Shown piece after piece: positions 1 through 59,982 of a stretch of DNA of 59,982 nt. A model generated the notes under the pieces. That model was not told where the DNA came from. It was given only the letters and a program-made list of their open reading frames with translations, and ran no database searches. Made by a program: the position numbers and the translations under genes. Position 1 is the first letter of the stretch. Each line of letters opens with the position of its first letter. Source of the DNA: a virus; IMG/VR virus record IMGVR_UViG_3300011114_001028, positions 1 to 59,982 of that record, one strand, 5' to 3'.

Positions 1-1
1 A

Positions 2-73
2 AAATCAATGATTAAATTCTATCAAGAATGTGGATCACCTGCAAAGATGATTGAAAATATGTATAATTATTAA
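2..73 (+). CDS. C-terminal end of an upstream gene (partial)
   Basis: An open frame runs in from the left edge and ends at TAA 71-73, giving about 23 residues that end ...AKMIENMYNY. It could be the tail of a gene that starts outside the window, or a chance open frame, since only 72 nt are visible. No domain can be recognised. It is followed directly by AT-rich non-coding DNA and then by the repeat array. Confidence 0.35.
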   Translation, partial: KSMIKFYQECGSPAKMIENMYNY

Positions 74-124
74 ATGTATTAAAAAATGTATTTGTAAGCG
101 TTAAAAAGTGTAATAATTATGAGT

Positions 125-278
125 GATTAGTGATAGTGATAGTGTTGATTAGTGATAGTGATAGTGTTGATTAGTTAGTGATAGTGTTAGTGATAGTGTT
201 GATTAGTGTTGATTAGTTAGTGATAGTGTTAGTGATAGTGTTGATTAGTTAGTGATAGTGTTGATTAGTGATAGTGTT
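125..278 (+). repeat. C-free tandem repeat array (GATTAGT...AGTGTT units)
   Basis: Seven head-to-tail units each begin GATTAGT and end AGTGTT. They lie at 125-146, 147-168, 169-200, 201-210, 211-242, 243-262 and 263-278, with lengths 22, 22, 32, 10, 32, 20 and 16. The units differ in how many AGTGAT/AGTGTT sub-repeats they hold. The + strand has no cytosine from about 100 to 292. Stop codons are frequent, so it is not coding. It lies directly upstream of a strong promoter. Possible roles are a protein-binding iteron cluster, an origin or packaging-related element, or a slippage-prone spacer. The sequence alone does not decide. Confidence 0.85.
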
Positions 279-342
279 GAGTAATTAAATGTCTCTGAGA
301 GTGGTGATGTAAGCCAGCACTCTATCACAAACCCTCACAAAT

Positions 343-379
343 GTCAAGTATTGACTTCCCGCCCAATTTCACCTATAAT
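343..379 (+). promoter_or_regulatory. Strong sigma70-type (early) promoter with operator-like palindrome
   Basis: TTGACT at 351-356 and TATAAT at 374-379 are separated by exactly 17 nt, a near-consensus host sigma70 promoter. It would start transcription just before the ATG at 394. A palindrome, GTCAA-GTA-TTGAC (343-355), overlaps the -35 box and could be a repressor or activator site. The next ATG lies about 14 nt downstream of the -10 box without a clear Shine-Dalgarno, so the leader is very short. Confidence 0.75.
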
Positions 380-393
380 AAAAGAGATTTCCA

Positions 394-621
394 ATGAATG
401 TTATGCTCACTCAGACAACGCTTCAGGATGAATCTTTGAGTCTCTTGAATGATATTTTCGGTGATGATATTATCGCCGAGAGTGTATGTATTCAAGACTT
501 AATCGAGTGGAGTGGTAACACTTCATCACCACTCAGTAAACATCAACTTGCTCAACTGATTGTGTATTCTGAAGATAAACTGCGTGAGTTGTTTGATATT
601 TACTGTGACGTTGTTGAATGA
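394..621 (+). CDS. Small hypothetical protein (75 aa)
   Basis: A 75-residue acidic protein of unknown function, mostly helical in character (DESLSLLNDIFGDD, then LSKHQLAQLIVYSEDKLREL). I recognise no domain. It is the first gene after the sigma70-type promoter at 351-379, so an early gene is likely. Its stop overlaps the start of the next gene by 4 nt (ATGA), suggesting translational coupling. No good Shine-Dalgarno precedes the ATG. A small host-takeover protein is possible but is inference only. Confidence 0.7.
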   Translation: MNVMLTQTTLQDESLSLLNDIFGDDIIAESVCIQDLIEWSGNTSSPLSKHQLAQLIVYSEDKLRELFDIYCDVVE

Positions 622-809
622 TATCAATGGTTTTTGCACCTAAGTATCAAACACCTGGAGTTACAGTTAGAGTTAGAATTCCAGAGTATTATGCTGAGCA
701 AATTGAAACAATTCTGCTGAGAGTTGATACACTCCCACCAGTTAAAGGTAAACATATTTTAAGCAAGTTTATTCATTACCTTAACACTATTACGGCAAAC
801 GCAAATTAA
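618..809 (+). CDS. Small hypothetical protein (63 aa)
   Basis: This 63-residue protein overlaps the preceding gene by 4 nt. It contains a VTVRVRIPEYYAEQIETILLRVDTLP stretch, a beta strand followed by an amphipathic helix, and then a second helix, KGKHILSKFIHYLNTI. The pattern resembles small DNA-binding or antitoxin-like folds but no family is recognised. It is followed by the first copy of the hairpin/promoter module at 819-904. Confidence 0.6.
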   Translation: MISMVFAPKYQTPGVTVRVRIPEYYAEQIETILLRVDTLPPVKGKHILSKFIHYLNTITANAN

Positions 810-818
810 TACTTAGAG

Positions 819-842
819 TGTGCCAGTTGAATAAGTGGCACA
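819..842 (+). terminator. Hairpin, copy 1 (probable terminator, loop reversed relative to copy 2)
   Basis: The arms TGTGCCA (819-825) and TGGCACA (836-842) are perfect inverted repeats around a 10-nt loop, GTTGAATAAG. A T-rich stretch follows (TTTGGTTTT). It lies just after the gene ending at 809 and before the promoter-like boxes of the next gene. The loop is the reverse complement of the loop in copy 2 at 1246-1275. Confidence 0.6.
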
Positions 843-904
843 AGGTTTGGTTTTAAGGTTGAATATCTGATAATCTTAAAAGGTAATCAAATCACTTCAA
901 ACCA
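837..904 (+). promoter_or_regulatory. Duplicated leader/promoter module, copy 1
   Basis: These 68 nt recur at 1267-1334 with only two differences (positions 861 and 879 of this copy). Each copy contains TTGGTT (847-852 here), a 16-nt spacer and TGATAAT (-10 box GATAAT 869-874), and ends immediately before or close to a start codon. This suggests that the genes at 905 and 1348 are co-regulated from duplicated promoters. The promoter call rests on box similarity only. Confidence 0.6.
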
Positions 905-1231
905 ATGTCAACTCTCACAATCAAATCAAACTACGCTAAACGCGAGTGCACAATGGGTCAATGGTTGCCAGGATTCGGATGTTTGAATCCTGGCAGTTTA
1001 TATAATCAACTGCGCGAACAGTTTGATTACCTTACTGAGGATGAGTTCGATAGTAATGAATTCTTTAAGTATAAGGGTAATTGGTACGACGTATCAGAAT
1101 TTTTACGTGTTGAGAATAACTCTGCTTTTGGTAAACAGTGGGATGGTTATTCCTCAGATTCCTACTTCAGTGGAATAGTATTAAAGTATTGCTACGATGG
1201 CACTGTTATTGTGGGCACTTACTTTAGTTGA
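905..1231 (+). CDS. Hypothetical protein (108 aa)
   Basis: A 108-residue protein of unknown function, rich in aromatic residues (GQWLPGFGCLNPG, FFKYKGNWYDVSEF, YSSDSYFSGIVLKYC). The ATG immediately follows the duplicated 68-nt module, with no evident Shine-Dalgarno. A perfect hairpin at 1246-1275 follows it, so it is probably a single-gene transcript. Base composition and codon use are less AT-rich than in the structural genes downstream. Confidence 0.65.
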   Translation: MSTLTIKSNYAKRECTMGQWLPGFGCLNPGSLYNQLREQFDYLTEDEFDSNEFFKYKGNWYDVSEFLRVENNSAFGKQWDGYSSDSYFSGIVLKYCYDGTVIVGTYFS

Positions 1232-1245
1232 TTAAATGTTAGTTA

Positions 1246-1275
1246 CCTTGTGCCACTTATTCAACTGGCACAAGG
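1246..1275 (+). terminator. Perfect 10-bp hairpin, copy 2 (probable terminator)
   Basis: CCTTGTGCCA (1246-1255) and TGGCACAAGG (1266-1275) form a perfect 10-bp stem with loop CTTATTCAAC. TTTGGTTTT follows, so it can act as a rho-independent terminator for the gene at 905-1231. The loop is the exact reverse complement of the loop in copy 1 (819-842). Confidence 0.7.
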
Positions 1276-1334
1276 TTTGGTTTTAAGGTTTAATATCTGA
1301 TAATCTTTAAAGGTAATCAAATCACTTCAAACCA
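1267..1334 (+). promoter_or_regulatory. Duplicated leader/promoter module, copy 2
   Basis: This is the second copy of the 68-nt module, with 66 of 68 positions identical to 837-904. TTGGTT lies at 1277-1282 and GATAAT at 1299-1304. It drives or leads the gene at 1348. Here 13 extra nt containing AAGGAA, a Shine-Dalgarno-like box, separate the module from the ATG. Confidence 0.6.
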
Positions 1335-1347
1335 AAGGAACCCTCCC

Positions 1348-1695
1348 ATGCGTAAAGTTGAAACCCAGATGCTCGAAGCAGTTGCGAATCAACTTAATTG
1401 GCAGTCTGCTAACACTGAAGTGATCAACTCTGAACTGGTAATTGATGGATCTATTGTGAGTGTAGTTAAACTTCACGGGCATAAGATTGCCGTGATCGGT
1501 GATAATTTTATTCAACTATTCGATGGCGGGTTTCAATCTGCCACCACTAAAAGTAGGTTGAATGCAATACTCAAAGGGTTCGGAGTTGCTGGTGAAGGTG
1601 TATTTCAAAAAGCAGGAGAATGGTTCGTTCGTATACATGAGGATTTTAAAGTTGACTTCGAAGTTGTTAAGTTTACCAGTGGAATGGTGATCTAA
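1348..1695 (+). CDS. Hypothetical protein (115 aa)
   Basis: A 115-residue protein with alternating hydrophobic strands (IVSVVKLHGHKIAVIGDNFIQLFDGGF and GEWFVRIHEDFKVDFEVVKF), so probably a small beta-rich fold. No family is recognised. AAGGAA precedes the ATG. It has its own copy of the duplicated leader and is followed by a GNRA-loop hairpin at 1708-1723. The two reverse-strand open frames overlapping it are shadows. Confidence 0.65.
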   Translation: MRKVETQMLEAVANQLNWQSANTEVINSELVIDGSIVSVVKLHGHKIAVIGDNFIQLFDGGFQSATTKSRLNAILKGFGVAGEGVFQKAGEWFVRIHEDFKVDFEVVKFTSGMVI

Positions 1696-1707
1696 AGTAA
1701 CACTTAA

Positions 1708-1723
1708 GGGGCAGCAATGCCCC
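1708..1723 (+). terminator. GCAA-tetraloop hairpin
   Basis: GGGGCA (1708-1713), GCAA loop, TGCCCC (1718-1723) is a perfect 6-bp stem closed by a GNRA-type tetraloop. It lies 13 nt after the stop of the gene ending at 1695. There is no T-run after it, so it may be a weak terminator or an mRNA 3' stabiliser. Confidence 0.45.
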
Positions 1724-1760
1724 GCCTTAATTAACACTTATTCACCCTACTTTCTGAATC

Positions 1761-1961
1761 ATGTATTACGATCGTTTTGACATTGTTTCCGCTCACTATC
1801 AGTTTGCTGCCGATAATCATGGCGGGCAGAATAGTGAATTGTATGCTAAGTTATGCCGTATTGGCAAATACTTTAGACCATCAACTTTCTGGAGTGGATA
1901 TGATTCACTAACAGAGAATGGCAAGGTAATTTATGACAATTTAAGTGAGGCGACTCATTAA
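1761..1961 (+). CDS. Small hypothetical protein (66 aa)
   Basis: This 66-residue protein begins MYYDRFDIVSAHYQFAADNH and contains GQNSELYAKLCRIGKYF and SGYDSLTENGKVIYDNL. The pattern recalls a short protein of unknown function that I remember from many phages, but I cannot name a family. It stands alone between two hairpins (1708-1723 and 1971-2005), with no clear promoter or Shine-Dalgarno. Confidence 0.6.
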   Translation: MYYDRFDIVSAHYQFAADNHGGQNSELYAKLCRIGKYFRPSTFWSGYDSLTENGKVIYDNLSEATH

Positions 1962-1970
1962 CACTCACTG

Positions 1971-2005
1971 CACTGGGGAGTAGGTGATACTTACTCCCGA
2001 CAGTG
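1971..2005 (+). terminator. Long two-part hairpin
   Basis: CACTG (1971-1975) pairs with CAGTG (2001-2005), and GGGAGTA (1976-1982) pairs with TACTCCC (1992-1998). The only interruptions are a GA bulge and a 9-nt loop. It starts 9 nt after the stop of the gene ending at 1961. There is no T-run after it, so it could be a factor-dependent terminator or another RNA structure. Confidence 0.5.
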
Positions 2006-2111
2006 TTGATGACAGTTAAGGGGGCGATGTTGGGCGGCGTTGATGCCGAGCGATGCGTTCAAAAAAAATGGGTCCTTCTAAGCTATAAAACTTTGAAACC
2101 ACGAGCTCGAT

Positions 2112-2258
2112 ATGAATCCCTCTAAAATAAAAAAAACCCCGCCATACTGGAATTTCTGGAAGGTGATTTTCGCCGGATGGTTAATTCGACATCCAAAATT
2201 TTTTTTCAATATTTTTTTGATGATTTTCGGAATTATTTTAGTTAGAATTTTAAAATGA
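2112..2258 (+). CDS. Small membrane protein (48 aa)
   Basis: The frame from ATG 2112 encodes 48 residues: a basic N-terminus (MNPSKIKKTPPYWNFWK) and then a hydrophobic C-terminal half (FFFNIFLMIFGIILVRIL) that should form one transmembrane helix. The basic, aromatic N-terminus suggests the N-in orientation. Function is unknown. Single-pass peptides of this kind are common among phage accessory genes and may act on the host membrane. The stretch 2006-2111 before it holds no gene that I can see. Confidence 0.55.
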   Translation: MNPSKIKKTPPYWNFWKVIFAGWLIRHPKFFFNIFLMIFGIILVRILK

Positions 2259-2287
2259 ATATATAAATTTGAAAGTGAAATCTTACA

Positions 2288-2446
2288 ATGGACTATACAG
2301 CAGAATTCAGATACGATTCAGAAAAAGAAGAATACTACATACATATTCCCCCAGAGTTACAAGAAACACTTGAATGGCAAGAAGGAGATATTCTTGATTA
2401 TTCATTTCATGGTGACAAATTGACTATTGAAAACATTTCACTTTAA
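2288..2446 (+). CDS. AbrB/SpoVT-like small protein (52 aa)
   Basis: A 52-residue protein from ATG 2288. Its core IHIPPELQETLEWQEGDILDY followed by GDKLTIENI matches the usual swapped-hairpin AbrB pattern (strand, IPxxLxxxLGWxxGD, strand). Proteins with this fold are typically small DNA-binding transition regulators or antitoxins. No partner toxin is visible next to it, so a stand-alone phage regulator is more likely. The family call rests on the motif alone. Confidence 0.55.
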   Translation: MDYTAEFRYDSEKEEYYIHIPPELQETLEWQEGDILDYSFHGDKLTIENISL

Positions 2447-2468
2447 ATTTTTTTCCCCATAATTTTTT

Positions 2469-2648
2469 ATGTCTGATACCAATTCAGTTTATCATGTATA
2501 CTGTGCAAAGTCAAAATCAAAAGTAATTGCTCATAATTTAACTCATGATGAATTAAGCAATAAAATTTTAAACGATGAGTTTGATTTAGAATCTGTAGAA
2601 ATTTTAAAACTTTCAGAAGAAAGATATCACGAAGATGTCTCCTATTGA
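2469..2648 (+). CDS. Small hypothetical protein (59 aa)
   Basis: The frame from ATG 2469 encodes 59 residues (begins MSDTNSVYHVYCAKSKSKV, ends RYHEDVSY). It looks like a beta strand, a helix (THDELSNKIL) and another strand, a compact alpha/beta domain. No family is recognised. It follows the AbrB-like gene by 22 nt and may be co-transcribed with it. Confidence 0.5.
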   Translation: MSDTNSVYHVYCAKSKSKVIAHNLTHDELSNKILNDEFDLESVEILKLSEERYHEDVSY

Positions 2649-2653
2649 CAAAC

Positions 2654-2661
2654 TCTAAATA
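2654..2661 (+). promoter_or_regulatory. Late-promoter-like element TCTAAATA
   Basis: TCTAAATA is one base from the T4-type late consensus TATAAATA and lies 35 nt before the ATG at 2697. The same variant occurs before the gene at 49412. It is a weak call without transcript data. Confidence 0.35.
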
Positions 2662-2696
2662 GGACGTTAAAATTATAAAGTTACTCTGACATTTTT

Positions 2697-3446
2697 ATGG
2701 CAAAAGGATTTACCGTATTGGCAAACACGCCAAAAGAGAAAAATAAAGATGAGTTTGATATTGAAGTTGCAAAGGAAATGATTAAAGGCAAATCAATTGT
2801 CTTTTGTCTTCCTGGTCGTGGTTGCTCTTATATCTTTCTTAAAGCATTCGTACAACTTTGTTTTGATTTGGTGCAGGCAGGTGCAAGCATTCAAATTTCC
2901 CAAGACTATTCATCCATGGTTAACTTTGCACGTTGCAAGTGTCTTGGTGCAAATGTATTAAGAGGTCCCAATCAATTACCTTGGGATGGAAAACTTGAAT
3001 ATGACTATCAGTTGTGGATTGATTCTGATATTGTTTTCGATACCGAAAAGTTTTATCGTCTTGTCTATCATGACAAGGATATTATGTCAGGATGGTATTG
3101 CACCGAAGATGGTATGACAACTTCTGTTGCACATTGGTTAGAAGAAGAAGACTTCTCCAAGAATGGTGGAGTTATGAATCATGAAACACTTGAAACAATG
3201 CCCAAGCGTAAGAAAATCTTCACTGTAGATTATACAGGTTTTGGTTGGGTTTTGATTAAGAAGGGAGTCTTTGAGTCTCTTGAGTATCCATGGTTTGCTC
3301 CGAAGATGCAAAGATTTGCGTCTGGTACAGTACAAGATATGTGTGGAGAAGATGTATCCTTCTGTTTGGATGCAAAAGAAAAAGGTTTTGAAATTTGGTG
3401 TGATCCGACAATTCGAGTCGGACACGAAAAAACTCGTATCATTTAA
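2697..3446 (+). CDS. GT-A type glycosyltransferase-like protein (249 aa)
   Basis: The 249 residues show a nucleotide-sugar transferase pattern. It has an early strand GKSIVFCLPGRGCS, a helix, a stretch on reading a scene of values (ISQDYSSMVNFARCKCLG), and the DxD-type motif LWIDSDIVFD at about residues 107-116. A later GFGWVLIKKGVFESL and GEDVSFCLDAKEKGFEIW (E-D then C-L-DA) resemble the acceptor-side motifs of GT2-like enzymes. In phages such genes modify virion proteins, DNA or host polysaccharide, but the substrate cannot be read here. It lies just upstream of the baseplate operon. Confidence 0.6.
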   Translation: MAKGFTVLANTPKEKNKDEFDIEVAKEMIKGKSIVFCLPGRGCSYIFLKAFVQLCFDLVQAGASIQISQDYSSMVNFARCKCLGANVLRGPNQLPWDGKLEYDYQLWIDSDIVFDTEKFYRLVYHDKDIMSGWYCTEDGMTTSVAHWLEEEDFSKNGGVMNHETLETMPKRKKIFTVDYTGFGWVLIKKGVFESLEYPWFAPKMQRFASGTVQDMCGEDVSFCLDAKEKGFEIWCDPTIRVGHEKTRII

Positions 3447-3453
3447 ATAACTT

Positions 3454-3597
3454 ATGACAAATCGTAAATCTCTGAGTGGATCAGCAGGTATTGAATCTCA
3501 TCCAAAAAATACTCGACAGGGTAATGGGAAACATACAAAATATACTGCAACTAGCAGAAACAATGCACGAAAACCTCGTAGAGGGCAAGGCAAATAA
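3454..3597 (+). CDS. Small basic phage protein (47 aa)
   Basis: The frame from ATG 3454 encodes 47 residues that are very rich in Arg, Lys, Gly, Ser and Asn (begins MTNRKSLSGSAGIESHPKNT, ends RRGQGK). I recall near-identical short basic proteins in many T4-like cyanophages, function unknown. The composition suggests nucleic acid or ribosome binding, or a disordered tail. It starts 7 nt after the glycosyltransferase-like gene. Confidence 0.6.
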   Translation: MTNRKSLSGSAGIESHPKNTRQGNGKHTKYTATSRNNARKPRRGQGK

Positions 3598-3607
3598 ATC
3601 TTCAAAG

Positions 3608-3641
3608 CATTCAGAGTTTTCTGAGTGTCTTTTAATTTTTT
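3608..3641 (+). terminator. Rho-independent terminator candidate
   Basis: CATTCAG (3608-3614) pairs with CTGAGTG (3621-3627), with one G-U pair and a 6-nt loop. TCTTTTAATTTTTT follows. It comes 10 nt after the stop of the small basic gene and closes that transcription unit. Confidence 0.6.
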
Positions 3642-3667
3642 ATAACTAGTTAAGAATTTATGTTTAT

Positions 3668-3690
3668 AGCGCGAAGTGGCGCTTCTCTTT
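3668..3690 (+). terminator. Second small GC hairpin
   Basis: AGCGC (3668-3672), a 6-nt loop, and GCGCT (3679-3683) are followed by TCTCTTTT. It could be a second terminator or part of the leader of the gene at 3720. Confidence 0.35.
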
Positions 3691-3719
3691 TGAAGAACAC
3701 TTAAAGAAAGAATCAACCA

Positions 3720-4172
3720 ATGAGAAAATCTGAGGTCGAAAGAAACATTCTTAAATGGATCAAAGAAGTATCAAAGGTAAGAAAGGAACTAGGTAATTTT
3801 TCTATCTGTCCATTTGCAAAAAAGTCAAGATATCTAATTGTAGAGTGCGCTGCAGACGCCATCGTGCCGGTCGAAGGGTATCAGGTGATCATATATGCCA
3901 TTGAGAATTCATTTGACCTTTTAGAGGTTCAGAGATGGGTTAAAATTCATAATGAAAGATATCCTGATTGGAAATTTTTTGAAGACTGTGCATCATATGA
4001 TACCTATATAAAAAATATAAAGACAAATAATGGACTTTATAATCTAATTCTATCTCAACCAAAAGAAGAACTACGAGAATTTCGAAAAAAATTGGCAAAA
4101 ACTGATTATTATAATAACTGGAACGAAGAATATCTAAAAGAAATTCTTCAAGATGATTACGATTTAATTTAA
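3720..4172 (+). CDS. Hypothetical protein, DUF1415-like motif (150 aa)
   Basis: A 150-residue protein. WIKEVSKVRKELGNFSICPFAKKSRYLIV resembles the short motif WL...LNLCPFA of the DUF1415 family, and the rest is helical with many charged residues. Proteins with this opening occur, as I recall, near gp25 in T4-like cyanophages, but no function is known to me. AAAGAAAGAATC precedes the ATG as a weak Shine-Dalgarno. The family link is low confidence; the gene itself is well supported by length and position. Confidence 0.6.
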   Translation: MRKSEVERNILKWIKEVSKVRKELGNFSICPFAKKSRYLIVECAADAIVPVEGYQVIIYAIENSFDLLEVQRWVKIHNERYPDWKFFEDCASYDTYIKNIKTNNGLYNLILSQPKEELREFRKKLAKTDYYNNWNEEYLKEILQDDYDLI

Positions 4173-4198
4173 AAGGGATAGCAACCCCGAAAAAAGTT

Positions 4199-4218
4199 CT
4201 GATTTACCAAATCAGGAG
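4199..4218 (+). promoter_or_regulatory. Hairpin abutting the Shine-Dalgarno of the 4226 gene
   Basis: CTGATTT (4199-4205) and AAATCAG (4209-4215) form a perfect 7-bp stem with a 3-nt loop. The Shine-Dalgarno AGGAG (4214-4218) overlaps the last two bases of the stem and lies 7 nt before the ATG. The stem could restrict ribosome access. Confidence 0.45.
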
Positions 4219-4225
4219 CAACTCA

Positions 4226-4453
4226 ATGGGAAAACCATCAGATAGAGATTCTAATTACATGTATGATCAATGGGGAACTACTCACTTAGTTACTGACTAT
4301 CAAGCACCACGTATGCTTAGAGAAATATATAATGACGATATCACACCAAAAAGACATGATTTTCATATCCAAAAAGAAATTCATGAAAAAATTCGTAATG
4401 ATGATGACTATGATGATTGGGAGTATGGAACTGAGCCTGTTTTTGGCATATAA
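4226..4453 (+). CDS. Small hypothetical protein (75 aa)
   Basis: A 75-residue, highly charged protein (MGKPSDRDSNYMYDQWG..., C-terminus with RNDDDYDDWEYGTEPVFGI). No domain is recognised. AGGAG lies 7 nt upstream of the ATG. Its stop codon (4451-4453) lies within the late-promoter-like element for gp25. A reverse-strand frame over it is a shadow. Confidence 0.6.
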   Translation: MGKPSDRDSNYMYDQWGTTHLVTDYQAPRMLREIYNDDITPKRHDFHIQKEIHEKIRNDDDYDDWEYGTEPVFGI

Positions 4454-4456
4454 ATA
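4449..4456 (+). promoter_or_regulatory. Late promoter element TATAAATA (gp25 operon)
   Basis: This is an exact match to the T4 late-promoter consensus recognised by gp55. It lies 21 nt before the GTG start of gp25 and overlaps the stop of the preceding gene. It probably drives the baseplate operon. Confidence 0.7.
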
Positions 4457-4477
4457 AGTTAGTATTTCCATATCTTT

Positions 4478-4879
4478 GTGGCGTTAGAAAACATCTCCAG
4501 GTATTTTAAAGATGTGAGTCTTTCTTTTAAGTCTCATCCAATTACCAATGATATTTTAACGCTTACAAATGTAACTTCAATTAATCGGTCATTGAGAAAT
4601 TTGGTTTTAACGTTAAATGGAGAAAGACCTTTTAATTCACTTCTGGGCACTCAACTGAGTGCCTCATTATTTGAAATTCTTGATACTCGAATTACTTCAT
4701 CAATTGAATCTGAAATTAGAAATGTAATCTCAAACTTTGAGCCAAGAATTGAAATCAATACTATTAACGTAACTCCAGATTTTGATCAAGATTTATATGA
4801 TGTATTGGTTGATTATAATGTTATAGGAGCAACAATTCCTTCACAACAATTAAACTTTGTACTCCAGACGGTACGATAG
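4478..4879 (+). CDS. 25: gp25-like baseplate wedge subunit
   Basis: The 133 residues match the size of T4 gp25 (132) and carry the gp25 signatures TLTNVTSINRSLRNLVLTLNGERPFN and LGTQLSASLFE, followed by IESEIRNVISNFEPRIEI. The protein is part of the baseplate wedge and helps start sheath assembly. The start is GTG at 4478; no in-frame ATG gives the conserved N-terminus. It begins just after an exact TATAAATA element and abuts gp6 without spacing. Confidence 0.9.
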   Translation: MALENISRYFKDVSLSFKSHPITNDILTLTNVTSINRSLRNLVLTLNGERPFNSLLGTQLSASLFEILDTRITSSIESEIRNVISNFEPRIEINTINVTPDFDQDLYDVLVDYNVIGATIPSQQLNFVLQTVR

Positions 4880-6799
4880 ATGCCACAGATAAATTTTTCA
4901 AATTTAGATTTTGATCAGATTAAAGTTTCAATTAAAGACTATCTGAGGGCAAATTCGGATTTTACTGATTTTGATTACGAAGGATCAAACTTATCTACAC
5001 TCATAGATATTTTAGCATACAATACATATTTAAATTCCTTTAACGCAAATATGATTGCGAATGAGGTTTTTATTGATAGCGCAACTCTCAGAGAAAATGT
5101 AGTCTCTCTTGCGCGTAATATTGGTTATGTACCCCGCTCAAAAACGTCTGCTAAGTCGTTTGTTTCATTTGTAGTAGATACATCAGGAGCAACCATACAA
5201 CCCCTCTCATTGACTCTGAAGGCAGGTATATGTGCAGTATCAAATGCATTTGGATCTGAAAGTTATTCGTTTTCAATTCCAGAAGATATTACAATACCCG
5301 TAACCAATAAAATTGCCAGTTTTAATGATATACAAATTTATGAAGGATTTTTAGTTACTCAAACTTTTACATATAATTCATCACTCTACAATCAAAGATT
5401 TATATTAAACAATGGTGGAATTGATACTTCTACCCTTAAAGTTAAAGTAAAAAATAGTAATGATGATTCTACAACATACAATTACAATTTAGTTGATAAC
5501 ATCTCAAATGTAAACGATACTAGTAATATATTTTTAATTCAAGAAGTTGAAGATCAAAGATATGAATTATTATTTGGTGATGGTATTTTTGGTAAAAAAC
5601 TTCAAAATGGTAACATTATTACTGTAACATATATTGTTACAAATGGAAAACTTGCAAATGGAGTTTCTTCATTTTCATTTTCGGGAAGAATTGTTGACAA
5701 TAATGGACAAACTGTAAACATTGGTATTTCAAATTTAGCAACATCAACAGCATCAACAGGTGGTGGAGATATTGAAACTACTTCATCAATTAGAAATTAT
5801 GCTCCAAGAATTTACTCAACACAAAATCGTGCAGTAACTTCAAGTGATTATGAAGCGTTAGTGTATAAAATTTTTTCAGAAGCAGAATCTGTGTCTGCAT
5901 TTGGTGGGGAAGATTTGTCTCCACCACAATATGGAAAAGTATTCATTACAATTAAACCAAAAAACTATAATTATATCTCAGATTATACAAAAAGAAATAT
6001 AGTTAGAGATTTAAAAAAATATTCAGTTGCTGGAATTATACCAAAAATTATTGATATTAAGTATCTATTTGTTGAAATTACTTCTTCAGTATATTATAAT
6101 TCAAACTTAGTCAATTCTTTAGATTCTTTAAAAACTAATATTATCAATTCTTTAACTACTTATGCAAAATCTAGTGATGTAAACAATTTTGGAAGTAGAT
6201 TAAAGTATAGTAAACTACTCAAAACAATTGATGATGTTGATTCTGGAATTACTTCAAACATAACTCTTATAAAAATGAGAAGAGATTTGGGAGTTGTGTT
6301 AAATTCCTTTGCAGATTATGAAATATGTTTTGGAAATTCTTTTCATCTTAAATATGATACTACTGGTAATAAGACTCCATTTAATATTAAATCTACTGGA
6401 TTTCAATTAAGTGGTATATCTGGTGATCTATATCTTTCAGATTATCCAGATTTAACCAATAATGAAAAGGGAACTATTTTTGTATTTCGAAAATTATCAG
6501 ATAATGAATATCAAATAGTCAAAAGATCAATAGGAACTATTGATTATGTTAAAGGAGAGATTATTTTAAGTCTATTAAATATAGTATCAACTCAAATATC
6601 AAATCCAACAAATATTATAGAAATTGAAGCAATACCAGAATCGAATGATGTAATTGGGTTGCAAGATTTGTATTTACAAATTGATATGAATAATACAAAT
6701 ATAACAATGATTCCCGATACCATTTCTTCGGGCAGTGATACTTCAGGTTATTCTTATTCAAGAACTTCTAGTTTTTCTAACGGATCAATAACAAGGTAA
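4880..6799 (+). CDS. 6: gp6-like baseplate wedge protein
   Basis: The 639 residues are close to T4 gp6 (about 660), and the gene comes directly after gp25. The N-terminus FSNLDFDQIKVSIKDYLRANSDFTDFDYEGSNLSTLIDILAYNT is the typical gp6/J-like opening, and RENVVSLARNIGYVPRS follows. The middle has GDGIFGKKLQNGNIITVTYIVTNG and the RNYAPRIYSTQNRAVTSSDYE motif of Mu gpJ-like baseplate proteins. gp6 forms the dimeric inner ring of the baseplate wedges. The C-terminal 120 residues, rich in Ser, Thr and Asn, are more variable. Confidence 0.92.
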   Translation: MPQINFSNLDFDQIKVSIKDYLRANSDFTDFDYEGSNLSTLIDILAYNTYLNSFNANMIANEVFIDSATLRENVVSLARNIGYVPRSKTSAKSFVSFVVDTSGATIQPLSLTLKAGICAVSNAFGSESYSFSIPEDITIPVTNKIASFNDIQIYEGFLVTQTFTYNSSLYNQRFILNNGGIDTSTLKVKVKNSNDDSTTYNYNLVDNISNVNDTSNIFLIQEVEDQRYELLFGDGIFGKKLQNGNIITVTYIVTNGKLANGVSSFSFSGRIVDNNGQTVNIGISNLATSTASTGGGDIETTSSIRNYAPRIYSTQNRAVTSSDYEALVYKIFSEAESVSAFGGEDLSPPQYGKVFITIKPKNYNYISDYTKRNIVRDLKKYSVAGIIPKIIDIKYLFVEITSSVYYNSNLVNSLDSLKTNIINSLTTYAKSSDVNNFGSRLKYSKLLKTIDDVDSGITSNITLIKMRRDLGVVLNSFADYEICFGNSFHLKYDTTGNKTPFNIKSTGFQLSGISGDLYLSDYPDLTNNEKGTIFVFRKLSDNEYQIVKRSIGTIDYVKGEIILSLLNIVSTQISNPTNIIEIEAIPESNDVIGLQDLYLQIDMNNTNITMIPDTISSGSDTSGYSYSRTSSFSNGSITR

Positions 6800-6800
6800 T

Positions 6801-9800
6801 ATGATAGAAACAAGAACATCTGCAAAAACTGTAGTTGAAGGACAAATCCCGATTTTTTTGCAAGAAGAATATCCAAACTTTGGACCGTTCCTAAAACAAT
6901 ATTACGAATCTCAAGAATATTTTTCTTCACCATTAAGTATTGTTAAAAATATTGATCAACTGTTGAAAGTTGGCACATATACATCGGAAATAATTAACTC
7001 TCAACATACAAACGTAACTCAATTTGTTGATTTGGGTGATACAACAATTTATGTTGAAAATACTTCTGGTTGGCCAGAAAGATTTGGGTTGCTTAAAATT
7101 AATGATGAGATTGTTACATACACTTCCATAGGAAATACTTTTTTTGATGGATGTATACGTGGATTTAGTGGAATTACTACATATCGGTATTTAAGCGCAC
7201 CAAATCAAATAGCGTTTGAAACTACTGGAATTCAAACTCATGCTGTAGGAGAAAAGGTTGAAAATTTAAGTACATTATTTTTAAACGAATTTTTTAAAAA
7301 ACTCAAATCTCAATACACTCCAGGATTTGAAAATGTATTTTTTCCTGGAGATTTAAATCAGAAAAATTTTGTTTTACAATCTAAAGATTTTTATGCAACA
7401 AAAGGAACTCCACAAGCAAATTCAATTTTATTTAAATCCAATTTTGGTGTAGATGCAGAAACAATTAAACCACAAGATTATTTAATTAAACCTTCATCAA
7501 CAAACTTTAAAGTTTTAAGAAAATATGTTGTAGAACCTGTAACAGGAAATCCTTTAGATTTAATTGGAAATACTTTATTTCAGGAATATAATGAAAGTTT
7601 GGGAATTAATACTGCATATGGATCAGTTTCTGATGTAGAAAGTCAGTTTTTTGATAACAAAACATATTACACTTTAGGAATAGATTTTGGTTATGATAGA
7701 GACTTATCTGTATTTGGAAGTTTATATGGTAATTTTTCAATTCACCCCAAAACTAAGTTAGTTGGGCTTGCACAATCATCTTTAATTGTTGATTCTACTG
7801 TTGGGTTTGCAAATAGTGGATATCTATCCATAAACAATAATGTATTATCATATCAGAAAAAAACATTAAATCAATTTTTAAATTGCATTGGAATTACTAC
7901 AGAAAAGATTGGAGACGACATAGTAGCAGATTATGTTTCATATGGTTTTAGTGGAGATAATAGAATTGAGGTAAGAATTAGTGGAGTGTTAGATAATTTA
8001 AATTTACCAGAAGAAACAAACTATTTTGAAATAAATGATACTGTTGAAATCAAAAGTATTGGTTTAATTAAAGAAAAAAACGATCACAAATTTAATTCTT
8101 GGATCTTTAACACTTCAACAAAATTTGAAGCATCTTCGATTACATATGATGGAAGTTATTTCGTAGTTGAAACTTATGAAAATCATCAACTAAGACTTAA
8201 AGATAATATTGAATTTATCAATAAAATTGACAATACTATTATTTCTGGTCAAGTTCAAAAAATTTCTTCAGATAATAAATTTTTAGTTTCATCAAACTTA
8301 GATTCAAATCAAACAAATTTATATGAAAAATATGATATTCGCAGAATTGTAAAAACAATTTCCAATAGTGTTGCTAAAAATGAATATACAACTGATGTAC
8401 AAAATGTTTATGATTTAAATTCTGATGCTATTGTTGCTTCACCATCCATACCTTCATATGAAATTTTTTCAACCAATGAATCAAAAGGAATAACATTAGC
8501 AGGATTTACAACCACTTCATATTTAAATATTCCAGATCATGATTTTATAACTGGGCAAGCAATTTATCTAACTTCTGATTCTGATATTATACCTTCAAAA
8601 AATTTATTTGTCAATAAAATTGATAGTAATATATTACAACTATCTTCTAGTCCATCAAATATTAGTGATGGACTGTTTGAATCTTTTTCTAATTATTTAC
8701 CATCAACTATAAATTTAAGTCTAATTCCAATAAAAAATAAAGATAGGAAACTTGATTCCCAAAAAATAATTAGAAAAATTAATACTCCAAAATTAAGTAG
8801 TGCCATACAAACAACCATACCAAACAGAAGATTGGGAATCTTAGTCAATGGTGTGGAAATTTTAAATTATAAATCAAATGATGTTATTTATTATGGTGGA
8901 TTAAATAAAATAGATGTTTTGGGTGGTGGTCAAGATTATGATGTAATAAATCCTCCAGTTTTAGAAATAACAGATTCCGTTGGAGTTGGAGCAACAGGAA
9001 CATGCGCTGTCAGTGGAAGTTTAAAGGAAATACAAATTATAGATGGGGGATTTGATTATCTAGAAACTCCCACGATTACAATAAGTGGAGGAAATGGAAA
9101 AAATGCAACAGCAGCAGCAAAATTGAAAAAAGTTAAGAGTGTTGTATATTTTAATGCTAATGGTATATCAACTTCTTCTGGTGGATTTATTAGTACTTCT
9201 ACCAATATTATTGGTTTTAATACTGAGCATAAATTTAAATCTGGTGAAGCAGTCATTTATAATTCATTCAACGCAACGAAAATCGGAATAGGATCTACTT
9301 CTGGAGATACAAGCACTCAAAATTATTTGCAAGATAATTCTGCATATTACGTATCAATTGTTGATCAAAAAACTATAACATTACATAATAACAGTCAAGA
9401 TGCAATTTTAAAAATTAATCCCATCAACATAACATCAGTTGGTGATGGAAATCAAAAATTTGAATCTTTATTGGATAGAAAAATTATATCTTCCGTAATA
9501 GTTACTAATCCTGGTAGTGAGTATCAAAACAAAAAAAGATTAGCAACTGTCTCTGGAATTAATACTTCATCAGATTCTATTTACATAAAAGATCATGATT
9601 TTAAATCTGGAGAGTTTGTAGTTTACGATTATGTTGGAGCACCAATTGGTGGATTGAGTACACAAACAAATTATCAAATTATAAAACTAAATTCCGATAT
9701 TTTTAGATTATGTTCTGCTGGAATAGGAACAACTTTAAGTCAATTTAATTACGAAACAAATCAATATGTAGATTTAACATCTTCAGGAAGTGGATATCAT

Positions 9801-12800
9801 TATTTCAATTATCCACAAATATCAATTTCAGTTGTTGGTAATATTGGAGTTGGTACAACTAATTCATATGAAAAATATAATGCAGTTTTGCAACCAATTT
9901 TTAGGGGAAAAATATCATCAATTCAATTAACAGATGTTGGAAGTGGATATGGATCTTCTAATATTATTAATTATAATAAGCAACCAAACATAGTTTTAAA
10001 TTCTGGTAAAAATGCCGAAGTTAAACCAATTGTTGTAGATGGAAAAATTAAAAGTATTGTTGTTCTAAGTCAAGGAAGTGGATATAATTCTCCACCAACA
10101 TTTAAGTTTTATGGAGATGGCGGATATGCAAAATTAACTCCAGTATTACAAGATGGAAAATTGATAGCAGTAAATATAATTAATGGTGGTGTAGGATTTA
10201 CTACCAACAAAACTTTGATTGATGTAATTCCAAATGGAAATAGTGTTTCATTAAGAGCAGATATTCAAAAATGGACTATAAATTTATTTGAAAGATATAA
10301 ATCTGTATTTTCCAAAACAAAAGATGATGGTCTTTTAGTAGAAGGAATTACAGAAGAATTGCAATATGTAAATTTATATGCACCAAGAAAACTAAGAGAA
10401 ATTTTACCATCAAAAAATATTGATGGAAGCAACAATTATCAAAAATCGGATTTAATTTTTAATAATAATGAAATATTATCACAAAATCATTCACCAATTA
10501 TTGGTTGGGCATATGATGGAAATCCAATTTATGGACCATATGGATTTGAGAGATATGATGGTGGAAGTATTAAAGCATTAAAATCTGGATATGAATATAG
10601 ATCTCAATCAAATCGCCCACCATTTTCTGATTTTCCGGAGGGATTTTTTGTAGAAGATTATGTTTTTACAAATAGTGGAGATTTGGATGTTCATAATGGA
10701 AGATATTGTAAAACACCAGATTTTCCAAATGGAACTTATGCATATTTTTCTACAATAAATTCTGAGCAAAATGGATTTGACTCTACATTTGATAATTATA
10801 GAAGGTCAATATTTCCATATTTAATTGGAAATAGTTATTATTCAGAATTAAATTCATATAACTTATTACAATCATCAAACCAAAATATTATAAACATTAA
10901 TAATGAAAATTATATTAGAAATACTTATCCATACAAACTAGATCAGTCTCATGCAGAATATGAATTTTTATATCAATCGGATAAAATTATAAATCAAAAT
11001 GCAGTAATTGATTTTACATCATCTGGAAAAATTGAAAAAATTGGTATTATAAGTGAAGGATATAATTATTCTGTAAATGATGAGTTAGTATTTGATAATG
11101 CTTTTGGTGGTGGATTTGGAGCATCTGCAAAAATCTCAGAAGTATCTGAAAATAGAATATTATCAATCAACTCCTCAACAATAAATTTGGAGAATGTTGT
11201 ATTTAATATTATAGATTCTAAAGGAGGGTTTGAAGGAATTACAACTTCTCCTCATAATTTAAAAAATTTAGATGTTGTTAATATTACTGGTTTATCTGAT
11301 CAAAATTTTTCTGGAATATCTGGATTTAAAACTGTTGCAGTTGATACAAATATATTATCACTTTCTGTTGGATTGGGAACCACTGGAGTTACTGGAATTA
11401 CAACTTTCATTTATGTTTATGGAAATGTTGATCAATCGATTTTAAATGCAAATGATGTTTTACAAATTACAAATACTGGAGTTGGAACTGAAAAACTTTT
11501 AGTTTTAAATATTGATAAGGTTTTTTCGAGGATAAGAGTTAAAAGAGAGCATGACAATACTGTTGGATATGCATACAGTGCTGCAACTTTAGTGGAATTA
11601 AATCCAAGAAAATTTACATTTTCTTCTGGATTTTCTACTGATAGATTTACTTCAAAAAATTCCATAATTTATTTCAATCCACCCAATTCTGTTGCAATTG
11701 GAACTGTTGCTGTTGGATCTGGCACAACAATTTCAACTATTGGAATGGGAAATTCTACCATTTCAAAATTTGTAAAACTTCAATCAATTTATCTTCCTGA
11801 ACATAATTTAATTACCGGGCAAAAGTTATTATATTCAAATGGTGGAGGCACTTCTTTAGGAGTTTCAACCGATAGTACAAATACATTTACACTATCTGAT
11901 AACTCACCCGTTTATGTTGCAAAATTTACTGATGATTTAATTGGAATTGCTACTACTAAAATTGGAATAAACTCGACTGGAGGATTTTCTGGGGTTGGGT
12001 CTACTGGATATCTATTGTATTTCACATCTTTTGGTAATGGAAATCGTCATAACTTTACTACACAGTTTGATTTAATTACTGGAAAAGTCCAAAAAAATAT
12101 TGCAACAATTACATGCAACCAAACTCACAATTTACAAACAAGCGATCAAATTTCATTGGTGGTAAATCCAGGAATAACAACAACAGTAAAAATTAAATAT
12201 AATGCTGTGAATCGTAGATTGGTTGCAAATCCATTAGAATTCAATGGTTCTGGAATTAATACTACTACAAATGTTTTAACATTGTTAGATCATAATTTAT
12301 CAACTGGAGATAAAATTATATATTCATCCTCCAATTCTGCTTCCCCATTAATTAATGATCAAATATACTATGTTGTAAAAGTTGACAATAATAGTATTAA
12401 ACTTGCTTCAAATTATTACCAAACAACTTTAAAATCACCAGAAGTTGTATCAATTGCATCTACAGGATTAAATCATGAAATTTCCACAATAAATCCACCG
12501 TTGTATGCAATTTTAAAAAATAATTTAAAGTTTGATCTTTCAGATTCATCATTATCCGATATTGATGGTGGATCCAGAGTGCAGTCTTTTGATTTTGATA
12601 TTTTTACAGATTCTGGATTAACTAATAAATTTTTAACAACTGAAAAAGAGACAACTTTTGAAATTTCAAAGGTTGGAATTGTTGGAGTTACTAATAATGC
12701 TTCTGTTACATTAAAAATAACAGAAAATATTCCAAAAAAATTATATTATCAATTAACTCCTCTTTATGGAAAAACCTATCTTTCAAAAGAAAAATCTGAA

Positions 12801-15800
12801 ATAATTAAAGATACTGATGTTGTTGGAAATAATTCATTAAGCATTAGCAATAGTAAATTTAATGGATCATATAATGTATCTGGAATTGGAAGCACAACAA
12901 TACTAATTAATTTAAATTCTTTTCCAGAAAAAACTTCATATACTCAACTTGAATCTTTATTAAAGTATTCAACAAAATCATTAACAGCAACAGGATCAAT
13001 ATCAAAAGTAAAAATAATTTACGGTGGATATGGATATAAATCATTACCAGGAATAACATCAATTTTTTCCACAACAGGATCTGGTGGAATATTAATTCCA
13101 GAAAGTAATAGTATTGGAAAAATTATAAAAACATCAATTCCAAATTTTGGATTTGAATATTCTTCAGATAAATCATTAAAACCAATTGGTCAACTTCCAA
13201 ATAGGTTGTTTGTTGACCAATTATCATCTATTGATTCGATAGTTGTTACAAATGGTGGAAAAAATTATACTGTTGCTCCAGGATTTGTAACAATTGATAC
13301 TGTTACAAATGAAGTTATAGATGATGTTGTTTTAAATTCTACAGTTAAAGGAAACAAAATTGTAAGTGTATCTGTAATTAGAAATACAAATAGATTATAT
13401 AACTCTCCACCCAAAATTATTGCAACAAATAACGTCAATGGAATTGGAATTACAAATATTTCATACAATTCAAACACAAAAGAAGTAACAGTAACTCTTG
13501 CTGTAGGGTTTAGCACAGCATCTGCATTTCCATTTTCTGTCGGTAGCAAAATTTTTGTTGAAGGAGTTGGAATAATTCCAAATTCTGGAAATGGATATAA
13601 TTCATACAATTATAACTATGAGTTTTTCACATTAATTGGAGTTACTAGCGCAATTGGTGGATCTAATGGATCTTTAGTTTACAAATTAGATAAAGGTTCT
13701 GTTGGACCAGGAACATTTTATCCTTCAGGATCATATCAAAACCAAAATAGTGCTTATGGCAGGGTAGTACCAGAAAGTTATTTACCTAAATTTGAAATTA
13801 AATTGAAAAGAGGCGAATTTAGTGTTGGGGAAAATGTATTAGTAAACAATACTTCTGTTGGAAAAATTACAAATTGGAATCCAGTTAATAAATTATTAAA
13901 AATAAGTGAATCTTCATTCAATATAAAGGAAAATAGTATTATTTTAGGAGAATCTTCCAAAACATTTGCTGTTGTAAAGAAAAAATTAACTTCTTATGGA
14001 GATTTTAATGTTACTTCTTCAAATATTCCAAAAGGAATTTCCGAAGATAATGTTGGAAAATTAAATACATTTTTACAGGTTATTCCTGATAATGATTATT
14101 ACCAAAATTTTTCATACTCCATTAAAAGTCCAATAGAGTATGAAAAATGGAATCAAAATGTAAACAAATTAACACATACTTCTGGATTTAAAAAGTTTTC
14201 AGATTTACAAATTGAATCTACACCAGAATCTAATCTTAAAATGAGTCTTCCTACACAATTTGATATTGATACAAGAGTTGATTTTATTGAAGAAATTGAT
14301 TTTGATTGTTATCAAAATTTTGATTTTGTTACAGAAACAACAAAAACAATTAATGATTCTTTAATTTCGGATCAAATTATTTTTAACAACAGAATTTTAT
14401 TAGACTATACAGAATTTGTATCAAATAGAGTTTTAAAACTTGATGATTTAAGTAGTCAATTTGACGATACTCCAAGTATTTTTAATTACACTACAGTTGG
14501 AACATTTGACGTAACTCAATACAATTCTGCACAGTTTTATATTTTAATAAAAGATGTAAGGTATTATGGAGAAAAAGAAATTATAATCGTCAATATAACA
14601 TACGATGGTGCAAATGCATATTTGACTGCGTATGGTAGAAATGAAACAGTATTAGATCTTGGGGATTTCTCATTTAGAAGAAATGGTAATTTTGGTGAAG
14701 TCTTATTTTATCCCAAGAAATATCAATATAATAGTTACAATATTTCAAATATAAATGTTAATTTTGCAAATAGTGGAATAACTGGAATTGGCACATCGTC
14801 TTTAGGAAATACCGTAAGTTTTGCCTCAACATCTGTAGCAATTACATCTTCAATTACTCCATCTGCAAATACTATTGTTTCAATATCAACCAATTCATAT
14901 ACATCTGGAAAAATATTAATTTCAGCTTCAGAAAGCACTGGAAATGTGCAGTTTGGAGAAATTAATTTTGTAAGCAATGGATCTAATGCATATTATGACA
15001 TTTTTGGAGAAGTGGATTCTGGAGATAGATCTCCAGCATTTGGAGTTGGTATTGTTGGAACAATTGGCGTTACAACAACAACTGGTAATGTTTTAATTAC
15101 ATTCACCCCAAATCCATCGTTAACCGTCGATGTGAAAGCACTTTCAATATTAATGAGTGATACAACTAAAACTGGAGTTGGATCTATAGCATTACATAAA
15201 GGAGAATTATCTTCACATTATGTTTCTATAGCATCATCAACTTCTCCGGTTGAAACTACAATTGCTGGATTTAGCAGTGCAACAAGCGATGCTGCACATT
15301 ACTATCTACAAATTAACGATACAACAAACAATAAAATTTATTTTTCTGAGGTTATTTTAGTTAATGATTCAGAATATAATCCACAAATCTCAGAATATAG
15401 CATAGTAAATTCTCACAACTCACTTGGAGTTGTTGGAGCAGCAAAATCAACTCTAAACACTTATTTGACATTTACTCCAAATTCAAATATTAATACTCAA
15501 ATTAGAGTATTCCAAAAAACTTTACAAATATCACCAAAACAAGATTCGCTCGAAGTTGATTTGAATAGTGCGATTATCAGATCGGATACAATTCCATTAT
15601 TTTATGAAGGAACTGAGATATCCACAAAAAAAGAATTTAATCTCACTCATAGATCTTCACCAGTATTTTCAAAAATAATTGATGGTTCTTCTTTAGTTAA
15701 TGTAAATATTTCCGGAGATTCAATCGTAATACCAAATCATTTCTTTGTCACGGGAGAAAAAATAGATTATTCAATAGCATCCGGTTCAACAAAAATTGGA

Positions 15801-18800
15801 ATTGCTACGACTTCTGTTACTGGAATTGGAAATACAACTCTTCTTCCGTCAACGCTATACGCAGTTAAAATTGATGAAAACACAGTAAAATTTGCAGAGA
15901 CTCCAGAAAAAGCATTAAAACTTAGTCCAGAAGTATTCAAATTATCCTCAGTTGGAGTTGGAAATTCTCATCAATTTGCATCAAATTATAAATCAAATTC
16001 AAAAGTAATTGTATCAATTGACAATATAATTCAAAACCCAGTTGTTTCTACAGCAAAAACAACACATATTACTCAAGATGTAGATAATATAAATTCCACA
16101 TCTATAATCAATTTTAATAGTATTGATGGATTTTATACAAAAGATTTGATTAAAATTGAGAATGAATTTTTACTGATTACTGATATTGGAATTGGAGGTA
16201 CAAATAAAGTTTCATGTAGAAGAGAGTGGTTGGGTAGCGTATCCGCAGCACACTCTACTGGCGCTGCTATTACAAAATATTCAGGAAACTATAATATTGT
16301 AGATGATATAATTTATTTCGTTGAGGCTCCCCATGGTGATGCCTCAAACACTTCAAATGCTCAACAATTTTCATCATTCAATGGAAGAGTATTTTTGAGA
16401 AGTGCTGTTGTTGGAACAGCAAACAGTGCATATTTTGAAAACAATATTTTTGATGATATATCATCACAATTTAATGGAATTAGAAATTCATTTACATTAA
16501 AATCTTCTGGATATGATGTAACCGGTATTGTAAGCACAAATTCAGTATCTGCAGGGATACTGTTAGTTAATAATATATTCCAAAAACCCAAATATCCAGC
16601 AACAGGAATTGGTCAAACTTTTACTTATGAAGTTACACAAAGTTCCGGTATTTCAAGTGTAGTTTTTAGTGGTAATCCTGTTGGATTAACAACTAATAAT
16701 ATAACTGGACCAATGAAGTTTGATATTAACAGTGCATCTTTACCTAGAGGTGGAATAATTGTTTCTGTTGGATCAACTCAAGGATTTGGATATCAACCAT
16801 TAGTTTCTGCAGGAGGAACAGTTATTGTTTCTGCGGCAGGAACAATTCAATCAATTTCTATTGGAAATAGTGGATCTGGTTACAGAGCAGGAATTCAAAC
16901 CACAATTACAGTTTCTGTTGCAACTTCAACAGGAAAAATTTCAATTGGAACTGCATCTGCGTATAATGGAAATATTGTTGCAATTGCAATAACAAATCCT
17001 GGAACTGGATATACTTCCACAAATCCCCCAAAAATTACAATTGATGCTCCGTTAAATTATGAAAATATTCCATTAGTATATCATTCATCAAATAGTGGAG
17101 TTGGCACAGAAGCAACTGTAGATATTGTTGTTGGATATGGAAAAAGTGTAATAGAATTTAATTTATCAAATAGTGGATATGGATATTCTGTTGGAAATGT
17201 TTTAACTGTAAATGTTGGTGGATCAACTGGAATACCAACAGACTCTTCAGTTTCATTTAGACCATTTAAACTCACAATAGATGAAGTGTTTTTTGATCAG
17301 TTTAATGCTTGGTATCCAGGACAATTTGTAGTGCTTGATGATTTTGATGGTGAATTTAATGGTTTTAAAAAGATTTTTGCATTAAAGGAAAATGGAGTTT
17401 CTTCAAATTTTCAAGTAACTAGGGGATCACCAATATTTTTGGATCAAAATTTATTAGTTTTTATTAATGATATTTTACAAATTCCAGAAGAATCTTATAT
17501 TTTTAATGGTGGATCATTTATTGAATTTATAGAAGCACCAAAGGTTGGTGACAGTGTTAAAATGTTATTCTTTAAGGGATCCGATGCTGATATCAGAGAA
17601 GTGAATATAATTCCTACAGTTAAAGTTGGAGATAGTTTAAAAATAAAAGATGATCTTCAACAAAGAAGAAATGTTTATACAGAATCTTCTAGAGTTGTAA
17701 CTTTTTTACAAAATATTGATTCAGTATATACCACACAATACAATGGATCTGGAATAACAACAGATACTTCAGTTAAACGAGTTGTAGAATGGTGCAAACA
17801 AAAAAATGATATTATTTTAGATGAAAGAGTTATATCTAAAAGTAGACCAGAATTGCTTGCTAATGTATATCCAACTACAACTATCATTAGATCTGTTGGA
17901 GTTGGGAGCACATCAATTTTTGTGCAAAATACACGACCACTCTTTAATTACATTCCAGAAATTCTCGGAAGTGGTGATCAAAACATTACAATAATTTCAC
18001 AAAATCCAAAATCTGCATGTATTGCAACTTCTATTGTTTCAATAGCAGGGACAATATCTGAAATTATTGTAATAGATGGTGGTCTTGGGTTTAGCACAAC
18101 ACCTTCAATATCAATATCTTCCCCCACATCTGGGGTTACGGCAATAGCAACATGTAGTATAAGTGGAGTTGGCACTATATCACAAATTCAAATTACCACT
18201 GCGGGATCTGGATATACTTTCACCAATCCACCAAAAGTTTTAATAGAATCTGAATCCTTTACACTTGAAACATTGACTGGGGTAAGTTATGAAGGAGATA
18301 GTGGAATAATTACTGGGATAGGTACTACTTCAATTGCAGGAGTTACTACTGGAATAACTTTTGATTTTTACTTACCAACAAATTCTTTATTCAGAGATTC
18401 TTATTATGTTGGAAGTGCTCAAACAATTACTGGAATACAAACTGGATATTATTTTATGGTTTATGATTCTATAATTGGAAATGGAGTAACTTCATTTAAT
18501 GATAATGGGTCTGTTTTGGGAATTGGCACCTCATATTTAAATAATGTATATCAAGCATTTTCAGTAAAAAATATAACATCTAATGCTGTTGGAATTGGAA
18601 GCACTACTGATATTGTAAGAGTTACCGCAAGTGTAAAATCTTACAATGGATTAAGTGGTATTGGAAATAGTCAATATTTTGCAAACTATAGTTGGGGAAG
18701 ATTATATAATTTTAGTAGGTCATCTTCACCAAAACAATTTAATCTCGAAATACTTGACGGTATAAGTGGATTATCTACCGCTCCCCTTGTAATAAGATCT

Positions 18801-18830
18801 ACGCCAATGAGATCACTATATACTTCATAA
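6801..18830 (+). CDS. Giant baseplate structural protein, gp7-position, YHYH domain (4009 aa)
   Basis: A single frame of 4009 residues lies where gp7 sits in T4-like phages (T4 gp7 has about 1030 residues). The N-terminus (ETRTSAKTVVEGQIPIFLQEEYPNFGPFLKQYYES) is typical of the cyanophage proteins in this slot. Residues around 1225-1350 hold a YHYH-type domain, including SPIIGWAYDGNPIYGPYG. Two short modules recur: a G-x-G-Y-x-x-x-P-x-I-x-I beta motif (near residues 710-770, 1040-1140, 3330-3420, 3750-3820), and a module with H-x-F/L-x-x-G-x-x-v-x-Y then YYV-x-x-v-d-x-n-x-I-x-L (near 800, 930, 1670, 1830, 2975). It probably forms or decorates the baseplate wedge. Assignment as a true gp7 homologue is from position. 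Confidence 0.8.
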   Translation: MIETRTSAKTVVEGQIPIFLQEEYPNFGPFLKQYYESQEYFSSPLSIVKNIDQLLKVGTYTSEIINSQHTNVTQFVDLGDTTIYVENTSGWPERFGLLKINDEIVTYTSIGNTFFDGCIRGFSGITTYRYLSAPNQIAFETTGIQTHAVGEKVENLSTLFLNEFFKKLKSQYTPGFENVFFPGDLNQKNFVLQSKDFYATKGTPQANSILFKSNFGVDAETIKPQDYLIKPSSTNFKVLRKYVVEPVTGNPLDLIGNTLFQEYNESLGINTAYGSVSDVESQFFDNKTYYTLGIDFGYDRDLSVFGSLYGNFSIHPKTKLVGLAQSSLIVDSTVGFANSGYLSINNNVLSYQKKTLNQFLNCIGITTEKIGDDIVADYVSYGFSGDNRIEVRISGVLDNLNLPEETNYFEINDTVEIKSIGLIKEKNDHKFNSWIFNTSTKFEASSITYDGSYFVVETYENHQLRLKDNIEFINKIDNTIISGQVQKISSDNKFLVSSNLDSNQTNLYEKYDIRRIVKTISNSVAKNEYTTDVQNVYDLNSDAIVASPSIPSYEIFSTNESKGITLAGFTTTSYLNIPDHDFITGQAIYLTSDSDIIPSKNLFVNKIDSNILQLSSSPSNISDGLFESFSNYLPSTINLSLIPIKNKDRKLDSQKIIRKINTPKLSSAIQTTIPNRRLGILVNGVEILNYKSNDVIYYGGLNKIDVLGGGQDYDVINPPVLEITDSVGVGATGTCAVSGSLKEIQIIDGGFDYLETPTITISGGNGKNATAAAKLKKVKSVVYFNANGISTSSGGFISTSTNIIGFNTEHKFKSGEAVIYNSFNATKIGIGSTSGDTSTQNYLQDNSAYYVSIVDQKTITLHNNSQDAILKINPINITSVGDGNQKFESLLDRKIISSVIVTNPGSEYQNKKRLATVSGINTSSDSIYIKDHDFKSGEFVVYDYVGAPIGGLSTQTNYQIIKLNSDIFRLCSAGIGTTLSQFNYETNQYVDLTSSGSGYHYFNYPQISISVVGNIGVGTTNSYEKYNAVLQPIFRGKISSIQLTDVGSGYGSSNIINYNKQPNIVLNSGKNAEVKPIVVDGKIKSIVVLSQGSGYNSPPTFKFYGDGGYAKLTPVLQDGKLIAVNIINGGVGFTTNKTLIDVIPNGNSVSLRADIQKWTINLFERYKSVFSKTKDDGLLVEGITEELQYVNLYAPRKLREILPSKNIDGSNNYQKSDLIFNNNEILSQNHSPIIGWAYDGNPIYGPYGFERYDGGSIKALKSGYEYRSQSNRPPFSDFPEGFFVEDYVFTNSGDLDVHNGRYCKTPDFPNGTYAYFSTINSEQNGFDSTFDNYRRSIFPYLIGNSYYSELNSYNLLQSSNQNIININNENYIRNTYPYKLDQSHAEYEFLYQSDKIINQNAVIDFTSSGKIEKIGIISEGYNYSVNDELVFDNAFGGGFGASAKISEVSENRILSINSSTINLENVVFNIIDSKGGFEGITTSPHNLKNLDVVNITGLSDQNFSGISGFKTVAVDTNILSLSVGLGTTGVTGITTFIYVYGNVDQSILNANDVLQITNTGVGTEKLLVLNIDKVFSRIRVKREHDNTVGYAYSAATLVELNPRKFTFSSGFSTDRFTSKNSIIYFNPPNSVAIGTVAVGSGTTISTIGMGNSTISKFVKLQSIYLPEHNLITGQKLLYSNGGGTSLGVSTDSTNTFTLSDNSPVYVAKFTDDLIGIATTKIGINSTGGFSGVGSTGYLLYFTSFGNGNRHNFTTQFDLITGKVQKNIATITCNQTHNLQTSDQISLVVNPGITTTVKIKYNAVNRRLVANPLEFNGSGINTTTNVLTLLDHNLSTGDKIIYSSSNSASPLINDQIYYVVKVDNNSIKLASNYYQTTLKSPEVVSIASTGLNHEISTINPPLYAILKNNLKFDLSDSSLSDIDGGSRVQSFDFDIFTDSGLTNKFLTTEKETTFEISKVGIVGVTNNASVTLKITENIPKKLYYQLTPLYGKTYLSKEKSEIIKDTDVVGNNSLSISNSKFNGSYNVSGIGSTTILINLNSFPEKTSYTQLESLLKYSTKSLTATGSISKVKIIYGGYGYKSLPGITSIFSTTGSGGILIPESNSIGKIIKTSIPNFGFEYSSDKSLKPIGQLPNRLFVDQLSSIDSIVVTNGGKNYTVAPGFVTIDTVTNEVIDDVVLNSTVKGNKIVSVSVIRNTNRLYNSPPKIIATNNVNGIGITNISYNSNTKEVTVTLAVGFSTASAFPFSVGSKIFVEGVGIIPNSGNGYNSYNYNYEFFTLIGVTSAIGGSNGSLVYKLDKGSVGPGTFYPSGSYQNQNSAYGRVVPESYLPKFEIKLKRGEFSVGENVLVNNTSVGKITNWNPVNKLLKISESSFNIKENSIILGESSKTFAVVKKKLTSYGDFNVTSSNIPKGISEDNVGKLNTFLQVIPDNDYYQNFSYSIKSPIEYEKWNQNVNKLTHTSGFKKFSDLQIESTPESNLKMSLPTQFDIDTRVDFIEEIDFDCYQNFDFVTETTKTINDSLISDQIIFNNRILLDYTEFVSNRVLKLDDLSSQFDDTPSIFNYTTVGTFDVTQYNSAQFYILIKDVRYYGEKEIIIVNITYDGANAYLTAYGRNETVLDLGDFSFRRNGNFGEVLFYPKKYQYNSYNISNINVNFANSGITGIGTSSLGNTVSFASTSVAITSSITPSANTIVSISTNSYTSGKILISASESTGNVQFGEINFVSNGSNAYYDIFGEVDSGDRSPAFGVGIVGTIGVTTTTGNVLITFTPNPSLTVDVKALSILMSDTTKTGVGSIALHKGELSSHYVSIASSTSPVETTIAGFSSATSDAAHYYLQINDTTNNKIYFSEVILVNDSEYNPQISEYSIVNSHNSLGVVGAAKSTLNTYLTFTPNSNINTQIRVFQKTLQISPKQDSLEVDLNSAIIRSDTIPLFYEGTEISTKKEFNLTHRSSPVFSKIIDGSSLVNVNISGDSIVIPNHFFVTGEKIDYSIASGSTKIGIATTSVTGIGNTTLLPSTLYAVKIDENTVKFAETPEKALKLSPEVFKLSSVGVGNSHQFASNYKSNSKVIVSIDNIIQNPVVSTAKTTHITQDVDNINSTSIINFNSIDGFYTKDLIKIENEFLLITDIGIGGTNKVSCRREWLGSVSAAHSTGAAITKYSGNYNIVDDIIYFVEAPHGDASNTSNAQQFSSFNGRVFLRSAVVGTANSAYFENNIFDDISSQFNGIRNSFTLKSSGYDVTGIVSTNSVSAGILLVNNIFQKPKYPATGIGQTFTYEVTQSSGISSVVFSGNPVGLTTNNITGPMKFDINSASLPRGGIIVSVGSTQGFGYQPLVSAGGTVIVSAAGTIQSISIGNSGSGYRAGIQTTITVSVATSTGKISIGTASAYNGNIVAIAITNPGTGYTSTNPPKITIDAPLNYENIPLVYHSSNSGVGTEATVDIVVGYGKSVIEFNLSNSGYGYSVGNVLTVNVGGSTGIPTDSSVSFRPFKLTIDEVFFDQFNAWYPGQFVVLDDFDGEFNGFKKIFALKENGVSSNFQVTRGSPIFLDQNLLVFINDILQIPEESYIFNGGSFIEFIEAPKVGDSVKMLFFKGSDADIREVNIIPTVKVGDSLKIKDDLQQRRNVYTESSRVVTFLQNIDSVYTTQYNGSGITTDTSVKRVVEWCKQKNDIILDERVISKSRPELLANVYPTTTIIRSVGVGSTSIFVQNTRPLFNYIPEILGSGDQNITIISQNPKSACIATSIVSIAGTISEIIVIDGGLGFSTTPSISISSPTSGVTAIATCSISGVGTISQIQITTAGSGYTFTNPPKVLIESESFTLETLTGVSYEGDSGIITGIGTTSIAGVTTGITFDFYLPTNSLFRDSYYVGSAQTITGIQTGYYFMVYDSIIGNGVTSFNDNGSVLGIGTSYLNNVYQAFSVKNITSNAVGIGSTTDIVRVTASVKSYNGLSGIGNSQYFANYSWGRLYNFSRSSSPKQFNLEILDGISGLSTAPLVIRSTPMRSLYTS

Positions 18831-18833
18831 ATA
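18826..18833 (+). promoter_or_regulatory. Late promoter element CATAAATA (gp8)
   Basis: This is a one-base variant of TATAAATA. It spans the stop codon of the giant gene and lies 15 nt before the gp8 ATG. It would allow gp8 to be transcribed independently of the 12-kb gene upstream. Confidence 0.55.
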
Positions 18834-18848
18834 GATAAAAAACACTAA

Positions 18849-20423
18849 ATGTCTGCGATAATTACAAATCAATTTAGAATTTTAAATTCAGAGAATTTGA
18901 TAACTGGGATAGCATCTACTTCTTCAAGTAGTTATTATATGTTTGTGGGTTTACCAAATCCAACTTTTATACAAACGGATTGGGATTCTGCCACACCTAG
19001 CCCCATAGATAATTTTGATCAACAAAATTCAGTTTGGGATACAATTATAGCACTTAAAAAAATTAATCCATCAGATATTACCAGAGTAATTTCCAAAAAT
19101 CGTTGGCAATCTGGAATAACTTATGACATGTATAAACATAATTATTCGGCAAATAATCCAACCCCAAATAGTGATTCTTCAAATTTATATGATTCATCTT
19201 ATTATGTGTTAAACAGCGATTATAGAGTTTACATTTGTATTAATAATGGTTCTAGTCCAGAAAATTTAAAAGGAAGACCTTCCTTAGACGAACCAACCTT
19301 TACAGATTTAGAACCAAGAGCTGCCGGAGTAAGCGGAGATGGTTATCTTTGGAAATATCTTTTTACAATTAAACCAGATGATTTTATAAAATTTGAATCT
19401 ACAGATTATATTCCAGTACCAAAAGATTGGGCAACAAATACTATTAATGCTTCAGTAAGAGATCATACTTTAATTAGTGGTCAATTAAAAACTGCAGTTA
19501 TTATAAATCGTGGTCAGGGATATACTGAAAACACTTATAACAATGTGCCTATTAAAGGTGATGGTAATGGAGCATTGTGCTCAATTGTTGTGGGAGCGGA
19601 TCAAAAAATATCTTCTATAATCATAACAAATGGTGGGTCTGGATATACTTTTGCAACGGTAGATTTAATTTCAGTTGGAATTACAAATTCAGCAACAAAT
19701 AAAAATGCAGAATTTGAAGTAATCATTCCCCCACCTGGAGGTCATGGATATGATATTTATAAAGAGTTAGGAGCAACAAAAACTCTTTTATATTCAAGAT
19801 TGGAAAATGATGATTTAAATCCAGATTTTATAATTGGAAATCAATTTGCAAGAATTGGAATTGTAAAAAATCCAACATCTTATAATTCTACAAGTTTATT
19901 GACCACACAAAAAGCAAGTGCATTATATGCTTTAAAATTGACTGGATTGACGACATCAACAACCTTTACTTTAGATTCAAATATTACACAAACAGTTGGA
20001 GTTGCATCAACTGCAATTGGAAGAGTTGCTGCTTGGGATTCCAGAACTGGGGTTATAAAATATTGGCAAGATAGATATGTTGCAATCTCATCACAAAAAG
20101 ATGCTTACGATAATTATATTTCTCCACAATATGGTTATAAATTGAATGATTTTACAGCAAATCCGGATACTGGAGGATCAATAACAATTGTTGGGGGAAC
20201 AAACAATCTTGCAATTCAAACCAATTTTGGCACTTCAAATAATCCTGGTATTACTACTACAATAAATAACTTTACCTACTACCTTGGTCAATCTTTTATC
20301 AAAGGAGTATCAACTCCAGAAGTGCAAAAATATTCTGGAGAAATGTTGTATATTGACAATCGTCCATCCATAACTAGATCTTCAAATCAAAAAGAAGATA
20401 TTAAAGTTATATTACAATTCTAA
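18849..20423 (+). CDS. 8: gp8-like baseplate wedge protein
   Basis: The 524 residues share the gp8 signatures: an N-terminal IITNQFRILNSENL, WDTIIALKKINPSDITRVI, and KNRWQSGITYDMYKHNYS. Also present are SDYRVYICINNGSSPENLKGRPS and DGYLWKYLFTIKPDDFIKF. T4 gp8 has 334 residues; the extra length here includes two G-x-G-Y beta repeats (GQGYTENTYNNVPI and GGSGYTFATVDLI). gp8 joins gp7 and gp10 in the wedge. It starts after a CATAAATA element and is followed closely by the DUF4815 gene. Confidence 0.88.
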   Translation: MSAIITNQFRILNSENLITGIASTSSSSYYMFVGLPNPTFIQTDWDSATPSPIDNFDQQNSVWDTIIALKKINPSDITRVISKNRWQSGITYDMYKHNYSANNPTPNSDSSNLYDSSYYVLNSDYRVYICINNGSSPENLKGRPSLDEPTFTDLEPRAAGVSGDGYLWKYLFTIKPDDFIKFESTDYIPVPKDWATNTINASVRDHTLISGQLKTAVIINRGQGYTENTYNNVPIKGDGNGALCSIVVGADQKISSIIITNGGSGYTFATVDLISVGITNSATNKNAEFEVIIPPPGGHGYDIYKELGATKTLLYSRLENDDLNPDFIIGNQFARIGIVKNPTSYNSTSLLTTQKASALYALKLTGLTTSTTFTLDSNITQTVGVASTAIGRVAAWDSRTGVIKYWQDRYVAISSQKDAYDNYISPQYGYKLNDFTANPDTGGSITIVGGTNNLAIQTNFGTSNNPGITTTINNFTYYLGQSFIKGVSTPEVQKYSGEMLYIDNRPSITRSSNQKEDIKVILQF

Positions 20424-20428
20424 GAATT

Positions 20429-23400
20429 ATGCCCCAAGAAACTAATTTAAACGTAACTCCATATTATGATGATTTCAATGATGAAAAAAACTTTTATCGA
20501 GTTTTATTTAAACCAGGCAATTCTATACAAGCTAGAGAATTAACAACATTACAATCAATACTCCAAAATCAAATTGAAAAATTTGGAAATCATTTTTTTA
20601 AGGAGGGTGCAAGAGTAATTCCTGGTCAAATATCATTCACCTTAGAATATGATTGTATTCAAGTTGAATCTGAATTTTTGGGAATACCATTAAGTTTGTA
20701 CTTAAATTCTTTGTTGGGAATTAAGATACAGGGGTCTACAAGTGGAGTTACAGCAAAAATTTCTAATATATTAACCCAAAGTGAATCGGATAATGGTAAT
20801 ATTACATTATACTTAGAGTATGAAAAATCTTCAAATGATTTTTCAACAAAATCTTTTTCTGATGGTGAAAATTTAATAACTTTATCTAATATAACATTTG
20901 GTCTATCAAATCTCATATCTTCTGGTGAGCAGTTTGCCAAAGCAATAGATCAAAATGCAAGTGCGGTTGGATCTGCATCTTTTATTTCAGAAGGAGTATA
21001 TTTTTTAAGAGGTACTTTTGTAAAAGTTCCTACTCAAACATTAATTTTAGATCAATATTCAAATTCTCCAACTTATAGGGTTGGATTGTATGTAAAAGAA
21101 GAAATTATAACAGCGGATCAGGATGAATCTTTATATGATAATGCAAGAGGATTTTCAAATTATTCAGCTCCAGGAGCAGATAGGTTAAAAATTAGTGCTG
21201 AATTAATTAAAAAAGAAATTGACGATTTTAACGACGAAAGTTTTGTCGAATTGATGAGAATTCAAAATGGAGCTATTGATAAATTTGTCAATAGAACAGA
21301 ATATAGTATTTTTGCTCAAGAATTAGCTAGAAGAACTTTTGATGAATCTGGAAATTACTATGTTGCACCATTTAATTCAGTAGTAAAGGAATCATTAAAC
21401 AGTAGAGAAGGAAATAATGGGATTTATTATGAAAATCAGTTAACACAATCTGGAAAAACTCCATCTGAAGATTTGATGATATATCAAATCTCCCCAGGAA
21501 AGGCATATATTAGTGGATACGAAGTTAATTTGGATGGATCTACTCTTATTGATGTTGCAAAACCAAGAGATAAAGGATCAGTTTCTGGAGAAGGTATTCA
21601 ATTTGATACCGGACCAAAATTTACAGTAACTAATGTTTATGGTCAACCAAGTGTTGGTGTTGGAACTACTGCATATTTAAGTCTTAGAAGTGATAGAATT
21701 GGTGCATCCAAACTTTCTCCTTCTGGAGATGAAATTGGTGTTGCAAGAGCATATGATTTCAGTTTAAGTAGTACAGATTATCTTGGAATAACAACCACAT
21801 ATTCATTAAGAGTTTTTGATTTACAAACATTTACTCAGATTGGATTAAGTACAAATATATCTCTAACTAAACCAATATTAATTCAAGGTAATAGTAGTGG
21901 AGCAAGAGGATATTTAAAATCTTCAGTATCAAACTCTAACATATTAACATTATATGGAGTAGAGGGGCAATTTATAAAAGATGAAGGTGTAAATATTAGT
22001 GGTATTACAACATTTGGACACACAATAAGAAATATTAGAGATTATAAACTATCTGATATCAATTCAATTTACAGTTACAGAAGTTCTGCTTCAAATAATT
22101 GTGGATTTAATGCCGATTTGGTATTAGATAAGTCAATTATTCCACCAGTAACAATTCAAAATAGTGCTGTATCTTCACCAACAATTCCATCTTTCATAAT
22201 TACTCCAGATTCTAATGGATTTAGCACCGTTACATCCACTGCATGTAATTTTATTGGAGTAGCAACTGTTGGAAATATTGTAAGTTACCCAAGAGTAGGA
22301 TTTAATACAATAACTTATAATAAAATTTCAAATATTTCAAATGATGGAAGACAATTAACACTAGTGAGCATCAGCACAGTTTCTGGAATTTGTGATGGTA
22401 GCATCGTTCAAGGAATTAGTACTGTAACGACATCTGATTTTTCAATACGATCTTCAGCAATTAAAAACATTTCAGATCCATCATATACTGTTAGATTAAC
22501 AAAGGGGAATGTTTCAGAAATTGATGTTGAAAATACAGATATTGCTTTGAAAACACAATATTTAATTTCAAGTTTTAGTAATAATATAATTGTCGCAACT
22601 ACACTAACATCTGGATATACTTATCAACCATATACAAACGATAGATATTGTCTTGCGTATAGTGATGGAACAAGTGAACCTTTATCTAGTGATAAATTTA
22701 TATTTTCAAATGGATTTAAAGATTTATCAATTAAAAATTTAACTGTTGCAAGTGGATCAAATGCAACTTTGATTGTTTCAATCAAAAAAGAAAAACCAAA
22801 AGCAAAAACAAAAAATATTTTAAAGGCAAATACTTTAGTTATTAATAAATCTTCAAATTCAGCTTCTGGTGTTGGTAATTCTAGTTTAAATGATGGTTTA
22901 ACATATAGTGCAATTTATGGTACAAGAATTCAAGATAAAGAAATTTCTTTAAATGTGCCAGATGTAAGAAGAATTTTAGCAATATATGAGTCATCATCTA
23001 CATCAGATCCAGTTTTACCAACAATTACATTTGTATCCGGATCACTAACTGGACCAAATCAAGATGCAACTGATGCTATCATTGGTGAAAAAATAATTGG
23101 AGAAACTAGTGGTGCAGTTGCAATTGTAATTGAAAAAACCACAAATACTCTCGGATTTATATATCGAAATGGAAATTTCTTTATTGCTGGTGAAAATATT
23201 ATATTTACTGATTCTGGAATTTTGGGAGTATGCAACTCAAAGACTGATGGAGATAGAAATATAAATGAAAAATATGCTTTAGATTTTGGACAAAGATTAA
23301 ATTTTTATGATTATTCAAGAATTATAAAACTTGATGATAATTTTAATCCAACTAAAAAAATAAAAATTGTATTTCAAAATTATGTTATTGATGCAAGTGA

Positions 23401-26400
23401 TGTTGGAGACATTGTTACAGTTAACAGTTATCCATCAGAAGAATATAAGTATTCTCAAATTTTTAATGAATCCTCAACTTCAGACATAATTGATATTCGA
23501 CCAAGAGTATCAAACTATAGTGCGACATCAGCAATTTCTTCACCATTTGAATTTGAATCTCGAAATTTTACTGCTTCTGGACAATCTTCAAATTATTATA
23601 TCGCACCAAATGAAACTATAACAGTAAGTTTTAGTTATTATTTACCAAGAATTGATAGATTATTCTTAACAAAGGAAGGAAATTTTCAGTTACAAAAAGG
23701 AGTTTCAGCAGACAATCCTTTACCACCAGGACAAGTTGATGGTGGATTAGAAATTGCAACATTTTATTTGCCAGCATTTCTTTATAAAACTTCTGATGTA
23801 AGATTGAATTATGCAAGTCATAAAAGATATAGAATGCAAGATATTTCTAGATTGGAAACTAGAATTTCCAATTTAGAATACTATACAAATTTATCTCTCC
23901 TTGAAACTTCCACCGAATCACTATCGATTAAAACAAATGGTGTAGACAGATTTAAGTGTGGATTTTTTGTAGATAATTTTAAATCACATGCTTCACATTC
24001 AATTGCAAATGTAGATTTTCGTGCAAGTATTGATAAGCAGCAGGGATATTTAAGACCATTGAATTTTACAACAGCAGTTGATTTAATTGTTGGATCAGAA
24101 TCATTAATTGGAATTGCTGCTACTCCAAATTCTTCTGTGGATTTGGGATTCGTGCAAGATTTGCAAAATTCAAACGTTAAAAAGAATGGTAATATTGTAA
24201 CATTAAGTTATACTTCTACACCGTTTGTTAAAAATGAGTTTGCAACTAGGATTGAAAATGTAACACCATTTCTTGTTGTTTTTTACAGTGGAATTATAGA
24301 ATTAAATCCATCATCAGATACTTGGGTTGATACAACAACTGTTGCTGCAAATCGAGTAAATATTGAAGGTGATTATAAATCTACAATACAACAACTTCAA
24401 GTTGATGAAAGAACTGGTTGGAGTGAAACAGATTGGGGAGCTTGGCAAACCGATTGGGTTGGAACAGTAGTTCAAGATAATGTTAGTCAGTCTATGGTTC
24501 AAGTAAGCACAGAATTTAGTGATACTTTTTCAAGAGCTGGACAATCTGGTTGGTTAACAGATTCTGTTGCTGCAAGAGGAGGACCACCTCCAGATTGGGC
24601 AGCAGGTGATCTTAGAGGACAAAGGGGATTTTGGGAATTTGAAGTAGAGCAAAAAGGTACGGTAACTTCAGATCGTACAACAATTTCAAATGAAAGAACT
24701 ACAACAACTAGTGCAAAACAATCTAGAACTGGTGTTGCTTGGAATGTAAGTGAAAGAGTTGATACGGCAAATCTCGGAGAAAGAGTAGTCAATACCGATA
24801 TTATTCGTTTTATGAGATCTAGAAATGTTGAATTCATTTCTAGGAAATTAAAGCCTAGAACGAGAATGTATGCATTTTTTGATAGGGTAAATGTCACAAG
24901 TTATTGCTTTCCAAAACTTGTAGAAATTCGTATGACAACCGGAACATTTCAGGTTGGAGAAACTGTTAATGGAAGAATATCTTCATCTTCTGGCACAAGA
25001 ATTGGAATAACTCCAGAAATATCATTTAGAGTTGCTACATCAAACCACAAATATGGTCCTTACAATTCTGCAACAGATGTTTATACAATTAATCCGTATG
25101 ATGATACACAAACTCTTTCTTCAACATATTCATCTACTTCTAGTATTTTAAATGTTGATACATCAAGTTTACAGAATATAGTTACTGGTGGATTTTCTGG
25201 TAGAATTGTATCTGGAATGACTTTAAGTGGGCAAACTAGTGGTGCTCAAGCAGTTGTAACTAATGTAAGACTTGTTTCTGATAATATTGGCACATTAATT
25301 GGATCTTTCTTTATCCCAGACGGAAATATAAGTCCAAATCCAAAATTTGAAACAGGGAATAAAACTTTTAGATTGACAACTAGTGATACAGATTCTCAAG
25401 TTGCCAATATTATAACCACTAGTGCTCAAGAAAGTTTCTTTGCATCTGGAGTTCTTCAAACAAAACAAGATACAGTTCTTGGCATAAGAAATGCTAATGT
25501 AAGAAAAGAACCAAAAGTAGATACACCAAGAACTATCAGTAGTACAAATAATGACGGTGGAGGAGTAATAGCAACCTTAGATGTTAACCAAAGAATTAAT
25601 GTTACAGGAGAACAAATAACTTCCTCCGTTTATAGGGATCCTTTAGCACAATCCTTTATTGTAAGTGAACAAAATGGTGTATATGCAACCAAATTAGATT
25701 TATATTTTCAAGCAAAAGATGATACTTTGCCAGTTATTGTGCAATTACGATCTATTGAAAGTGGATTACCCACTACAAAAGTATTACCGTTTTCAGAAGT
25801 TGAAGTGCTTCCATCACAAATTGCAATTTCAACTACCGGACAAGTTGGAACATCGGTAACATTTAAAGCTCCAGTTTATCTTGAAAATACAAAAGAATAT
25901 GCAATTGTATTACTTTCAGATTCTACAAATTACACTGTTTGGATTTCTAGAATGGGAGAAGAAGATGTAACTACTGTAAATCTTCCAGAATCTGCTAAGA
26001 AAATTGTTTCAAATCAACCATATCTTGGATCTCTCTTTAAATCTCAAAATGGAAGCACTTGGGAACCAAGTGGTTATGAAGATTTAAAATTCATACTCTA
26101 TAAAGCTCAATATACAACCACACCGGGCACTGTGACCTTCTACAACCCATCAGAAGGAATTTCTAATGGTACTTTATGCAATTTACCTAAAGACGCTGTG
26201 CAGTCATTCTCTAAGAGAATTACGATTGGTGTATGCACAAATATTAGTAACTATGCTGGTATTATTCCTGGAGTAAGTATTGGAATTACCGATATGAGTG
26301 TAAGTGGTAAATTGATCGGTGTTGGTGGATCAGTATCACAATCTGTCGGAGCTGCACTTTCTACTGTTAGTGCTGGTATTGGGTATACAACTTTTGGTGC

Positions 26401-28114
26401 TACGGGAATTTCTCTAGACACAATTACTGGTGAAGGATATGGATTGACAGCAGATATATATTTTGTCAACAATTCTTTAGATACGACAAGTTCTGGAATT
26501 GTTACAGTTACTAATGGTGGATTTGGATATAGAGTTGGTGATATTGTGGGAATCCCAAGTTCAATTTTATTTGGAAATGGTGCAACTTTAAAAGTACAAA
26601 CTTTGGGATCAGTAAATACTCTATTTTTGGACCAAATTCAAGGAAATTTTGATTCAAGCATTGCGATTGGAAAAAGATTAACCTATCAATCTACAGCAAT
26701 TGCTGGAGTTTCAAGTTTTGTTGGATTGGCAACAGTTTCATCAATTTTAGAAAATACAACATACGATGGACTTCACCTTAAAATTAAGCATAGAAATCAT
26801 GGAATGAATCAAACAAATAATTTGGTAAAAATTAGTGGTGTTTTAAGTGATGTTTTACCAACTACTTTGTCTGCAGATTATTTGAATACATCAACAAATT
26901 CAATTTCTGTTGTTTCTTCTTCTAATTTTTCTACTTTTGAAAATGTTGGTGTTGCTTCAACAAATCCGGGATATTTACTTGTTGACGATGAAATTATTTC
27001 TTACACTGGAGTTTCTGGAAATACTTTAACTGGAATTTCAAGAGGAATTGATAATAGAAAAATATTCACTCATACTGCTACATCAAATGTTTACAAATAT
27101 GAGTTTAATGGTGTTTCACTGAGAAGAATTAATAAAACGCACGATATGGCATCACCATTGGTTTCAGTTTCAAATCCAATTAGCATTGATAATTATCATA
27201 TAAAAATTAATATGGATGATACTAATTATGGAATTGATAGATCTGGAAATTCAAATGGTATTCCAAATCTTTATTTCAATACAACAAAAACTGCTGGTGC
27301 TAGTGGGATTGTAGCAAGTCAAAATTTAATATTTGAAACTATAACACCAAATGTGCAAATATTTACCCCAAAAGGAACTGGAATTGGATCTAGAATGAGG
27401 TCTATTTCTGGTAGAAGTGTGAGTGGAAATGAAGTTGCATTCTCAGATTTGGGATTTGAAGAAATAGAATTAAATAGATCCAACAATCTAACTTCTACAA
27501 GAATTATTGCATCCAGAGTAAATGAAACAAGCAAACTTACAAGTCTTCCAGGAAATAAATCGTTTACTTTGGCAATTGACTTATTTACTTCTGACACAAA
27601 TGTATCTCCAGTAATAGATCTTGAAAGAGTTAATATGATTCTCACAACAAATCGTATTGATAAACCAATAACGAATTTTTCCACAAATAGATCTATTAAA
27701 CAAATTGGGCAAGATCCACATGCAGCAATTTATGTTTCAAATACAATTTCACTTCAAAATCCATCTACTTCTTTGAAAGTTTTGTTTGGAGCATATCGTC
27801 ATTCTTCTGCAGATATTAGAGTCATGTATAAAACTTATCGTGATGATGGATCAGAAAATCAACAACCATATGTGCCATTTCCCGGATACAATAACTTTGA
27901 TGATGCCGGAAATGTTGTAAATTTTGCTCAGAATGATGGAAATCCCGATAAAATAATTCCACCAAGCGATTCTCTTTCTGATTGGAAAGATTATGAATAT
28001 ACTGAAAACCAAATACCAGAGTTTACAAAATTTTCAATTAAGATAATTATGGCTGGTACGAATCAAGCGTATCCTCCACAAATTAGAGATCTTAGAGCAA
28101 TTGCTTTGGCATAA
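20429..28114 (+). CDS. DUF4815-type virion protein (2561 aa)
   Basis: The N-terminus (PYYDDFNDEKNFYRVLFKPGNSIQARELTTLQSIL, then NHFFKEGARVIPGQISF) is the hallmark of the DUF4815 family found in the baseplate/tail region of T4-like cyanophages. It is probably a tail-fibre connector or peripheral baseplate protein in the place of gp9/gp10. LSPGKAYISGYE-like text (here ISPGKAYISGYEVNL) marks the domain's end near residue 350. Later segments carry Gly-rich beta repeats (GGFGYRVGDIVGIP) and a DDEIISYTGVSGNTLTGISRG module also seen in other virion proteins here. The role is inferred from family and synteny. Confidence 0.8.
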   Translation: MPQETNLNVTPYYDDFNDEKNFYRVLFKPGNSIQARELTTLQSILQNQIEKFGNHFFKEGARVIPGQISFTLEYDCIQVESEFLGIPLSLYLNSLLGIKIQGSTSGVTAKISNILTQSESDNGNITLYLEYEKSSNDFSTKSFSDGENLITLSNITFGLSNLISSGEQFAKAIDQNASAVGSASFISEGVYFLRGTFVKVPTQTLILDQYSNSPTYRVGLYVKEEIITADQDESLYDNARGFSNYSAPGADRLKISAELIKKEIDDFNDESFVELMRIQNGAIDKFVNRTEYSIFAQELARRTFDESGNYYVAPFNSVVKESLNSREGNNGIYYENQLTQSGKTPSEDLMIYQISPGKAYISGYEVNLDGSTLIDVAKPRDKGSVSGEGIQFDTGPKFTVTNVYGQPSVGVGTTAYLSLRSDRIGASKLSPSGDEIGVARAYDFSLSSTDYLGITTTYSLRVFDLQTFTQIGLSTNISLTKPILIQGNSSGARGYLKSSVSNSNILTLYGVEGQFIKDEGVNISGITTFGHTIRNIRDYKLSDINSIYSYRSSASNNCGFNADLVLDKSIIPPVTIQNSAVSSPTIPSFIITPDSNGFSTVTSTACNFIGVATVGNIVSYPRVGFNTITYNKISNISNDGRQLTLVSISTVSGICDGSIVQGISTVTTSDFSIRSSAIKNISDPSYTVRLTKGNVSEIDVENTDIALKTQYLISSFSNNIIVATTLTSGYTYQPYTNDRYCLAYSDGTSEPLSSDKFIFSNGFKDLSIKNLTVASGSNATLIVSIKKEKPKAKTKNILKANTLVINKSSNSASGVGNSSLNDGLTYSAIYGTRIQDKEISLNVPDVRRILAIYESSSTSDPVLPTITFVSGSLTGPNQDATDAIIGEKIIGETSGAVAIVIEKTTNTLGFIYRNGNFFIAGENIIFTDSGILGVCNSKTDGDRNINEKYALDFGQRLNFYDYSRIIKLDDNFNPTKKIKIVFQNYVIDASDVGDIVTVNSYPSEEYKYSQIFNESSTSDIIDIRPRVSNYSATSAISSPFEFESRNFTASGQSSNYYIAPNETITVSFSYYLPRIDRLFLTKEGNFQLQKGVSADNPLPPGQVDGGLEIATFYLPAFLYKTSDVRLNYASHKRYRMQDISRLETRISNLEYYTNLSLLETSTESLSIKTNGVDRFKCGFFVDNFKSHASHSIANVDFRASIDKQQGYLRPLNFTTAVDLIVGSESLIGIAATPNSSVDLGFVQDLQNSNVKKNGNIVTLSYTSTPFVKNEFATRIENVTPFLVVFYSGIIELNPSSDTWVDTTTVAANRVNIEGDYKSTIQQLQVDERTGWSETDWGAWQTDWVGTVVQDNVSQSMVQVSTEFSDTFSRAGQSGWLTDSVAARGGPPPDWAAGDLRGQRGFWEFEVEQKGTVTSDRTTISNERTTTTSAKQSRTGVAWNVSERVDTANLGERVVNTDIIRFMRSRNVEFISRKLKPRTRMYAFFDRVNVTSYCFPKLVEIRMTTGTFQVGETVNGRISSSSGTRIGITPEISFRVATSNHKYGPYNSATDVYTINPYDDTQTLSSTYSSTSSILNVDTSSLQNIVTGGFSGRIVSGMTLSGQTSGAQAVVTNVRLVSDNIGTLIGSFFIPDGNISPNPKFETGNKTFRLTTSDTDSQVANIITTSAQESFFASGVLQTKQDTVLGIRNANVRKEPKVDTPRTISSTNNDGGGVIATLDVNQRINVTGEQITSSVYRDPLAQSFIVSEQNGVYATKLDLYFQAKDDTLPVIVQLRSIESGLPTTKVLPFSEVEVLPSQIAISTTGQVGTSVTFKAPVYLENTKEYAIVLLSDSTNYTVWISRMGEEDVTTVNLPESAKKIVSNQPYLGSLFKSQNGSTWEPSGYEDLKFILYKAQYTTTPGTVTFYNPSEGISNGTLCNLPKDAVQSFSKRITIGVCTNISNYAGIIPGVSIGITDMSVSGKLIGVGGSVSQSVGAALSTVSAGIGYTTFGATGISLDTITGEGYGLTADIYFVNNSLDTTSSGIVTVTNGGFGYRVGDIVGIPSSILFGNGATLKVQTLGSVNTLFLDQIQGNFDSSIAIGKRLTYQSTAIAGVSSFVGLATVSSILENTTYDGLHLKIKHRNHGMNQTNNLVKISGVLSDVLPTTLSADYLNTSTNSISVVSSSNFSTFENVGVASTNPGYLLVDDEIISYTGVSGNTLTGISRGIDNRKIFTHTATSNVYKYEFNGVSLRRINKTHDMASPLVSVSNPISIDNYHIKINMDDTNYGIDRSGNSNGIPNLYFNTTKTAGASGIVASQNLIFETITPNVQIFTPKGTGIGSRMRSISGRSVSGNEVAFSDLGFEEIELNRSNNLTSTRIIASRVNETSKLTSLPGNKSFTLAIDLFTSDTNVSPVIDLERVNMILTTNRIDKPITNFSTNRSIKQIGQDPHAAIYVSNTISLQNPSTSLKVLFGAYRHSSADIRVMYKTYRDDGSENQQPYVPFPGYNNFDDAGNVVNFAQNDGNPDKIIPPSDSLSDWKDYEYTENQIPEFTKFSIKIIMAGTNQAYPPQIRDLRAIALA

Positions 28115-28115
28115 T

Positions 28116-28343
28116 ATGATTCAAAATAATTTAATTCCTGTAGAGGGAAAACCAAATCTTTACAGGGATTCAAGAAGTAATGCTATCGTATGTGCTGATA
28201 ATACCGCGTATAATCAGCACATGAAATATATAAAGGAAAAGGAATATGAAAAAATTAAAATCCAATCATTAGAAAGTGAAATTTCAAGCATTAAAAGTGA
28301 TGTAGCAGAAATAAAACATCTACTACTTAATATGATAAAATAA
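28116..28343 (+). CDS. Small conserved phage protein with coiled coil (75 aa)
   Basis: The start is taken as ATG 28116, one base after the DUF4815 stop. A longer frame from TTG 28101 would only add residues inside the previous gene. The 75 residues begin MIQNNLIPVEGKPNLYRDSRSNAIVC and end with a heptad-like helix (KIQSLESEISSIKSDVAEIKHLL) that is probably a coiled coil. I recall proteins with this VEGxxxLYRDxxSxAI opening before gp13 in cyanophages. Function is unknown; a small virion or assembly part is plausible. Confidence 0.65.
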   Translation: MIQNNLIPVEGKPNLYRDSRSNAIVCADNTAYNQHMKYIKEKEYEKIKIQSLESEISSIKSDVAEIKHLLLNMIK

Positions 28344-28346
28344 ATA
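28339..28346 (+). promoter_or_regulatory. Late promoter element AATAAATA (neck operon)
   Basis: This one-base variant of TATAAATA spans the stop of the preceding small gene and lies 22 nt before the gp13 ATG. Confidence 0.5.
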
Positions 28347-28368
28347 TTTTATATAAAAAGAAAAAGTA

Positions 28369-29211
28369 ATGGCACAGCCAACAACCAGGCAAGAATTAAT
28401 TAATTATTGTAAAAGAAAACTTGGTTATCCAGTATTGGAAATTAACGTTGCTGATGAGCAAATTGAAGATCTTGTTGATGATGCTGTACAGTATTTTCAA
28501 GAAAGACACTTTGATGGTGTTGAGCAAATGTATTTAAAATATATAATTACTCAAGATGATATTAATAGGGGTCGAGCATCAACAACAGGATCTGCAGGAA
28601 TTACTACAACTAGTGCAACATCGTCAATTGTTGGAGTTGCTGTTACATTTAATTATGTAGAAAATTCAAACTATATTCAGATTCCTCCAGCAGTTATTGG
28701 AATTAATAAAATTTTTAAAATTGGTGGAAATAATACAATATCGCAAAGCATGTTTAATGTGCAATATCAATTAATGTTAAATGATGTTTATTATTTTAAC
28801 AGTATTGAATTGTTATCATATACTATGGTTAAAAGATACTTAGAAGATATAAGTTTTCTTTTAACTCCAGAAAAAAATATTAGATTTAATCAAAGGCAAG
28901 ATAGATTATATCTAGATATGGATTGGGGAGCACTTTCTGTTGGTCAATATATAATTATTGATTGTTATCGAGTTTTAGATCCAAATGATTATCCTAGAGT
29001 TTGGAATGATTCATTTTTAAAACCATATTTAACCTCATTAATTAAAAAACAATGGGGTCAAAATTTAATTAAATTTAGAGGTGTAAAACTTCCCGGTGGA
29101 GTTGAGTTAAATGGAAGAGAAATTTACGAAGATGCAATAAATGAATTAGAGGATATTAAAAAAAGAATGATGAATGAATTTGAATTACCTCCATTGGATG
29201 CTATTGGATAA
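28369..29211 (+). CDS. 13: gp13-like neck protein
   Basis: The 280 residues compare with about 309 for T4 gp13. TTRQELINYCKRKLGYPVLEINVADEQIEDLVDDAVQYFQERHFDGVEQMYLKY is the standard gp13 opening in cyanophages. DWGALSVGQYIIIDCYRVLDPNDYPRVWNDSFLKPYLTSLIKKQWGQNL is a second conserved block. gp13 with gp14 forms the neck that seals the filled head and joins the tail. The last base of the stop overlaps the gp14 start (TAATG), which indicates coupling. Confidence 0.92.
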   Translation: MAQPTTRQELINYCKRKLGYPVLEINVADEQIEDLVDDAVQYFQERHFDGVEQMYLKYIITQDDINRGRASTTGSAGITTTSATSSIVGVAVTFNYVENSNYIQIPPAVIGINKIFKIGGNNTISQSMFNVQYQLMLNDVYYFNSIELLSYTMVKRYLEDISFLLTPEKNIRFNQRQDRLYLDMDWGALSVGQYIIIDCYRVLDPNDYPRVWNDSFLKPYLTSLIKKQWGQNLIKFRGVKLPGGVELNGREIYEDAINELEDIKKRMMNEFELPPLDAIG

Positions 29212-30581
29212 TGTTAAACCCATTTTTTCTTCAGGGAGCTGCCTCTGAGCAAGGATTAGTTCAAGATTTAATAAACGAGCATATAAGAATGTTTGGGGTG
29301 GAAATTTATTATCTTCCAAGAAAATATTTGACAGAAAGATCAATCATTAAAGAAGTTATACAATCAAAATTCGATAAAGCATTTCCTTTAGAAGCATATA
29401 TTTCAAATTTTGATGGATATGCTGGAAATACTGATGTTTTGTCAAAATTTGGAATTTCAATTAGTGATGAATTGACATTAATAGTATCAAAAGAAAGATA
29501 TGAAAATTATATTCAAGAATTAATAAAAGATGATACTAATGTAAAATTATCCTCAAGACCAAAGGAAGGTGATTTAATTTATTTTCCTTTGGGGGATAAA
29601 TTATTTGAAATTAAATTTGTAGAAAATGAGAAACCATTTTACCAACTTGGAAAAAATTATGTTTATGAATTGAAATGTGAATTGTTTGAATATGAGGATG
29701 AAGATATTGACACTGGAATATCTGAGGTTGATAGCATTATTCAAGATGAAGGATATATTGCAACACTATTACTTTCTGGTATTGGATCAACTGCAACAGC
29801 AATAACATCTCTTGCTGTTGGTGGAGTGAAACTGATAAGTCTTATAAATGATGGACAAGGATATTCATCTACACCAACAATCAATATTTCTCCTCCTGGA
29901 GTTGGAAATACTGCAACTGCAGTTGCAATTATGACTTCTAGATCTGGATTAACAACTGCATATTCAATTAAAGATATCTTTATTACAAATCCAGGATATG
30001 GATATACATATTCTCCGTCAATATTTTTCATTGGTGGCGGTGGAAATGGAGCAATTGCAACTGTGTCAATTTCAACTTCATCTGTAGGAATTGTTACTAT
30101 TACTGGTGGAGGAAGTGCTTATACAACTTCACCAACAGTTACATTCTCTTCACCAAATGTATCTTATGGTACAACTGCAACTGCAATTTCTGTTGTTTCA
30201 TCTGCAGGAACAATTTCACAAATTAGATTTACAAACTCTGGAGTTGGATATACTGTAACTCCAACAGTTATAATTTCAAATCCATCAATGATTGGATCTG
30301 GATCATATGAATATAACGAAATTGTTGTTGGATCTGCAACATCAACAACAGCAAAAGTTAGAAGCTGGGTTTTATCCACAAAAACTCTTGAAGTTTCAAT
30401 TGTTGATGGAGAATTTTCTATGGGTGAAAGTATCACTGGACAAACTTCTGGTGCAACATATACATTAAAGTCTTTCAATAAAGATAATTTGGTAGATTCT
30501 TATAATCAAAATGCAATAATTGAATCCGAAGGAGATGCAATTACAGATTTTACAGAAAGTAATCCATTTGGAGATGTTTAA
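29211..30581 (+). CDS. 14: gp14-like neck protein with extra beta-repeat domain (456 aa)
   Basis: Residues 1-165 match gp14: NPFFLQGAASEQGLVQDLINEHIRMFGVEIYYLPRKYL, then KFGISISDELTLIVS and FYQLGKNYVYELKCELFEYEDE. T4 gp14 has about 256 residues. The added C-terminal region, about residues 180-400, carries four or more G-x-G-Y beta repeats (GQGYSSTPTINISPP, GYGYTYSPSIFFIG, GGSAYTTSPTVTFS, GVGYTVTPTVIIS), the same module seen in the giant baseplate protein. This suggests head-neck decoration gained by module transfer. Confidence 0.9.
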   Translation: MLNPFFLQGAASEQGLVQDLINEHIRMFGVEIYYLPRKYLTERSIIKEVIQSKFDKAFPLEAYISNFDGYAGNTDVLSKFGISISDELTLIVSKERYENYIQELIKDDTNVKLSSRPKEGDLIYFPLGDKLFEIKFVENEKPFYQLGKNYVYELKCELFEYEDEDIDTGISEVDSIIQDEGYIATLLLSGIGSTATAITSLAVGGVKLISLINDGQGYSSTPTINISPPGVGNTATAVAIMTSRSGLTTAYSIKDIFITNPGYGYTYSPSIFFIGGGGNGAIATVSISTSSVGIVTITGGGSAYTTSPTVTFSSPNVSYGTTATAISVVSSAGTISQIRFTNSGVGYTVTPTVIISNPSMIGSGSYEYNEIVVGSATSTTAKVRSWVLSTKTLEVSIVDGEFSMGESITGQTSGATYTLKSFNKDNLVDSYNQNAIIESEGDAITDFTESNPFGDV

Positions 30582-30610
30582 TTGTTAAATATATGTAAAG
30601 GATAATACAA

Positions 30611-31654
30611 ATGTTTGGACATTTTTATCACGAAATTTTTCGAAAAACTATAGTTGGGTTTGGAAATATTTTTAATAATATTGAAATACATCACAAAAAT
30701 AATTCCGATGATAATTTTAGTATCATTAAAGTTCCACTTGCATATGGACCGACTCAGAAATTTTTAGCAAGAATTGATCAAGATCCTACGGCTTTAAAAC
30801 CAATCAAAATAACATTACCAAGAATGTCCTTTGAATTTGTTGGATTGAATTATGATTCATCTCGAAAAGGATCTTCAACTCAAACCTTTATAACTACACC
30901 ATCCACAAATTCTTCTCTGGCAAAAAAGGTCTACATGCCAGTTCCATATAATATGCAATTTGAATTGAATATTATGACTAAATTAAATGATGATTCTTTA
31001 CAGATAATAGAGCAAATATTACCATATTTTCAACCGCATTATTCAATTACAATTAATTTAGTTACTCCAATTAATGAAAAAAAAGATGTGCCAATAGTAC
31101 TGGAAAGTGTTTCTTTTAATGATGATTATGAGGGAGATTTTGATAATAGAAGAGCATTAATTTACACTCTTAGATTTACAGCAAAAACTTATCTGTTTGG
31201 TCCAGTGCCAGATTCTTCTACAGGAATTATCAAAAAAGCAACTTTGGACTATATGACAGATACAAATACTCAAAAGCGAGAAGTTAGATATTCTGTAACT
31301 CCAAGAGCAACTAAAGATTACAATTCTGATGCAACAACCACCTTGTCATCTGATGTTGATGATGAATCCATTTACATCTCAGTTTCTGATGCATCATCTA
31401 TAATAGTTGGAAGTAGATTATATGTTGATACAGAGCAAATGTATGTAAAATCAAAAGATGGTAACAATTTGGTTGTAATTCGAGGATATGAAACTGGTGG
31501 AATCACTGGACACCCAGTTGGATCTACAGTTGATCTAATAACTTCATCCGATGATAGTTTAATTCAAATTGACGATGATTTTGGATTTAATGAAACTACT
31601 ACATTTTTTCAAGATTTTAAAGAATATAGTCCTTCACAAAATATTGATTTGTAA
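30611..31654 (+). CDS. 15: gp15-like tail completion and sheath stabiliser protein
   Basis: MFGHFYHEIFRKTIVGFGNIFNNIEI followed by IIKVPLAYGPTQKFLARI and VYMPVPYNMQFELNIMTKLNDDSLQIIEQILPYFQP is the gp15 pattern. The length of 347 residues exceeds T4 gp15 (272). The extra C-terminal part has a small DDESIYISVSDASSIIVGSRLYVDTEQMYV module that recurs in other virion proteins of the window. gp15 caps the tail tube and sheath at the head end. It is 3 bases ahead of gp16. Confidence 0.88.
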   Translation: MFGHFYHEIFRKTIVGFGNIFNNIEIHHKNNSDDNFSIIKVPLAYGPTQKFLARIDQDPTALKPIKITLPRMSFEFVGLNYDSSRKGSSTQTFITTPSTNSSLAKKVYMPVPYNMQFELNIMTKLNDDSLQIIEQILPYFQPHYSITINLVTPINEKKDVPIVLESVSFNDDYEGDFDNRRALIYTLRFTAKTYLFGPVPDSSTGIIKKATLDYMTDTNTQKREVRYSVTPRATKDYNSDATTTLSSDVDDESIYISVSDASSIIVGSRLYVDTEQMYVKSKDGNNLVVIRGYETGGITGHPVGSTVDLITSSDDSLIQIDDDFGFNETTTFFQDFKEYSPSQNIDL

Positions 31655-31656
31655 TT

Positions 31657-32094
31657 ATGAAGGAAAAGTTTAAGAATTTAAATGATTCTTTTGATGTTTC
31701 TTCAACCTTTGCCGAAATAATCAATCCAATAGAATCTAAAGTAGTTGAGTCCGAAATAGAAAAACCTGAAAGTATTAATATTGATAATGAAATATTAAAA
31801 GATTATGAATATACAAGAGGAAATCTTTATTCATTAATTGAAAAGGGTCAAGAGGCAATTAATGGAATTTTGGAATTGGCGCAAGAAAGTGAAATGCCGA
31901 GAGCATATGAAGTTGCAGGACAACTAATTAAAAATGTTGGAGATGTTGCAGACAAATTAATGGATCTTCAGAAAAAATTAAAAACTATTGATGAAGTTAA
32001 ATCAAAAGGTCCAACAAATGTTACTAATGCATTGTTTGTTGGATCTACAACAGAGTTATCAAAATTTATTAAGGCGCAAACTCAAAAACAATAA
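31657..32094 (+). CDS. 16: gp16-like terminase small subunit
   Basis: The 145 residues are close to T4 gp16 (164). DYEYTRGNLYSLIEKGQEAINGILELAQESEMPRAYEVAGQLIKNVGDVADKLMDLQKK is the conserved helical oligomerisation core. The protein regulates the large terminase during packaging. In this genome the large subunit gene lies 6 kb away, after a fibre and several small genes. Confidence 0.88.
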   Translation: MKEKFKNLNDSFDVSSTFAEIINPIESKVVESEIEKPESINIDNEILKDYEYTRGNLYSLIEKGQEAINGILELAQESEMPRAYEVAGQLIKNVGDVADKLMDLQKKLKTIDEVKSKGPTNVTNALFVGSTTELSKFIKAQTQKQ

Positions 32095-32105
32095 ATTAAA
32101 CCAGG

Positions 32106-32113
32106 AATAAATA
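32106..32113 (+). promoter_or_regulatory. Late promoter element AATAAATA (fibre gene)
   Basis: This one-base variant of TATAAATA lies 20 nt before the ATG at 32134 in a 39-nt intergenic gap. Confidence 0.5.
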
Positions 32114-32133
32114 CTATTAAACTTTAGTGAATA

Positions 32134-35100
32134 ATGGAATTTCATCAAAATGATATTTTACCATCTATAAATGATGTAATAGAAAAAACAGATGATTTAC
32201 CATCAGTAAAAGATTTTATATTTGAAACCGTAGATGAAGAAAATTTAGAAATTGTCGAAATAGAAGAAGTAAAAAAAGATAATCAAGATTTAACTGAAAT
32301 TGTCAGATTGATTAATGATGTTAGAAAAGATATTCCAAAAATACCAGAAATTAAATATTATGATGAAGAACTTTTAATTATTTCAGAAAGATTAGAAATT
32401 TTAAAAAATTATATTACATCTATTCCAGAAATAAAATATTATGATAGTGATTTAGAAAATTTAGACCATAAAATTGAAAATCTAAAAGAATCTATTCCAA
32501 CTCTTCCAGCATGGATTAATGAAGTAAATGAATTTCCCGATTTTTCTTGGATTGGAAAAACTTTTAATGTTATAGATTCAGATTTTATAAATCTCAATAA
32601 TAACATAGAATCTATTAAATTTAAACTTGATACTCAAATTGATCAATTAATAGAATCAATAGGCACTAAGGAATTTGAAATAAACATCAATGTTAAGGAA
32701 ATTGATCAAAAATTAAATACAATTAAAGATAGTATTTACAAAGAATTAAAAGAATCGGCTTTAAAAATTTGGCAGTTAAAAAAAGATACTAAAGAAGATT
32801 ACAATTCTTTAAATGATAAAATTAAAAATGAATACTTTATACTTTATCAAAATATTGAAGAAAAACTTGAAAATGAAAATGATATTTTAACAAATGATAT
32901 TGTTTCATTAAAAAATTATTTTACTTCATTAAAAGAAGAAATTTTAAATTTACCAAAAATAAAATATTATGATGAGGATATCAATTTTTTAACAAAAGAA
33001 ATTTCCTTCAATTCTAAGGATATTAAAGAACTGAAAGATATTGTACAAAATATTAAGAGTAAACAAAAGGAGTTACAAGAAGGTCTTTTAAATATTCCAC
33101 CAAATGTAAAAAATTCAGATCCATTAACACCTTTAGATCAAAATTTTGCAACTCTTGATGATCTTGCAAATCATTATAGAATTTTTATTAATAGAATTCA
33201 AACACAACTTTCTGCGATTGGTGGAGGTGGTGCAGGATTCATTAAAGATCTTGATGATGTTGATATTACTGGAATAACTACAGATTCAATATTAAAATGG
33301 AATTCAACATCTAACAAATGGGTTATTGGATCATTATCTGTTGGTGCGGGTGGAACATGGTCAACAAATTCAATTGGTATTCATACAACTAAAAATGTTG
33401 GAATAGGTACTACAACTGCACAATCTCAATATTCATTGTATGTGCAGGGAGATGCGTTTTTTACTGGAAATGTTTCTGTTGCGGGAACAATTACATACGA
33501 AGATGTAACCAATGTTGATTCAATTGGATTCATAACAGCAAGAAGTGGTCTTCTTGTTGGATCTGCAACTACATTTACGGAAAAATTGGTTGTAGACGGA
33601 AACGCTCGTGTAACTGGTATTCTTACAATTGGTACTGCATCTATCACAATTGATGGTGTTAATAATAGAATATCAATTGGTAATGAAAATGTTGTTATTA
33701 ATAACTCAAGTATTACAATTGGATCAGGTGTTTCAATCAGTGCATTTGCTTCCGGTATTAATACTGCTCCAAATGTATTATATGTTGCAAAGGATGGAAA
33801 TGATTCAAATAATGGTTCTTCAATTGACAATGCATTTTTATCTATTAAATCTGCTGTTGGAATAGCAACAACAGGAACTACAATTAAAGTTTTGGCCGGA
33901 ACTTATATTGAAAACAATCCGATAGAAGTGCCACCTTTTGTTTCTATTGTTGGAGATGATTTAAAAACAGTAACTGTTGTTCCACAAACAACAAATCAAG
34001 ATTTATTTCATGTCAGAAAGGGTTGTTATATTGCAGAAATGACTTTTATTAATCATGTTTCCCCAGCAGCTGCAATTTCATTTCCAACAAATACTGTTGC
34101 ACTTAATGAGGGTGGTGGTAAATGGGAAAGTCCTTATATTCAAAATTGTACCAGTAACACTACAACTGGAACTGGATTAAGAATTGATGGTGCTCAAGCA
34201 GATGGTCTTAAATCAATGGTTTGTGATAGTTATACACAATACAATCAAGGTGGAGTTGGAGTAGCAGTTACAAATGAAGGATTTGCTCAATTAGTTTCAG
34301 TCTTTACAATTTGTTGCAACCAAGCAATTACTTGTTATAAAGGAAGTCAGGTTGATCTCACAAATAGTAATTCTAGTTTTGGAACTTATGGTCTAGTTGC
34401 AGATGGTGTAAGTGATCTTCAATATACTGGAGTTGTAACATCATCTGCTTCAGCATCTCAAGATAAGATATCCGTATCAATTACAACGTCTATAAGACCT
34501 TATGATGGTCAGGTTGTTTACTTTGATAGATTATATCAATCTGTTGCTTCTGTAACAGTTTCTGCTGGAGGTACTGGATATACAAGTGCTCCAACAATCA
34601 CTATAGATTCACCAACTGGACCAAACGGAGAAACTGCACAAGCATTTGCAACATTAAATAATGATTCGGTTTCAGAAATTACGATAATTAGTAGTGGAAA
34701 TCAATATGAGGCAATACCAAATATTATAATTTCTGCTCCAAATGTTGGAGTAAATACTGCTATCGCTTCTGCATTAATGTCTCCAATTTATTATACAATA
34801 AATAGTTCAACTCCCATTTCCTCAGGAATTTCCACTTTAACACTTGACGAAAATCTTATTAATACAATAAGTATTGGTACAACAGCATATTTTCAACAAG
34901 TAAGCAAAATTGTTGCAAGTTCACATACATTTGAATATATTGGATCTGGAAACACAATTACATCAGCAACACCAAAAACTGGTGGTGTAACTATTCAAGA
35001 AAATGAAATTGTTACATCTAATGGTGGAAAAGTTGTTTACACTAGTACAGACCAATCTGGTAATTTTAGAATTGGAGATGGATTAAAAATTAATCAAAAT

Positions 35101-35178
35101 ACTGGAACTATTAGTGGAAGAGCATTTACAAAAAGTTTATTTACAGAAATGACACCCTTTATTTTAGCACTTAGTTAA
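32134..35178 (+). CDS. Fibre-like virion protein: coiled-coil stalk plus beta-helix (1014 aa)
   Basis: Residues 1-350 are heptad-rich and acidic, with three copies of an IPEIKYYD-type segment (PEIKYYDEEL, PEIKYYDSDL, PKIKYYDEDI), so a long coiled stalk is expected. Residues 390-560 hold VGIGTTTAQSQYSLYVQGDAFFTG and TYEDVTNVDSIGFITARSGL, typical of cyanophage tail-fibre-type proteins. Residues 545-760 begin LYVAKDGNDSNNGSS and AFLSIKSAV, a DUF1565-like right-handed beta-helix opening. G-x-G-Y beta repeats follow (GTGYTSAPTITIDSP). Its slot between gp16 and gp17 matches structural genes in cyanophages. A fibre or side-fibre role is inferred. Confidence 0.75.
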   Translation: MEFHQNDILPSINDVIEKTDDLPSVKDFIFETVDEENLEIVEIEEVKKDNQDLTEIVRLINDVRKDIPKIPEIKYYDEELLIISERLEILKNYITSIPEIKYYDSDLENLDHKIENLKESIPTLPAWINEVNEFPDFSWIGKTFNVIDSDFINLNNNIESIKFKLDTQIDQLIESIGTKEFEININVKEIDQKLNTIKDSIYKELKESALKIWQLKKDTKEDYNSLNDKIKNEYFILYQNIEEKLENENDILTNDIVSLKNYFTSLKEEILNLPKIKYYDEDINFLTKEISFNSKDIKELKDIVQNIKSKQKELQEGLLNIPPNVKNSDPLTPLDQNFATLDDLANHYRIFINRIQTQLSAIGGGGAGFIKDLDDVDITGITTDSILKWNSTSNKWVIGSLSVGAGGTWSTNSIGIHTTKNVGIGTTTAQSQYSLYVQGDAFFTGNVSVAGTITYEDVTNVDSIGFITARSGLLVGSATTFTEKLVVDGNARVTGILTIGTASITIDGVNNRISIGNENVVINNSSITIGSGVSISAFASGINTAPNVLYVAKDGNDSNNGSSIDNAFLSIKSAVGIATTGTTIKVLAGTYIENNPIEVPPFVSIVGDDLKTVTVVPQTTNQDLFHVRKGCYIAEMTFINHVSPAAAISFPTNTVALNEGGGKWESPYIQNCTSNTTTGTGLRIDGAQADGLKSMVCDSYTQYNQGGVGVAVTNEGFAQLVSVFTICCNQAITCYKGSQVDLTNSNSSFGTYGLVADGVSDLQYTGVVTSSASASQDKISVSITTSIRPYDGQVVYFDRLYQSVASVTVSAGGTGYTSAPTITIDSPTGPNGETAQAFATLNNDSVSEITIISSGNQYEAIPNIIISAPNVGVNTAIASALMSPIYYTINSSTPISSGISTLTLDENLINTISIGTTAYFQQVSKIVASSHTFEYIGSGNTITSATPKTGGVTIQENEIVTSNGGKVVYTSTDQSGNFRIGDGLKINQNTGTISGRAFTKSLFTEMTPFILALS

Positions 35179-35179
35179 T

Positions 35180-35515
35180 ATGGCAGAACTAGCACTCAAT
35201 AGATTCAAAACAAAAACACTCGAAATTACCAATACTGAACAGACTGCATATACTGCTCCTACTGGTTATACTTCGATTGTTTTATACGCACATATAACAA
35301 ATATAGGAGCATCCTCAGCAACATTTACAATGTCTCATGTCAGAAGTTCTACAACAACTGAAATAAGTAAAGGTGCATCTGTTCCAATTTCAGATGCTTA
35401 TATTCCACTTGATGGAAAATTAGTTTTAGAAACTAGTGATTCGATAAAAATAATAGCAAGCGCAAACAATACTCTTAAATTAATTTTAAGTATATTGGAG
35501 ACCGCGAATGCCTAA
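35180..35515 (+). CDS. Small virion-candidate protein (111 aa)
   Basis: The 111 residues are beta-rich (TAYTAPTGYTSIVLYAHITNIGASSATFTMSHV, then DSIKIIASANNTLKLILSIL) and look like a small beta-sandwich. It starts 1 base after the fibre gene and overlaps the next gene by 8 nt, so the three small genes from 35180 to 36209 form one unit. Proteins of this kind, as I recall, are virion-associated in cyanophages. No specific function is known. Confidence 0.6.
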   Translation: MAELALNRFKTKTLEITNTEQTAYTAPTGYTSIVLYAHITNIGASSATFTMSHVRSSTTTEISKGASVPISDAYIPLDGKLVLETSDSIKIIASANNTLKLILSILETANA

Positions 35516-35852
35516 ATTGATTAGTCAAAAAAATTTTTCAAATTTAATTATTTCTGGATTAACTACTTCTACTACCAATCAAGTAGTACTTCATGAATTT
35601 CAAAAAAATTTTTACAGATCAATAAAATATCAAATACAGATAACAGAAAGTACATCATATCACAGTACAGAATTTATTATAATGCATGATGGAAATACAA
35701 CTTATAATACAGAATATGGAATTATAAAAACTAATATTTCATTAGCATCATTTGATAGTGATATTTCTGGAGACACAGTTAGGCTTTTAACTACACCATC
35801 TTCATCAGAATCAACATCTTTTAAAATTATTGGCACTGCTATTAAATCATAA
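35508..35852 (+). CDS. Small virion-candidate protein (114 aa)
   Basis: The 114 residues have a beta pattern with FYRSIKYQIQITESTSYHSTEFIIMHDGNTTYNTEYGII, reminiscent of small fibre-tip or decoration domains in cyanophages. It overlaps the previous gene by 8 nt. Its stop is followed by a CATAAATA element in front of the next gene. Function is unknown. Confidence 0.6.
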   Translation: MPKLISQKNFSNLIISGLTTSTTNQVVLHEFQKNFYRSIKYQIQITESTSYHSTEFIIMHDGNTTYNTEYGIIKTNISLASFDSDISGDTVRLLTTPSSSESTSFKIIGTAIKS

Positions 35853-35855
35853 ATA
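35848..35855 (+). promoter_or_regulatory. Late promoter element CATAAATA
   Basis: This one-base variant of TATAAATA overlaps the stop codon of the preceding gene and lies 12 nt before the ATG at 35868. Confidence 0.4.
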
Positions 35856-35867
35856 TTTTAAAAACTC

Positions 35868-36209
35868 ATGGCAACTATTGTAGAAAATATAACAATTGAA
35901 AAGGGAACTACTTTTAATAAAATTTTTTCAATTATAAATTCTGATGGTAGTGCTTTTGATTTATCAACCTACACATTTTCAGCAAAAATAAAAAAGTGGG
36001 GTGGTGCAACTAATTCAGTTTCTTTTGCAACTACTTATGGATCTAATGCTACTCTGGGAAAATTAACAATCTCATTAACAAATAACCAAACCGGAATTTT
36101 AACCGCAGGGAGAAGTGTTTATGATGTATTAATTACCTCTGGGGTAGGCACAGTTACAAAAATTAGAGAGGGCACTGCAATAATTAGAGAAACTGCATCA
36201 TATCAATAA
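35868..36209 (+). CDS. Small beta-sandwich virion-candidate protein (113 aa)
   Basis: Residues run VENITIEKGTTFNKIFSIINSDGSAFDLSTYTFSAKIKKW, then GKLTISLTNNQTGILTAGRSVYDVLITS and VTKIREGTAIIRETASY. This matches the N-terminal beta-sandwich of phage upper-baseplate (BppU-like) proteins, as I recall it. The length fits the single domain. It probably adds a structural piece to baseplate or fibre. It is followed 8 nt later by the next gene. Confidence 0.6.
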   Translation: MATIVENITIEKGTTFNKIFSIINSDGSAFDLSTYTFSAKIKKWGGATNSVSFATTYGSNATLGKLTISLTNNQTGILTAGRSVYDVLITSGVGTVTKIREGTAIIRETASYQ

Positions 36210-36217
36210 ATATAAAC

Positions 36218-38038
36218 ATGAGTAAATTTAAATCACACAAATCTCCAGAAGAAATTGCAAAGAAACATCGATTAAATGTTTCTTTAATAAATCACCAACT
36301 TCAAATGGGTATTCCAATTGAGCATGAGCATACTCAAAACAAAGAGTTAGCAACTTACATTGCACTTCAACATTTAGATGAAATCCCAGATTACTACACT
36401 CGTCTTAAAAAAATGGAAGCAGATGCTAAAAAAAATCATAAAAAATTTACTGATGTGAAAGAAGATTTACGTAATTGGTTTTCAAAAGATCATCCAGAAG
36501 GAAATTGGAGAAGATATAATACTAAGGGTAAAGCAATTGGTCCTTGTGCTCGTGAACCAGGAGAACCAAAACCAAAATGCTTATCAAATGAAAAAGCAGC
36601 AAAAATGACTCAAAATCAAAGAGCATCTGCAGTAAAAAGAAAGAGAAGGGAAGATCCAGTAGCAGATCGTTCGGGTAAAGGGGGAAAACCAATCATGTCT
36701 TCAAATGAGAATTTCCAATTTCAAAATGTTGTAGAAGAAAAATGTGGTAAAGGAATGTATTGGTGCAATACAAATAAAGAATGTAAACCGCTTCCAACTG
36801 GATTTAATGTTCCTGGACAAAAAATAAAACCAACAGAAGTGGGTATTGGTAAACCAGTGGAAGGTGCATGTAATCATACAAAAAAAGGAAAAACTTGTCC
36901 TACACACGGAAATGAGGATTGTTCGATGAAAGAATCAAAAGATCACGAGTATTCTATGGCTCGTTCTGAGTTATCAACTATCATGAATGCAGCAAAAAGA
37001 TTACAAACAAAAATGAGTAAAGGTGAGGGAAATGTTGAAGCATGGGTGCAATCAAAAATAACTAAAGCAGCAGATTATCTTGATAGTGCTGCAGATTATG
37101 TTGATAGTGGTGAAATGGATGAGGCATGTTGGGTTGGATATAAGCAAGTTGGATTAAAAAAGAAAGGAAAGAAAATGGTGCCAAATTGTGTTCCAGAAGA
37201 ATTGAGTTTTAATGTAGGAAAACCATCAAGAGGTGTTGGTGCATTAACTCCAGATGCAGCTAAGCAATTAGGAACAAAAGCAACTGAATTGCAAAAGAAA
37301 AGAGCAGCAGAAGTAGATCTTCCACCAGTAAAAAAGGAAGAATATACTGGTATTGTTTCCAAAATTTTAGAGCAACTTGATGGGGAAGAAAAATTAAATT
37401 ATTTGGAAGAAAAAAATAAACCCACAAATCCATCGTTGTGGTCAAAAGCAAAATCTCTTGCAAAACAAAAATTTGACGTATACCCAAGTGCTTATGCAAA
37501 TGGATGGGCTTCTAAATGGTATAAATCAAAGGGAGGTGGATGGAAATCTGTAAGTGAAGAAACTATTGAAGAATCTACTTATATGCCATCTAGAAATGGA
37601 CAAGTAATTTCTGTTTTGGTTTCCTGGAGAGGTCTTTCTTATATGATTAAAATGTTTTTTCCACAACCAAGAATTCCAAACAGAAGGGAAGTCAGTGATC
37701 AAATTGAGAAAGTTTACCCAGGTGGTAAAGTATTGATGTTTAAAGTTTCAACAATTCAACCAGGAGAGCCAATTGTTCAAGTAACAGAAGAAACTATAGA
37801 AGAAGTTGCAGCATGGCAAAAAAAAGAGGGAAAAAATCCTGAAGGTGGACTTAATGAAAAAGGTCGAAAATCTTACGAAGCAGAAAACCCAGGAAGTAAT
37901 TTACAAGCACCACAACCACAAGGAGGACCTCGTAAAAAATCTTTCTGTGCTCGTATGGGAGGAATGCCTGGTCCTATGAAAGATGAAAAGGGAAGACCTA
38001 CAAGAAAAGCATTAGCACTAAGAAAGTGGAATTGTTAA
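36218..38038 (+). CDS. Multi-motif DUF protein upstream of terminase (606 aa)
   Basis: Several short phage and giant-virus motifs of unknown function are strung together. Residues 30-65 carry EHEHTQNKELATYIALQHLDEIPDYYTRL (I recall this as DUF5661-like). Residues 85-150 carry LRNWFSKDHPEGNWRRYNTKGKAIGPC and KCLSNEKAAKMTQNQRASAVKRKRR. Residues 405-435 carry AKQKFDVYPSAYANGWASKWYKSKGGGW, and the C-terminus ends AWQKKEGKNPEGGLNEKGRKSYEAENPG...FCARMGGMPGPMKDEKGRPTRKALALRKWNC (DUF5872/DUF6321-like; names uncertain). Paired Cys in these parts could bind metal. Role unknown; the strongly basic C-terminus suggests nucleic acid contact, perhaps during packaging. Confidence 0.65.
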   Translation: MSKFKSHKSPEEIAKKHRLNVSLINHQLQMGIPIEHEHTQNKELATYIALQHLDEIPDYYTRLKKMEADAKKNHKKFTDVKEDLRNWFSKDHPEGNWRRYNTKGKAIGPCAREPGEPKPKCLSNEKAAKMTQNQRASAVKRKRREDPVADRSGKGGKPIMSSNENFQFQNVVEEKCGKGMYWCNTNKECKPLPTGFNVPGQKIKPTEVGIGKPVEGACNHTKKGKTCPTHGNEDCSMKESKDHEYSMARSELSTIMNAAKRLQTKMSKGEGNVEAWVQSKITKAADYLDSAADYVDSGEMDEACWVGYKQVGLKKKGKKMVPNCVPEELSFNVGKPSRGVGALTPDAAKQLGTKATELQKKRAAEVDLPPVKKEEYTGIVSKILEQLDGEEKLNYLEEKNKPTNPSLWSKAKSLAKQKFDVYPSAYANGWASKWYKSKGGGWKSVSEETIEESTYMPSRNGQVISVLVSWRGLSYMIKMFFPQPRIPNRREVSDQIEKVYPGGKVLMFKVSTIQPGEPIVQVTEETIEEVAAWQKKEGKNPEGGLNEKGRKSYEAENPGSNLQAPQPQGGPRKKSFCARMGGMPGPMKDEKGRPTRKALALRKWNC

Positions 38039-38044
38039 TTTAGT

Positions 38045-38926
38045 ATGAGTGATAACATTTATCTTGGTAATCCAAATCTAAAAAAAGCAAATACTCCAAT
38101 TGAGTTTACTCAAGAAAATATTGAGGAGTTTATGAAATGTAAAGAAGATCCTGTATATTTTTCAAAAAATTATATTAAAATTGTTTCACTTGACGAAGGA
38201 TTGGTTAATTTTAAACCATATAAATTTCAAGAAAAATTAATTCGAAATTTTCATAATCATAGATTTAATATTTGTAAGATGCCTCGTCAAACGGGGAAAA
38301 GTACTACTGTAGTTTCATATCTTCTTCATTATGCCGTTTTTAATGATAATATTAACATAGCAATTCTTGCAAACAAATCATCTACAGCAAAAGATCTTTT
38401 GGGGAGGTTACAACTTGCATATGAAAATCTTCCAAGATGGATGCAGCAAGGAATTCTTTCTTGGAATAAACAATCATTAGAATTGGAAAACGGATCAAAA
38501 ATTGTTGCTTCATCCACATCAGCATCAGCAGTTCGTGGTGGATCTTATAATATCATATTTTTGGATGAATTTGCTTTTATTCCAAACAATATTGCAGATC
38601 AATTTTTTGCATCTGTATATCCAACAATTTCTTCAGGTAAAAGCACAAAGGTTATTATAGTTTCTACTCCACATGGTATGAATCATTTCTACCGTATGTG
38701 GCATGATGCAGAAAGAAAGCGTAATGAATATGTTCCAGTTGAAGTGCATTGGTCTGAGGTGCCAGGAAGGGATCAGAAATGGAAAGAACAAACAATTGCT
38801 AACACAAGCGAACAACAATTTAAGGTTGAGTTTGAATGTTTGGGAGGTGAAACTAAGATAGAAATACTTGATAGTAAAGGTAATTCTCAAAATATTACTA
38901 TGGAAAAACTCTATCATAGAATGTGA
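38045..38926 (+). CDS. 17: gp17 terminase large subunit, N-terminal ATPase half fused to split-intein N-fragment
   Basis: Residues 1-264 are the terminase ATPase: Walker A MPRQTGKST at residues 79-87 (Lys85), Walker B IIFLDEFAF with Asp174-Glu175, and the coupling motif IIVSTPHGM. The extein ends ...FKVEFE. The next 29 residues, CLGGETKIEI to the stop, are an intein block A with Cys1. The ORF therefore encodes only the motor half and needs protein trans-splicing with the product of 39517-40680 to give a full terminase of about 548 residues (T4 gp17 has 610). The half without its partner lacks the nuclease. Confidence 0.92.
   Translation: MSDNIYLGNPNLKKANTPIEFTQENIEEFMKCKEDPVYFSKNYIKIVSLDEGLVNFKPYKFQEKLIRNFHNHRFNICKMPRQTGKSTTVVSYLLHYAVFNDNINIAILANKSSTAKDLLGRLQLAYENLPRWMQQGILSWNKQSLELENGSKIVASSTSASAVRGGSYNIIFLDEFAFIPNNIADQFFASVYPTISSGKSTKVIIVSTPHGMNHFYRMWHDAERKRNEYVPVEVHWSEVPGRDQKWKEQTIANTSEQQFKVEFECLGGETKIEILDSKGNSQNITMEKLYHRM
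38837..38923 (+). other. Split-intein N-fragment (IntN, 29 aa, block A only)
   Basis: Starting at Cys codon 38837, 29 codons run to the TGA at 38924. The opening CLGGETKIEI is a standard block A, with nucleophile Cys1. The fragment contains no block B, which instead lies in the C-fragment. That position of the break, between block A and block B, marks the atypically split class. AceL-TerL, the described example, has a fragment of about 25 residues. Confidence 0.88.
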
Positions 38927-38937
38927 GTTTTTTGGAT

Positions 38938-38945
38938 TATAAATA
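38938..38945 (+). promoter_or_regulatory. Late promoter element TATAAATA inside the broken terminase
   Basis: This exact late-consensus octamer lies between the IntN stop and the endonuclease ATG (38955). Only 9 nt separate it from the start codon, so the message would be almost leaderless. It may express the endonuclease and the C-terminal terminase half separately from the N-terminal half. Confidence 0.55.
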
Positions 38946-38954
38946 TTAATAAAA

Positions 38955-39524
38955 ATGTATTATATCTACACACTGAAAGATTTAAACAATACTGTCAAAT
39001 ATGTTGGACAAACTAAAGATCCAACTACTAGAAAAAGAAATCATAAAAATAATAAACCTCAACATATTTTTGAAGTTATAGAAGAAACAAATATTATGAA
39101 AGAAGCAAAAAATTTGGAAATTGGTTATATAAAAAAATTTGATACTTATCAAAATGGATGGAATAAATCTACCGGTGGTGAGGGTTTTGATAATTATAAA
39201 AGAAAAGGAATAGGTGGTGTAGATAAAGGAAATATTCCTTGGAATAAAGGTATTAAAAATTGTTTCTCTCAAGAAACAATAGAAAAAATGAAAAAAAATA
39301 GAAAGGGTAGAGTTTTTAGTAGAAAAATTACTAATGATCAAATAATAGAAATACGAAATCTATATGAAATAAAGCCAAATTTGCCATCGGAAGGATTAAT
39401 TATGAAAAATGGAAAAAAAATGTCATATGTTCAAGCATTTTGTAAAGAATATTCCGATAGTTATAATTTAACATCACAAGGACTTAAAAGAATAGTTTTA
39501 AAGGAGTGTTGGAAAAATGTTTAA
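38955..39524 (+). CDS. GIY-YIG homing endonuclease between the terminase halves
   Basis: The 189 residues begin MYYIYTLKDLNNTVKYVGQTKDPTTRKRNHK, with the GIY-YIG core as YIY...YVG and the downstream Arg and Glu (NLEIGYIKKFDTYQNGWNKSTGGEG). The middle has GNIPWNKGIKN and SQETIEKMKKNRKGR, a NUMOD3-like DNA-binding pair. The C-terminal third looks like a helix-turn-helix. It is a free-standing gene inserted between the split-intein halves and presumably targets an uninterrupted terminase gene. Its last 8 nt overlap the start of the terminase C-terminal gene, with AAGGAG at 39501-39506 serving that start. Confidence 0.88.
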   Translation: MYYIYTLKDLNNTVKYVGQTKDPTTRKRNHKNNKPQHIFEVIEETNIMKEAKNLEIGYIKKFDTYQNGWNKSTGGEGFDNYKRKGIGGVDKGNIPWNKGIKNCFSQETIEKMKKNRKGRVFSRKITNDQIIEIRNLYEIKPNLPSEGLIMKNGKKMSYVQAFCKEYSDSYNLTSQGLKRIVLKECWKNV

Positions 39525-39825
39525 ACTTAATAAAGATCTATTAATAAAAACTCCTACTGGATTTAAAACTTTTTCTGGAATCCAGAAAATATATAAACCT
39601 TTCTATCATTGGATAATTTTTGATGACGAAACAGAAATAAAATGCTCAGAAAATCATTCATTTGGTAGTGAAAAAATAAAAGCATCTAATATTAAAGTAG
39701 ATGATTTTCTGCAGGGGAAGAAGGTTGTATATAATGAAATAGTAGAGGAGGAAATATACCTTTACGATTTATTAGATGTTGGAGAAGATAATTTATATTA
39801 TTCAAACAATATAATATCACACAAC
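39517..39825 (+). other. Split-intein C-fragment (IntC, 103 aa)
   Basis: Codons 1-103 carry the block B equivalent IKCSENHSFG (S-x-x-H in place of T-x-x-H), block F-like YLYDLLDVGEDNLYYSNN and block G IISHN, with His102 and Asn103 just before Cys104, the +1 extein nucleophile. There is no embedded endonuclease domain. Together with IntN this gives a mini-intein of 132 residues. Confidence 0.9.
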
Positions 39826-40680
39826 TGTGAATTTTTAGGATCAGTTGATACTTTAATTAGTGTTTCAAAATTAAAAACTTTAATATATGAAGATCCAATT
39901 AAAAGTAATAAAGGTTTATCAGTATACAAAGAACCAACAGAAGACTCTAGTTATTTAATTACCGTTGATGTTGCAAGAGGAATTGGTCAAGATTACTCAG
40001 CATTTATTATTTACGATATATCAAATATTCCATATCAAGTTGTCGCAACATATAAAAATAATGAAATAAAACCAATGCTATTTCCAAATATTATACATGA
40101 ATTAGCAAAATCATATAATATGGCATATATTTTAGCAGAGGTTAATGATATTGGAGATCAAGTTGCTTCAATTTTACATTATGACCTCGAATATGAAAAT
40201 GTTTTAATGTGCTCGATGCGTGGAAGAGCTGGACAAATTGTTGGATCTGGATTTAGTGGAAAAAGATCTCAACTTGGAGTAAGAATGACTAAGGCAGTCA
40301 AAAAACTTGGGTGCTCCAATTTAAAAGCTTTGATTGAGGATGATAAACTTCTTACAAGTGATTATAACATTATCAGTGAATTGACAACATTTATTCAAAA
40401 AAACCAATCATTTGAAGCAGAGGAAGGTTGTAATGATGATTTAGCAATGTGTTTGGTTATCTTTTCTTGGTTAGTTGCACAAGATTATTTCAAAGAAATG
40501 ACTGATAATGACGTTCGTAAAAGAATTTATGAGGAGCAAAAAACTCAAATTGAGCAAGACATGGCTCCATTTGGATTCATTGTTGATGGATTAGATGATA
40601 CTAGTTTTGTAGATCAAGATGGAGATAGATGGCATTTAGATGAATATGGAGATAGTTCTTTCATGTGGGACTATAGTTAA
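39517..40680 (+). CDS. 17: Split-intein C-fragment fused to gp17 terminase C-terminal nuclease half
   Basis: The first 103 residues are the intein C-fragment. The remaining 284, starting Cys104 (CEFLGSVDTLISVSKLK), are the terminase nuclease half. Its acidic triad is visible: Asp in TVDVARGIGQD (codon at 39967), Glu in LAEVNDIGDQ (codon at 40138) and Asp in GCNDDLAMCLV (40435-40440). The ATG at 39517 has AAGGAG 10 nt upstream. The first stretch is homologous, by eye, to the intein part of AceL-TerL (FDD-TEIK, NHSFG, DVG, SHNC). The product is only useful after trans-splicing. Confidence 0.92.
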   Translation: MFKLNKDLLIKTPTGFKTFSGIQKIYKPFYHWIIFDDETEIKCSENHSFGSEKIKASNIKVDDFLQGKKVVYNEIVEEEIYLYDLLDVGEDNLYYSNNIISHNCEFLGSVDTLISVSKLKTLIYEDPIKSNKGLSVYKEPTEDSSYLITVDVARGIGQDYSAFIIYDISNIPYQVVATYKNNEIKPMLFPNIIHELAKSYNMAYILAEVNDIGDQVASILHYDLEYENVLMCSMRGRAGQIVGSGFSGKRSQLGVRMTKAVKKLGCSNLKALIEDDKLLTSDYNIISELTTFIQKNQSFEAEEGCNDDLAMCLVIFSWLVAQDYFKEMTDNDVRKRIYEEQKTQIEQDMAPFGFIVDGLDDTSFVDQDGDRWHLDEYGDSSFMWDYS

Positions 40681-40692
40681 AAACCAGTTAAT

Positions 40693-40700
40693 TATAAATA
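40693..40700 (+). promoter_or_regulatory. Late promoter element TATAAATA (gp18)
   Basis: This exact consensus lies 37 nt before the gp18 ATG, in the 57-nt gap after the terminase stop. A good Shine-Dalgarno (TAGGAG, about 40727) follows. Confidence 0.7.
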
Positions 40701-40737
40701 TTTTTAGATAAAATATGAGACTTCTTAGGAGAAGAAT

Positions 40738-42936
40738 ATGGCAGTAGCTCTTGTTTCACCTGGAATATTAGTAAGAGAAGTTGATCTTACCGTAGGTAGA
40801 GCGGATAATTTTGGAGTTAGTGCTGGCGCAATTGCTGGTCCATTTCAACAAGGACCTGTAGATTTTCCAGTAACAATTACTAATGAGCAAGATTTGCTTT
40901 CAGTATTCGGTAAACCAATTTCATCCGATAATCAATATGAATATTGGTTAAGTGCTTCATCTTTTCTTTCCTACACTGGGATTCTTCAAGTTGTAAGAAC
41001 TGATGGTAGCACATTAAATAACGCAAACGTTGGAGTTGGAATTGCAAGCACAACTTCAGCAAAGATTAAAAATTATGATGACTATCAGCAAAATTACGAG
41101 TCTGCTACAAATTTTTATTATGCAGCAAAAAATCCTGGAACTTGGGCAAATGGTTTAAAACTTTGCTATATCGATGATTTTGCAGATCAAACTTTGGGAA
41201 TTAATACTACCAATCCTGCAAATATTGGAGTTTTGGTTGGAAATGGTGTGACAACCAATTTAACTAATGTAGTTATTGCTGGAACAGGATCTACCTCATT
41301 GTTTACTGGATACTTGAAGGGAATTATTACTGGTGTTAGTACAGATTCTTCTAGTGGAAACAGTAGTTTTTCTGTAAAAGTTGTTTCGAGAGTTTCATCT
41401 GGTGGAACAGAAACTGCAGTTTATTATAGGCAAGGAAGTGACTACGAATTTAAAACATCAAGAACCGCAAGTTTTGTTCAATCAACTAGTGGAATCGTAA
41501 CATATTCTGCGGCAACTCTCACATCAGCAAATGATTGGTATGGAGATCAAACTTTAGGATTGACAAATAGTGTTGTTTACTGGAAATCAATATTAGATAA
41601 ACCTACCACAAACAAATATGTTTCGGATAGAAGTGGTAATGGTGATGCTTTACATATAGTTATAGTTGATGATACTGGAGTAGTAACCGGTATTCAGGGA
41701 AATATTCTTGAAAGACATGCCAATTTATCAAAAGCTTCAGATACAATTTCATCTGCTAATGCTCCAGAAATTGTTTACTATAAAGATTATCTTGCTTTAA
41801 ATTCTGCATATGTATTTGCTGGATATAGTCCATCAAACGCAAATGATGCAATTCAAGGAACTTTCCCAAGAGCAGTAGGTTTCTCGTCAGGATATACTCC
41901 AATAACAACTTCTCAAGGTCTCTGGGGAGGATTAGCACAAAATACTACATTTACAGCAATTGGAAATAAAACATATAACCTTGGTGGTGGTGTAAATTAT
42001 AATGCTTCTAATGGATACACTGCGGCATTATCAAATTTAATTACCTCATATGATCTTTTCAACAACCCAGAAGATATTGATGTTGATGTTTTAATTAATG
42101 GTCCCGGTTTAGCATCAAAAGAAGATTCTCAAGCAAAAGCAAATTATCTAATCAGTATTGCGGAAGCAAGAAAAGATTGTGTTGCTGTAATTTCACCATA
42201 TAGATCTGCTGTTGTTGGAACAAACTTAAACAATACTTCTTCTGCATCTCAAACCACAAACATTGTTACATTCTTTGATTCAATTACATCTTCATCTTAT
42301 GCAATTTTTGATAGTGGTTACAAATACATGTATGACAGATTTAACAATACTTTTAGATATGTGCCATGTAACGCTGATATTGCGGGATTGATGGTTAGAA
42401 CTGATCTAAACCAATTCCCTTGGTTTTCTCCTGCTGGGCAACAACGAGGAGTGTTTAACAATGCAGTTAAACTTGCATACAATCCAAGTAAGTCTCAAAG
42501 AGATTCACTTTATGTTGCTAGAGTCAATCCTGTAATTCTTCAACCAGGAATTGGAGTATTACTTTTTGGTGACAAAACTGGATTAGCATACAATTCAGCG
42601 TTTGATAGAATTAATGTTAGAAGACTTTTCCTAACTCTTGAAAAGAGTCTTACAAATGCTGCAAAAGCACAATTGTTTGAATTTAACGATGAAGTTACAA
42701 GAGCAAACTTTGTAAATATTGTAGAACCATTTCTCCGTGATGTCCAAGCAAAACGAGGAATTTATGATTTCTTAGTAATTTGCGATACTACTAATAACAC
42801 ACCAGATGTTATTGATAACAACGAATTTAGGGCTGATATTTATATCAAACCTGCAAAATCAATCAACTTTGTAAGTCTGACATTTGTTGCTACCCGTACG
42901 GGTGTGAGCTTTAGTGAAGTAGCTGGTAGAGTTTAA
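40738..42936 (+). CDS. 18: gp18 tail sheath protein
   Basis: The 732 residues (T4 gp18 has 659) begin MAVALVSPGILVREVDLTVGRADNFGVSAGAIAGPFQQGP, the standard sheath opening, and contain VDFPVTITNEQDLLSVFG. The C-terminal sheath block FNRINVRRLFLTLEKSLTNAAKAQLFEFND (here FDRINVRRLFLTLEK) and NRFRADIYIKPAKSINFVSLTF are present. It forms the contractile sheath. TAGGAG lies 6 nt before the ATG. The gene is in the tail operon with gp19, 23 nt downstream. Confidence 0.95.
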   Translation: MAVALVSPGILVREVDLTVGRADNFGVSAGAIAGPFQQGPVDFPVTITNEQDLLSVFGKPISSDNQYEYWLSASSFLSYTGILQVVRTDGSTLNNANVGVGIASTTSAKIKNYDDYQQNYESATNFYYAAKNPGTWANGLKLCYIDDFADQTLGINTTNPANIGVLVGNGVTTNLTNVVIAGTGSTSLFTGYLKGIITGVSTDSSSGNSSFSVKVVSRVSSGGTETAVYYRQGSDYEFKTSRTASFVQSTSGIVTYSAATLTSANDWYGDQTLGLTNSVVYWKSILDKPTTNKYVSDRSGNGDALHIVIVDDTGVVTGIQGNILERHANLSKASDTISSANAPEIVYYKDYLALNSAYVFAGYSPSNANDAIQGTFPRAVGFSSGYTPITTSQGLWGGLAQNTTFTAIGNKTYNLGGGVNYNASNGYTAALSNLITSYDLFNNPEDIDVDVLINGPGLASKEDSQAKANYLISIAEARKDCVAVISPYRSAVVGTNLNNTSSASQTTNIVTFFDSITSSSYAIFDSGYKYMYDRFNNTFRYVPCNADIAGLMVRTDLNQFPWFSPAGQQRGVFNNAVKLAYNPSKSQRDSLYVARVNPVILQPGIGVLLFGDKTGLAYNSAFDRINVRRLFLTLEKSLTNAAKAQLFEFNDEVTRANFVNIVEPFLRDVQAKRGIYDFLVICDTTNNTPDVIDNNEFRADIYIKPAKSINFVSLTFVATRTGVSFSEVAGRV

Positions 42937-42959
42937 TTTAATTAACGGAGATTAAAACA

Positions 42960-43556
42960 ATGGCAATTCCAATTAGAAAGATCACAGATTTTAAAGGTCA
43001 ACTTACTGGGGGTGGTGCAAGAAGCAACCTTTTTGAAGTTGAAATGGCTTTTCCCTCAGATTTATCAACTGTTGCTGGTAATGAAGTTTTGACAAAAAGT
43101 AGATACCTTTGTAAAACTGCTAATCTTCCAGCATCCACTGTAGCACCAATTGATGTACCATTTAGAGGAAGAATTTTAAAAGTTGCTGGAGATCGAACGT
43201 TTGATCCTTGGACAATTACTATTATTAACGATACAGACTTTAAAATTCGCCATGCTTATGAGAGCTGGGCAAACATTTTGAGTAAGTTGGATAACAATAC
43301 TGGGTATATTGATCCAGCAAGTTATCATGCGGATATGGTAATTTACCAACTTGGAAGAGATGTTGATGGAACAAAGAAAAGTGGTGCCACTGGAAACGTT
43401 TCAACATTAAGAAGTTATAAACTTTTTGGAACTTTCCCAACTTCAGTAAGTGCAATTGATGTTTCTTATGATTCAACAAATGCGATTGAAGAATTTACTG
43501 TGGAACTTCAAGTTTTATACATGGAAATCAATGATGGTCCTGGTACACTCGCATAA
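42960..43556 (+). CDS. 19: gp19 tail tube protein
   Basis: The 198 residues (T4 gp19 has 163) show FKGQLTGGGARSNLFEVEM, KTANLPASTVAPIDVPFRGRILKVAGDRTFDPWTITIINDTDFKIRHAYESW and SAIDVSYDSTNAIEEFTVELQV, the conserved tube protein core. It polymerises as hexameric rings inside the sheath. ACGGAG (42945-42950) is the Shine-Dalgarno. Confidence 0.95.
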   Translation: MAIPIRKITDFKGQLTGGGARSNLFEVEMAFPSDLSTVAGNEVLTKSRYLCKTANLPASTVAPIDVPFRGRILKVAGDRTFDPWTITIINDTDFKIRHAYESWANILSKLDNNTGYIDPASYHADMVIYQLGRDVDGTKKSGATGNVSTLRSYKLFGTFPTSVSAIDVSYDSTNAIEEFTVELQVLYMEINDGPGTLA

Positions 43557-43559
43557 ATA
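43552..43559 (+). promoter_or_regulatory. Late promoter element CATAAATA (gp20)
   Basis: This one-base variant of TATAAATA overlaps the gp19 stop codon and lies 29 nt before the gp20 ATG. Confidence 0.55.
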
Positions 43560-43588
43560 AGATATCAAAACATAATTAACTTTACAAT

Positions 43589-45232
43589 ATGGCAAATCTT
43601 TTTGGATTTTCGATTGAGGATAATAATCGTTTACCAAAATCTGCGACATCTCCAGTACCTCCCAATAGTGAAGATGGAGTTGAGCATTTTGTAAGTAGTG
43701 GATTTTATGGACAATATGTAGATATTGAGGGAGTATATCGTACTGAAGCTGATTTGATTAAAAGATATCGTGAGATGTCTTTGCATCCAGAATGCGATAT
43801 GGCAATTGAAGATGTTGTAAATGAAGCGATTGTGAGCGATTTGTATGATACTCCCGTACAAATTGATCTCACAAATCTAAATGCAAGTGATGGAATCAAA
43901 AAAATTATTCGTAAAGAATTTGATTACATTAAATCACTTTTAGATTTTGATAAAAAAAGTCATGAAATTTTTAGAAATTGGTACATAGATGGAAGAATTT
44001 ATTATCATAAAATTGTAGATTTGAAAGATACTGAATCTGGTATTCAAGAATTGAGATTTATGGATGCCATTAAAGTAAAACATGTGCGTCAACTCAAAAA
44101 AAGTGGAAAAATACTTAGTGGTATTGATAGAGCTCAAGGGAATAGTCCATTAGCAAGTTTTCCGGAAATTGAAGAATATTTCATATACACTCAACAAGAA
44201 AAATATCCAAATACTTTACAATCTGTAGATCAGTCAATCAAAATTGCAAAAGATGCAATTACTTGTTGCACTTCTGGATTGGTTGATAGAAATAAAGGTA
44301 ATGTACTTTCATGGCTTCATAAAGCAATCAAATCCCTCAATCAACTAAGAATGATTGAAGATAGTCTTGTAATCTATCGCCTTTCTCGTGCTCCTGAAAG
44401 AAGAATTTTTTATATTGATGTTGGAAATCTTCCTAAAATTAAAGCGGAGCAATATCTTCGTGATGTAATGCAACGTTATCGCAATAAACTTGTTTATGAT
44501 GCACAAACAGGTGAAATTCGTGATGATAAAAAACATATGTCCATGATGGAAGATTTTTGGTTACCTCGTCGTGAAGGTGGTAGAGGAACTGAAATTACTA
44601 CACTTCCTGGTGGTCAAAATCTTGGAGAATTGGCTGACATTCAATATTTTCAGAAGAAACTTTTTCAATCATTAAATGTACCATCATCAAGACTTGCTGG
44701 GGATGGTGGATTCAATATGGGTCGTTCATCAGAAATTTTAAGAGATGAATTAAAATTTAGTAAATTTGTAGGAAGACTTAGAAAAAGATTTAGTGGAATT
44801 TTCAGTGATATTCTTAGAACTCAATTAATTCTTAAAAATGTCATCACTCCAGAAGACTGGGATAAGATGAGTCAGCATATTCAATATGATTTTCTTTACG
44901 ATAATCATTTTTCAGAATTGAAAGAAGCAGAACTTTTAACGGAAAGATTAAATCTTGTTGTTGCTGCAGAACCTTATGTTGGAAAATATTATTCTCAAGA
45001 TTATATGAGGCGTAGAATTTTACGTCAAACTGATGAAGATATTATTGAGCAAGATCAATTAATTAAACAAGAAATTGAAGATGGTATTATACCAGATCCA
45101 AGTATTCCCGTAGATCCCATGACTGGAATGCCTATGGAAACTAGTGGAGAATTGTTAGGTAAAGTACCAAAAGAACCAGATATGGAGTCCCAAGCAAAGG
45201 TTGTTGAAATTCCAAAAGGCGGAGAGATATAA
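43589..45232 (+). CDS. 20: gp20 portal protein
   Basis: The 547 residues (T4 gp20 has 524) show YRTEADLIKRYREMSLHPECDMAIEDVVNEAIV, DIQYFQKKLFQSLNVPSSRL and GRSSEILRDELKFSKFVGRLRKRF, strongly conserved portal text. RAPERRIFYIDVGNLPK and QRYRNKLVYDAQTGEIRDDK are also typical. It forms the dodecameric portal vertex that nucleates head assembly and docks the terminase. The C-terminus carries a proline-rich IPDPSIPVDPMTGMP tail. Confidence 0.95.
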   Translation: MANLFGFSIEDNNRLPKSATSPVPPNSEDGVEHFVSSGFYGQYVDIEGVYRTEADLIKRYREMSLHPECDMAIEDVVNEAIVSDLYDTPVQIDLTNLNASDGIKKIIRKEFDYIKSLLDFDKKSHEIFRNWYIDGRIYYHKIVDLKDTESGIQELRFMDAIKVKHVRQLKKSGKILSGIDRAQGNSPLASFPEIEEYFIYTQQEKYPNTLQSVDQSIKIAKDAITCCTSGLVDRNKGNVLSWLHKAIKSLNQLRMIEDSLVIYRLSRAPERRIFYIDVGNLPKIKAEQYLRDVMQRYRNKLVYDAQTGEIRDDKKHMSMMEDFWLPRREGGRGTEITTLPGGQNLGELADIQYFQKKLFQSLNVPSSRLAGDGGFNMGRSSEILRDELKFSKFVGRLRKRFSGIFSDILRTQLILKNVITPEDWDKMSQHIQYDFLYDNHFSELKEAELLTERLNLVVAAEPYVGKYYSQDYMRRRILRQTDEDIIEQDQLIKQEIEDGIIPDPSIPVDPMTGMPMETSGELLGKVPKEPDMESQAKVVEIPKGGEI

Positions 45233-45234
45233 TT

Positions 45235-45242
45235 CATAAATA
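45235..45242 (+). promoter_or_regulatory. Late promoter element CATAAATA (gp67-like)
   Basis: This one-base variant of TATAAATA lies 26 nt before the ATG at 45269, starting 3 nt after the gp20 stop. Confidence 0.5.
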
Positions 45243-45268
45243 CAAACATAACAACTACATCTATAAAA

Positions 45269-45490
45269 ATGGAAGAGTTAATGGATATTATTGCGACTAA
45301 TGAATCACCATCACAAGTAAGTGATAAAATTAAAGATTTACTTTTTTCAAAATCTGCAGAAAGACTTGAAAATATGAGATCCGCAGTTGCCTCACAATTA
45401 TTTGGTGAAAATGAAAGTGAGGAAGAAACTGATGAAACTGAAGATGAATATGAAGATGAATATGAAGAAGATGAGAATGAAGATAATTAA
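45269..45490 (+). CDS. 67: gp67-like prohead core protein
   Basis: The 73 residues start MEELMDIIATNESPSQVSDKIKDLLFSKSAERL and end in a strongly acidic tail (Glu/Asp/Tyr repeats from about residue 48). This matches the small prohead core gp67 in size and composition and sits at its usual place between gp20 and gp21. gp67 is part of the scaffold that determines head shape and is degraded by the gp21 protease. Confidence 0.75.
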   Translation: MEELMDIIATNESPSQVSDKIKDLLFSKSAERLENMRSAVASQLFGENESEEETDETEDEYEDEYEEDENEDN

Positions 45491-45496
45491 TTATAT

Positions 45497-45504
45497 TATA
45501 AATA
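45497..45504 (+). promoter_or_regulatory. Late promoter element TATAAATA (45526 gene)
   Basis: This exact consensus lies 21 nt before the ATG at 45526, 6 nt after the gp67-like stop. Confidence 0.6.
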
Positions 45505-45525
45505 ATTAATAAACTTATTGTACAT

Positions 45526-46083
45526 ATGGCTCATAAACCAGTAGGATCGGGATTTACAGCAACCTCAAATGGAACTAGTTCTCAAAGTGATACTTTTACA
45601 CAATATACTGATACTTTGAGAATTGTTGCTGTAGGTAAAAATGGACACGTTGCTGTTGGAACAAATCCCACAGCATCTCATGTTGATTATTTTTTAGTTG
45701 ATGCACTCCCAGAAACTTTATCTATAGGAAAACCAAAATCACAAAAAGTTGTTGGAATTACTACTGGAACTACAACGATTTTAGATTTTCCTGAAGGAAC
45801 TGGATCCCCCTTCGATGTGAATGATACAGTTACTTTAACTGTAAGCAATCAACCATATTTTGATTTTTCACATAAAGTTGTTACCTCTGTAAATAATTCT
45901 TCAAATATTTCAGGATTTTATAGCACCAGAATTACCGTAAATCATAACACATCTGGAATTGCCACTGCATACAATTCAAACAATTATGCAGATTTAAAAA
46001 AATCATTAAAGGCTGCATTTATGTCTGATGGTGGTAGTGGATTTGCATATTTTCAACAAATTCAAATTTCAGGAGATCAATGA
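45526..46083 (+). CDS. Virion-candidate protein between gp67 and gp21 (185 aa)
   Basis: The 185 residues are beta-rich, with repeating Ser/Thr/Asn (TDTLRIVAVGKNGHVAVGTNPTASHVDYFLVDALPETLSIGKP). The centre contains FDVNDTVTLTVSNQPYFDFSHKVVTSV, a beta-sandwich look like other virion proteins here. The C-terminus ends DLKKSLKAAFMSDGGSGFAYFQQI. In T4 the slot holds gp68, to which I see no likeness. It has its own exact late element and overlaps the gp21 start region by 4 nt. A head accessory or decoration protein is possible but unproven. Confidence 0.6.
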   Translation: MAHKPVGSGFTATSNGTSSQSDTFTQYTDTLRIVAVGKNGHVAVGTNPTASHVDYFLVDALPETLSIGKPKSQKVVGITTGTTTILDFPEGTGSPFDVNDTVTLTVSNQPYFDFSHKVVTSVNNSSNISGFYSTRITVNHNTSGIATAYNSNNYADLKKSLKAAFMSDGGSGFAYFQQIQISGDQ

Positions 46084-46733
46084 TGAAACTTATCAGAGAA
46101 GAAATCGAATCAGTAGAGTTTATCGTTGAAAGTCATAACGGTAAAAGATCACTTTATATTGAAGGAGTTTTTCTTCAGGGAGATATAAGAAATCGTAATG
46201 GTCGTATGTATCCAATGGATGTTTTGCGCCGTGAAGTTTGTAGGTATAGTGAAAATCATATTCAACCTGGAAGAGCACTTGGGGAGTTGGGACATCCAGA
46301 TGGTCCAACTGTAAACCTTGATCGAGTTTCTCATAAAATAATTTCATTAAAGGAAAGTGGATCAAATTTTGTTGGAAAGGCAAAAATTCTTGGCACACCT
46401 ATGGGTAAGATTGCAGAGTCTCTCATTAGTGAAGGTGTGAAACTTGGTGTTTCTTCTCGTGGTGTTGGATCACTTCAACTTACTCGTGAAGGAATTAATG
46501 TTGTGGGTGAAGATTTTATGCTTGCAACTGCTGCTGATATTGTTGCAGATCCTTCTGCTCCAGATGCTTTTGTATCGGGAATTATGGAAGGAAAAGATTG
46601 GGTATGGGACGGAGGTATTCTTCGTGAAAAATATGCTACTAAAACATATAAAAGAATTAATACCCTCGTAACACAAAAAAAACTTGATGAAAATAAATTA
46701 AATCTTTTTAATGATTTCCTCACAAATCTTTAA
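46080..46733 (+). CDS. 21: gp21 prohead core protease
   Basis: The 217 residues (T4 gp21 has 212) contain the catalytic blocks GRALGELGHPDGPTVNLDRVSH (His72) and LGVSSRGVGS (Ser125 or Ser126), as in the herpes-virus-like prohead proteases. It matures the prohead by cleaving gp22, gp67 and gp23 at (I/L)-x-E sites. Two ATGs are possible: 46080 and 46083. AGGAG at 46071-46075 is better spaced for 46083. The start overlaps the previous stop. Confidence 0.93.
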   Translation: MMKLIREEIESVEFIVESHNGKRSLYIEGVFLQGDIRNRNGRMYPMDVLRREVCRYSENHIQPGRALGELGHPDGPTVNLDRVSHKIISLKESGSNFVGKAKILGTPMGKIAESLISEGVKLGVSSRGVGSLQLTREGINVVGEDFMLATAADIVADPSAPDAFVSGIMEGKDWVWDGGILREKYATKTYKRINTLVTQKKLDENKLNLFNDFLTNL

Positions 46734-46735
46734 AT

Positions 46736-46743
46736 TATAAATA
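46736..46743 (+). promoter_or_regulatory. Late promoter element TATAAATA (gp22)
   Basis: This exact consensus lies 36 nt before the gp22 ATG, 2 nt after the gp21 stop. Confidence 0.65.
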
Positions 46744-46779
46744 AATATAGATTTAACATAGGTAAATCGGAGAGTTCAA

Positions 46780-47883
46780 ATGTCCCGTGGTAAAAACTTA
46801 CAAGAAATGGAAACAGGCACCGCTCAATCTCGTACTGCTGTGAATGCGAATGCTAAAGCTGCAGAACCAATGCCACATTTAACAGGAAATATTCCTGATG
46901 GTCAATCTGCAAGTTGGGAAGACTGTGGAGGACCAACTCCAGAAAATTACAAACCAGATGACGATTCTGCAAAAATGTCCCCAGGATCAACATTGAAGCA
47001 AGTAAGAGATGTTGTGACTAGGGGTGCTAAGGCTGCAGAGGCAATGAAAAAAATGAAAGAAGAAAAGGAGGAAAATAAAGAAGAAGATGATGATGAAGAA
47101 GATGAAAAGAAAAAAAATAAAAAGAAAAGCGAAGATGATGATGATGAAGATATGGAAGAAGAGTATGACATCGAAAGTGATGTAAATGCGTTAATTAGTG
47201 GAGAAGATTTATCAGAGGAATTCAAAGAAAAGGCAAAAACCATCTTTGAAGCTGCTCTGAAATCCAAAGTTAACGAAATTAAAGAAGCACTTGAATCTCA
47301 ATACGTTGAAAGACTTAATGAAGAAATTGAAGAAATTAAAGAAGAGTTTCAAGATAGGGTTGATTCTTACTTAGAATATGTTTCTGAAGAATGGATCGAA
47401 GAGAATCAACTTGCAATTGAGCACGGGCTCAAGTCCGAGCTTACTGAATCATTCCTTATGGGAATGAAACAACTTTTTGAAGATCATTATGTATCAATCC
47501 CTGAAGATAAATATGATGTAGTCCATACTATGGTTAATAAACTTGATGAAATGGAAACAAAACTCAACGAACAAATTGAAAGAAATATTTCTCTGAATAA
47601 GAGACTGGCGGAATCAGTTGCTGATGGGATTGTTAGCGAGATATCTGAGGGTCTAACGATCACTCAAAAAGAAAAACTTGCTTCTCTTGCTGAAAATGTT
47701 GAGTTTGAGGGTGAAAACGATTTTCGTGAAAGAGTTGAAACTCTAAAGGAATCTTATTTCCCAAGAGTAGTAAATCAAAACAGAAATTCAGACAATTTAA
47801 ATGAAAGTGTTGAGAGTCAACCAGAATACACTGGTACTATGGCAACTTATTTGAATGCTCTGTCTGCTGTCACTAAGAAATGA
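46780..47883 (+). CDS. 22: gp22 prohead core scaffolding protein
   Basis: The 367 residues show a disordered N-terminal region, then a long run of Lys/Glu/Asp (about residues 88-135), then a helical coiled-coil core: VNALISGEDLSEEFKEKAKTIFEAALKSKVNEIK and SELTESFLMGMKQLFEDHYVSIPEDKYDVV. These match the scaffolding protein gp22 (T4 has 269 residues). It fills the prohead and is digested by gp21. The C-terminus (EYTGTMATYLNALSAVTKK) is also conserved. Confidence 0.9.
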   Translation: MSRGKNLQEMETGTAQSRTAVNANAKAAEPMPHLTGNIPDGQSASWEDCGGPTPENYKPDDDSAKMSPGSTLKQVRDVVTRGAKAAEAMKKMKEEKEENKEEDDDEEDEKKKNKKKSEDDDDEDMEEEYDIESDVNALISGEDLSEEFKEKAKTIFEAALKSKVNEIKEALESQYVERLNEEIEEIKEEFQDRVDSYLEYVSEEWIEENQLAIEHGLKSELTESFLMGMKQLFEDHYVSIPEDKYDVVHTMVNKLDEMETKLNEQIERNISLNKRLAESVADGIVSEISEGLTITQKEKLASLAENVEFEGENDFRERVETLKESYFPRVVNQNRNSDNLNESVESQPEYTGTMATYLNALSAVTKK

Positions 47884-47892
47884 ATTTAATAT

Positions 47893-47900
47893 TATAAACA
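47893..47900 (+). promoter_or_regulatory. Late-promoter-like element TATAAACA (gp23)
   Basis: TATAAACA differs from TATAAATA at one base and lies 30 nt before the gp23 ATG. AAGGT about 10 nt upstream of the ATG is the Shine-Dalgarno. Confidence 0.45.
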
Positions 47901-47930
47901 AACCCACAAACAAAAACAAGGTAAAAACAA

Positions 47931-49346
47931 ATGTTTGAGAACATTCACCAAATTCAAGAGAAGTGGAAACCACTTCTAGATTATGACGGTCTTGATACAA
48001 TTAGAGATCCCCATCGTAGAGCGGTAACTGCTGCCCTCCTCGAAAACCAAGAAAAATTCCTCAGAGAGGAAAGAGCTTTCATGTATGAGTCCCCTGTTGG
48101 ACTCTACGAAACCCCAACCATGTCAGGCAACGCTGCTGGCGCTTCAGGCGCATTTAGCGGGTCTGCTACTACATCTGGTCCTGTTGCTGGTTTTGATCCA
48201 GTTTTGATCTCTCTGATTAGACGCTCGATGCCTAATCTGGTTGCTTATGATCTTGCTGGTGTGCAACCAATGAATGGTCCTACTGGACTCATCTTTGCAA
48301 TGCGCTCACGTTATGTTAATCAGTCTGGCACAGAAGCATTCTTCAACGAAGTAGATACTGCATTCTCTGGAGAAAACTCAAACTTCAGTGCAACTGCAGG
48401 ATTCTCTTCAGCAACATCTGGTTTTGGTACTACTGCACAATCAGGAACTAACCCAGGTCTTCTCAACCCAGAATCAAGTCAAGTTCCAGGAACCTACAAC
48501 GTAGGTCAGGGTATGGTTACTGGAGATTCTGAGAATCTTGGAGTTTCTGGTGGTGCTCAGTTTAACGAGATGGCTTTCTCAATCGAGAAGGTAACCGTAA
48601 CTGCAAAGTCACGCGCTCTGAAAGCCGAGTATTCACTTGAGCTTGCACAAGACCTTAAGGCAATTCATGGTCTGAATGCTGAAGCGGAATTGGCAAACAT
48701 TCTCTCAACAGAGATTCTTGCTGAAATCAACCGTGAAGTTATCAGAACCATCTATAAGGTTGCTGAATCTGGTGCTGCTGTTGGTACTGCCACTGCTGGC
48801 ACATTCGACCTTGACGTTGATTCAAACGGTCGTTGGTCAGTTGAGAAATTCAAAGGACTTCTTTTCCAAATCGAGCGTGATGCTAACGCAATCGCACAAA
48901 GAACTCGTCGTGGAAAGGGCAACATCATCATGTGCTCTGCTGACGTTGCTTCAGCATTGACCATGGCTGGTGTGCTCGATTACACTCCTGCACTCAATGC
49001 TAATCTTAACGTTGATGACACTGGCAATACTTTTGCTGGAACAATCAATGGTAAGTATCGTGTTTATATTGATCCTTACGCTGCTAACGTAGCTTCAACT
49101 CATTACTACGTTGTAGGTTATAAAGGTTCTTCACCTTATGACGCAGGTATCTTCTACTGCCCATATATTCCTCTCCAAATGGTTCGTGCCGTTGGTGAGA
49201 ATACCTTCCAACCAAAAATCGGGTTTAAGACTCGTTATGGTATGGTTGCCAACCCATTCGCTGCTGGCACATCCCAAGGTATGGGTGGACTATATCCTAA
49301 CGCAAATCGTTACTACAGACGTGTTGCTGTTACAAACCTTATGTGA
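47931..49346 (+). CDS. 23: gp23 major capsid protein
   Basis: The 471 residues begin ENIHQIQEKWKPLLDYDGLDTIRDPHRRAVTAALLENQEKFLREE, followed by VGLYETPTMSGNAAGASG. The gp21 cleavage site probably lies after LYE at residue 60. Conserved text includes FDPVLISLIRRSMPNLVAYDLAGVQPMNGPTGLIFAMRSRYV and IEKVTVTAKSRALKAEYSLELAQDLKAIHGLNAEAELANILSTEI. It is the capsid shell protein. Codons here end in C or G far more often than in the neighbouring genes, fitting very high expression. A strong terminator follows immediately. Confidence 0.97.
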   Translation: MFENIHQIQEKWKPLLDYDGLDTIRDPHRRAVTAALLENQEKFLREERAFMYESPVGLYETPTMSGNAAGASGAFSGSATTSGPVAGFDPVLISLIRRSMPNLVAYDLAGVQPMNGPTGLIFAMRSRYVNQSGTEAFFNEVDTAFSGENSNFSATAGFSSATSGFGTTAQSGTNPGLLNPESSQVPGTYNVGQGMVTGDSENLGVSGGAQFNEMAFSIEKVTVTAKSRALKAEYSLELAQDLKAIHGLNAEAELANILSTEILAEINREVIRTIYKVAESGAAVGTATAGTFDLDVDSNGRWSVEKFKGLLFQIERDANAIAQRTRRGKGNIIMCSADVASALTMAGVLDYTPALNANLNVDDTGNTFAGTINGKYRVYIDPYAANVASTHYYVVGYKGSSPYDAGIFYCPYIPLQMVRAVGENTFQPKIGFKTRYGMVANPFAAGTSQGMGGLYPNANRYYRRVAVTNLM

Positions 49347-49366
49347 GTTATTCTCACAAAATTCTG

Positions 49367-49394
49367 GAGGGTCCCAAAAGGACCCTCTTTTTTT
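49367..49394 (+). terminator. Rho-independent terminator after gp23
   Basis: GAGGGTCC (49367-49374) and GGACCCTC (49380-49387) form a perfect 8-bp stem with a 5-nt loop, followed by seven T (49388-49394). It is the clearest terminator in the window and ends the capsid transcript. Confidence 0.9.
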
Positions 49395-49395
49395 G

Positions 49396-49403
49396 TCTAA
49401 ATA
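49396..49403 (+). promoter_or_regulatory. Late-promoter-like element TCTAAATA
   Basis: It lies just after the gp23 terminator and 8 nt before the ATG at 49412. It is the same one-base variant as at 2654-2661. Confidence 0.4.
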
Positions 49404-49411
49404 CTTCAAAA

Positions 49412-49978
49412 ATGGCAATAAAAAACCCGTATAATAGACAGATAAAAAATAGAAATTTTTTATCTCCATCAGGATTTAAGTTTATTTTAGCAAATTATCC
49501 TCAAGTTGATTTTTTTTCTAATGAAGCGAACTTGCCAGGAATTACTTTAGGAACTGCAATTCAACCAACTTATTTGAAAGATATTGACATTCCAGGTGAT
49601 AAATTAACTTATGAAGATTTTTCTTTACAATTTATTGTAGACGAAGATATGAAAAATTATACTCAAATTCACAATTGGATGCGAGGGCTTGGATATCCAG
49701 AAAGTATTCAAGAAATTGCAAATTTAAAAAGTGAAAATGATTATAATCCACCAACAGTTAATAATACAGATATTCAATATTATTCAGATGGAACTTTAGA
49801 AATTTTAGATAGTAATCAAAATCCAAAATTTTTGGTAAAATTTTATCAACTATTTCCAATATCACTATCAACTTTAATATTTGATGCTACCATTACAGAT
49901 ACAAATTACTTTACAGCAACAGTAAATTTCAAATATACTTTATATGATATAATGAATACATTTAACACCAAAGTATGA
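49412..49978 (+). CDS. 3: gp3-like tail completion / tube-type protein (188 aa)
   Basis: The start is ATG 49412 (MAIKNPYNRQIKNRNF). A longer frame from 49343 would run through the gp23 terminator and is not used. SPSGFKFILANYPQVDFFSNEANLPGITLG and DKLTYEDFSLQFIVDEDMKNYTQIHNWMRGLGYPES are the conserved core of a tube-like protein family. In cyanophages the gene after gp23 is annotated, as I recall, as gp3, the tail terminator, and the length (188) is near T4 gp3 (176). Identity as gp3 is from position and size. Confidence 0.6.
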   Translation: MAIKNPYNRQIKNRNFLSPSGFKFILANYPQVDFFSNEANLPGITLGTAIQPTYLKDIDIPGDKLTYEDFSLQFIVDEDMKNYTQIHNWMRGLGYPESIQEIANLKSENDYNPPTVNNTDIQYYSDGTLEILDSNQNPKFLVKFYQLFPISLSTLIFDATITDTNYFTATVNFKYTLYDIMNTFNTKV

Positions 49979-50406
49979 ATTTAGAATTGATACAAAAAAT
50001 GTGGTCTCAAGACTGCATAATTGATAGAGATAATCTTCATGAAGAATCTCTGAAAATACCACAATTACATGCAAAATATTATGAATTATATAACAATATT
50101 ATTCTATTAAAAGCAAAAGCAGAGCAACAAAGAAAAAATATTAGACATGAAAGATTTGAGTATTATTCTGGAAAAGCAGATCCAGAAATTTATGTAGAGA
50201 ATCCATTTCCAAAAAAGATAAGAGATAAGGATACCCTTCAAAAATATTTGGATGCTGATGAAAAACTTTCGGAAATATGTTTAAAAATTGACTATTATGA
50301 AACTCTTATAAATTACTTACAGGACATTCTAAAAGTAATTGCAAATCGCACTTACCAAATTAAGAATGCTGTGGAATTTATGAAGTTTCAGGCTGGATAT
50401 GGTTGA
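49975..50406 (+). CDS. uvsY: UvsY recombination mediator
   Basis: The 143 residues (T4 UvsY has 137) show QKMWSQDCIIDRDNLHEESLKIPQLHAKYYELYNN and KAKAEQQRKNIRHERFEYYSGKADPE, typical of UvsY. It loads the UvsX recombinase on gp32-coated single-stranded DNA. The start overlaps the previous stop by 4 nt, and the end overlaps uvsW by 8 nt, so the three genes form one unit. Confidence 0.9.
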   Translation: MNLELIQKMWSQDCIIDRDNLHEESLKIPQLHAKYYELYNNIILLKAKAEQQRKNIRHERFEYYSGKADPEIYVENPFPKKIRDKDTLQKYLDADEKLSEICLKIDYYETLINYLQDILKVIANRTYQIKNAVEFMKFQAGYG

Positions 50407-51862
50407 TATTAAAATAATCAAAAAGAATGAAATTTATATCAAACTAATATGCGAGTCACACATATTATATGAATTTTCTTCACATTTTACATTTGAAGTA
50501 CCTGGAGCAAAATTTATGCCCCAGTATAGAGGAAAATATTGGAATGGTGAAATAAGATTATTATCTACACATACTGGAGAAATATATTGTGGTCTTCTTG
50601 ATAAAGTTATTTCTTTGTGTGATCAATATAATTATTCATATGAATTTGAAGAAAATAAATTTTATGGTTTACCATTTGAAGTAAATGAATTTATTTCCGA
50701 AGAAGGAACTAAAGATTATATTAAATCAATCTGCAATCTGGACCCAAGAGACTATCAAATTTCTGGTGTTTATGATGCTTTAAGACACAATCGGAAGTTG
50801 TTGGTAAGTCCAACTGGGTCCGGAAAAAGTTTGATGATTTATGCCTTAACTCGATATTATACTGACAAAGGAAAAAAAACAATTTTAATAGTTCCAACTA
50901 CAAGTCTTGTGGAGCAAATGTATGAAGATTTTAAGTCTTATGGTTGGAATGTAGAATTATATTGCCATAAGGTTTATTCAGGAAGAGAAAAGGAAAGTGG
51001 TATGCCTGTTACAATTACTACATGGCAATCAATTTATAAATTGGAAAGATCATTCTATGAAGATTACGAAGTTGTAATTGGAGATGAAGCACATTTATTT
51101 AAATCAAAATCACTCATATCAATTATGACAAAACTTGATAATGCAAAATATAGATTTGGATTTACTGGAACTTTAGATGGAAGTCAAACTCATAAATGGG
51201 TTTTGGAAGGTTTGTTTGGTCCATCATATAAAACTACAAAAACTCATGAATTGATTGAAAAGGGACATCTTTCAAAATTAAACATTAAAGTTTTATTATT
51301 AAAACATAAGGAATGTAAATTTGAAACTTATGAAGATGAAATTCAATATTTAATTCAACATGAAAAAAGAAACAAATTCATTTGCAATTTATCATTGGAT
51401 TTAAAAGGAAACAGTTTAATTCTTTATAGTAGAGTTGAAACTCATGGTGCTCACTTATATGAGATGATAAATAGTAGAGCAAGTGAAAATAGAAAAATCT
51501 TTTTTATTCACGGTGGAGTGGACACTGAAGAAAGGGAACAAGTTAGAGCAATTACTGAAAAGGAAACTGATGCTATTATTGTAGCATCTTATGGAACATT
51601 TTCAACAGGAATTAATATTAAAAATCTTCATAATGTTATATTTGCTTCTCCAAGTAAATCAAGAATTAGAAATTTACAAAGTATTGGAAGAGTTTTAAGA
51701 AAAGGAAAAAATAAAACTGGAGCTTTACTTTATGACATTGCTGATGATATTAGTACAAAAACTAGAAAAAACTATACTCTCAATCATTTGATTGAAAGAA
51801 TTAAAATCTATAATGAAGAAAACTTTCAATATGAAATAATTAACGTTAAATTAGAAAAATGA
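50399..51862 (+). CDS. uvsW: UvsW DNA/RNA helicase
   Basis: The 487 residues (T4 UvsW about 500) include the Walker A SPTGSGKS near residue 138, GDEAHLF (DEAH-type box), FGFTGTL (motif III) and the C-terminal QSIGRVLRKGKNKT (motif VI). DPRDYQISGVYDALRHNRKLLV precedes them. It unwinds branched DNA and R-loops and supports the shift from origin- to recombination-dependent replication. It overlaps uvsY (8 nt) and the next gene (4 nt). Confidence 0.93.
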   Translation: MVDIKIIKKNEIYIKLICESHILYEFSSHFTFEVPGAKFMPQYRGKYWNGEIRLLSTHTGEIYCGLLDKVISLCDQYNYSYEFEENKFYGLPFEVNEFISEEGTKDYIKSICNLDPRDYQISGVYDALRHNRKLLVSPTGSGKSLMIYALTRYYTDKGKKTILIVPTTSLVEQMYEDFKSYGWNVELYCHKVYSGREKESGMPVTITTWQSIYKLERSFYEDYEVVIGDEAHLFKSKSLISIMTKLDNAKYRFGFTGTLDGSQTHKWVLEGLFGPSYKTTKTHELIEKGHLSKLNIKVLLLKHKECKFETYEDEIQYLIQHEKRNKFICNLSLDLKGNSLILYSRVETHGAHLYEMINSRASENRKIFFIHGGVDTEEREQVRAITEKETDAIIVASYGTFSTGINIKNLHNVIFASPSKSRIRNLQSIGRVLRKGKNKTGALLYDIADDISTKTRKNYTLNHLIERIKIYNEENFQYEIINVKLEK

Positions 51863-52251
51863 TTGAAGACGATTTTTACGCAACAATTAAATTAAAGACT
51901 GGTGAAGAAATTTTCTGTATTGCAGCCGCAATAGAAGAAGAAGATCGTACCTTATTAATTATATCAAATCCTATTGTAGTAACTGAATTAAAAGGAAAAT
52001 CTAATGTAGTGGGATATAAAGTAGAACCTTGGTTAAAAACTACAACAGAAGATATGTTTATAATTAAACTTGATGATATTTTAACTCTTTCTGAATCTTC
52101 AGATATTGAAATGGTTGAGTTACATCAAAGTTATCTTAGACAAGTTGATAAGATGAATACTAATTATAGTAAATTAACTAAAGAAATGGGTTATGTCTCT
52201 AGTGTTGATGATGCTAAAAAAACCTTAGAGAACCTTTATAATAATTATTAA
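51859..52251 (+). CDS. Conserved hypothetical protein after uvsW (130 aa)
   Basis: The 130 residues begin MIEDDFYATIKLKTGEEIFCIAAAIEEEDRTLLIISNPIVV, a strand-loop-strand pattern like an Sm-like fold, followed by VVGYKVEPWLKTTTEDMFIIKLDDILTLSES. It overlaps uvsW by 4 nt and is followed by the gp55 promoter region. I recall such a gene after uvsW in many T4-like cyanophages. Function is unknown; an RNA-binding role would be a guess from the fold. Confidence 0.6.
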   Translation: MIEDDFYATIKLKTGEEIFCIAAAIEEEDRTLLIISNPIVVTELKGKSNVVGYKVEPWLKTTTEDMFIIKLDDILTLSESSDIEMVELHQSYLRQVDKMNTNYSKLTKEMGYVSSVDDAKKTLENLYNNY

Positions 52252-52319
52252 TTACTCTAAGTACTTAGTATTATGTTTTTCAACCTCCACAAAGGTAATT
52301 ATACAGATGTTTGAATACC

Positions 52320-52348
52320 TTGTCAAGTGTTTTAATTGATGTTATAAT
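52320..52348 (+). promoter_or_regulatory. Sigma70-type promoter of gp55
   Basis: TTGTCA (52320-52325) and TATAAT (52343-52348) are exactly 17 nt apart, a near-consensus host sigma promoter 26 nt before the gp55 ATG. The TGTCAAGT around the -35 box (52321-52328) also occurs at 342-349 in the other strong sigma70 promoter of the window. Confidence 0.75.
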
Positions 52349-52374
52349 AACTACATATTAGATAAGCAATTAAA

Positions 52375-52869
52375 ATGATTACGACTACAGTTATGACTAA
52401 GAAAAATAGATCACAACATTATGTCAACAATAAAGAATTTCTTGATGCGATGATTGAGTATAAAAAACTCTTGCAAATTGCAAAAGATCTTGGAGAAGCA
52501 AAACCACAAATACCAAGATATATTGGAGAGTGTTTTTTAAAGATTGCAAATCATCTTTCCTTTAAACCAAATTTTGTAAACTACATGTTTAAAGATGATA
52601 TGATTTGTGATGGTATCGAAAATTGTGTAAGATATATTAATAATTTTGATCCAGAAAAATCCCAAAATCCTTTTGCTTATTTTACTCAAATCATTTATTA
52701 TGCTTTTTTAAGAAGAATACAACAGGAGAAAAAGCAATTAGAAATTAAAAATAAAATTCTTGAAAGAACAGGATTTTCTGAAGTTTTCTCCGATGATGGG
52801 GTTGACGGATCCAATACTTCGGATTATAATTCTATCAAAGATGCAGTCTACAACAAACTTAGATACTAA
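52375..52869 (+). CDS. 55: gp55 late sigma factor
   Basis: The 164 residues (T4 gp55 has 185) contain FNPNFVNYMFKDDMICDGIENCVRYINNFDPEKSQNPFAYFTQIIYYAFLRRIQQEKKQ (here FKPNFVNY...), the region-2-like core. It directs the host RNA polymerase to TATAAATA late promoters. It starts at ATG 52375 after a near-consensus sigma70 promoter, so it would be made before the late phase. Its stop overlaps the gp47 start. Confidence 0.93.
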   Translation: MITTTVMTKKNRSQHYVNNKEFLDAMIEYKKLLQIAKDLGEAKPQIPRYIGECFLKIANHLSFKPNFVNYMFKDDMICDGIENCVRYINNFDPEKSQNPFAYFTQIIYYAFLRRIQQEKKQLEIKNKILERTGFSEVFSDDGVDGSNTSDYNSIKDAVYNKLRY

Positions 52870-53903
52870 TGCGAGTAGCAATTTTTACAGATAGTCACTG
52901 GGGTTGCAGGAAAGGATCTAAATTATTTCAAGATTATTTTGAAACATTTTATAAAAATATATTTTTTCCAACTTTAGAAAAAGAAAATATTACTACTGTA
53001 TTGCATCTTGGTGATGCTTTTGACAGTCGTAAATCAATTGATTATCAAAGTCTTGAATGGACCAAAAGAGTAGTTTTAGATCCTCTTTTAAAATATGATG
53101 TTCATATGTTAGTGGGAAATCATGATGCATATTATAAAAATACTAATAGTATAAATTCTCCTTCATTACTTCTTCAAAATTATTCTAATATTAAAACTTA
53201 TAGTGATCCAGAAATTGTAAAACTTGGAAATTTAAATGTATTATTTATTCCTTGGATTTGTGTAAATAATGAAGAAAGAACTTTACGACTAATTAAAACT
53301 AGTGGTTGTAAAGTTGCAATGGGTCATTTAGAATTAAATGGGTTTCAAGCACATCATGGACATATAATGGATGATGGTATGGACTCTGTGGTTTTTGATG
53401 GATTTACAAAAGTATTTTCTGGACATTATCACACTCGATCCAATAATGAAATTGTCTATTATTTGGGCAATCCATATGAAATGTTTTGGAATGATGTAAA
53501 TGATACTCGTGGATTTCATATTTTCGACACAGAAACTTTGGAACATGTCCCAGTAAATAATCCATATCGAATGTATCATATAATTTATTATTCTGATACA
53601 AACTATCAAACTTTTGATACTCGTAAATATGAAAATAAAATTGTAAAAGTAATTGTCAGAAAAAAATCTGATGTTAAAAAATTTGAAAAGTTTATTGATA
53701 AACTTTATTCTTCAAATGTTGCAGAACTTAAGATAGTTGAAAATTTTTTAGTTGAAGAAAATGAAAACTTTGAGGCATTTGAGTCTGAAGATACTCTTTC
53801 AATATTGAATAGATATGTAGAAGAAGCAGAAATAAATTTTGATAAATCTAGTATTAAAAAATTATTTCAAGAGATTTATCAAGAGGCGTGTGAGATTGTA
53901 TAA
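52869..53903 (+). CDS. 47: gp47 recombination nuclease subunit (Mre11-like)
   Basis: The 344 residues (T4 gp47 has 339) show metallophosphoesterase motifs in order: FTDSHWG (D-x-H), LHLGDAFDSRKS, VGNHDAYY and FSGHYHTRS. Together with gp46 it forms the Mre11/Rad50-type complex that processes ends for recombination-dependent replication. The ATG overlaps the gp55 stop, and the gene ends on the start of the DUF3110 gene. Confidence 0.94.
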   Translation: MRVAIFTDSHWGCRKGSKLFQDYFETFYKNIFFPTLEKENITTVLHLGDAFDSRKSIDYQSLEWTKRVVLDPLLKYDVHMLVGNHDAYYKNTNSINSPSLLLQNYSNIKTYSDPEIVKLGNLNVLFIPWICVNNEERTLRLIKTSGCKVAMGHLELNGFQAHHGHIMDDGMDSVVFDGFTKVFSGHYHTRSNNEIVYYLGNPYEMFWNDVNDTRGFHIFDTETLEHVPVNNPYRMYHIIYYSDTNYQTFDTRKYENKIVKVIVRKKSDVKKFEKFIDKLYSSNVAELKIVENFLVEENENFEAFESEDTLSILNRYVEEAEINFDKSSIKKLFQEIYQEACEIV

Positions 53904-54163
53904 TGTTTATACTTACAATTTATGGAAAGGAAAGTGAAGGTGTATATGCAGTTGTTGATGCAGATGGTGATAAGATATTATATCTTTTTGAGGAAGAGGA
54001 TGACGCTATAAGATATGCATTATTATTAGAAGAAAATGAATATCCAAAAATGAGAGTAATTGAAATTGAAAATGAGGTTTTATTAAAAACTTGTAAACTA
54101 TATTCATATCGATATACAATTATTACTAAAAATGACATTGTAATACCCCCCAAAACAAAATGA
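53903..54163 (+). CDS. DUF3110-like protein between gp47 and gp46 (86 aa)
   Basis: The 86 residues contain EGVYAVVDADGDKILYLFEEEDDAIRYALLLEENEYPKMRVIEIE, which fits the DUF3110 family known from cyanobacteria and their T4-like phages. Its slot between gp47 and gp46 is the usual one. The start overlaps the gp47 stop and the end overlaps gp46 by 4 nt. Function is unknown. This family is one argument for a cyanobacterial host. Confidence 0.75.
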   Translation: MFILTIYGKESEGVYAVVDADGDKILYLFEEEDDAIRYALLLEENEYPKMRVIEIENEVLLKTCKLYSYRYTIITKNDIVIPPKTK

Positions 54164-55869
54164 TAACTTTTAAAAAACTTCGTTGGAAAAATTTTTTAAG
54201 TACTGGTAATCAATATACTGAAATTAATTTTACTTCAAATTCAACTAATTTAATTGTTGGAACAAATGGTGCTGGAAAAAGTACTGTTTTAGATGCTCTT
54301 ACATTTTCATTATTTGGAAAACCTTTTCGAAAAATTAATAAAGCACAACTTATTAATTCCGTTAATGAAAAAGATTGTGTTGTTGAAGTTTATTTTTTAA
54401 TTGGAAATACTGAATGGAAAGTTGCTCGTGGAATCAAACCAAATATTTTTCAAATTTCTAGAAATGATAAGATTTTGGATCAAACTTCTGCTGTTATAGA
54501 TCAGCAAAAGTGGTTAGAACAAACAGTTCTCAAAATGAATTATAAGTCTTTTACTCAGATTGTAATTTTAGGATCAACTGCTTTTGTTCCTTTTATGCAA
54601 CTTTCTGCCGCTAATCGACGAGAAGTAATTGAGGATCTTTTAGATATTAAAATATTCTCTTCTATGAATATGGTAATTAAAGAAAAGATTCGTCAAATTC
54701 GTGAAGAAATAAAAACTTTAGATTTGAAAAAAGAATCTCTCTTTGATAAGGTTGAGATGCAAAAAAATTTTATTGAAGAGTTGGAAAATCGTGGAAATTC
54801 CAAGATAAATGATAATCAACAAAAGATTGCCAATTTAGATTCTGAAGTTGATATTTATATGAGAGAAAATTCTTCACTTGAGGAGAGTGTTTTTAAATAT
54901 ATAAAAGAACAAGAAGAGGTTACTGGTGCATCAGATAAACTTCGTAAGTTGGGAAATTTAAAAGGTAAAATATCTCAAAAAGTATCTTGTATTAATAAAG
55001 AGCATAAATTCTTTACTGAGAATACGGTATGCCCTACTTGCACTCAAGAGATTGATGAAAAATTTAGACTAGATAAAATAGACGAATCTCAATTAAAACA
55101 AAAAGAATTGCAATTAGGTTATCAAGAACTTGAGCAAACTATTAAGGATGAAGAAGAAAGAGAGCGTCAATTTACCATTCTTTCTAAGGAGATTACAAAA
55201 CTTACGCATGAAGTTTCTCAAAACAATACTAAAATCTCCGGATGTCAAAGACAAATCAGAGATTTTGAATCAGAAATTCAAAAAATTACCAATCAATTTG
55301 AAAATAGAAATACTGAAAATGAAAAACTAGAATCTTTCAGAGAAAGTCTTCAAAAAACCTATGATGAATTGGCGATTAAAAAAGATTTAATTAATCATTA
55401 TGATTTTGCATATGGATTGTTGAAAGATGGTGGTGTTAAGTCTAAAATTATTAAGAAGTATTTACCATTGATGAATCAACAGGTAAATCGTTATTTGCAA
55501 ATGTTGGATTTTTATATTAACTTTACTTTGGATGATGAGTTTAATGAAACAATTCAATCTCCAATTCATGAAGATTTTACTTATGAAAGTTTTAGTGAAG
55601 GTGAGAAAATGAGAATAGATTTAGCACTTCTTTTTACATGGCGTGAAGTTGCAAGATTTAAAAATTCTGTGAATACAAATCTCTTGATTATGGATGAAGT
55701 TTTTGATTCTTCTTTAGATGGATTTGGAACTGATGAATTTCTTAAAATTATTAAATACGTTGTAAAAGATGCTAATATATTTGTAATTTCCCATAAAACT
55801 GGACTTGAAGATAAATTTGAGAGTGTGATAAAATTTTGTAAAGTGAAGGGATTTAGTCGAATTGAATAA
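54160..55869 (+). CDS. 46: gp46 recombination nuclease subunit (Rad50-like)
   Basis: The 569 residues (T4 gp46 has 560) show Walker A VGTNGAGKST near residue 35, the Q-loop region, two coiled-coil arms (residues about 160-230 and 290-400) around a CPTCTQEI zinc hook, the ABC signature YESFSEGEKMRIDLAL, and Walker B NLLIMDEVFDSSLD. It is the ATPase partner of gp47. The region after it has been invaded by a GIY-YIG gene. Confidence 0.94.
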   Translation: MITFKKLRWKNFLSTGNQYTEINFTSNSTNLIVGTNGAGKSTVLDALTFSLFGKPFRKINKAQLINSVNEKDCVVEVYFLIGNTEWKVARGIKPNIFQISRNDKILDQTSAVIDQQKWLEQTVLKMNYKSFTQIVILGSTAFVPFMQLSAANRREVIEDLLDIKIFSSMNMVIKEKIRQIREEIKTLDLKKESLFDKVEMQKNFIEELENRGNSKINDNQQKIANLDSEVDIYMRENSSLEESVFKYIKEQEEVTGASDKLRKLGNLKGKISQKVSCINKEHKFFTENTVCPTCTQEIDEKFRLDKIDESQLKQKELQLGYQELEQTIKDEEERERQFTILSKEITKLTHEVSQNNTKISGCQRQIRDFESEIQKITNQFENRNTENEKLESFRESLQKTYDELAIKKDLINHYDFAYGLLKDGGVKSKIIKKYLPLMNQQVNRYLQMLDFYINFTLDDEFNETIQSPIHEDFTYESFSEGEKMRIDLALLFTWREVARFKNSVNTNLLIMDEVFDSSLDGFGTDEFLKIIKYVVKDANIFVISHKTGLEDKFESVIKFCKVKGFSRIE

Positions 55870-55870
55870 A

Positions 55871-55878
55871 TATAAATA
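55871..55878 (+). promoter_or_regulatory. Late promoter element TATAAATA (second endonuclease)
   Basis: This exact consensus starts 1 nt after the gp46 stop and lies 23 nt before ATG 55902. It serves the second GIY-YIG gene. Confidence 0.6.
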
Positions 55879-55901
55879 ATAGTGTATAGTGCGTGTCCCT
55901 A

Positions 55902-56582
55902 ATGAAAAATATTTATTATACCTATGCCTGGTTGAGGGAGGATATGACCCCTTATTATGTGGGTAAGGGTATTGGTAATAGGGCATATCGTTCTCATAGA
56001 AGAGGGGATACTTATATGTCTCCTCCACCAAGAGATAGAGTGCTTTTTTTGAAGAAAAATCTAACAGAGTTTAACGCTTATAAACACGAAAACTATATTA
56101 TCACTATTTTGGGGTTAAAAAGTGAAGGTGGTATATTAATCAATATGTCTTATGGTGGGGAAGGAAGTTCAGGTAGAAAAGCAAGTGAATATTGTATTCA
56201 AAGAACAAAAGAAGTTAATATAGGAAAAACTCTTACAGAAGAACACAAGAAAAAAGTTTCACAACAAGTATTACAAAGGAGGTGGTGGAATAATGGTAAA
56301 ATAGATAAGCACACTATTGCATGTCCTGGTGATGGTTGGGTATTGGGAAGATTATTTACCAAAGAGTGTGAAAAGTATAAAACAAAAGAGTTTGCTGAAA
56401 AATCAAGAAAAAATAACTTGGGTAAAGTTGTTAGTGATGAAACCAAGAAAAAGCAAAGTGAAATGAGAAAAGGTAGAAAATGGTGGAATAATGGTATTGA
56501 AACAAAGTTATGTTATGAATGTCCTGCGGATGGGTGGGTCGTTGGGCGACCAGGACACTTGATGAAGTGTCCCACCACTTAA
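55902..56582 (+). CDS. Free-standing GIY-YIG endonuclease (226 aa)
   Basis: The start is taken as ATG 55902 (MKNIYYTYAWLREDMTPYYVGKGIGNRAYRSHRR); GTG 55893 would add three residues. The GIY-YIG core reads YTY...YYVGKG, with downstream Glu (KHENYII) and the SYGGEGSSGR loop. Two NUMOD3-like stretches follow (TLTEEHKKKVSQQ and VSDETKKKQSEMRKG), each next to a WWNNG...DGWVxGR module. It sits between gp46 and the VWA gene, with its own late element. It probably cleaves and homes into this intergenic site in related phages. Confidence 0.85.
   Translation: MKNIYYTYAWLREDMTPYYVGKGIGNRAYRSHRRGDTYMSPPPRDRVLFLKKNLTEFNAYKHENYIITILGLKSEGGILINMSYGGEGSSGRKASEYCIQRTKEVNIGKTLTEEHKKKVSQQVLQRRWWNNGKIDKHTIACPGDGWVLGRLFTKECEKYKTKEFAEKSRKNNLGKVVSDETKKKQSEMRKGRKWWNNGIETKLCYECPADGWVVGRPGHLMKCPTT
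56553..56572 (+). other. Perfect hairpin at the end of the endonuclease gene
   Basis: GGACACTT (56553-56560), loop GATG, AAGTGTCC (56565-56572) is a perfect 8-bp stem 8 nt before the stop codon region. No T-run follows. It may be a terminator remnant, a border structure of the endonuclease insertion, or a regulatory stem. Confidence 0.4.
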
Positions 56583-56603
56583 AACGATTAGTCGTGGGGC
56601 GGG

Positions 56604-56609
56604 TATAAT
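56604..56609 (+). promoter_or_regulatory. Possible -10 box TATAAT before the peptidase/VWA gene
   Basis: A perfect TATAAT lies 23 nt before the ATG at 56633. No good -35 box is seen 17 nt upstream (AAAACG), so an activator would be needed. The preceding G-rich stretch (GGGGCGGG) is unusual for this AT-rich genome. Confidence 0.4.
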
Positions 56610-56632
56610 ACTTTCATATCGCACATCCTCAA

Positions 56633-58771
56633 ATGTCCGTCAATATTGAAGTAAAGGGAATGCTTGCTCGTCTTCTGGCTACAGAAGATATTGTTGTTGA
56701 GCATAAAAAAGTAGAAACCGCTTGCTTTAATGTCCATACCAGAGTTCTTACTCTCCCGATGTGGGAGAAGGCTAGCAATAATATCTACGATTTGTTGGTC
56801 GCCCACGAGTGCGGGCATAGTATTCACACTCCCGATGATGACTGGTTTGAGAATACTACAATTCCTCAACAGTTTGTGAATATTGTAGAAGATGCCCGTA
56901 TTGAAAAATTAATGAAACGCAAGTATGAGGGACTTGCAAAGACTTTTTATAATGGATATAAAGAATTAAGTGATCAAGACTTTTTTGAGATTGCTGATGA
57001 AGATTTAGAAACCTTAAATCTTGCTGATAAAACAAACCTTTACTTTAAGATTGGTAATTTTCTTTCTCCTTTAAATTTTAATTCCAAAGAAAAAGAAATT
57101 GTTGAGTGTATTGATTCCTGTGAAACTTTTACAGATGTGATTATTGCCGCAGAGAAACTTTATGAGTATTGTAAGGAAGAACAACAGAAACAACAAAAGG
57201 TTGCTAATCTAGATTCTCACGATTCTCAACAACAAGGTAATTCTTCTTCTGGTGAGCAAACTGGAGAAACGGAAGAAAGTGATAACGATCAACAAGAATC
57301 TTCACAACCAGAAGAATCTTCCGGAAATTCTAGTGGAAATCAAACAATACCAGATCTTTCTTCACAAGAACCCGAAGTTCGCACTGCTGATGCTCTTCGT
57401 GAAAAAATTGAGAGTCTTGTAAGTAGTGATAACCGAGATAATGTTTATGTTGAACTCCCACATCTCAACCTAGAAACTATAATTGCTAAAAATTCAGAGA
57501 TTCATCAATATATTGATGAAAATTTTGAAAAACAAAAAAAATATATTGACTTCAATAATGATACAACACATATTCTTGATTTATATGAAGAGGTAGATAA
57601 GTCATATAAGCAATTTAAGACCTCTGCTCAAAAAGAAGTCAACTATCTTGTAAAAGAATTTGAGTGTCGTAAGGCAGCAGATTCTTATGCCAGAACATCA
57701 ACTGCTCGCACAGGAGTTCTTGATACTGCCCGTCTTCATACCTACAAGTATAATGAAGATTTATTTAAGAAAATAAGTGTGATTCCTGATGGTAAAAATC
57801 ACGGGTTGATTTTTATTCTTGATTGGAGTGGGTCAATGAATGAAGTTATTCAGGACACCTGTAAGCAACTTTTCAATCTAATCTGGTTTTGTAAAAAAGT
57901 CTCAATTCCTTTTGAGGTTTATGCCTTTACAAATGAATGGAGAAGCCCATCAAAGTCTCAAGAAGTTTATTCTCCACATTATGAAAAACGAGAAGGATTG
58001 ATTTATGTTGCTGATGATTTTTCTTTATTGAATCTTCTTACAAGTAAAGTAAATATGAAAACTCTGGAGCATCAGATGCTCAATATTTGGAGACTGACTA
58101 TTGCTCTTCGTAATCCATATGGGTGTGGATGTAGATATGTTGCTCCAACTCGATTATATCTCTCCAGCACTCCACTGAATGAGGCACTGATTGCCCTACA
58201 TCAAATTCTTCCTAATTTTCAGAGAGAAAATAAACTTCAAAAAGTTCAGTGTGTAGTTTTGACTGATGGTGAGGCAAACTGCCTTCCTTATCATATTGAA
58301 GTCAAACGTGGATCTCAACCTTATATTGGTGTTCGTGGTATTTCTCCTGGACAAACTTTTCTTCGTGATCGTAAGATTGGAACTACTTATAAGTTTGGGT
58401 ATGAATATCATAAATTTACCGAAGTTTTAATATCAAATCTCAAGGACAAGTTTCCAACAGTCAATATGATCGGTATTCGTGTGCTTCAGAATCGTGATAC
58501 ATCCAATTTTGTGAGTCTTTATTACAACAAATTATCTCCCCAATACGTTAAAATTTTATCTGATTGGAAGAAGAATCGGAGTCTAAATATTTTAGATTCA
58601 AGTTATGATGCCTACTTTGGACTTTCTGCATCCACTCTCTCACAAGATTCTGAATTTGAAGTTGCCGAAGATGCCACAAAGTCACAGATTAAAAGTGCCT
58701 TTGTAAAAAGTCTCAAGATCAAAAAATTGAATAAAAAAGTTCTGGGACAGTTTATGGAGTTGGTCGTATGA
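56633..58771 (+). CDS. HExGH metallopeptidase-like plus VWA protein (CobT-like, 712 aa)
   Basis: Residues 55-66 read LVAHECGHSIHT, an HExxH zinc motif (His58, Glu59, His62), followed by NIVEDARIEKLM, a likely further ligand region. A Gln/Ser/Glu-rich linker (about residues 185-245) leads to a VWA domain with the MIDAS motif DWSGSM at residues 397-402 and LTDGEAN near 543-549. This is the layout of CobT-like partners of MoxR/CobS AAA+ ATPases. The CobS-like gene at 59582 would be its partner. A role in protein remodelling or metal insertion is inference. Confidence 0.85.
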   Translation: MSVNIEVKGMLARLLATEDIVVEHKKVETACFNVHTRVLTLPMWEKASNNIYDLLVAHECGHSIHTPDDDWFENTTIPQQFVNIVEDARIEKLMKRKYEGLAKTFYNGYKELSDQDFFEIADEDLETLNLADKTNLYFKIGNFLSPLNFNSKEKEIVECIDSCETFTDVIIAAEKLYEYCKEEQQKQQKVANLDSHDSQQQGNSSSGEQTGETEESDNDQQESSQPEESSGNSSGNQTIPDLSSQEPEVRTADALREKIESLVSSDNRDNVYVELPHLNLETIIAKNSEIHQYIDENFEKQKKYIDFNNDTTHILDLYEEVDKSYKQFKTSAQKEVNYLVKEFECRKAADSYARTSTARTGVLDTARLHTYKYNEDLFKKISVIPDGKNHGLIFILDWSGSMNEVIQDTCKQLFNLIWFCKKVSIPFEVYAFTNEWRSPSKSQEVYSPHYEKREGLIYVADDFSLLNLLTSKVNMKTLEHQMLNIWRLTIALRNPYGCGCRYVAPTRLYLSSTPLNEALIALHQILPNFQRENKLQKVQCVVLTDGEANCLPYHIEVKRGSQPYIGVRGISPGQTFLRDRKIGTTYKFGYEYHKFTEVLISNLKDKFPTVNMIGIRVLQNRDTSNFVSLYYNKLSPQYVKILSDWKKNRSLNILDSSYDAYFGLSASTLSQDSEFEVAEDATKSQIKSAFVKSLKIKKLNKKVLGQFMELVV

Positions 58772-58777
58772 TAAATA
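58770..58777 (+). promoter_or_regulatory. Late promoter-like element GATAAATA
   Basis: This one-base variant of TATAAATA overlaps the stop codon of the VWA gene and lies 15 nt before the ATG at 58793. Confidence 0.4.
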
Positions 58778-58792
58778 CCTAAAAAGATTAAA

Positions 58793-59308
58793 ATGAAGAC
58801 TTTTCAAGAATTTGTGTTAGAATGCTATTCTATTCAGGAGACTTCTCTGACTCGTGTGATGAGTAAGTCAAAAAAAGGTGGAATGGCAATTATGTCTGCT
58901 CAACGTGGTGATAAATCTTCATCGGAAAATAAAGCACGTTCAAAACAACTTGAGCGTGATATTAGGGGTGCTGGTCTCCCAGGTCCCACAAAAGTTGCTG
59001 GTAGATACACAGAAAATCCGGGCACTCCAGAAGAAAAAAAAGTAGGAGAAAAATCACACGTTATTACTCCTGGAAAGAAAGGTAAGAGAAAATTTAAGAA
59101 AGCAATAGAAAAGTTAGGTAAAAAATACAATCAAGATTCTGTTTTGATTCAACGCAAACCAGGAGGAAGTTCAACTCTCAAAGGAACTTCTAAAACATCT
59201 TGGCCAGGCAAGGGAAAGAATGTTAGTATAGGGAGCATGAAACCAGGTAGAACTGGTGAGTTTGATACTAAAGTTAAAAACAAAACATTTACAGTTGGAG
59301 ATGATTGA
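58793..59308 (+). CDS. Basic hypothetical protein, DUF3293-like (171 aa)
   Basis: The 171 residues begin MKTFQEFVLE, an opening shared by many cyanophage virion-associated proteins as I recall. MAIMSAQRGDKSSSENKARSKQLERDIRGAGLPG, then EKSHVI, then FKKAIEKLGKKYNQDSVLIQRKPGG follow the order of DUF3293 motifs (free residues N, A, L-L...G then F-G-Q-D/N). The C-terminus is Lys/Gly-rich (KGTSKTSWPGKGKN). DUF3293 has no firm function. The link is by pattern only. Confidence 0.55.
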   Translation: MKTFQEFVLECYSIQETSLTRVMSKSKKGGMAIMSAQRGDKSSSENKARSKQLERDIRGAGLPGPTKVAGRYTENPGTPEEKKVGEKSHVITPGKKGKRKFKKAIEKLGKKYNQDSVLIQRKPGGSSTLKGTSKTSWPGKGKNVSIGSMKPGRTGEFDTKVKNKTFTVGDD

Positions 59309-59310
59309 TT

Positions 59311-59523
59311 ATGTCTAAAAACAAAGTGAATGAAACCGAAATCTGGGGAATGCCCTGTGCTGTAGATCACAAAAATAAAAGAGTTTATTTAAAGTGTGAG
59401 AGTGCCATTACTGCGATGGGTATTGGTGCTCTTGTAGAAAAGTATTATCCCGGATATAAAGGACATTTAGTAAGTCTAAATCGTCTGAGTGAAATTAGAG
59501 ACAGTTTGGAAACCGTCCAATAG
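59311..59523 (+). CDS. Small hypothetical protein (70 aa)
   Basis: The start is taken as ATG 59311 (MSKNKVNETEIWGMPC); a TTG 59305 would overlap the previous stop. The 70 residues contain KNKRVYLKCESAITAMGIGALVEKYYPGYKGHLVSLNRLSEIRDSL. No family is recognised. Its stop region (59512-59530) can form a wobble hairpin (AAACCGTCC with GGGTGGTTT), which might reduce read-through into the next gene. Confidence 0.6.
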   Translation: MSKNKVNETEIWGMPCAVDHKNKRVYLKCESAITAMGIGALVEKYYPGYKGHLVSLNRLSEIRDSLETVQ

Positions 59524-59546
59524 GGTGGTTTTGAGACTCTGATTGC

Positions 59547-59555
59547 TGTTACAAT
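59547..59555 (+). promoter_or_regulatory. Extended -10 box before the CobS-like gene
   Basis: TG-T-TACAAT (59547-59555) is an extended -10 motif, 26 nt before the ATG at 59582. No -35 box with a standard spacer is obvious. It would give an early or middle promoter. Confidence 0.4.
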
Positions 59556-59581
59556 GACTATGTTGAAACAAACCACTCACT

Positions 59582-59982
59582 ATGCTCCGTCTCAAAATGA
59601 CTCCCGATTATATCGTTTCTTCTCTGAGATCACTTTTTGGATCGGAAATTACTGGTGCCGACATTCGTGGTTGGTGTGCCAGTAATGGAAGTGCCTATCA
59701 AACCGTTACAAAAAATCTTGAAAAATATAAGACTTCTCGTGGTAAGTGGAATTTAGAAGTGACACAAGAAAAGGTAAAAGAAATAGAACGTAGTTTTTCT
59801 TCTCCTGCTGCTCTTCCTGCTTTGGAACAAAATCTTATTCCTGATAAAGATGATACTTTCGTCAAGTTTGGTAACTTCAACGATATTAAAAAAATTATTC
59901 AGTCCCGTATTTTTTACCCAACGTTTATTACGGGTCTCTCGGGTAATGGCAAGACGTTCTCTGTGGAGCAAGCTTGTGCTCA
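59582..59982 (+). CDS. cobS: CobS-like AAA+ ATPase (partial, runs off the right edge)
   Basis: The frame is open from ATG 59582 to the window end (133 residues). An N-terminal helical part (TPDYIVSSLRSLFGSEITGADIRGWCASNGSAYQTVTKNLEKYKTSRGKWNL) is followed by the Walker A ITGLSGNGKTFSVEQACA. This is the opening of the CobS-like gene typical of T4-like cyanophages. A second in-frame ATG at 59597 is possible. In bacteria CobS works with CobT in the cobaltochelatase; here the pair with the VWA gene at 56633 may form an AAA+/VWA chaperone. Confidence 0.82.
   Translation, partial: MLRLKMTPDYIVSSLRSLFGSEITGADIRGWCASNGSAYQTVTKNLEKYKTSRGKWNLEVTQEKVKEIERSFSSPAALPALEQNLIPDKDDTFVKFGNFNDIKKIIQSRIFYPTFITGLSGNGKTFSVEQACA

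What the first reader, a model, noticed from the sequence alone, without database searches (positions are those of the whole stretch)
38045..40680. Terminase large subunit broken in two by an atypically split intein with a GIY-YIG endonuclease between the halves
The ATPase half ends in FE followed by CLGGETKIEI, a block A with Cys1, and stops after 29 intein residues. The nuclease half starts with a 103-residue intein fragment ending SHN and continues CEFLGS. Walker motifs are only in the first ORF and the nuclease triad only in the second, so neither is a terminase on its own. The break lies between blocks A and B, the rare class known from the metagenomic AceL-TerL intein, and the insertion point (EFE|CEFLG) is, as I recall, the same. 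The GIY-YIG gene in the gap makes it a complete fractured-gene unit. Related systems are described, but this combination in a whole genomic context, with a GIY-YIG and a late element, looks unusual.
Basis: partly seen in the sequence, partly recalled or inferred. Interest (0 to 1): 0.92.

Follow-up and report, generated by a model that had tools for sequence, protein, structure and literature searches.

The report
Split packaging enzyme carrying mobile endonuclease
A virus that probably infects marine cyanobacteria makes its DNA-packaging motor protein in two pieces that should stitch themselves together, and the gap holds a "homing" DNA-cutting enzyme whose gene is preceded by a conserved copy of the very DNA site where the whole element sits, probably a built-in off switch; the self-stitching element is of a known family and turns out to be common.

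Summary
TerL (gp17) of a T4-like, cyanophage-like virus is encoded by two ORFs: 264 extein residues + 29-residue IntN, and 103-residue IntC + 284 extein residues, with a GIY-YIG gene between them. The intein belongs to a known family: IntC matches the Cat-TerL consensus intein (PDB 6dsl, E=2.5e-50), with the same insertion point (EFE|C). It is not rare: 93 IMG/VR stretches encode IntC relatives, 70 loci (39 distinct cassettes) carry the complete module, and cultured Vibrio phages have a related fractured TerL.

New here: (1) The cassette moves as a unit: 63 locus pairs have similar cassettes in diverged TerL genes; none show the reverse. (2) Between the IntN stop and the endonuclease start lies a conserved 19-nt copy of the uninterrupted TerL insertion site, abutting a TATAAATA late-promoter element. 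It is the best match in the window, ranks first among 3,244 TerL windows in 8 of 8 variants, and occurs in 70/70 loci. This is the layout of the I-TevI operator, so I propose that the endonuclease represses itself and targets the empty TerL site. (3) Loci that lost the endonuclease stay split. (4) Some relatives have TerL in three pieces.

Splicing, cleavage and repression are inferred, not shown.

The parts
38045..38836 (+). TerL N-extein (ATPase part, 264 codons; Walker A MPRQTGKS, Walker B IIFLDE), ending KVEFE
   Evidence: ORF; Pfam Terminase_6N 4.1e-20
38837..38926 (+). IntN: 29 codons (Cys1, block A) + stop TGA
   Evidence: aligns to CatN of PDB 6dsl including the EFE extein, E=2.9e-6; Cys1 in 70/70 relatives
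38919..38937 (+). Copy of the uninterrupted TerL insertion site (GAATGTGAGTTTTTTGGAT = E C E F F G in another frame), proposed operator; overlaps the IntN stop
   Evidence: best PWM match in the whole window, 27.2 bits, real junction 16.2, next 11.9; rank 1 of 3,244 TerL windows; conserved 70/70
38938..38945 (+). TATAAATA, T4-type late-promoter-like element in front of the endonuclease gene
   Evidence: invariant in the dereplicated set of 20 cassettes
38955..39524 (+). GIY-YIG homing endonuclease gene (189 aa): catalytic domain 1-67, flexible linker, C-terminal helical (probable DNA-binding) domain 127-186
   Evidence: Pfam PF01541, PHROG homing endonuclease 8.5e-13, AlphaFold model matches the I-TevI catalytic domain 1ln0, prob 1.00; dN/dS 0.17
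39500..39506 (+). Shine-Dalgarno-like AAAGGAG for the IntC ORF, inside the endonuclease gene
   Evidence: sequence; mostly conserved in relatives
39517..39825 (+). IntC: 103 codons (block B with CSENH, blocks F/G ending SHN); overlaps the endonuclease gene by 8 nt
   Evidence: matches CatC of PDB 6dsl, E=2.5e-50; SHN 70/70; dN/dS 0.083
39826..40680 (+). TerL C-extein (RNase H-like nuclease part, 284 codons; Cys+1) + stop
   Evidence: Pfam Terminase_6C 9.2e-15; matches T4 gp17 structures 3cpe/3ezk
40693..40700 (+). TATAAATA late-promoter-like element before the tail sheath gene (gp18, 40738)
   Evidence: no site copy upstream of it

Best explanation
A mobile, self-effacing homing cassette in the terminase gene. 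(1) TerL-N:IntN and IntC:TerL-C are made as separate proteins; the 29-residue IntN docks into the 103-residue IntC and the pair trans-splices, ligating KVEFE to CEFLGS into a 548-residue gp17 (inferred; about 95% likely). (2) The GIY-YIG enzyme binds the uninterrupted EFE|CEFLG site of cassette-free TerL genes and cuts near it, so repair copies the IntN-endonuclease-IntC block into the empty allele (inferred from strong comparative evidence; about 85%). The cassette splits the site and so protects its own genome. (3) The gap carries a copy of the binding half of that site next to the endonuclease's late promoter; the enzyme binds it and represses its own transcription, as I-TevI does in T4. 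Sequence upstream of position -3 is not copied, so if the cleavage position lies there, as for I-TevI, the operator should not be cut (inferred; about 60%). (4) The TerL nuclease half is translated from its own ATG with a ribosome-binding site inside the end of the endonuclease gene. An upstream late transcript could therefore express it even when the endonuclease promoter is shut (inferred).
For: Intein: matches to 6dsl over both halves with the same N-extein; Cys1, SHN and Cys+1 invariant in 70/70. Homing: cassette synonymous divergence (median pS 0.48-0.52) is below that of the TerL flanks (0.67-0.68), and HEG-IntC divergence correlates 0.92 but HEG-TerL-C only 0.39; 63 pairs have cassette pS <0.25 with TerL pS >0.5 (L012/L026: 0.02 against 0.65) and none the reverse; 79 empty alleles exist at the same site. 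Endonuclease: catalytic set invariant 70/70, dN/dS 0.17, I-TevI/UvrC-like catalytic fold. Operator: site copy is best in window, rank 1 of 3,244 TerL windows for 8/8 gap variants, 0 of 200,000 random gaps reach its score; near-invariant while the same codons vary in the TerL junctions of the same loci; kept in L010-type loci where the IntN stop lies 6 nt earlier; gone in the endonuclease-less loci. The I-TevI operator precedent: 15/20 nt identity to the homing site, overlapping a late promoter (PMC2988022).
Against: No biochemical test. TATAAATA is AT-rich and not enriched in this window (9 found, 10.6 expected), so its promoter role rests on position and conservation. No dip in synonymous divergence next to the insertion point, so no co-conversion tract was detected. 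Part of the site copy overlaps the IntN stop codon, so part of its conservation could be coding. The Vsr-like endonuclease gap at the Walker A site has no such copy, so this is not a general rule. The 70 loci include contigs fetched twice (39 distinct cassettes).
Confidence: 0.8

Rival explanations
1. The site copy is a relic of how the endonuclease entered the intein (a piece of target site carried along by double-strand-break repair) and has no regulatory role.
For: The copy begins about where the extein begins and carries the unsplit E|C junction, as expected if it derives from an empty TerL site. In L107 it still matches the empty-site consensus almost perfectly (30.8 bits).
Against: It is nearly invariant across cassettes with median synonymous divergence of about 0.5, while the same codons drift in TerL itself. 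It is retained where it is not part of the IntN frame (L010 type) and directly abuts the promoter-like element in the whole dereplicated set.
Confidence: 0.3
2. The two TerL halves work as a two-subunit terminase without splicing; the intein pieces are only a dimerisation device.
For: No splice product has been shown here. Split inteins bind each other tightly.
Against: Splicing residues Cys1, SHN and Cys+1 are invariant in 70/70 loci. Close homologues GOS-TerL, AceL-TerL and Cat-TerL trans-splice in the laboratory (PMC11766414).
Confidence: 0.04
3. The interruption is a self-splicing intron with an intron-encoded GIY-YIG gene, not an intein.
For: GIY-YIG enzymes are common in phage group I introns, and a phage TerL intron is known (ICP1, PMC10448857).
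Against: No Rfam family, group I or II introns included, reaches its gathering score anywhere in the window. The inserted coding sequence is an intein with a solved close homologue.
Confidence: 0.01
4. The endonuclease is no longer a homing enzyme but a resident regulator or TerL-locus gene of the phage.
For: It is strictly linked to the intein: no free-standing close relative appeared in viral contigs or isolate phages.
Against: Near-identical cassettes in diverged TerL backgrounds indicate recent movement. Endonuclease-less cassettes L021 and L032 persist, so it is not required.
Confidence: 0.1

Closest known systems
AceL-TerL / GOS-TerL / Cat-TerL atypically split inteins (PDB 6dsl; PMC11766414)
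   Same: Same host gene; same N-extein EFE before residue 1; short IntN (29; published 25, 37 and 30) and about 103-residue IntC; Cys+1; high sequence similarity.
   Different: Natural sequence in a 60-kb genomic context, with the endonuclease gene, promoter-like element and site copy in the gap; Cys1, not Ser1 as in GOS-TerL.
Fractured genes (split intein + free-standing homing endonuclease gene; Dassa et al. 2009, not held, known by reference)
   Same: Essential phage gene broken by a split intein with an endonuclease ORF between the halves.
   Different: Endonuclease is GIY-YIG (that paper described a new Vsr-like endonuclease family, from memory); atypical split; autoregulatory-looking site copy.
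I-TevI of phage T4 (autorepressing GIY-YIG homing endonuclease; PMC2988022)
   Same: Related catalytic fold; GIY-YIG domain, linker and C-terminal domain; late promoter with a homing-site-like operator; the homing site is split by the element.
   Different: Intein-associated, not intron-associated; the match to the site (18 of 19 nt to some empty alleles) is closer than the 15/20 reported for I-TevI; no binding data.
TerL of Vibrio phages VP-1 (MH363700) and K469 (OZ195916)
   Same: Corresponding insertion site (QEYD|CSFLGS in VP-1, QEME|CSFRGS in K469), atypical split, homologous GIY-YIG.
   Different: IntN and GIY-YIG form one in-frame ORF, without a separate promoter element; VP-1 also has a contiguous intein at Walker A.

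Membership tests
AceL/Cat-TerL atypically split intein | Inserted in T4-type TerL after EFE, before Cys+1 | tested here: met
   Junction KVEFE|CEFLGS; 6dsl chain A begins EFE at the same register
AceL/Cat-TerL atypically split intein | IntN of about 25-37 residues containing block A only; IntC of about 100 residues containing blocks B, F and G | tested here: met
   29 + 103 residues; alignment to CatN/CatC
AceL/Cat-TerL atypically split intein | Catalytic residues: nucleophile 1, block B His, penultimate His-Asn, nucleophile +1 | tested here: met
   Cys1, SHN, Cys+1 in 70/70; His47 invariant in alignment A2
AceL/Cat-TerL atypically split intein | Protein trans-splicing activity | not testable with these tools
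   needs co-expression
Fractured gene | Host gene in two ORFs, each with one intein part, and a homing endonuclease ORF between them | tested here: met
Fractured gene | Mobility of the whole block into empty alleles | tested here: met
   63 locus pairs with similar or near-identical cassettes in diverged TerL; empty alleles at the same site; comparative evidence only
GIY-YIG homing endonuclease | GIY-YIG domain with catalytic Tyr/Arg/Glu/Asn | tested here: met
   Pfam PF01541; Y5, Y16, G18, R26, E55, N70 in 70/70; fold match 1ln0
GIY-YIG homing endonuclease | Site-specific cleavage of the empty allele | not testable with these tools
   inferred only
I-TevI-type autorepressor | Homing-site-like sequence at the endonuclease's own promoter | tested here: met
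I-TevI-type autorepressor | Enzyme binds the operator and lowers transcription without cutting it | not testable with these tools
   needs EMSA and reporter assay
Group I/II intron | Conserved ribozyme around the endonuclease gene | tested here: not met
   No Rfam match at gathering threshold in the window

The most novel reading that the evidence does not exclude
A split-intein cassette with a built-in thermostat: the GIY-YIG enzyme recognises the empty TerL site, and a conserved copy of that site next to its own late promoter lets it shut itself off late in infection, when gp17 is needed. That would be I-TevI-style autorepression arisen in, or transferred to, a protein-splicing element.
Probability: 0.55. 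Interest if true: 0.72.

Novelty: new variant of a known kind. Interest (0 to 1): 0.6.

Why it matters
The intein family is a workhorse of protein chemistry, but I found nothing in the held library about how its natural copies live and spread. This work gives complete natural modules, shows from divergence patterns that they spread as a block between phages, pins the likely endonuclease target, and predicts a specific regulatory switch testable with one binding assay. Endonuclease-less but still split copies (L021, L032) bear on whether splitting can be undone. Cultured relatives make homing of a split-intein cassette testable, and three-piece TerL relatives are a natural test of orthogonal tandem trans-splicing.

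Tried and rejected
Intron: no Rfam match. Co-conversion tract next to the insertion: not seen, synonymous divergence is flat up to the junction in cassette loci, as in empty alleles. AlphaFold of the IntC:TerL-C ORF alone was unusable (mean pLDDT 51.6) and was not interpreted. Matching single empty TerL genes to the gap was too noisy because of wobble positions (best hit at the insertion site in 36 of 56); a position-weight matrix over many alleles resolved it. Looking for an equivalent site copy before the Vsr-like endonuclease at the Walker A site gave nothing. A free-standing relative of the endonuclease elsewhere: none at this level. Literature: the primary papers (Thiel 2014, Stevens 2018, Dassa 2009) could not be read (Dassa looked up and not held; the others did not appear in the searches), so whether AceL-TerL was reported with a GIY-YIG gene could not be checked.

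Full report
What is there. Between 38045 and 40680 the terminase large subunit (gp17/TerL) of a T4-like phage is split over two ORFs with a third ORF between them. ORF 1 has 264 TerL residues with the ATPase motifs and ends KVEFE|CLGGETKIEILDSKGNSQNITMEKLYHRM-stop. ORF 2 (38955-39524, 189 aa) is a GIY-YIG protein. ORF 3 (39517-40680) has 103 intein residues ending SHN, then CEFLGS and the rest of the 284-residue nuclease half. Pfam places Terminase_6N only in ORF 1, Terminase_6C only in ORF 3 and GIY-YIG in ORF 2. The joined exteins have 548 residues. ORF 2 and ORF 3 overlap by 8 nt, and a ribosome-binding-site-like AAAGGAG lies 10 nt before the ORF 3 start. Neighbours are a DUF6321 protein, tail sheath gp18, portal gp20, prohead protease, major capsid gp23 and UvsW. 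The closest isolates are Synechococcus and Prochlorococcus myoviruses, with about 77-79% protein identity for TerL-C and the capsid protein, so a cyanobacterial host is likely but not shown.

The intein. IntC matches CatC, the consensus atypically split intein (PDB 6dsl), at E=2.5e-50. IntN with its last extein residues matches CatN at 2.9e-6, and that construct begins with the same EFE. A review describes GOS-TerL, AceL-TerL and the consensus Cat-TerL as active trans-splicing inteins with IntN of 37, 25 and 30 residues (PMC11766414). This is therefore a new natural member of that family. An intron is not supported.

How common it is. One scan of IMG/VR found 93 stretches encoding relatives of IntC, of which 80 loci were kept. 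The full arrangement (TerL-N:IntN, GIY-YIG, IntC:TerL-C, with the 8-nt overlap in nearly all) recurs in 70 complete loci, 39 of them distinct cassettes. Cys1, SHN and Cys+1 and the GIY-YIG catalytic residues are present in 70/70. Cultured Vibrio phages VP-1 and K469 have TerL split at the corresponding site by a related atypical split intein, with IntN fused in frame to a homologous GIY-YIG protein.

Evidence that the block moves. For 70 loci, median synonymous divergence is 0.48-0.52 in IntN, endonuclease and IntC, against 0.67-0.68 in the TerL flanks. Amino-acid-changing divergence of endonuclease and IntC correlates at 0.92, but only 0.39-0.40 with TerL-C. In 63 pairs the cassette differs little (pS <0.25) while TerL is strongly diverged (pS >0.5), for example L012/L026 at 0.02 against 0.65; no pair shows the reverse. 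Some of these pairs repeat the same contig. Empty alleles at exactly this site are plentiful: 79 of the 80 loci fetched. dN/dS is 0.17 for the endonuclease and 0.083 for IntC, so both are under purifying selection. Two loci, L021 and L032, have lost the endonuclease but the gene is still in two ORFs; L021 keeps a remnant like the end of the endonuclease gene (GGAGTGTTCTAAAAGTGTTTAAAC). No co-conversion tract was visible next to the insertion.

A copy of the homing site in the gap. Directly before the endonuclease the window reads AGAATGTGAGTTTTTTGGAT-TATAAATA-TTAATAAAA-ATG. In another frame GAATGTGAGTTTTTTGGA reads E C E F F G, almost the uninterrupted TerL junction E|C E F L G. A weight matrix from 74 distinct empty alleles scores this stretch 27.2 bits (maximum 32), the best of all positions on both strands of the window; the actual TerL junction scores 16.2 and the next unrelated stretch 11.9. 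Sliding matrices over the whole TerL gene (3,244 windows), the insertion site at -3 to +15 is the top match in 8 of 8 gap variants tested (window 27.4 against 10.1 for the best unrelated position). None of 200,000 random gaps reached the score. The pattern is present in 70/70 loci. It varies less than the same codons in the TerL junctions of those loci. It persists in L010-type loci where the IntN stop is 6 nt earlier and is absent from the gap of both endonuclease-less loci. TATAAATA is frequent by chance in this AT-rich window, but its fixed place here, and the lack of a site copy at the other TATAAATA elements, make the pair noteworthy.

What the copy probably does. In T4, I-TevI binds an operator that shares 15 of 20 nt with its homing site and overlaps its late promoter, and thereby represses itself; it hardly cuts the operator because the cleavage motif is missing at the right distance (PMC2988022). 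The layout here is the same in kind: homing-site-like sequence, late-promoter-like element, GIY-YIG gene. Similarity stops just upstream of the insertion point, so only one side of the site is copied. The predicted enzyme has an I-TevI-like catalytic domain (match to 1ln0, probability 1.00, though E-values are only 0.015-0.1), a low-confidence linker and a C-terminal helical domain. I propose that it is a self-repressing homing endonuclease whose target is the empty TerL site. The main rival is that the copy is a relic of the original invasion. A binding assay would decide.

Assessment. Split intein with trans-splicing: about 95% likely. Homing of the whole block by the GIY-YIG enzyme: about 85%. 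Autorepression through the site copy: about 60%. The system is a new variant of a known kind: known intein family, known fractured-gene arrangement, with a regulatory feature for which I found no description in the held library. The primary papers on these inteins could not be read, so prior description of the GIY-YIG gene in this gap cannot be excluded.

Noticed in passing
L036 3782-7215; L070 985-5064; also L068, L097, L098: TerL broken into three pieces by two split inteins: one at Walker A (RQTGK|STT, IntN of about 40 aa, Vsr-like endonuclease (by eye) in the gap) and one at EFE|CEFLG with the GIY-YIG. Functional TerL would need two trans-splicing reactions.
   Followed up: partly
L214, L217, L220 (EFE|C site empty); also L219, L222-L226 (second site not determined): The Walker A split intein of TerL also occurs without the EFE|C cassette, usually with a gap of about 1 kb; in L220 only 35 nt separate the halves, so its endonuclease is apparently lost.
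   Followed up: partly
L027, L031, L039, L041, L043, L066, L072, L073, L077-L079: A contiguous large intein (LAGLIDADG-like by eye, not scanned) at the TerL Walker A site together with the split cassette at EFE|C.
   Followed up: no
L021 1351-1500; L032 4417-4560: Cassettes that lost the endonuclease and the site copy but remain split; in L021 IntN runs on 8 residues and overlaps a GTG start of IntC.
   Followed up: yes
L125 (Escherichia phage G2494), L208, L209, L211: TerL inteins at a third site, Walker B (DE|CAFI); in G2494 the gene is split with an endonuclease-like extension and is annotated only as a misc_feature.
   Followed up: partly
L227-L230: Relatives of the Walker A IntC followed by SHN|SMWLQN or SHN|SLWMQN, apparently in the P-loop of another phage protein (helicase-like).
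   Followed up: no
window 6801-18830 and 20429-28114: Two very large ORFs (4009 and 2561 aa) upstream of the terminase; not annotated here.
   Followed up: no
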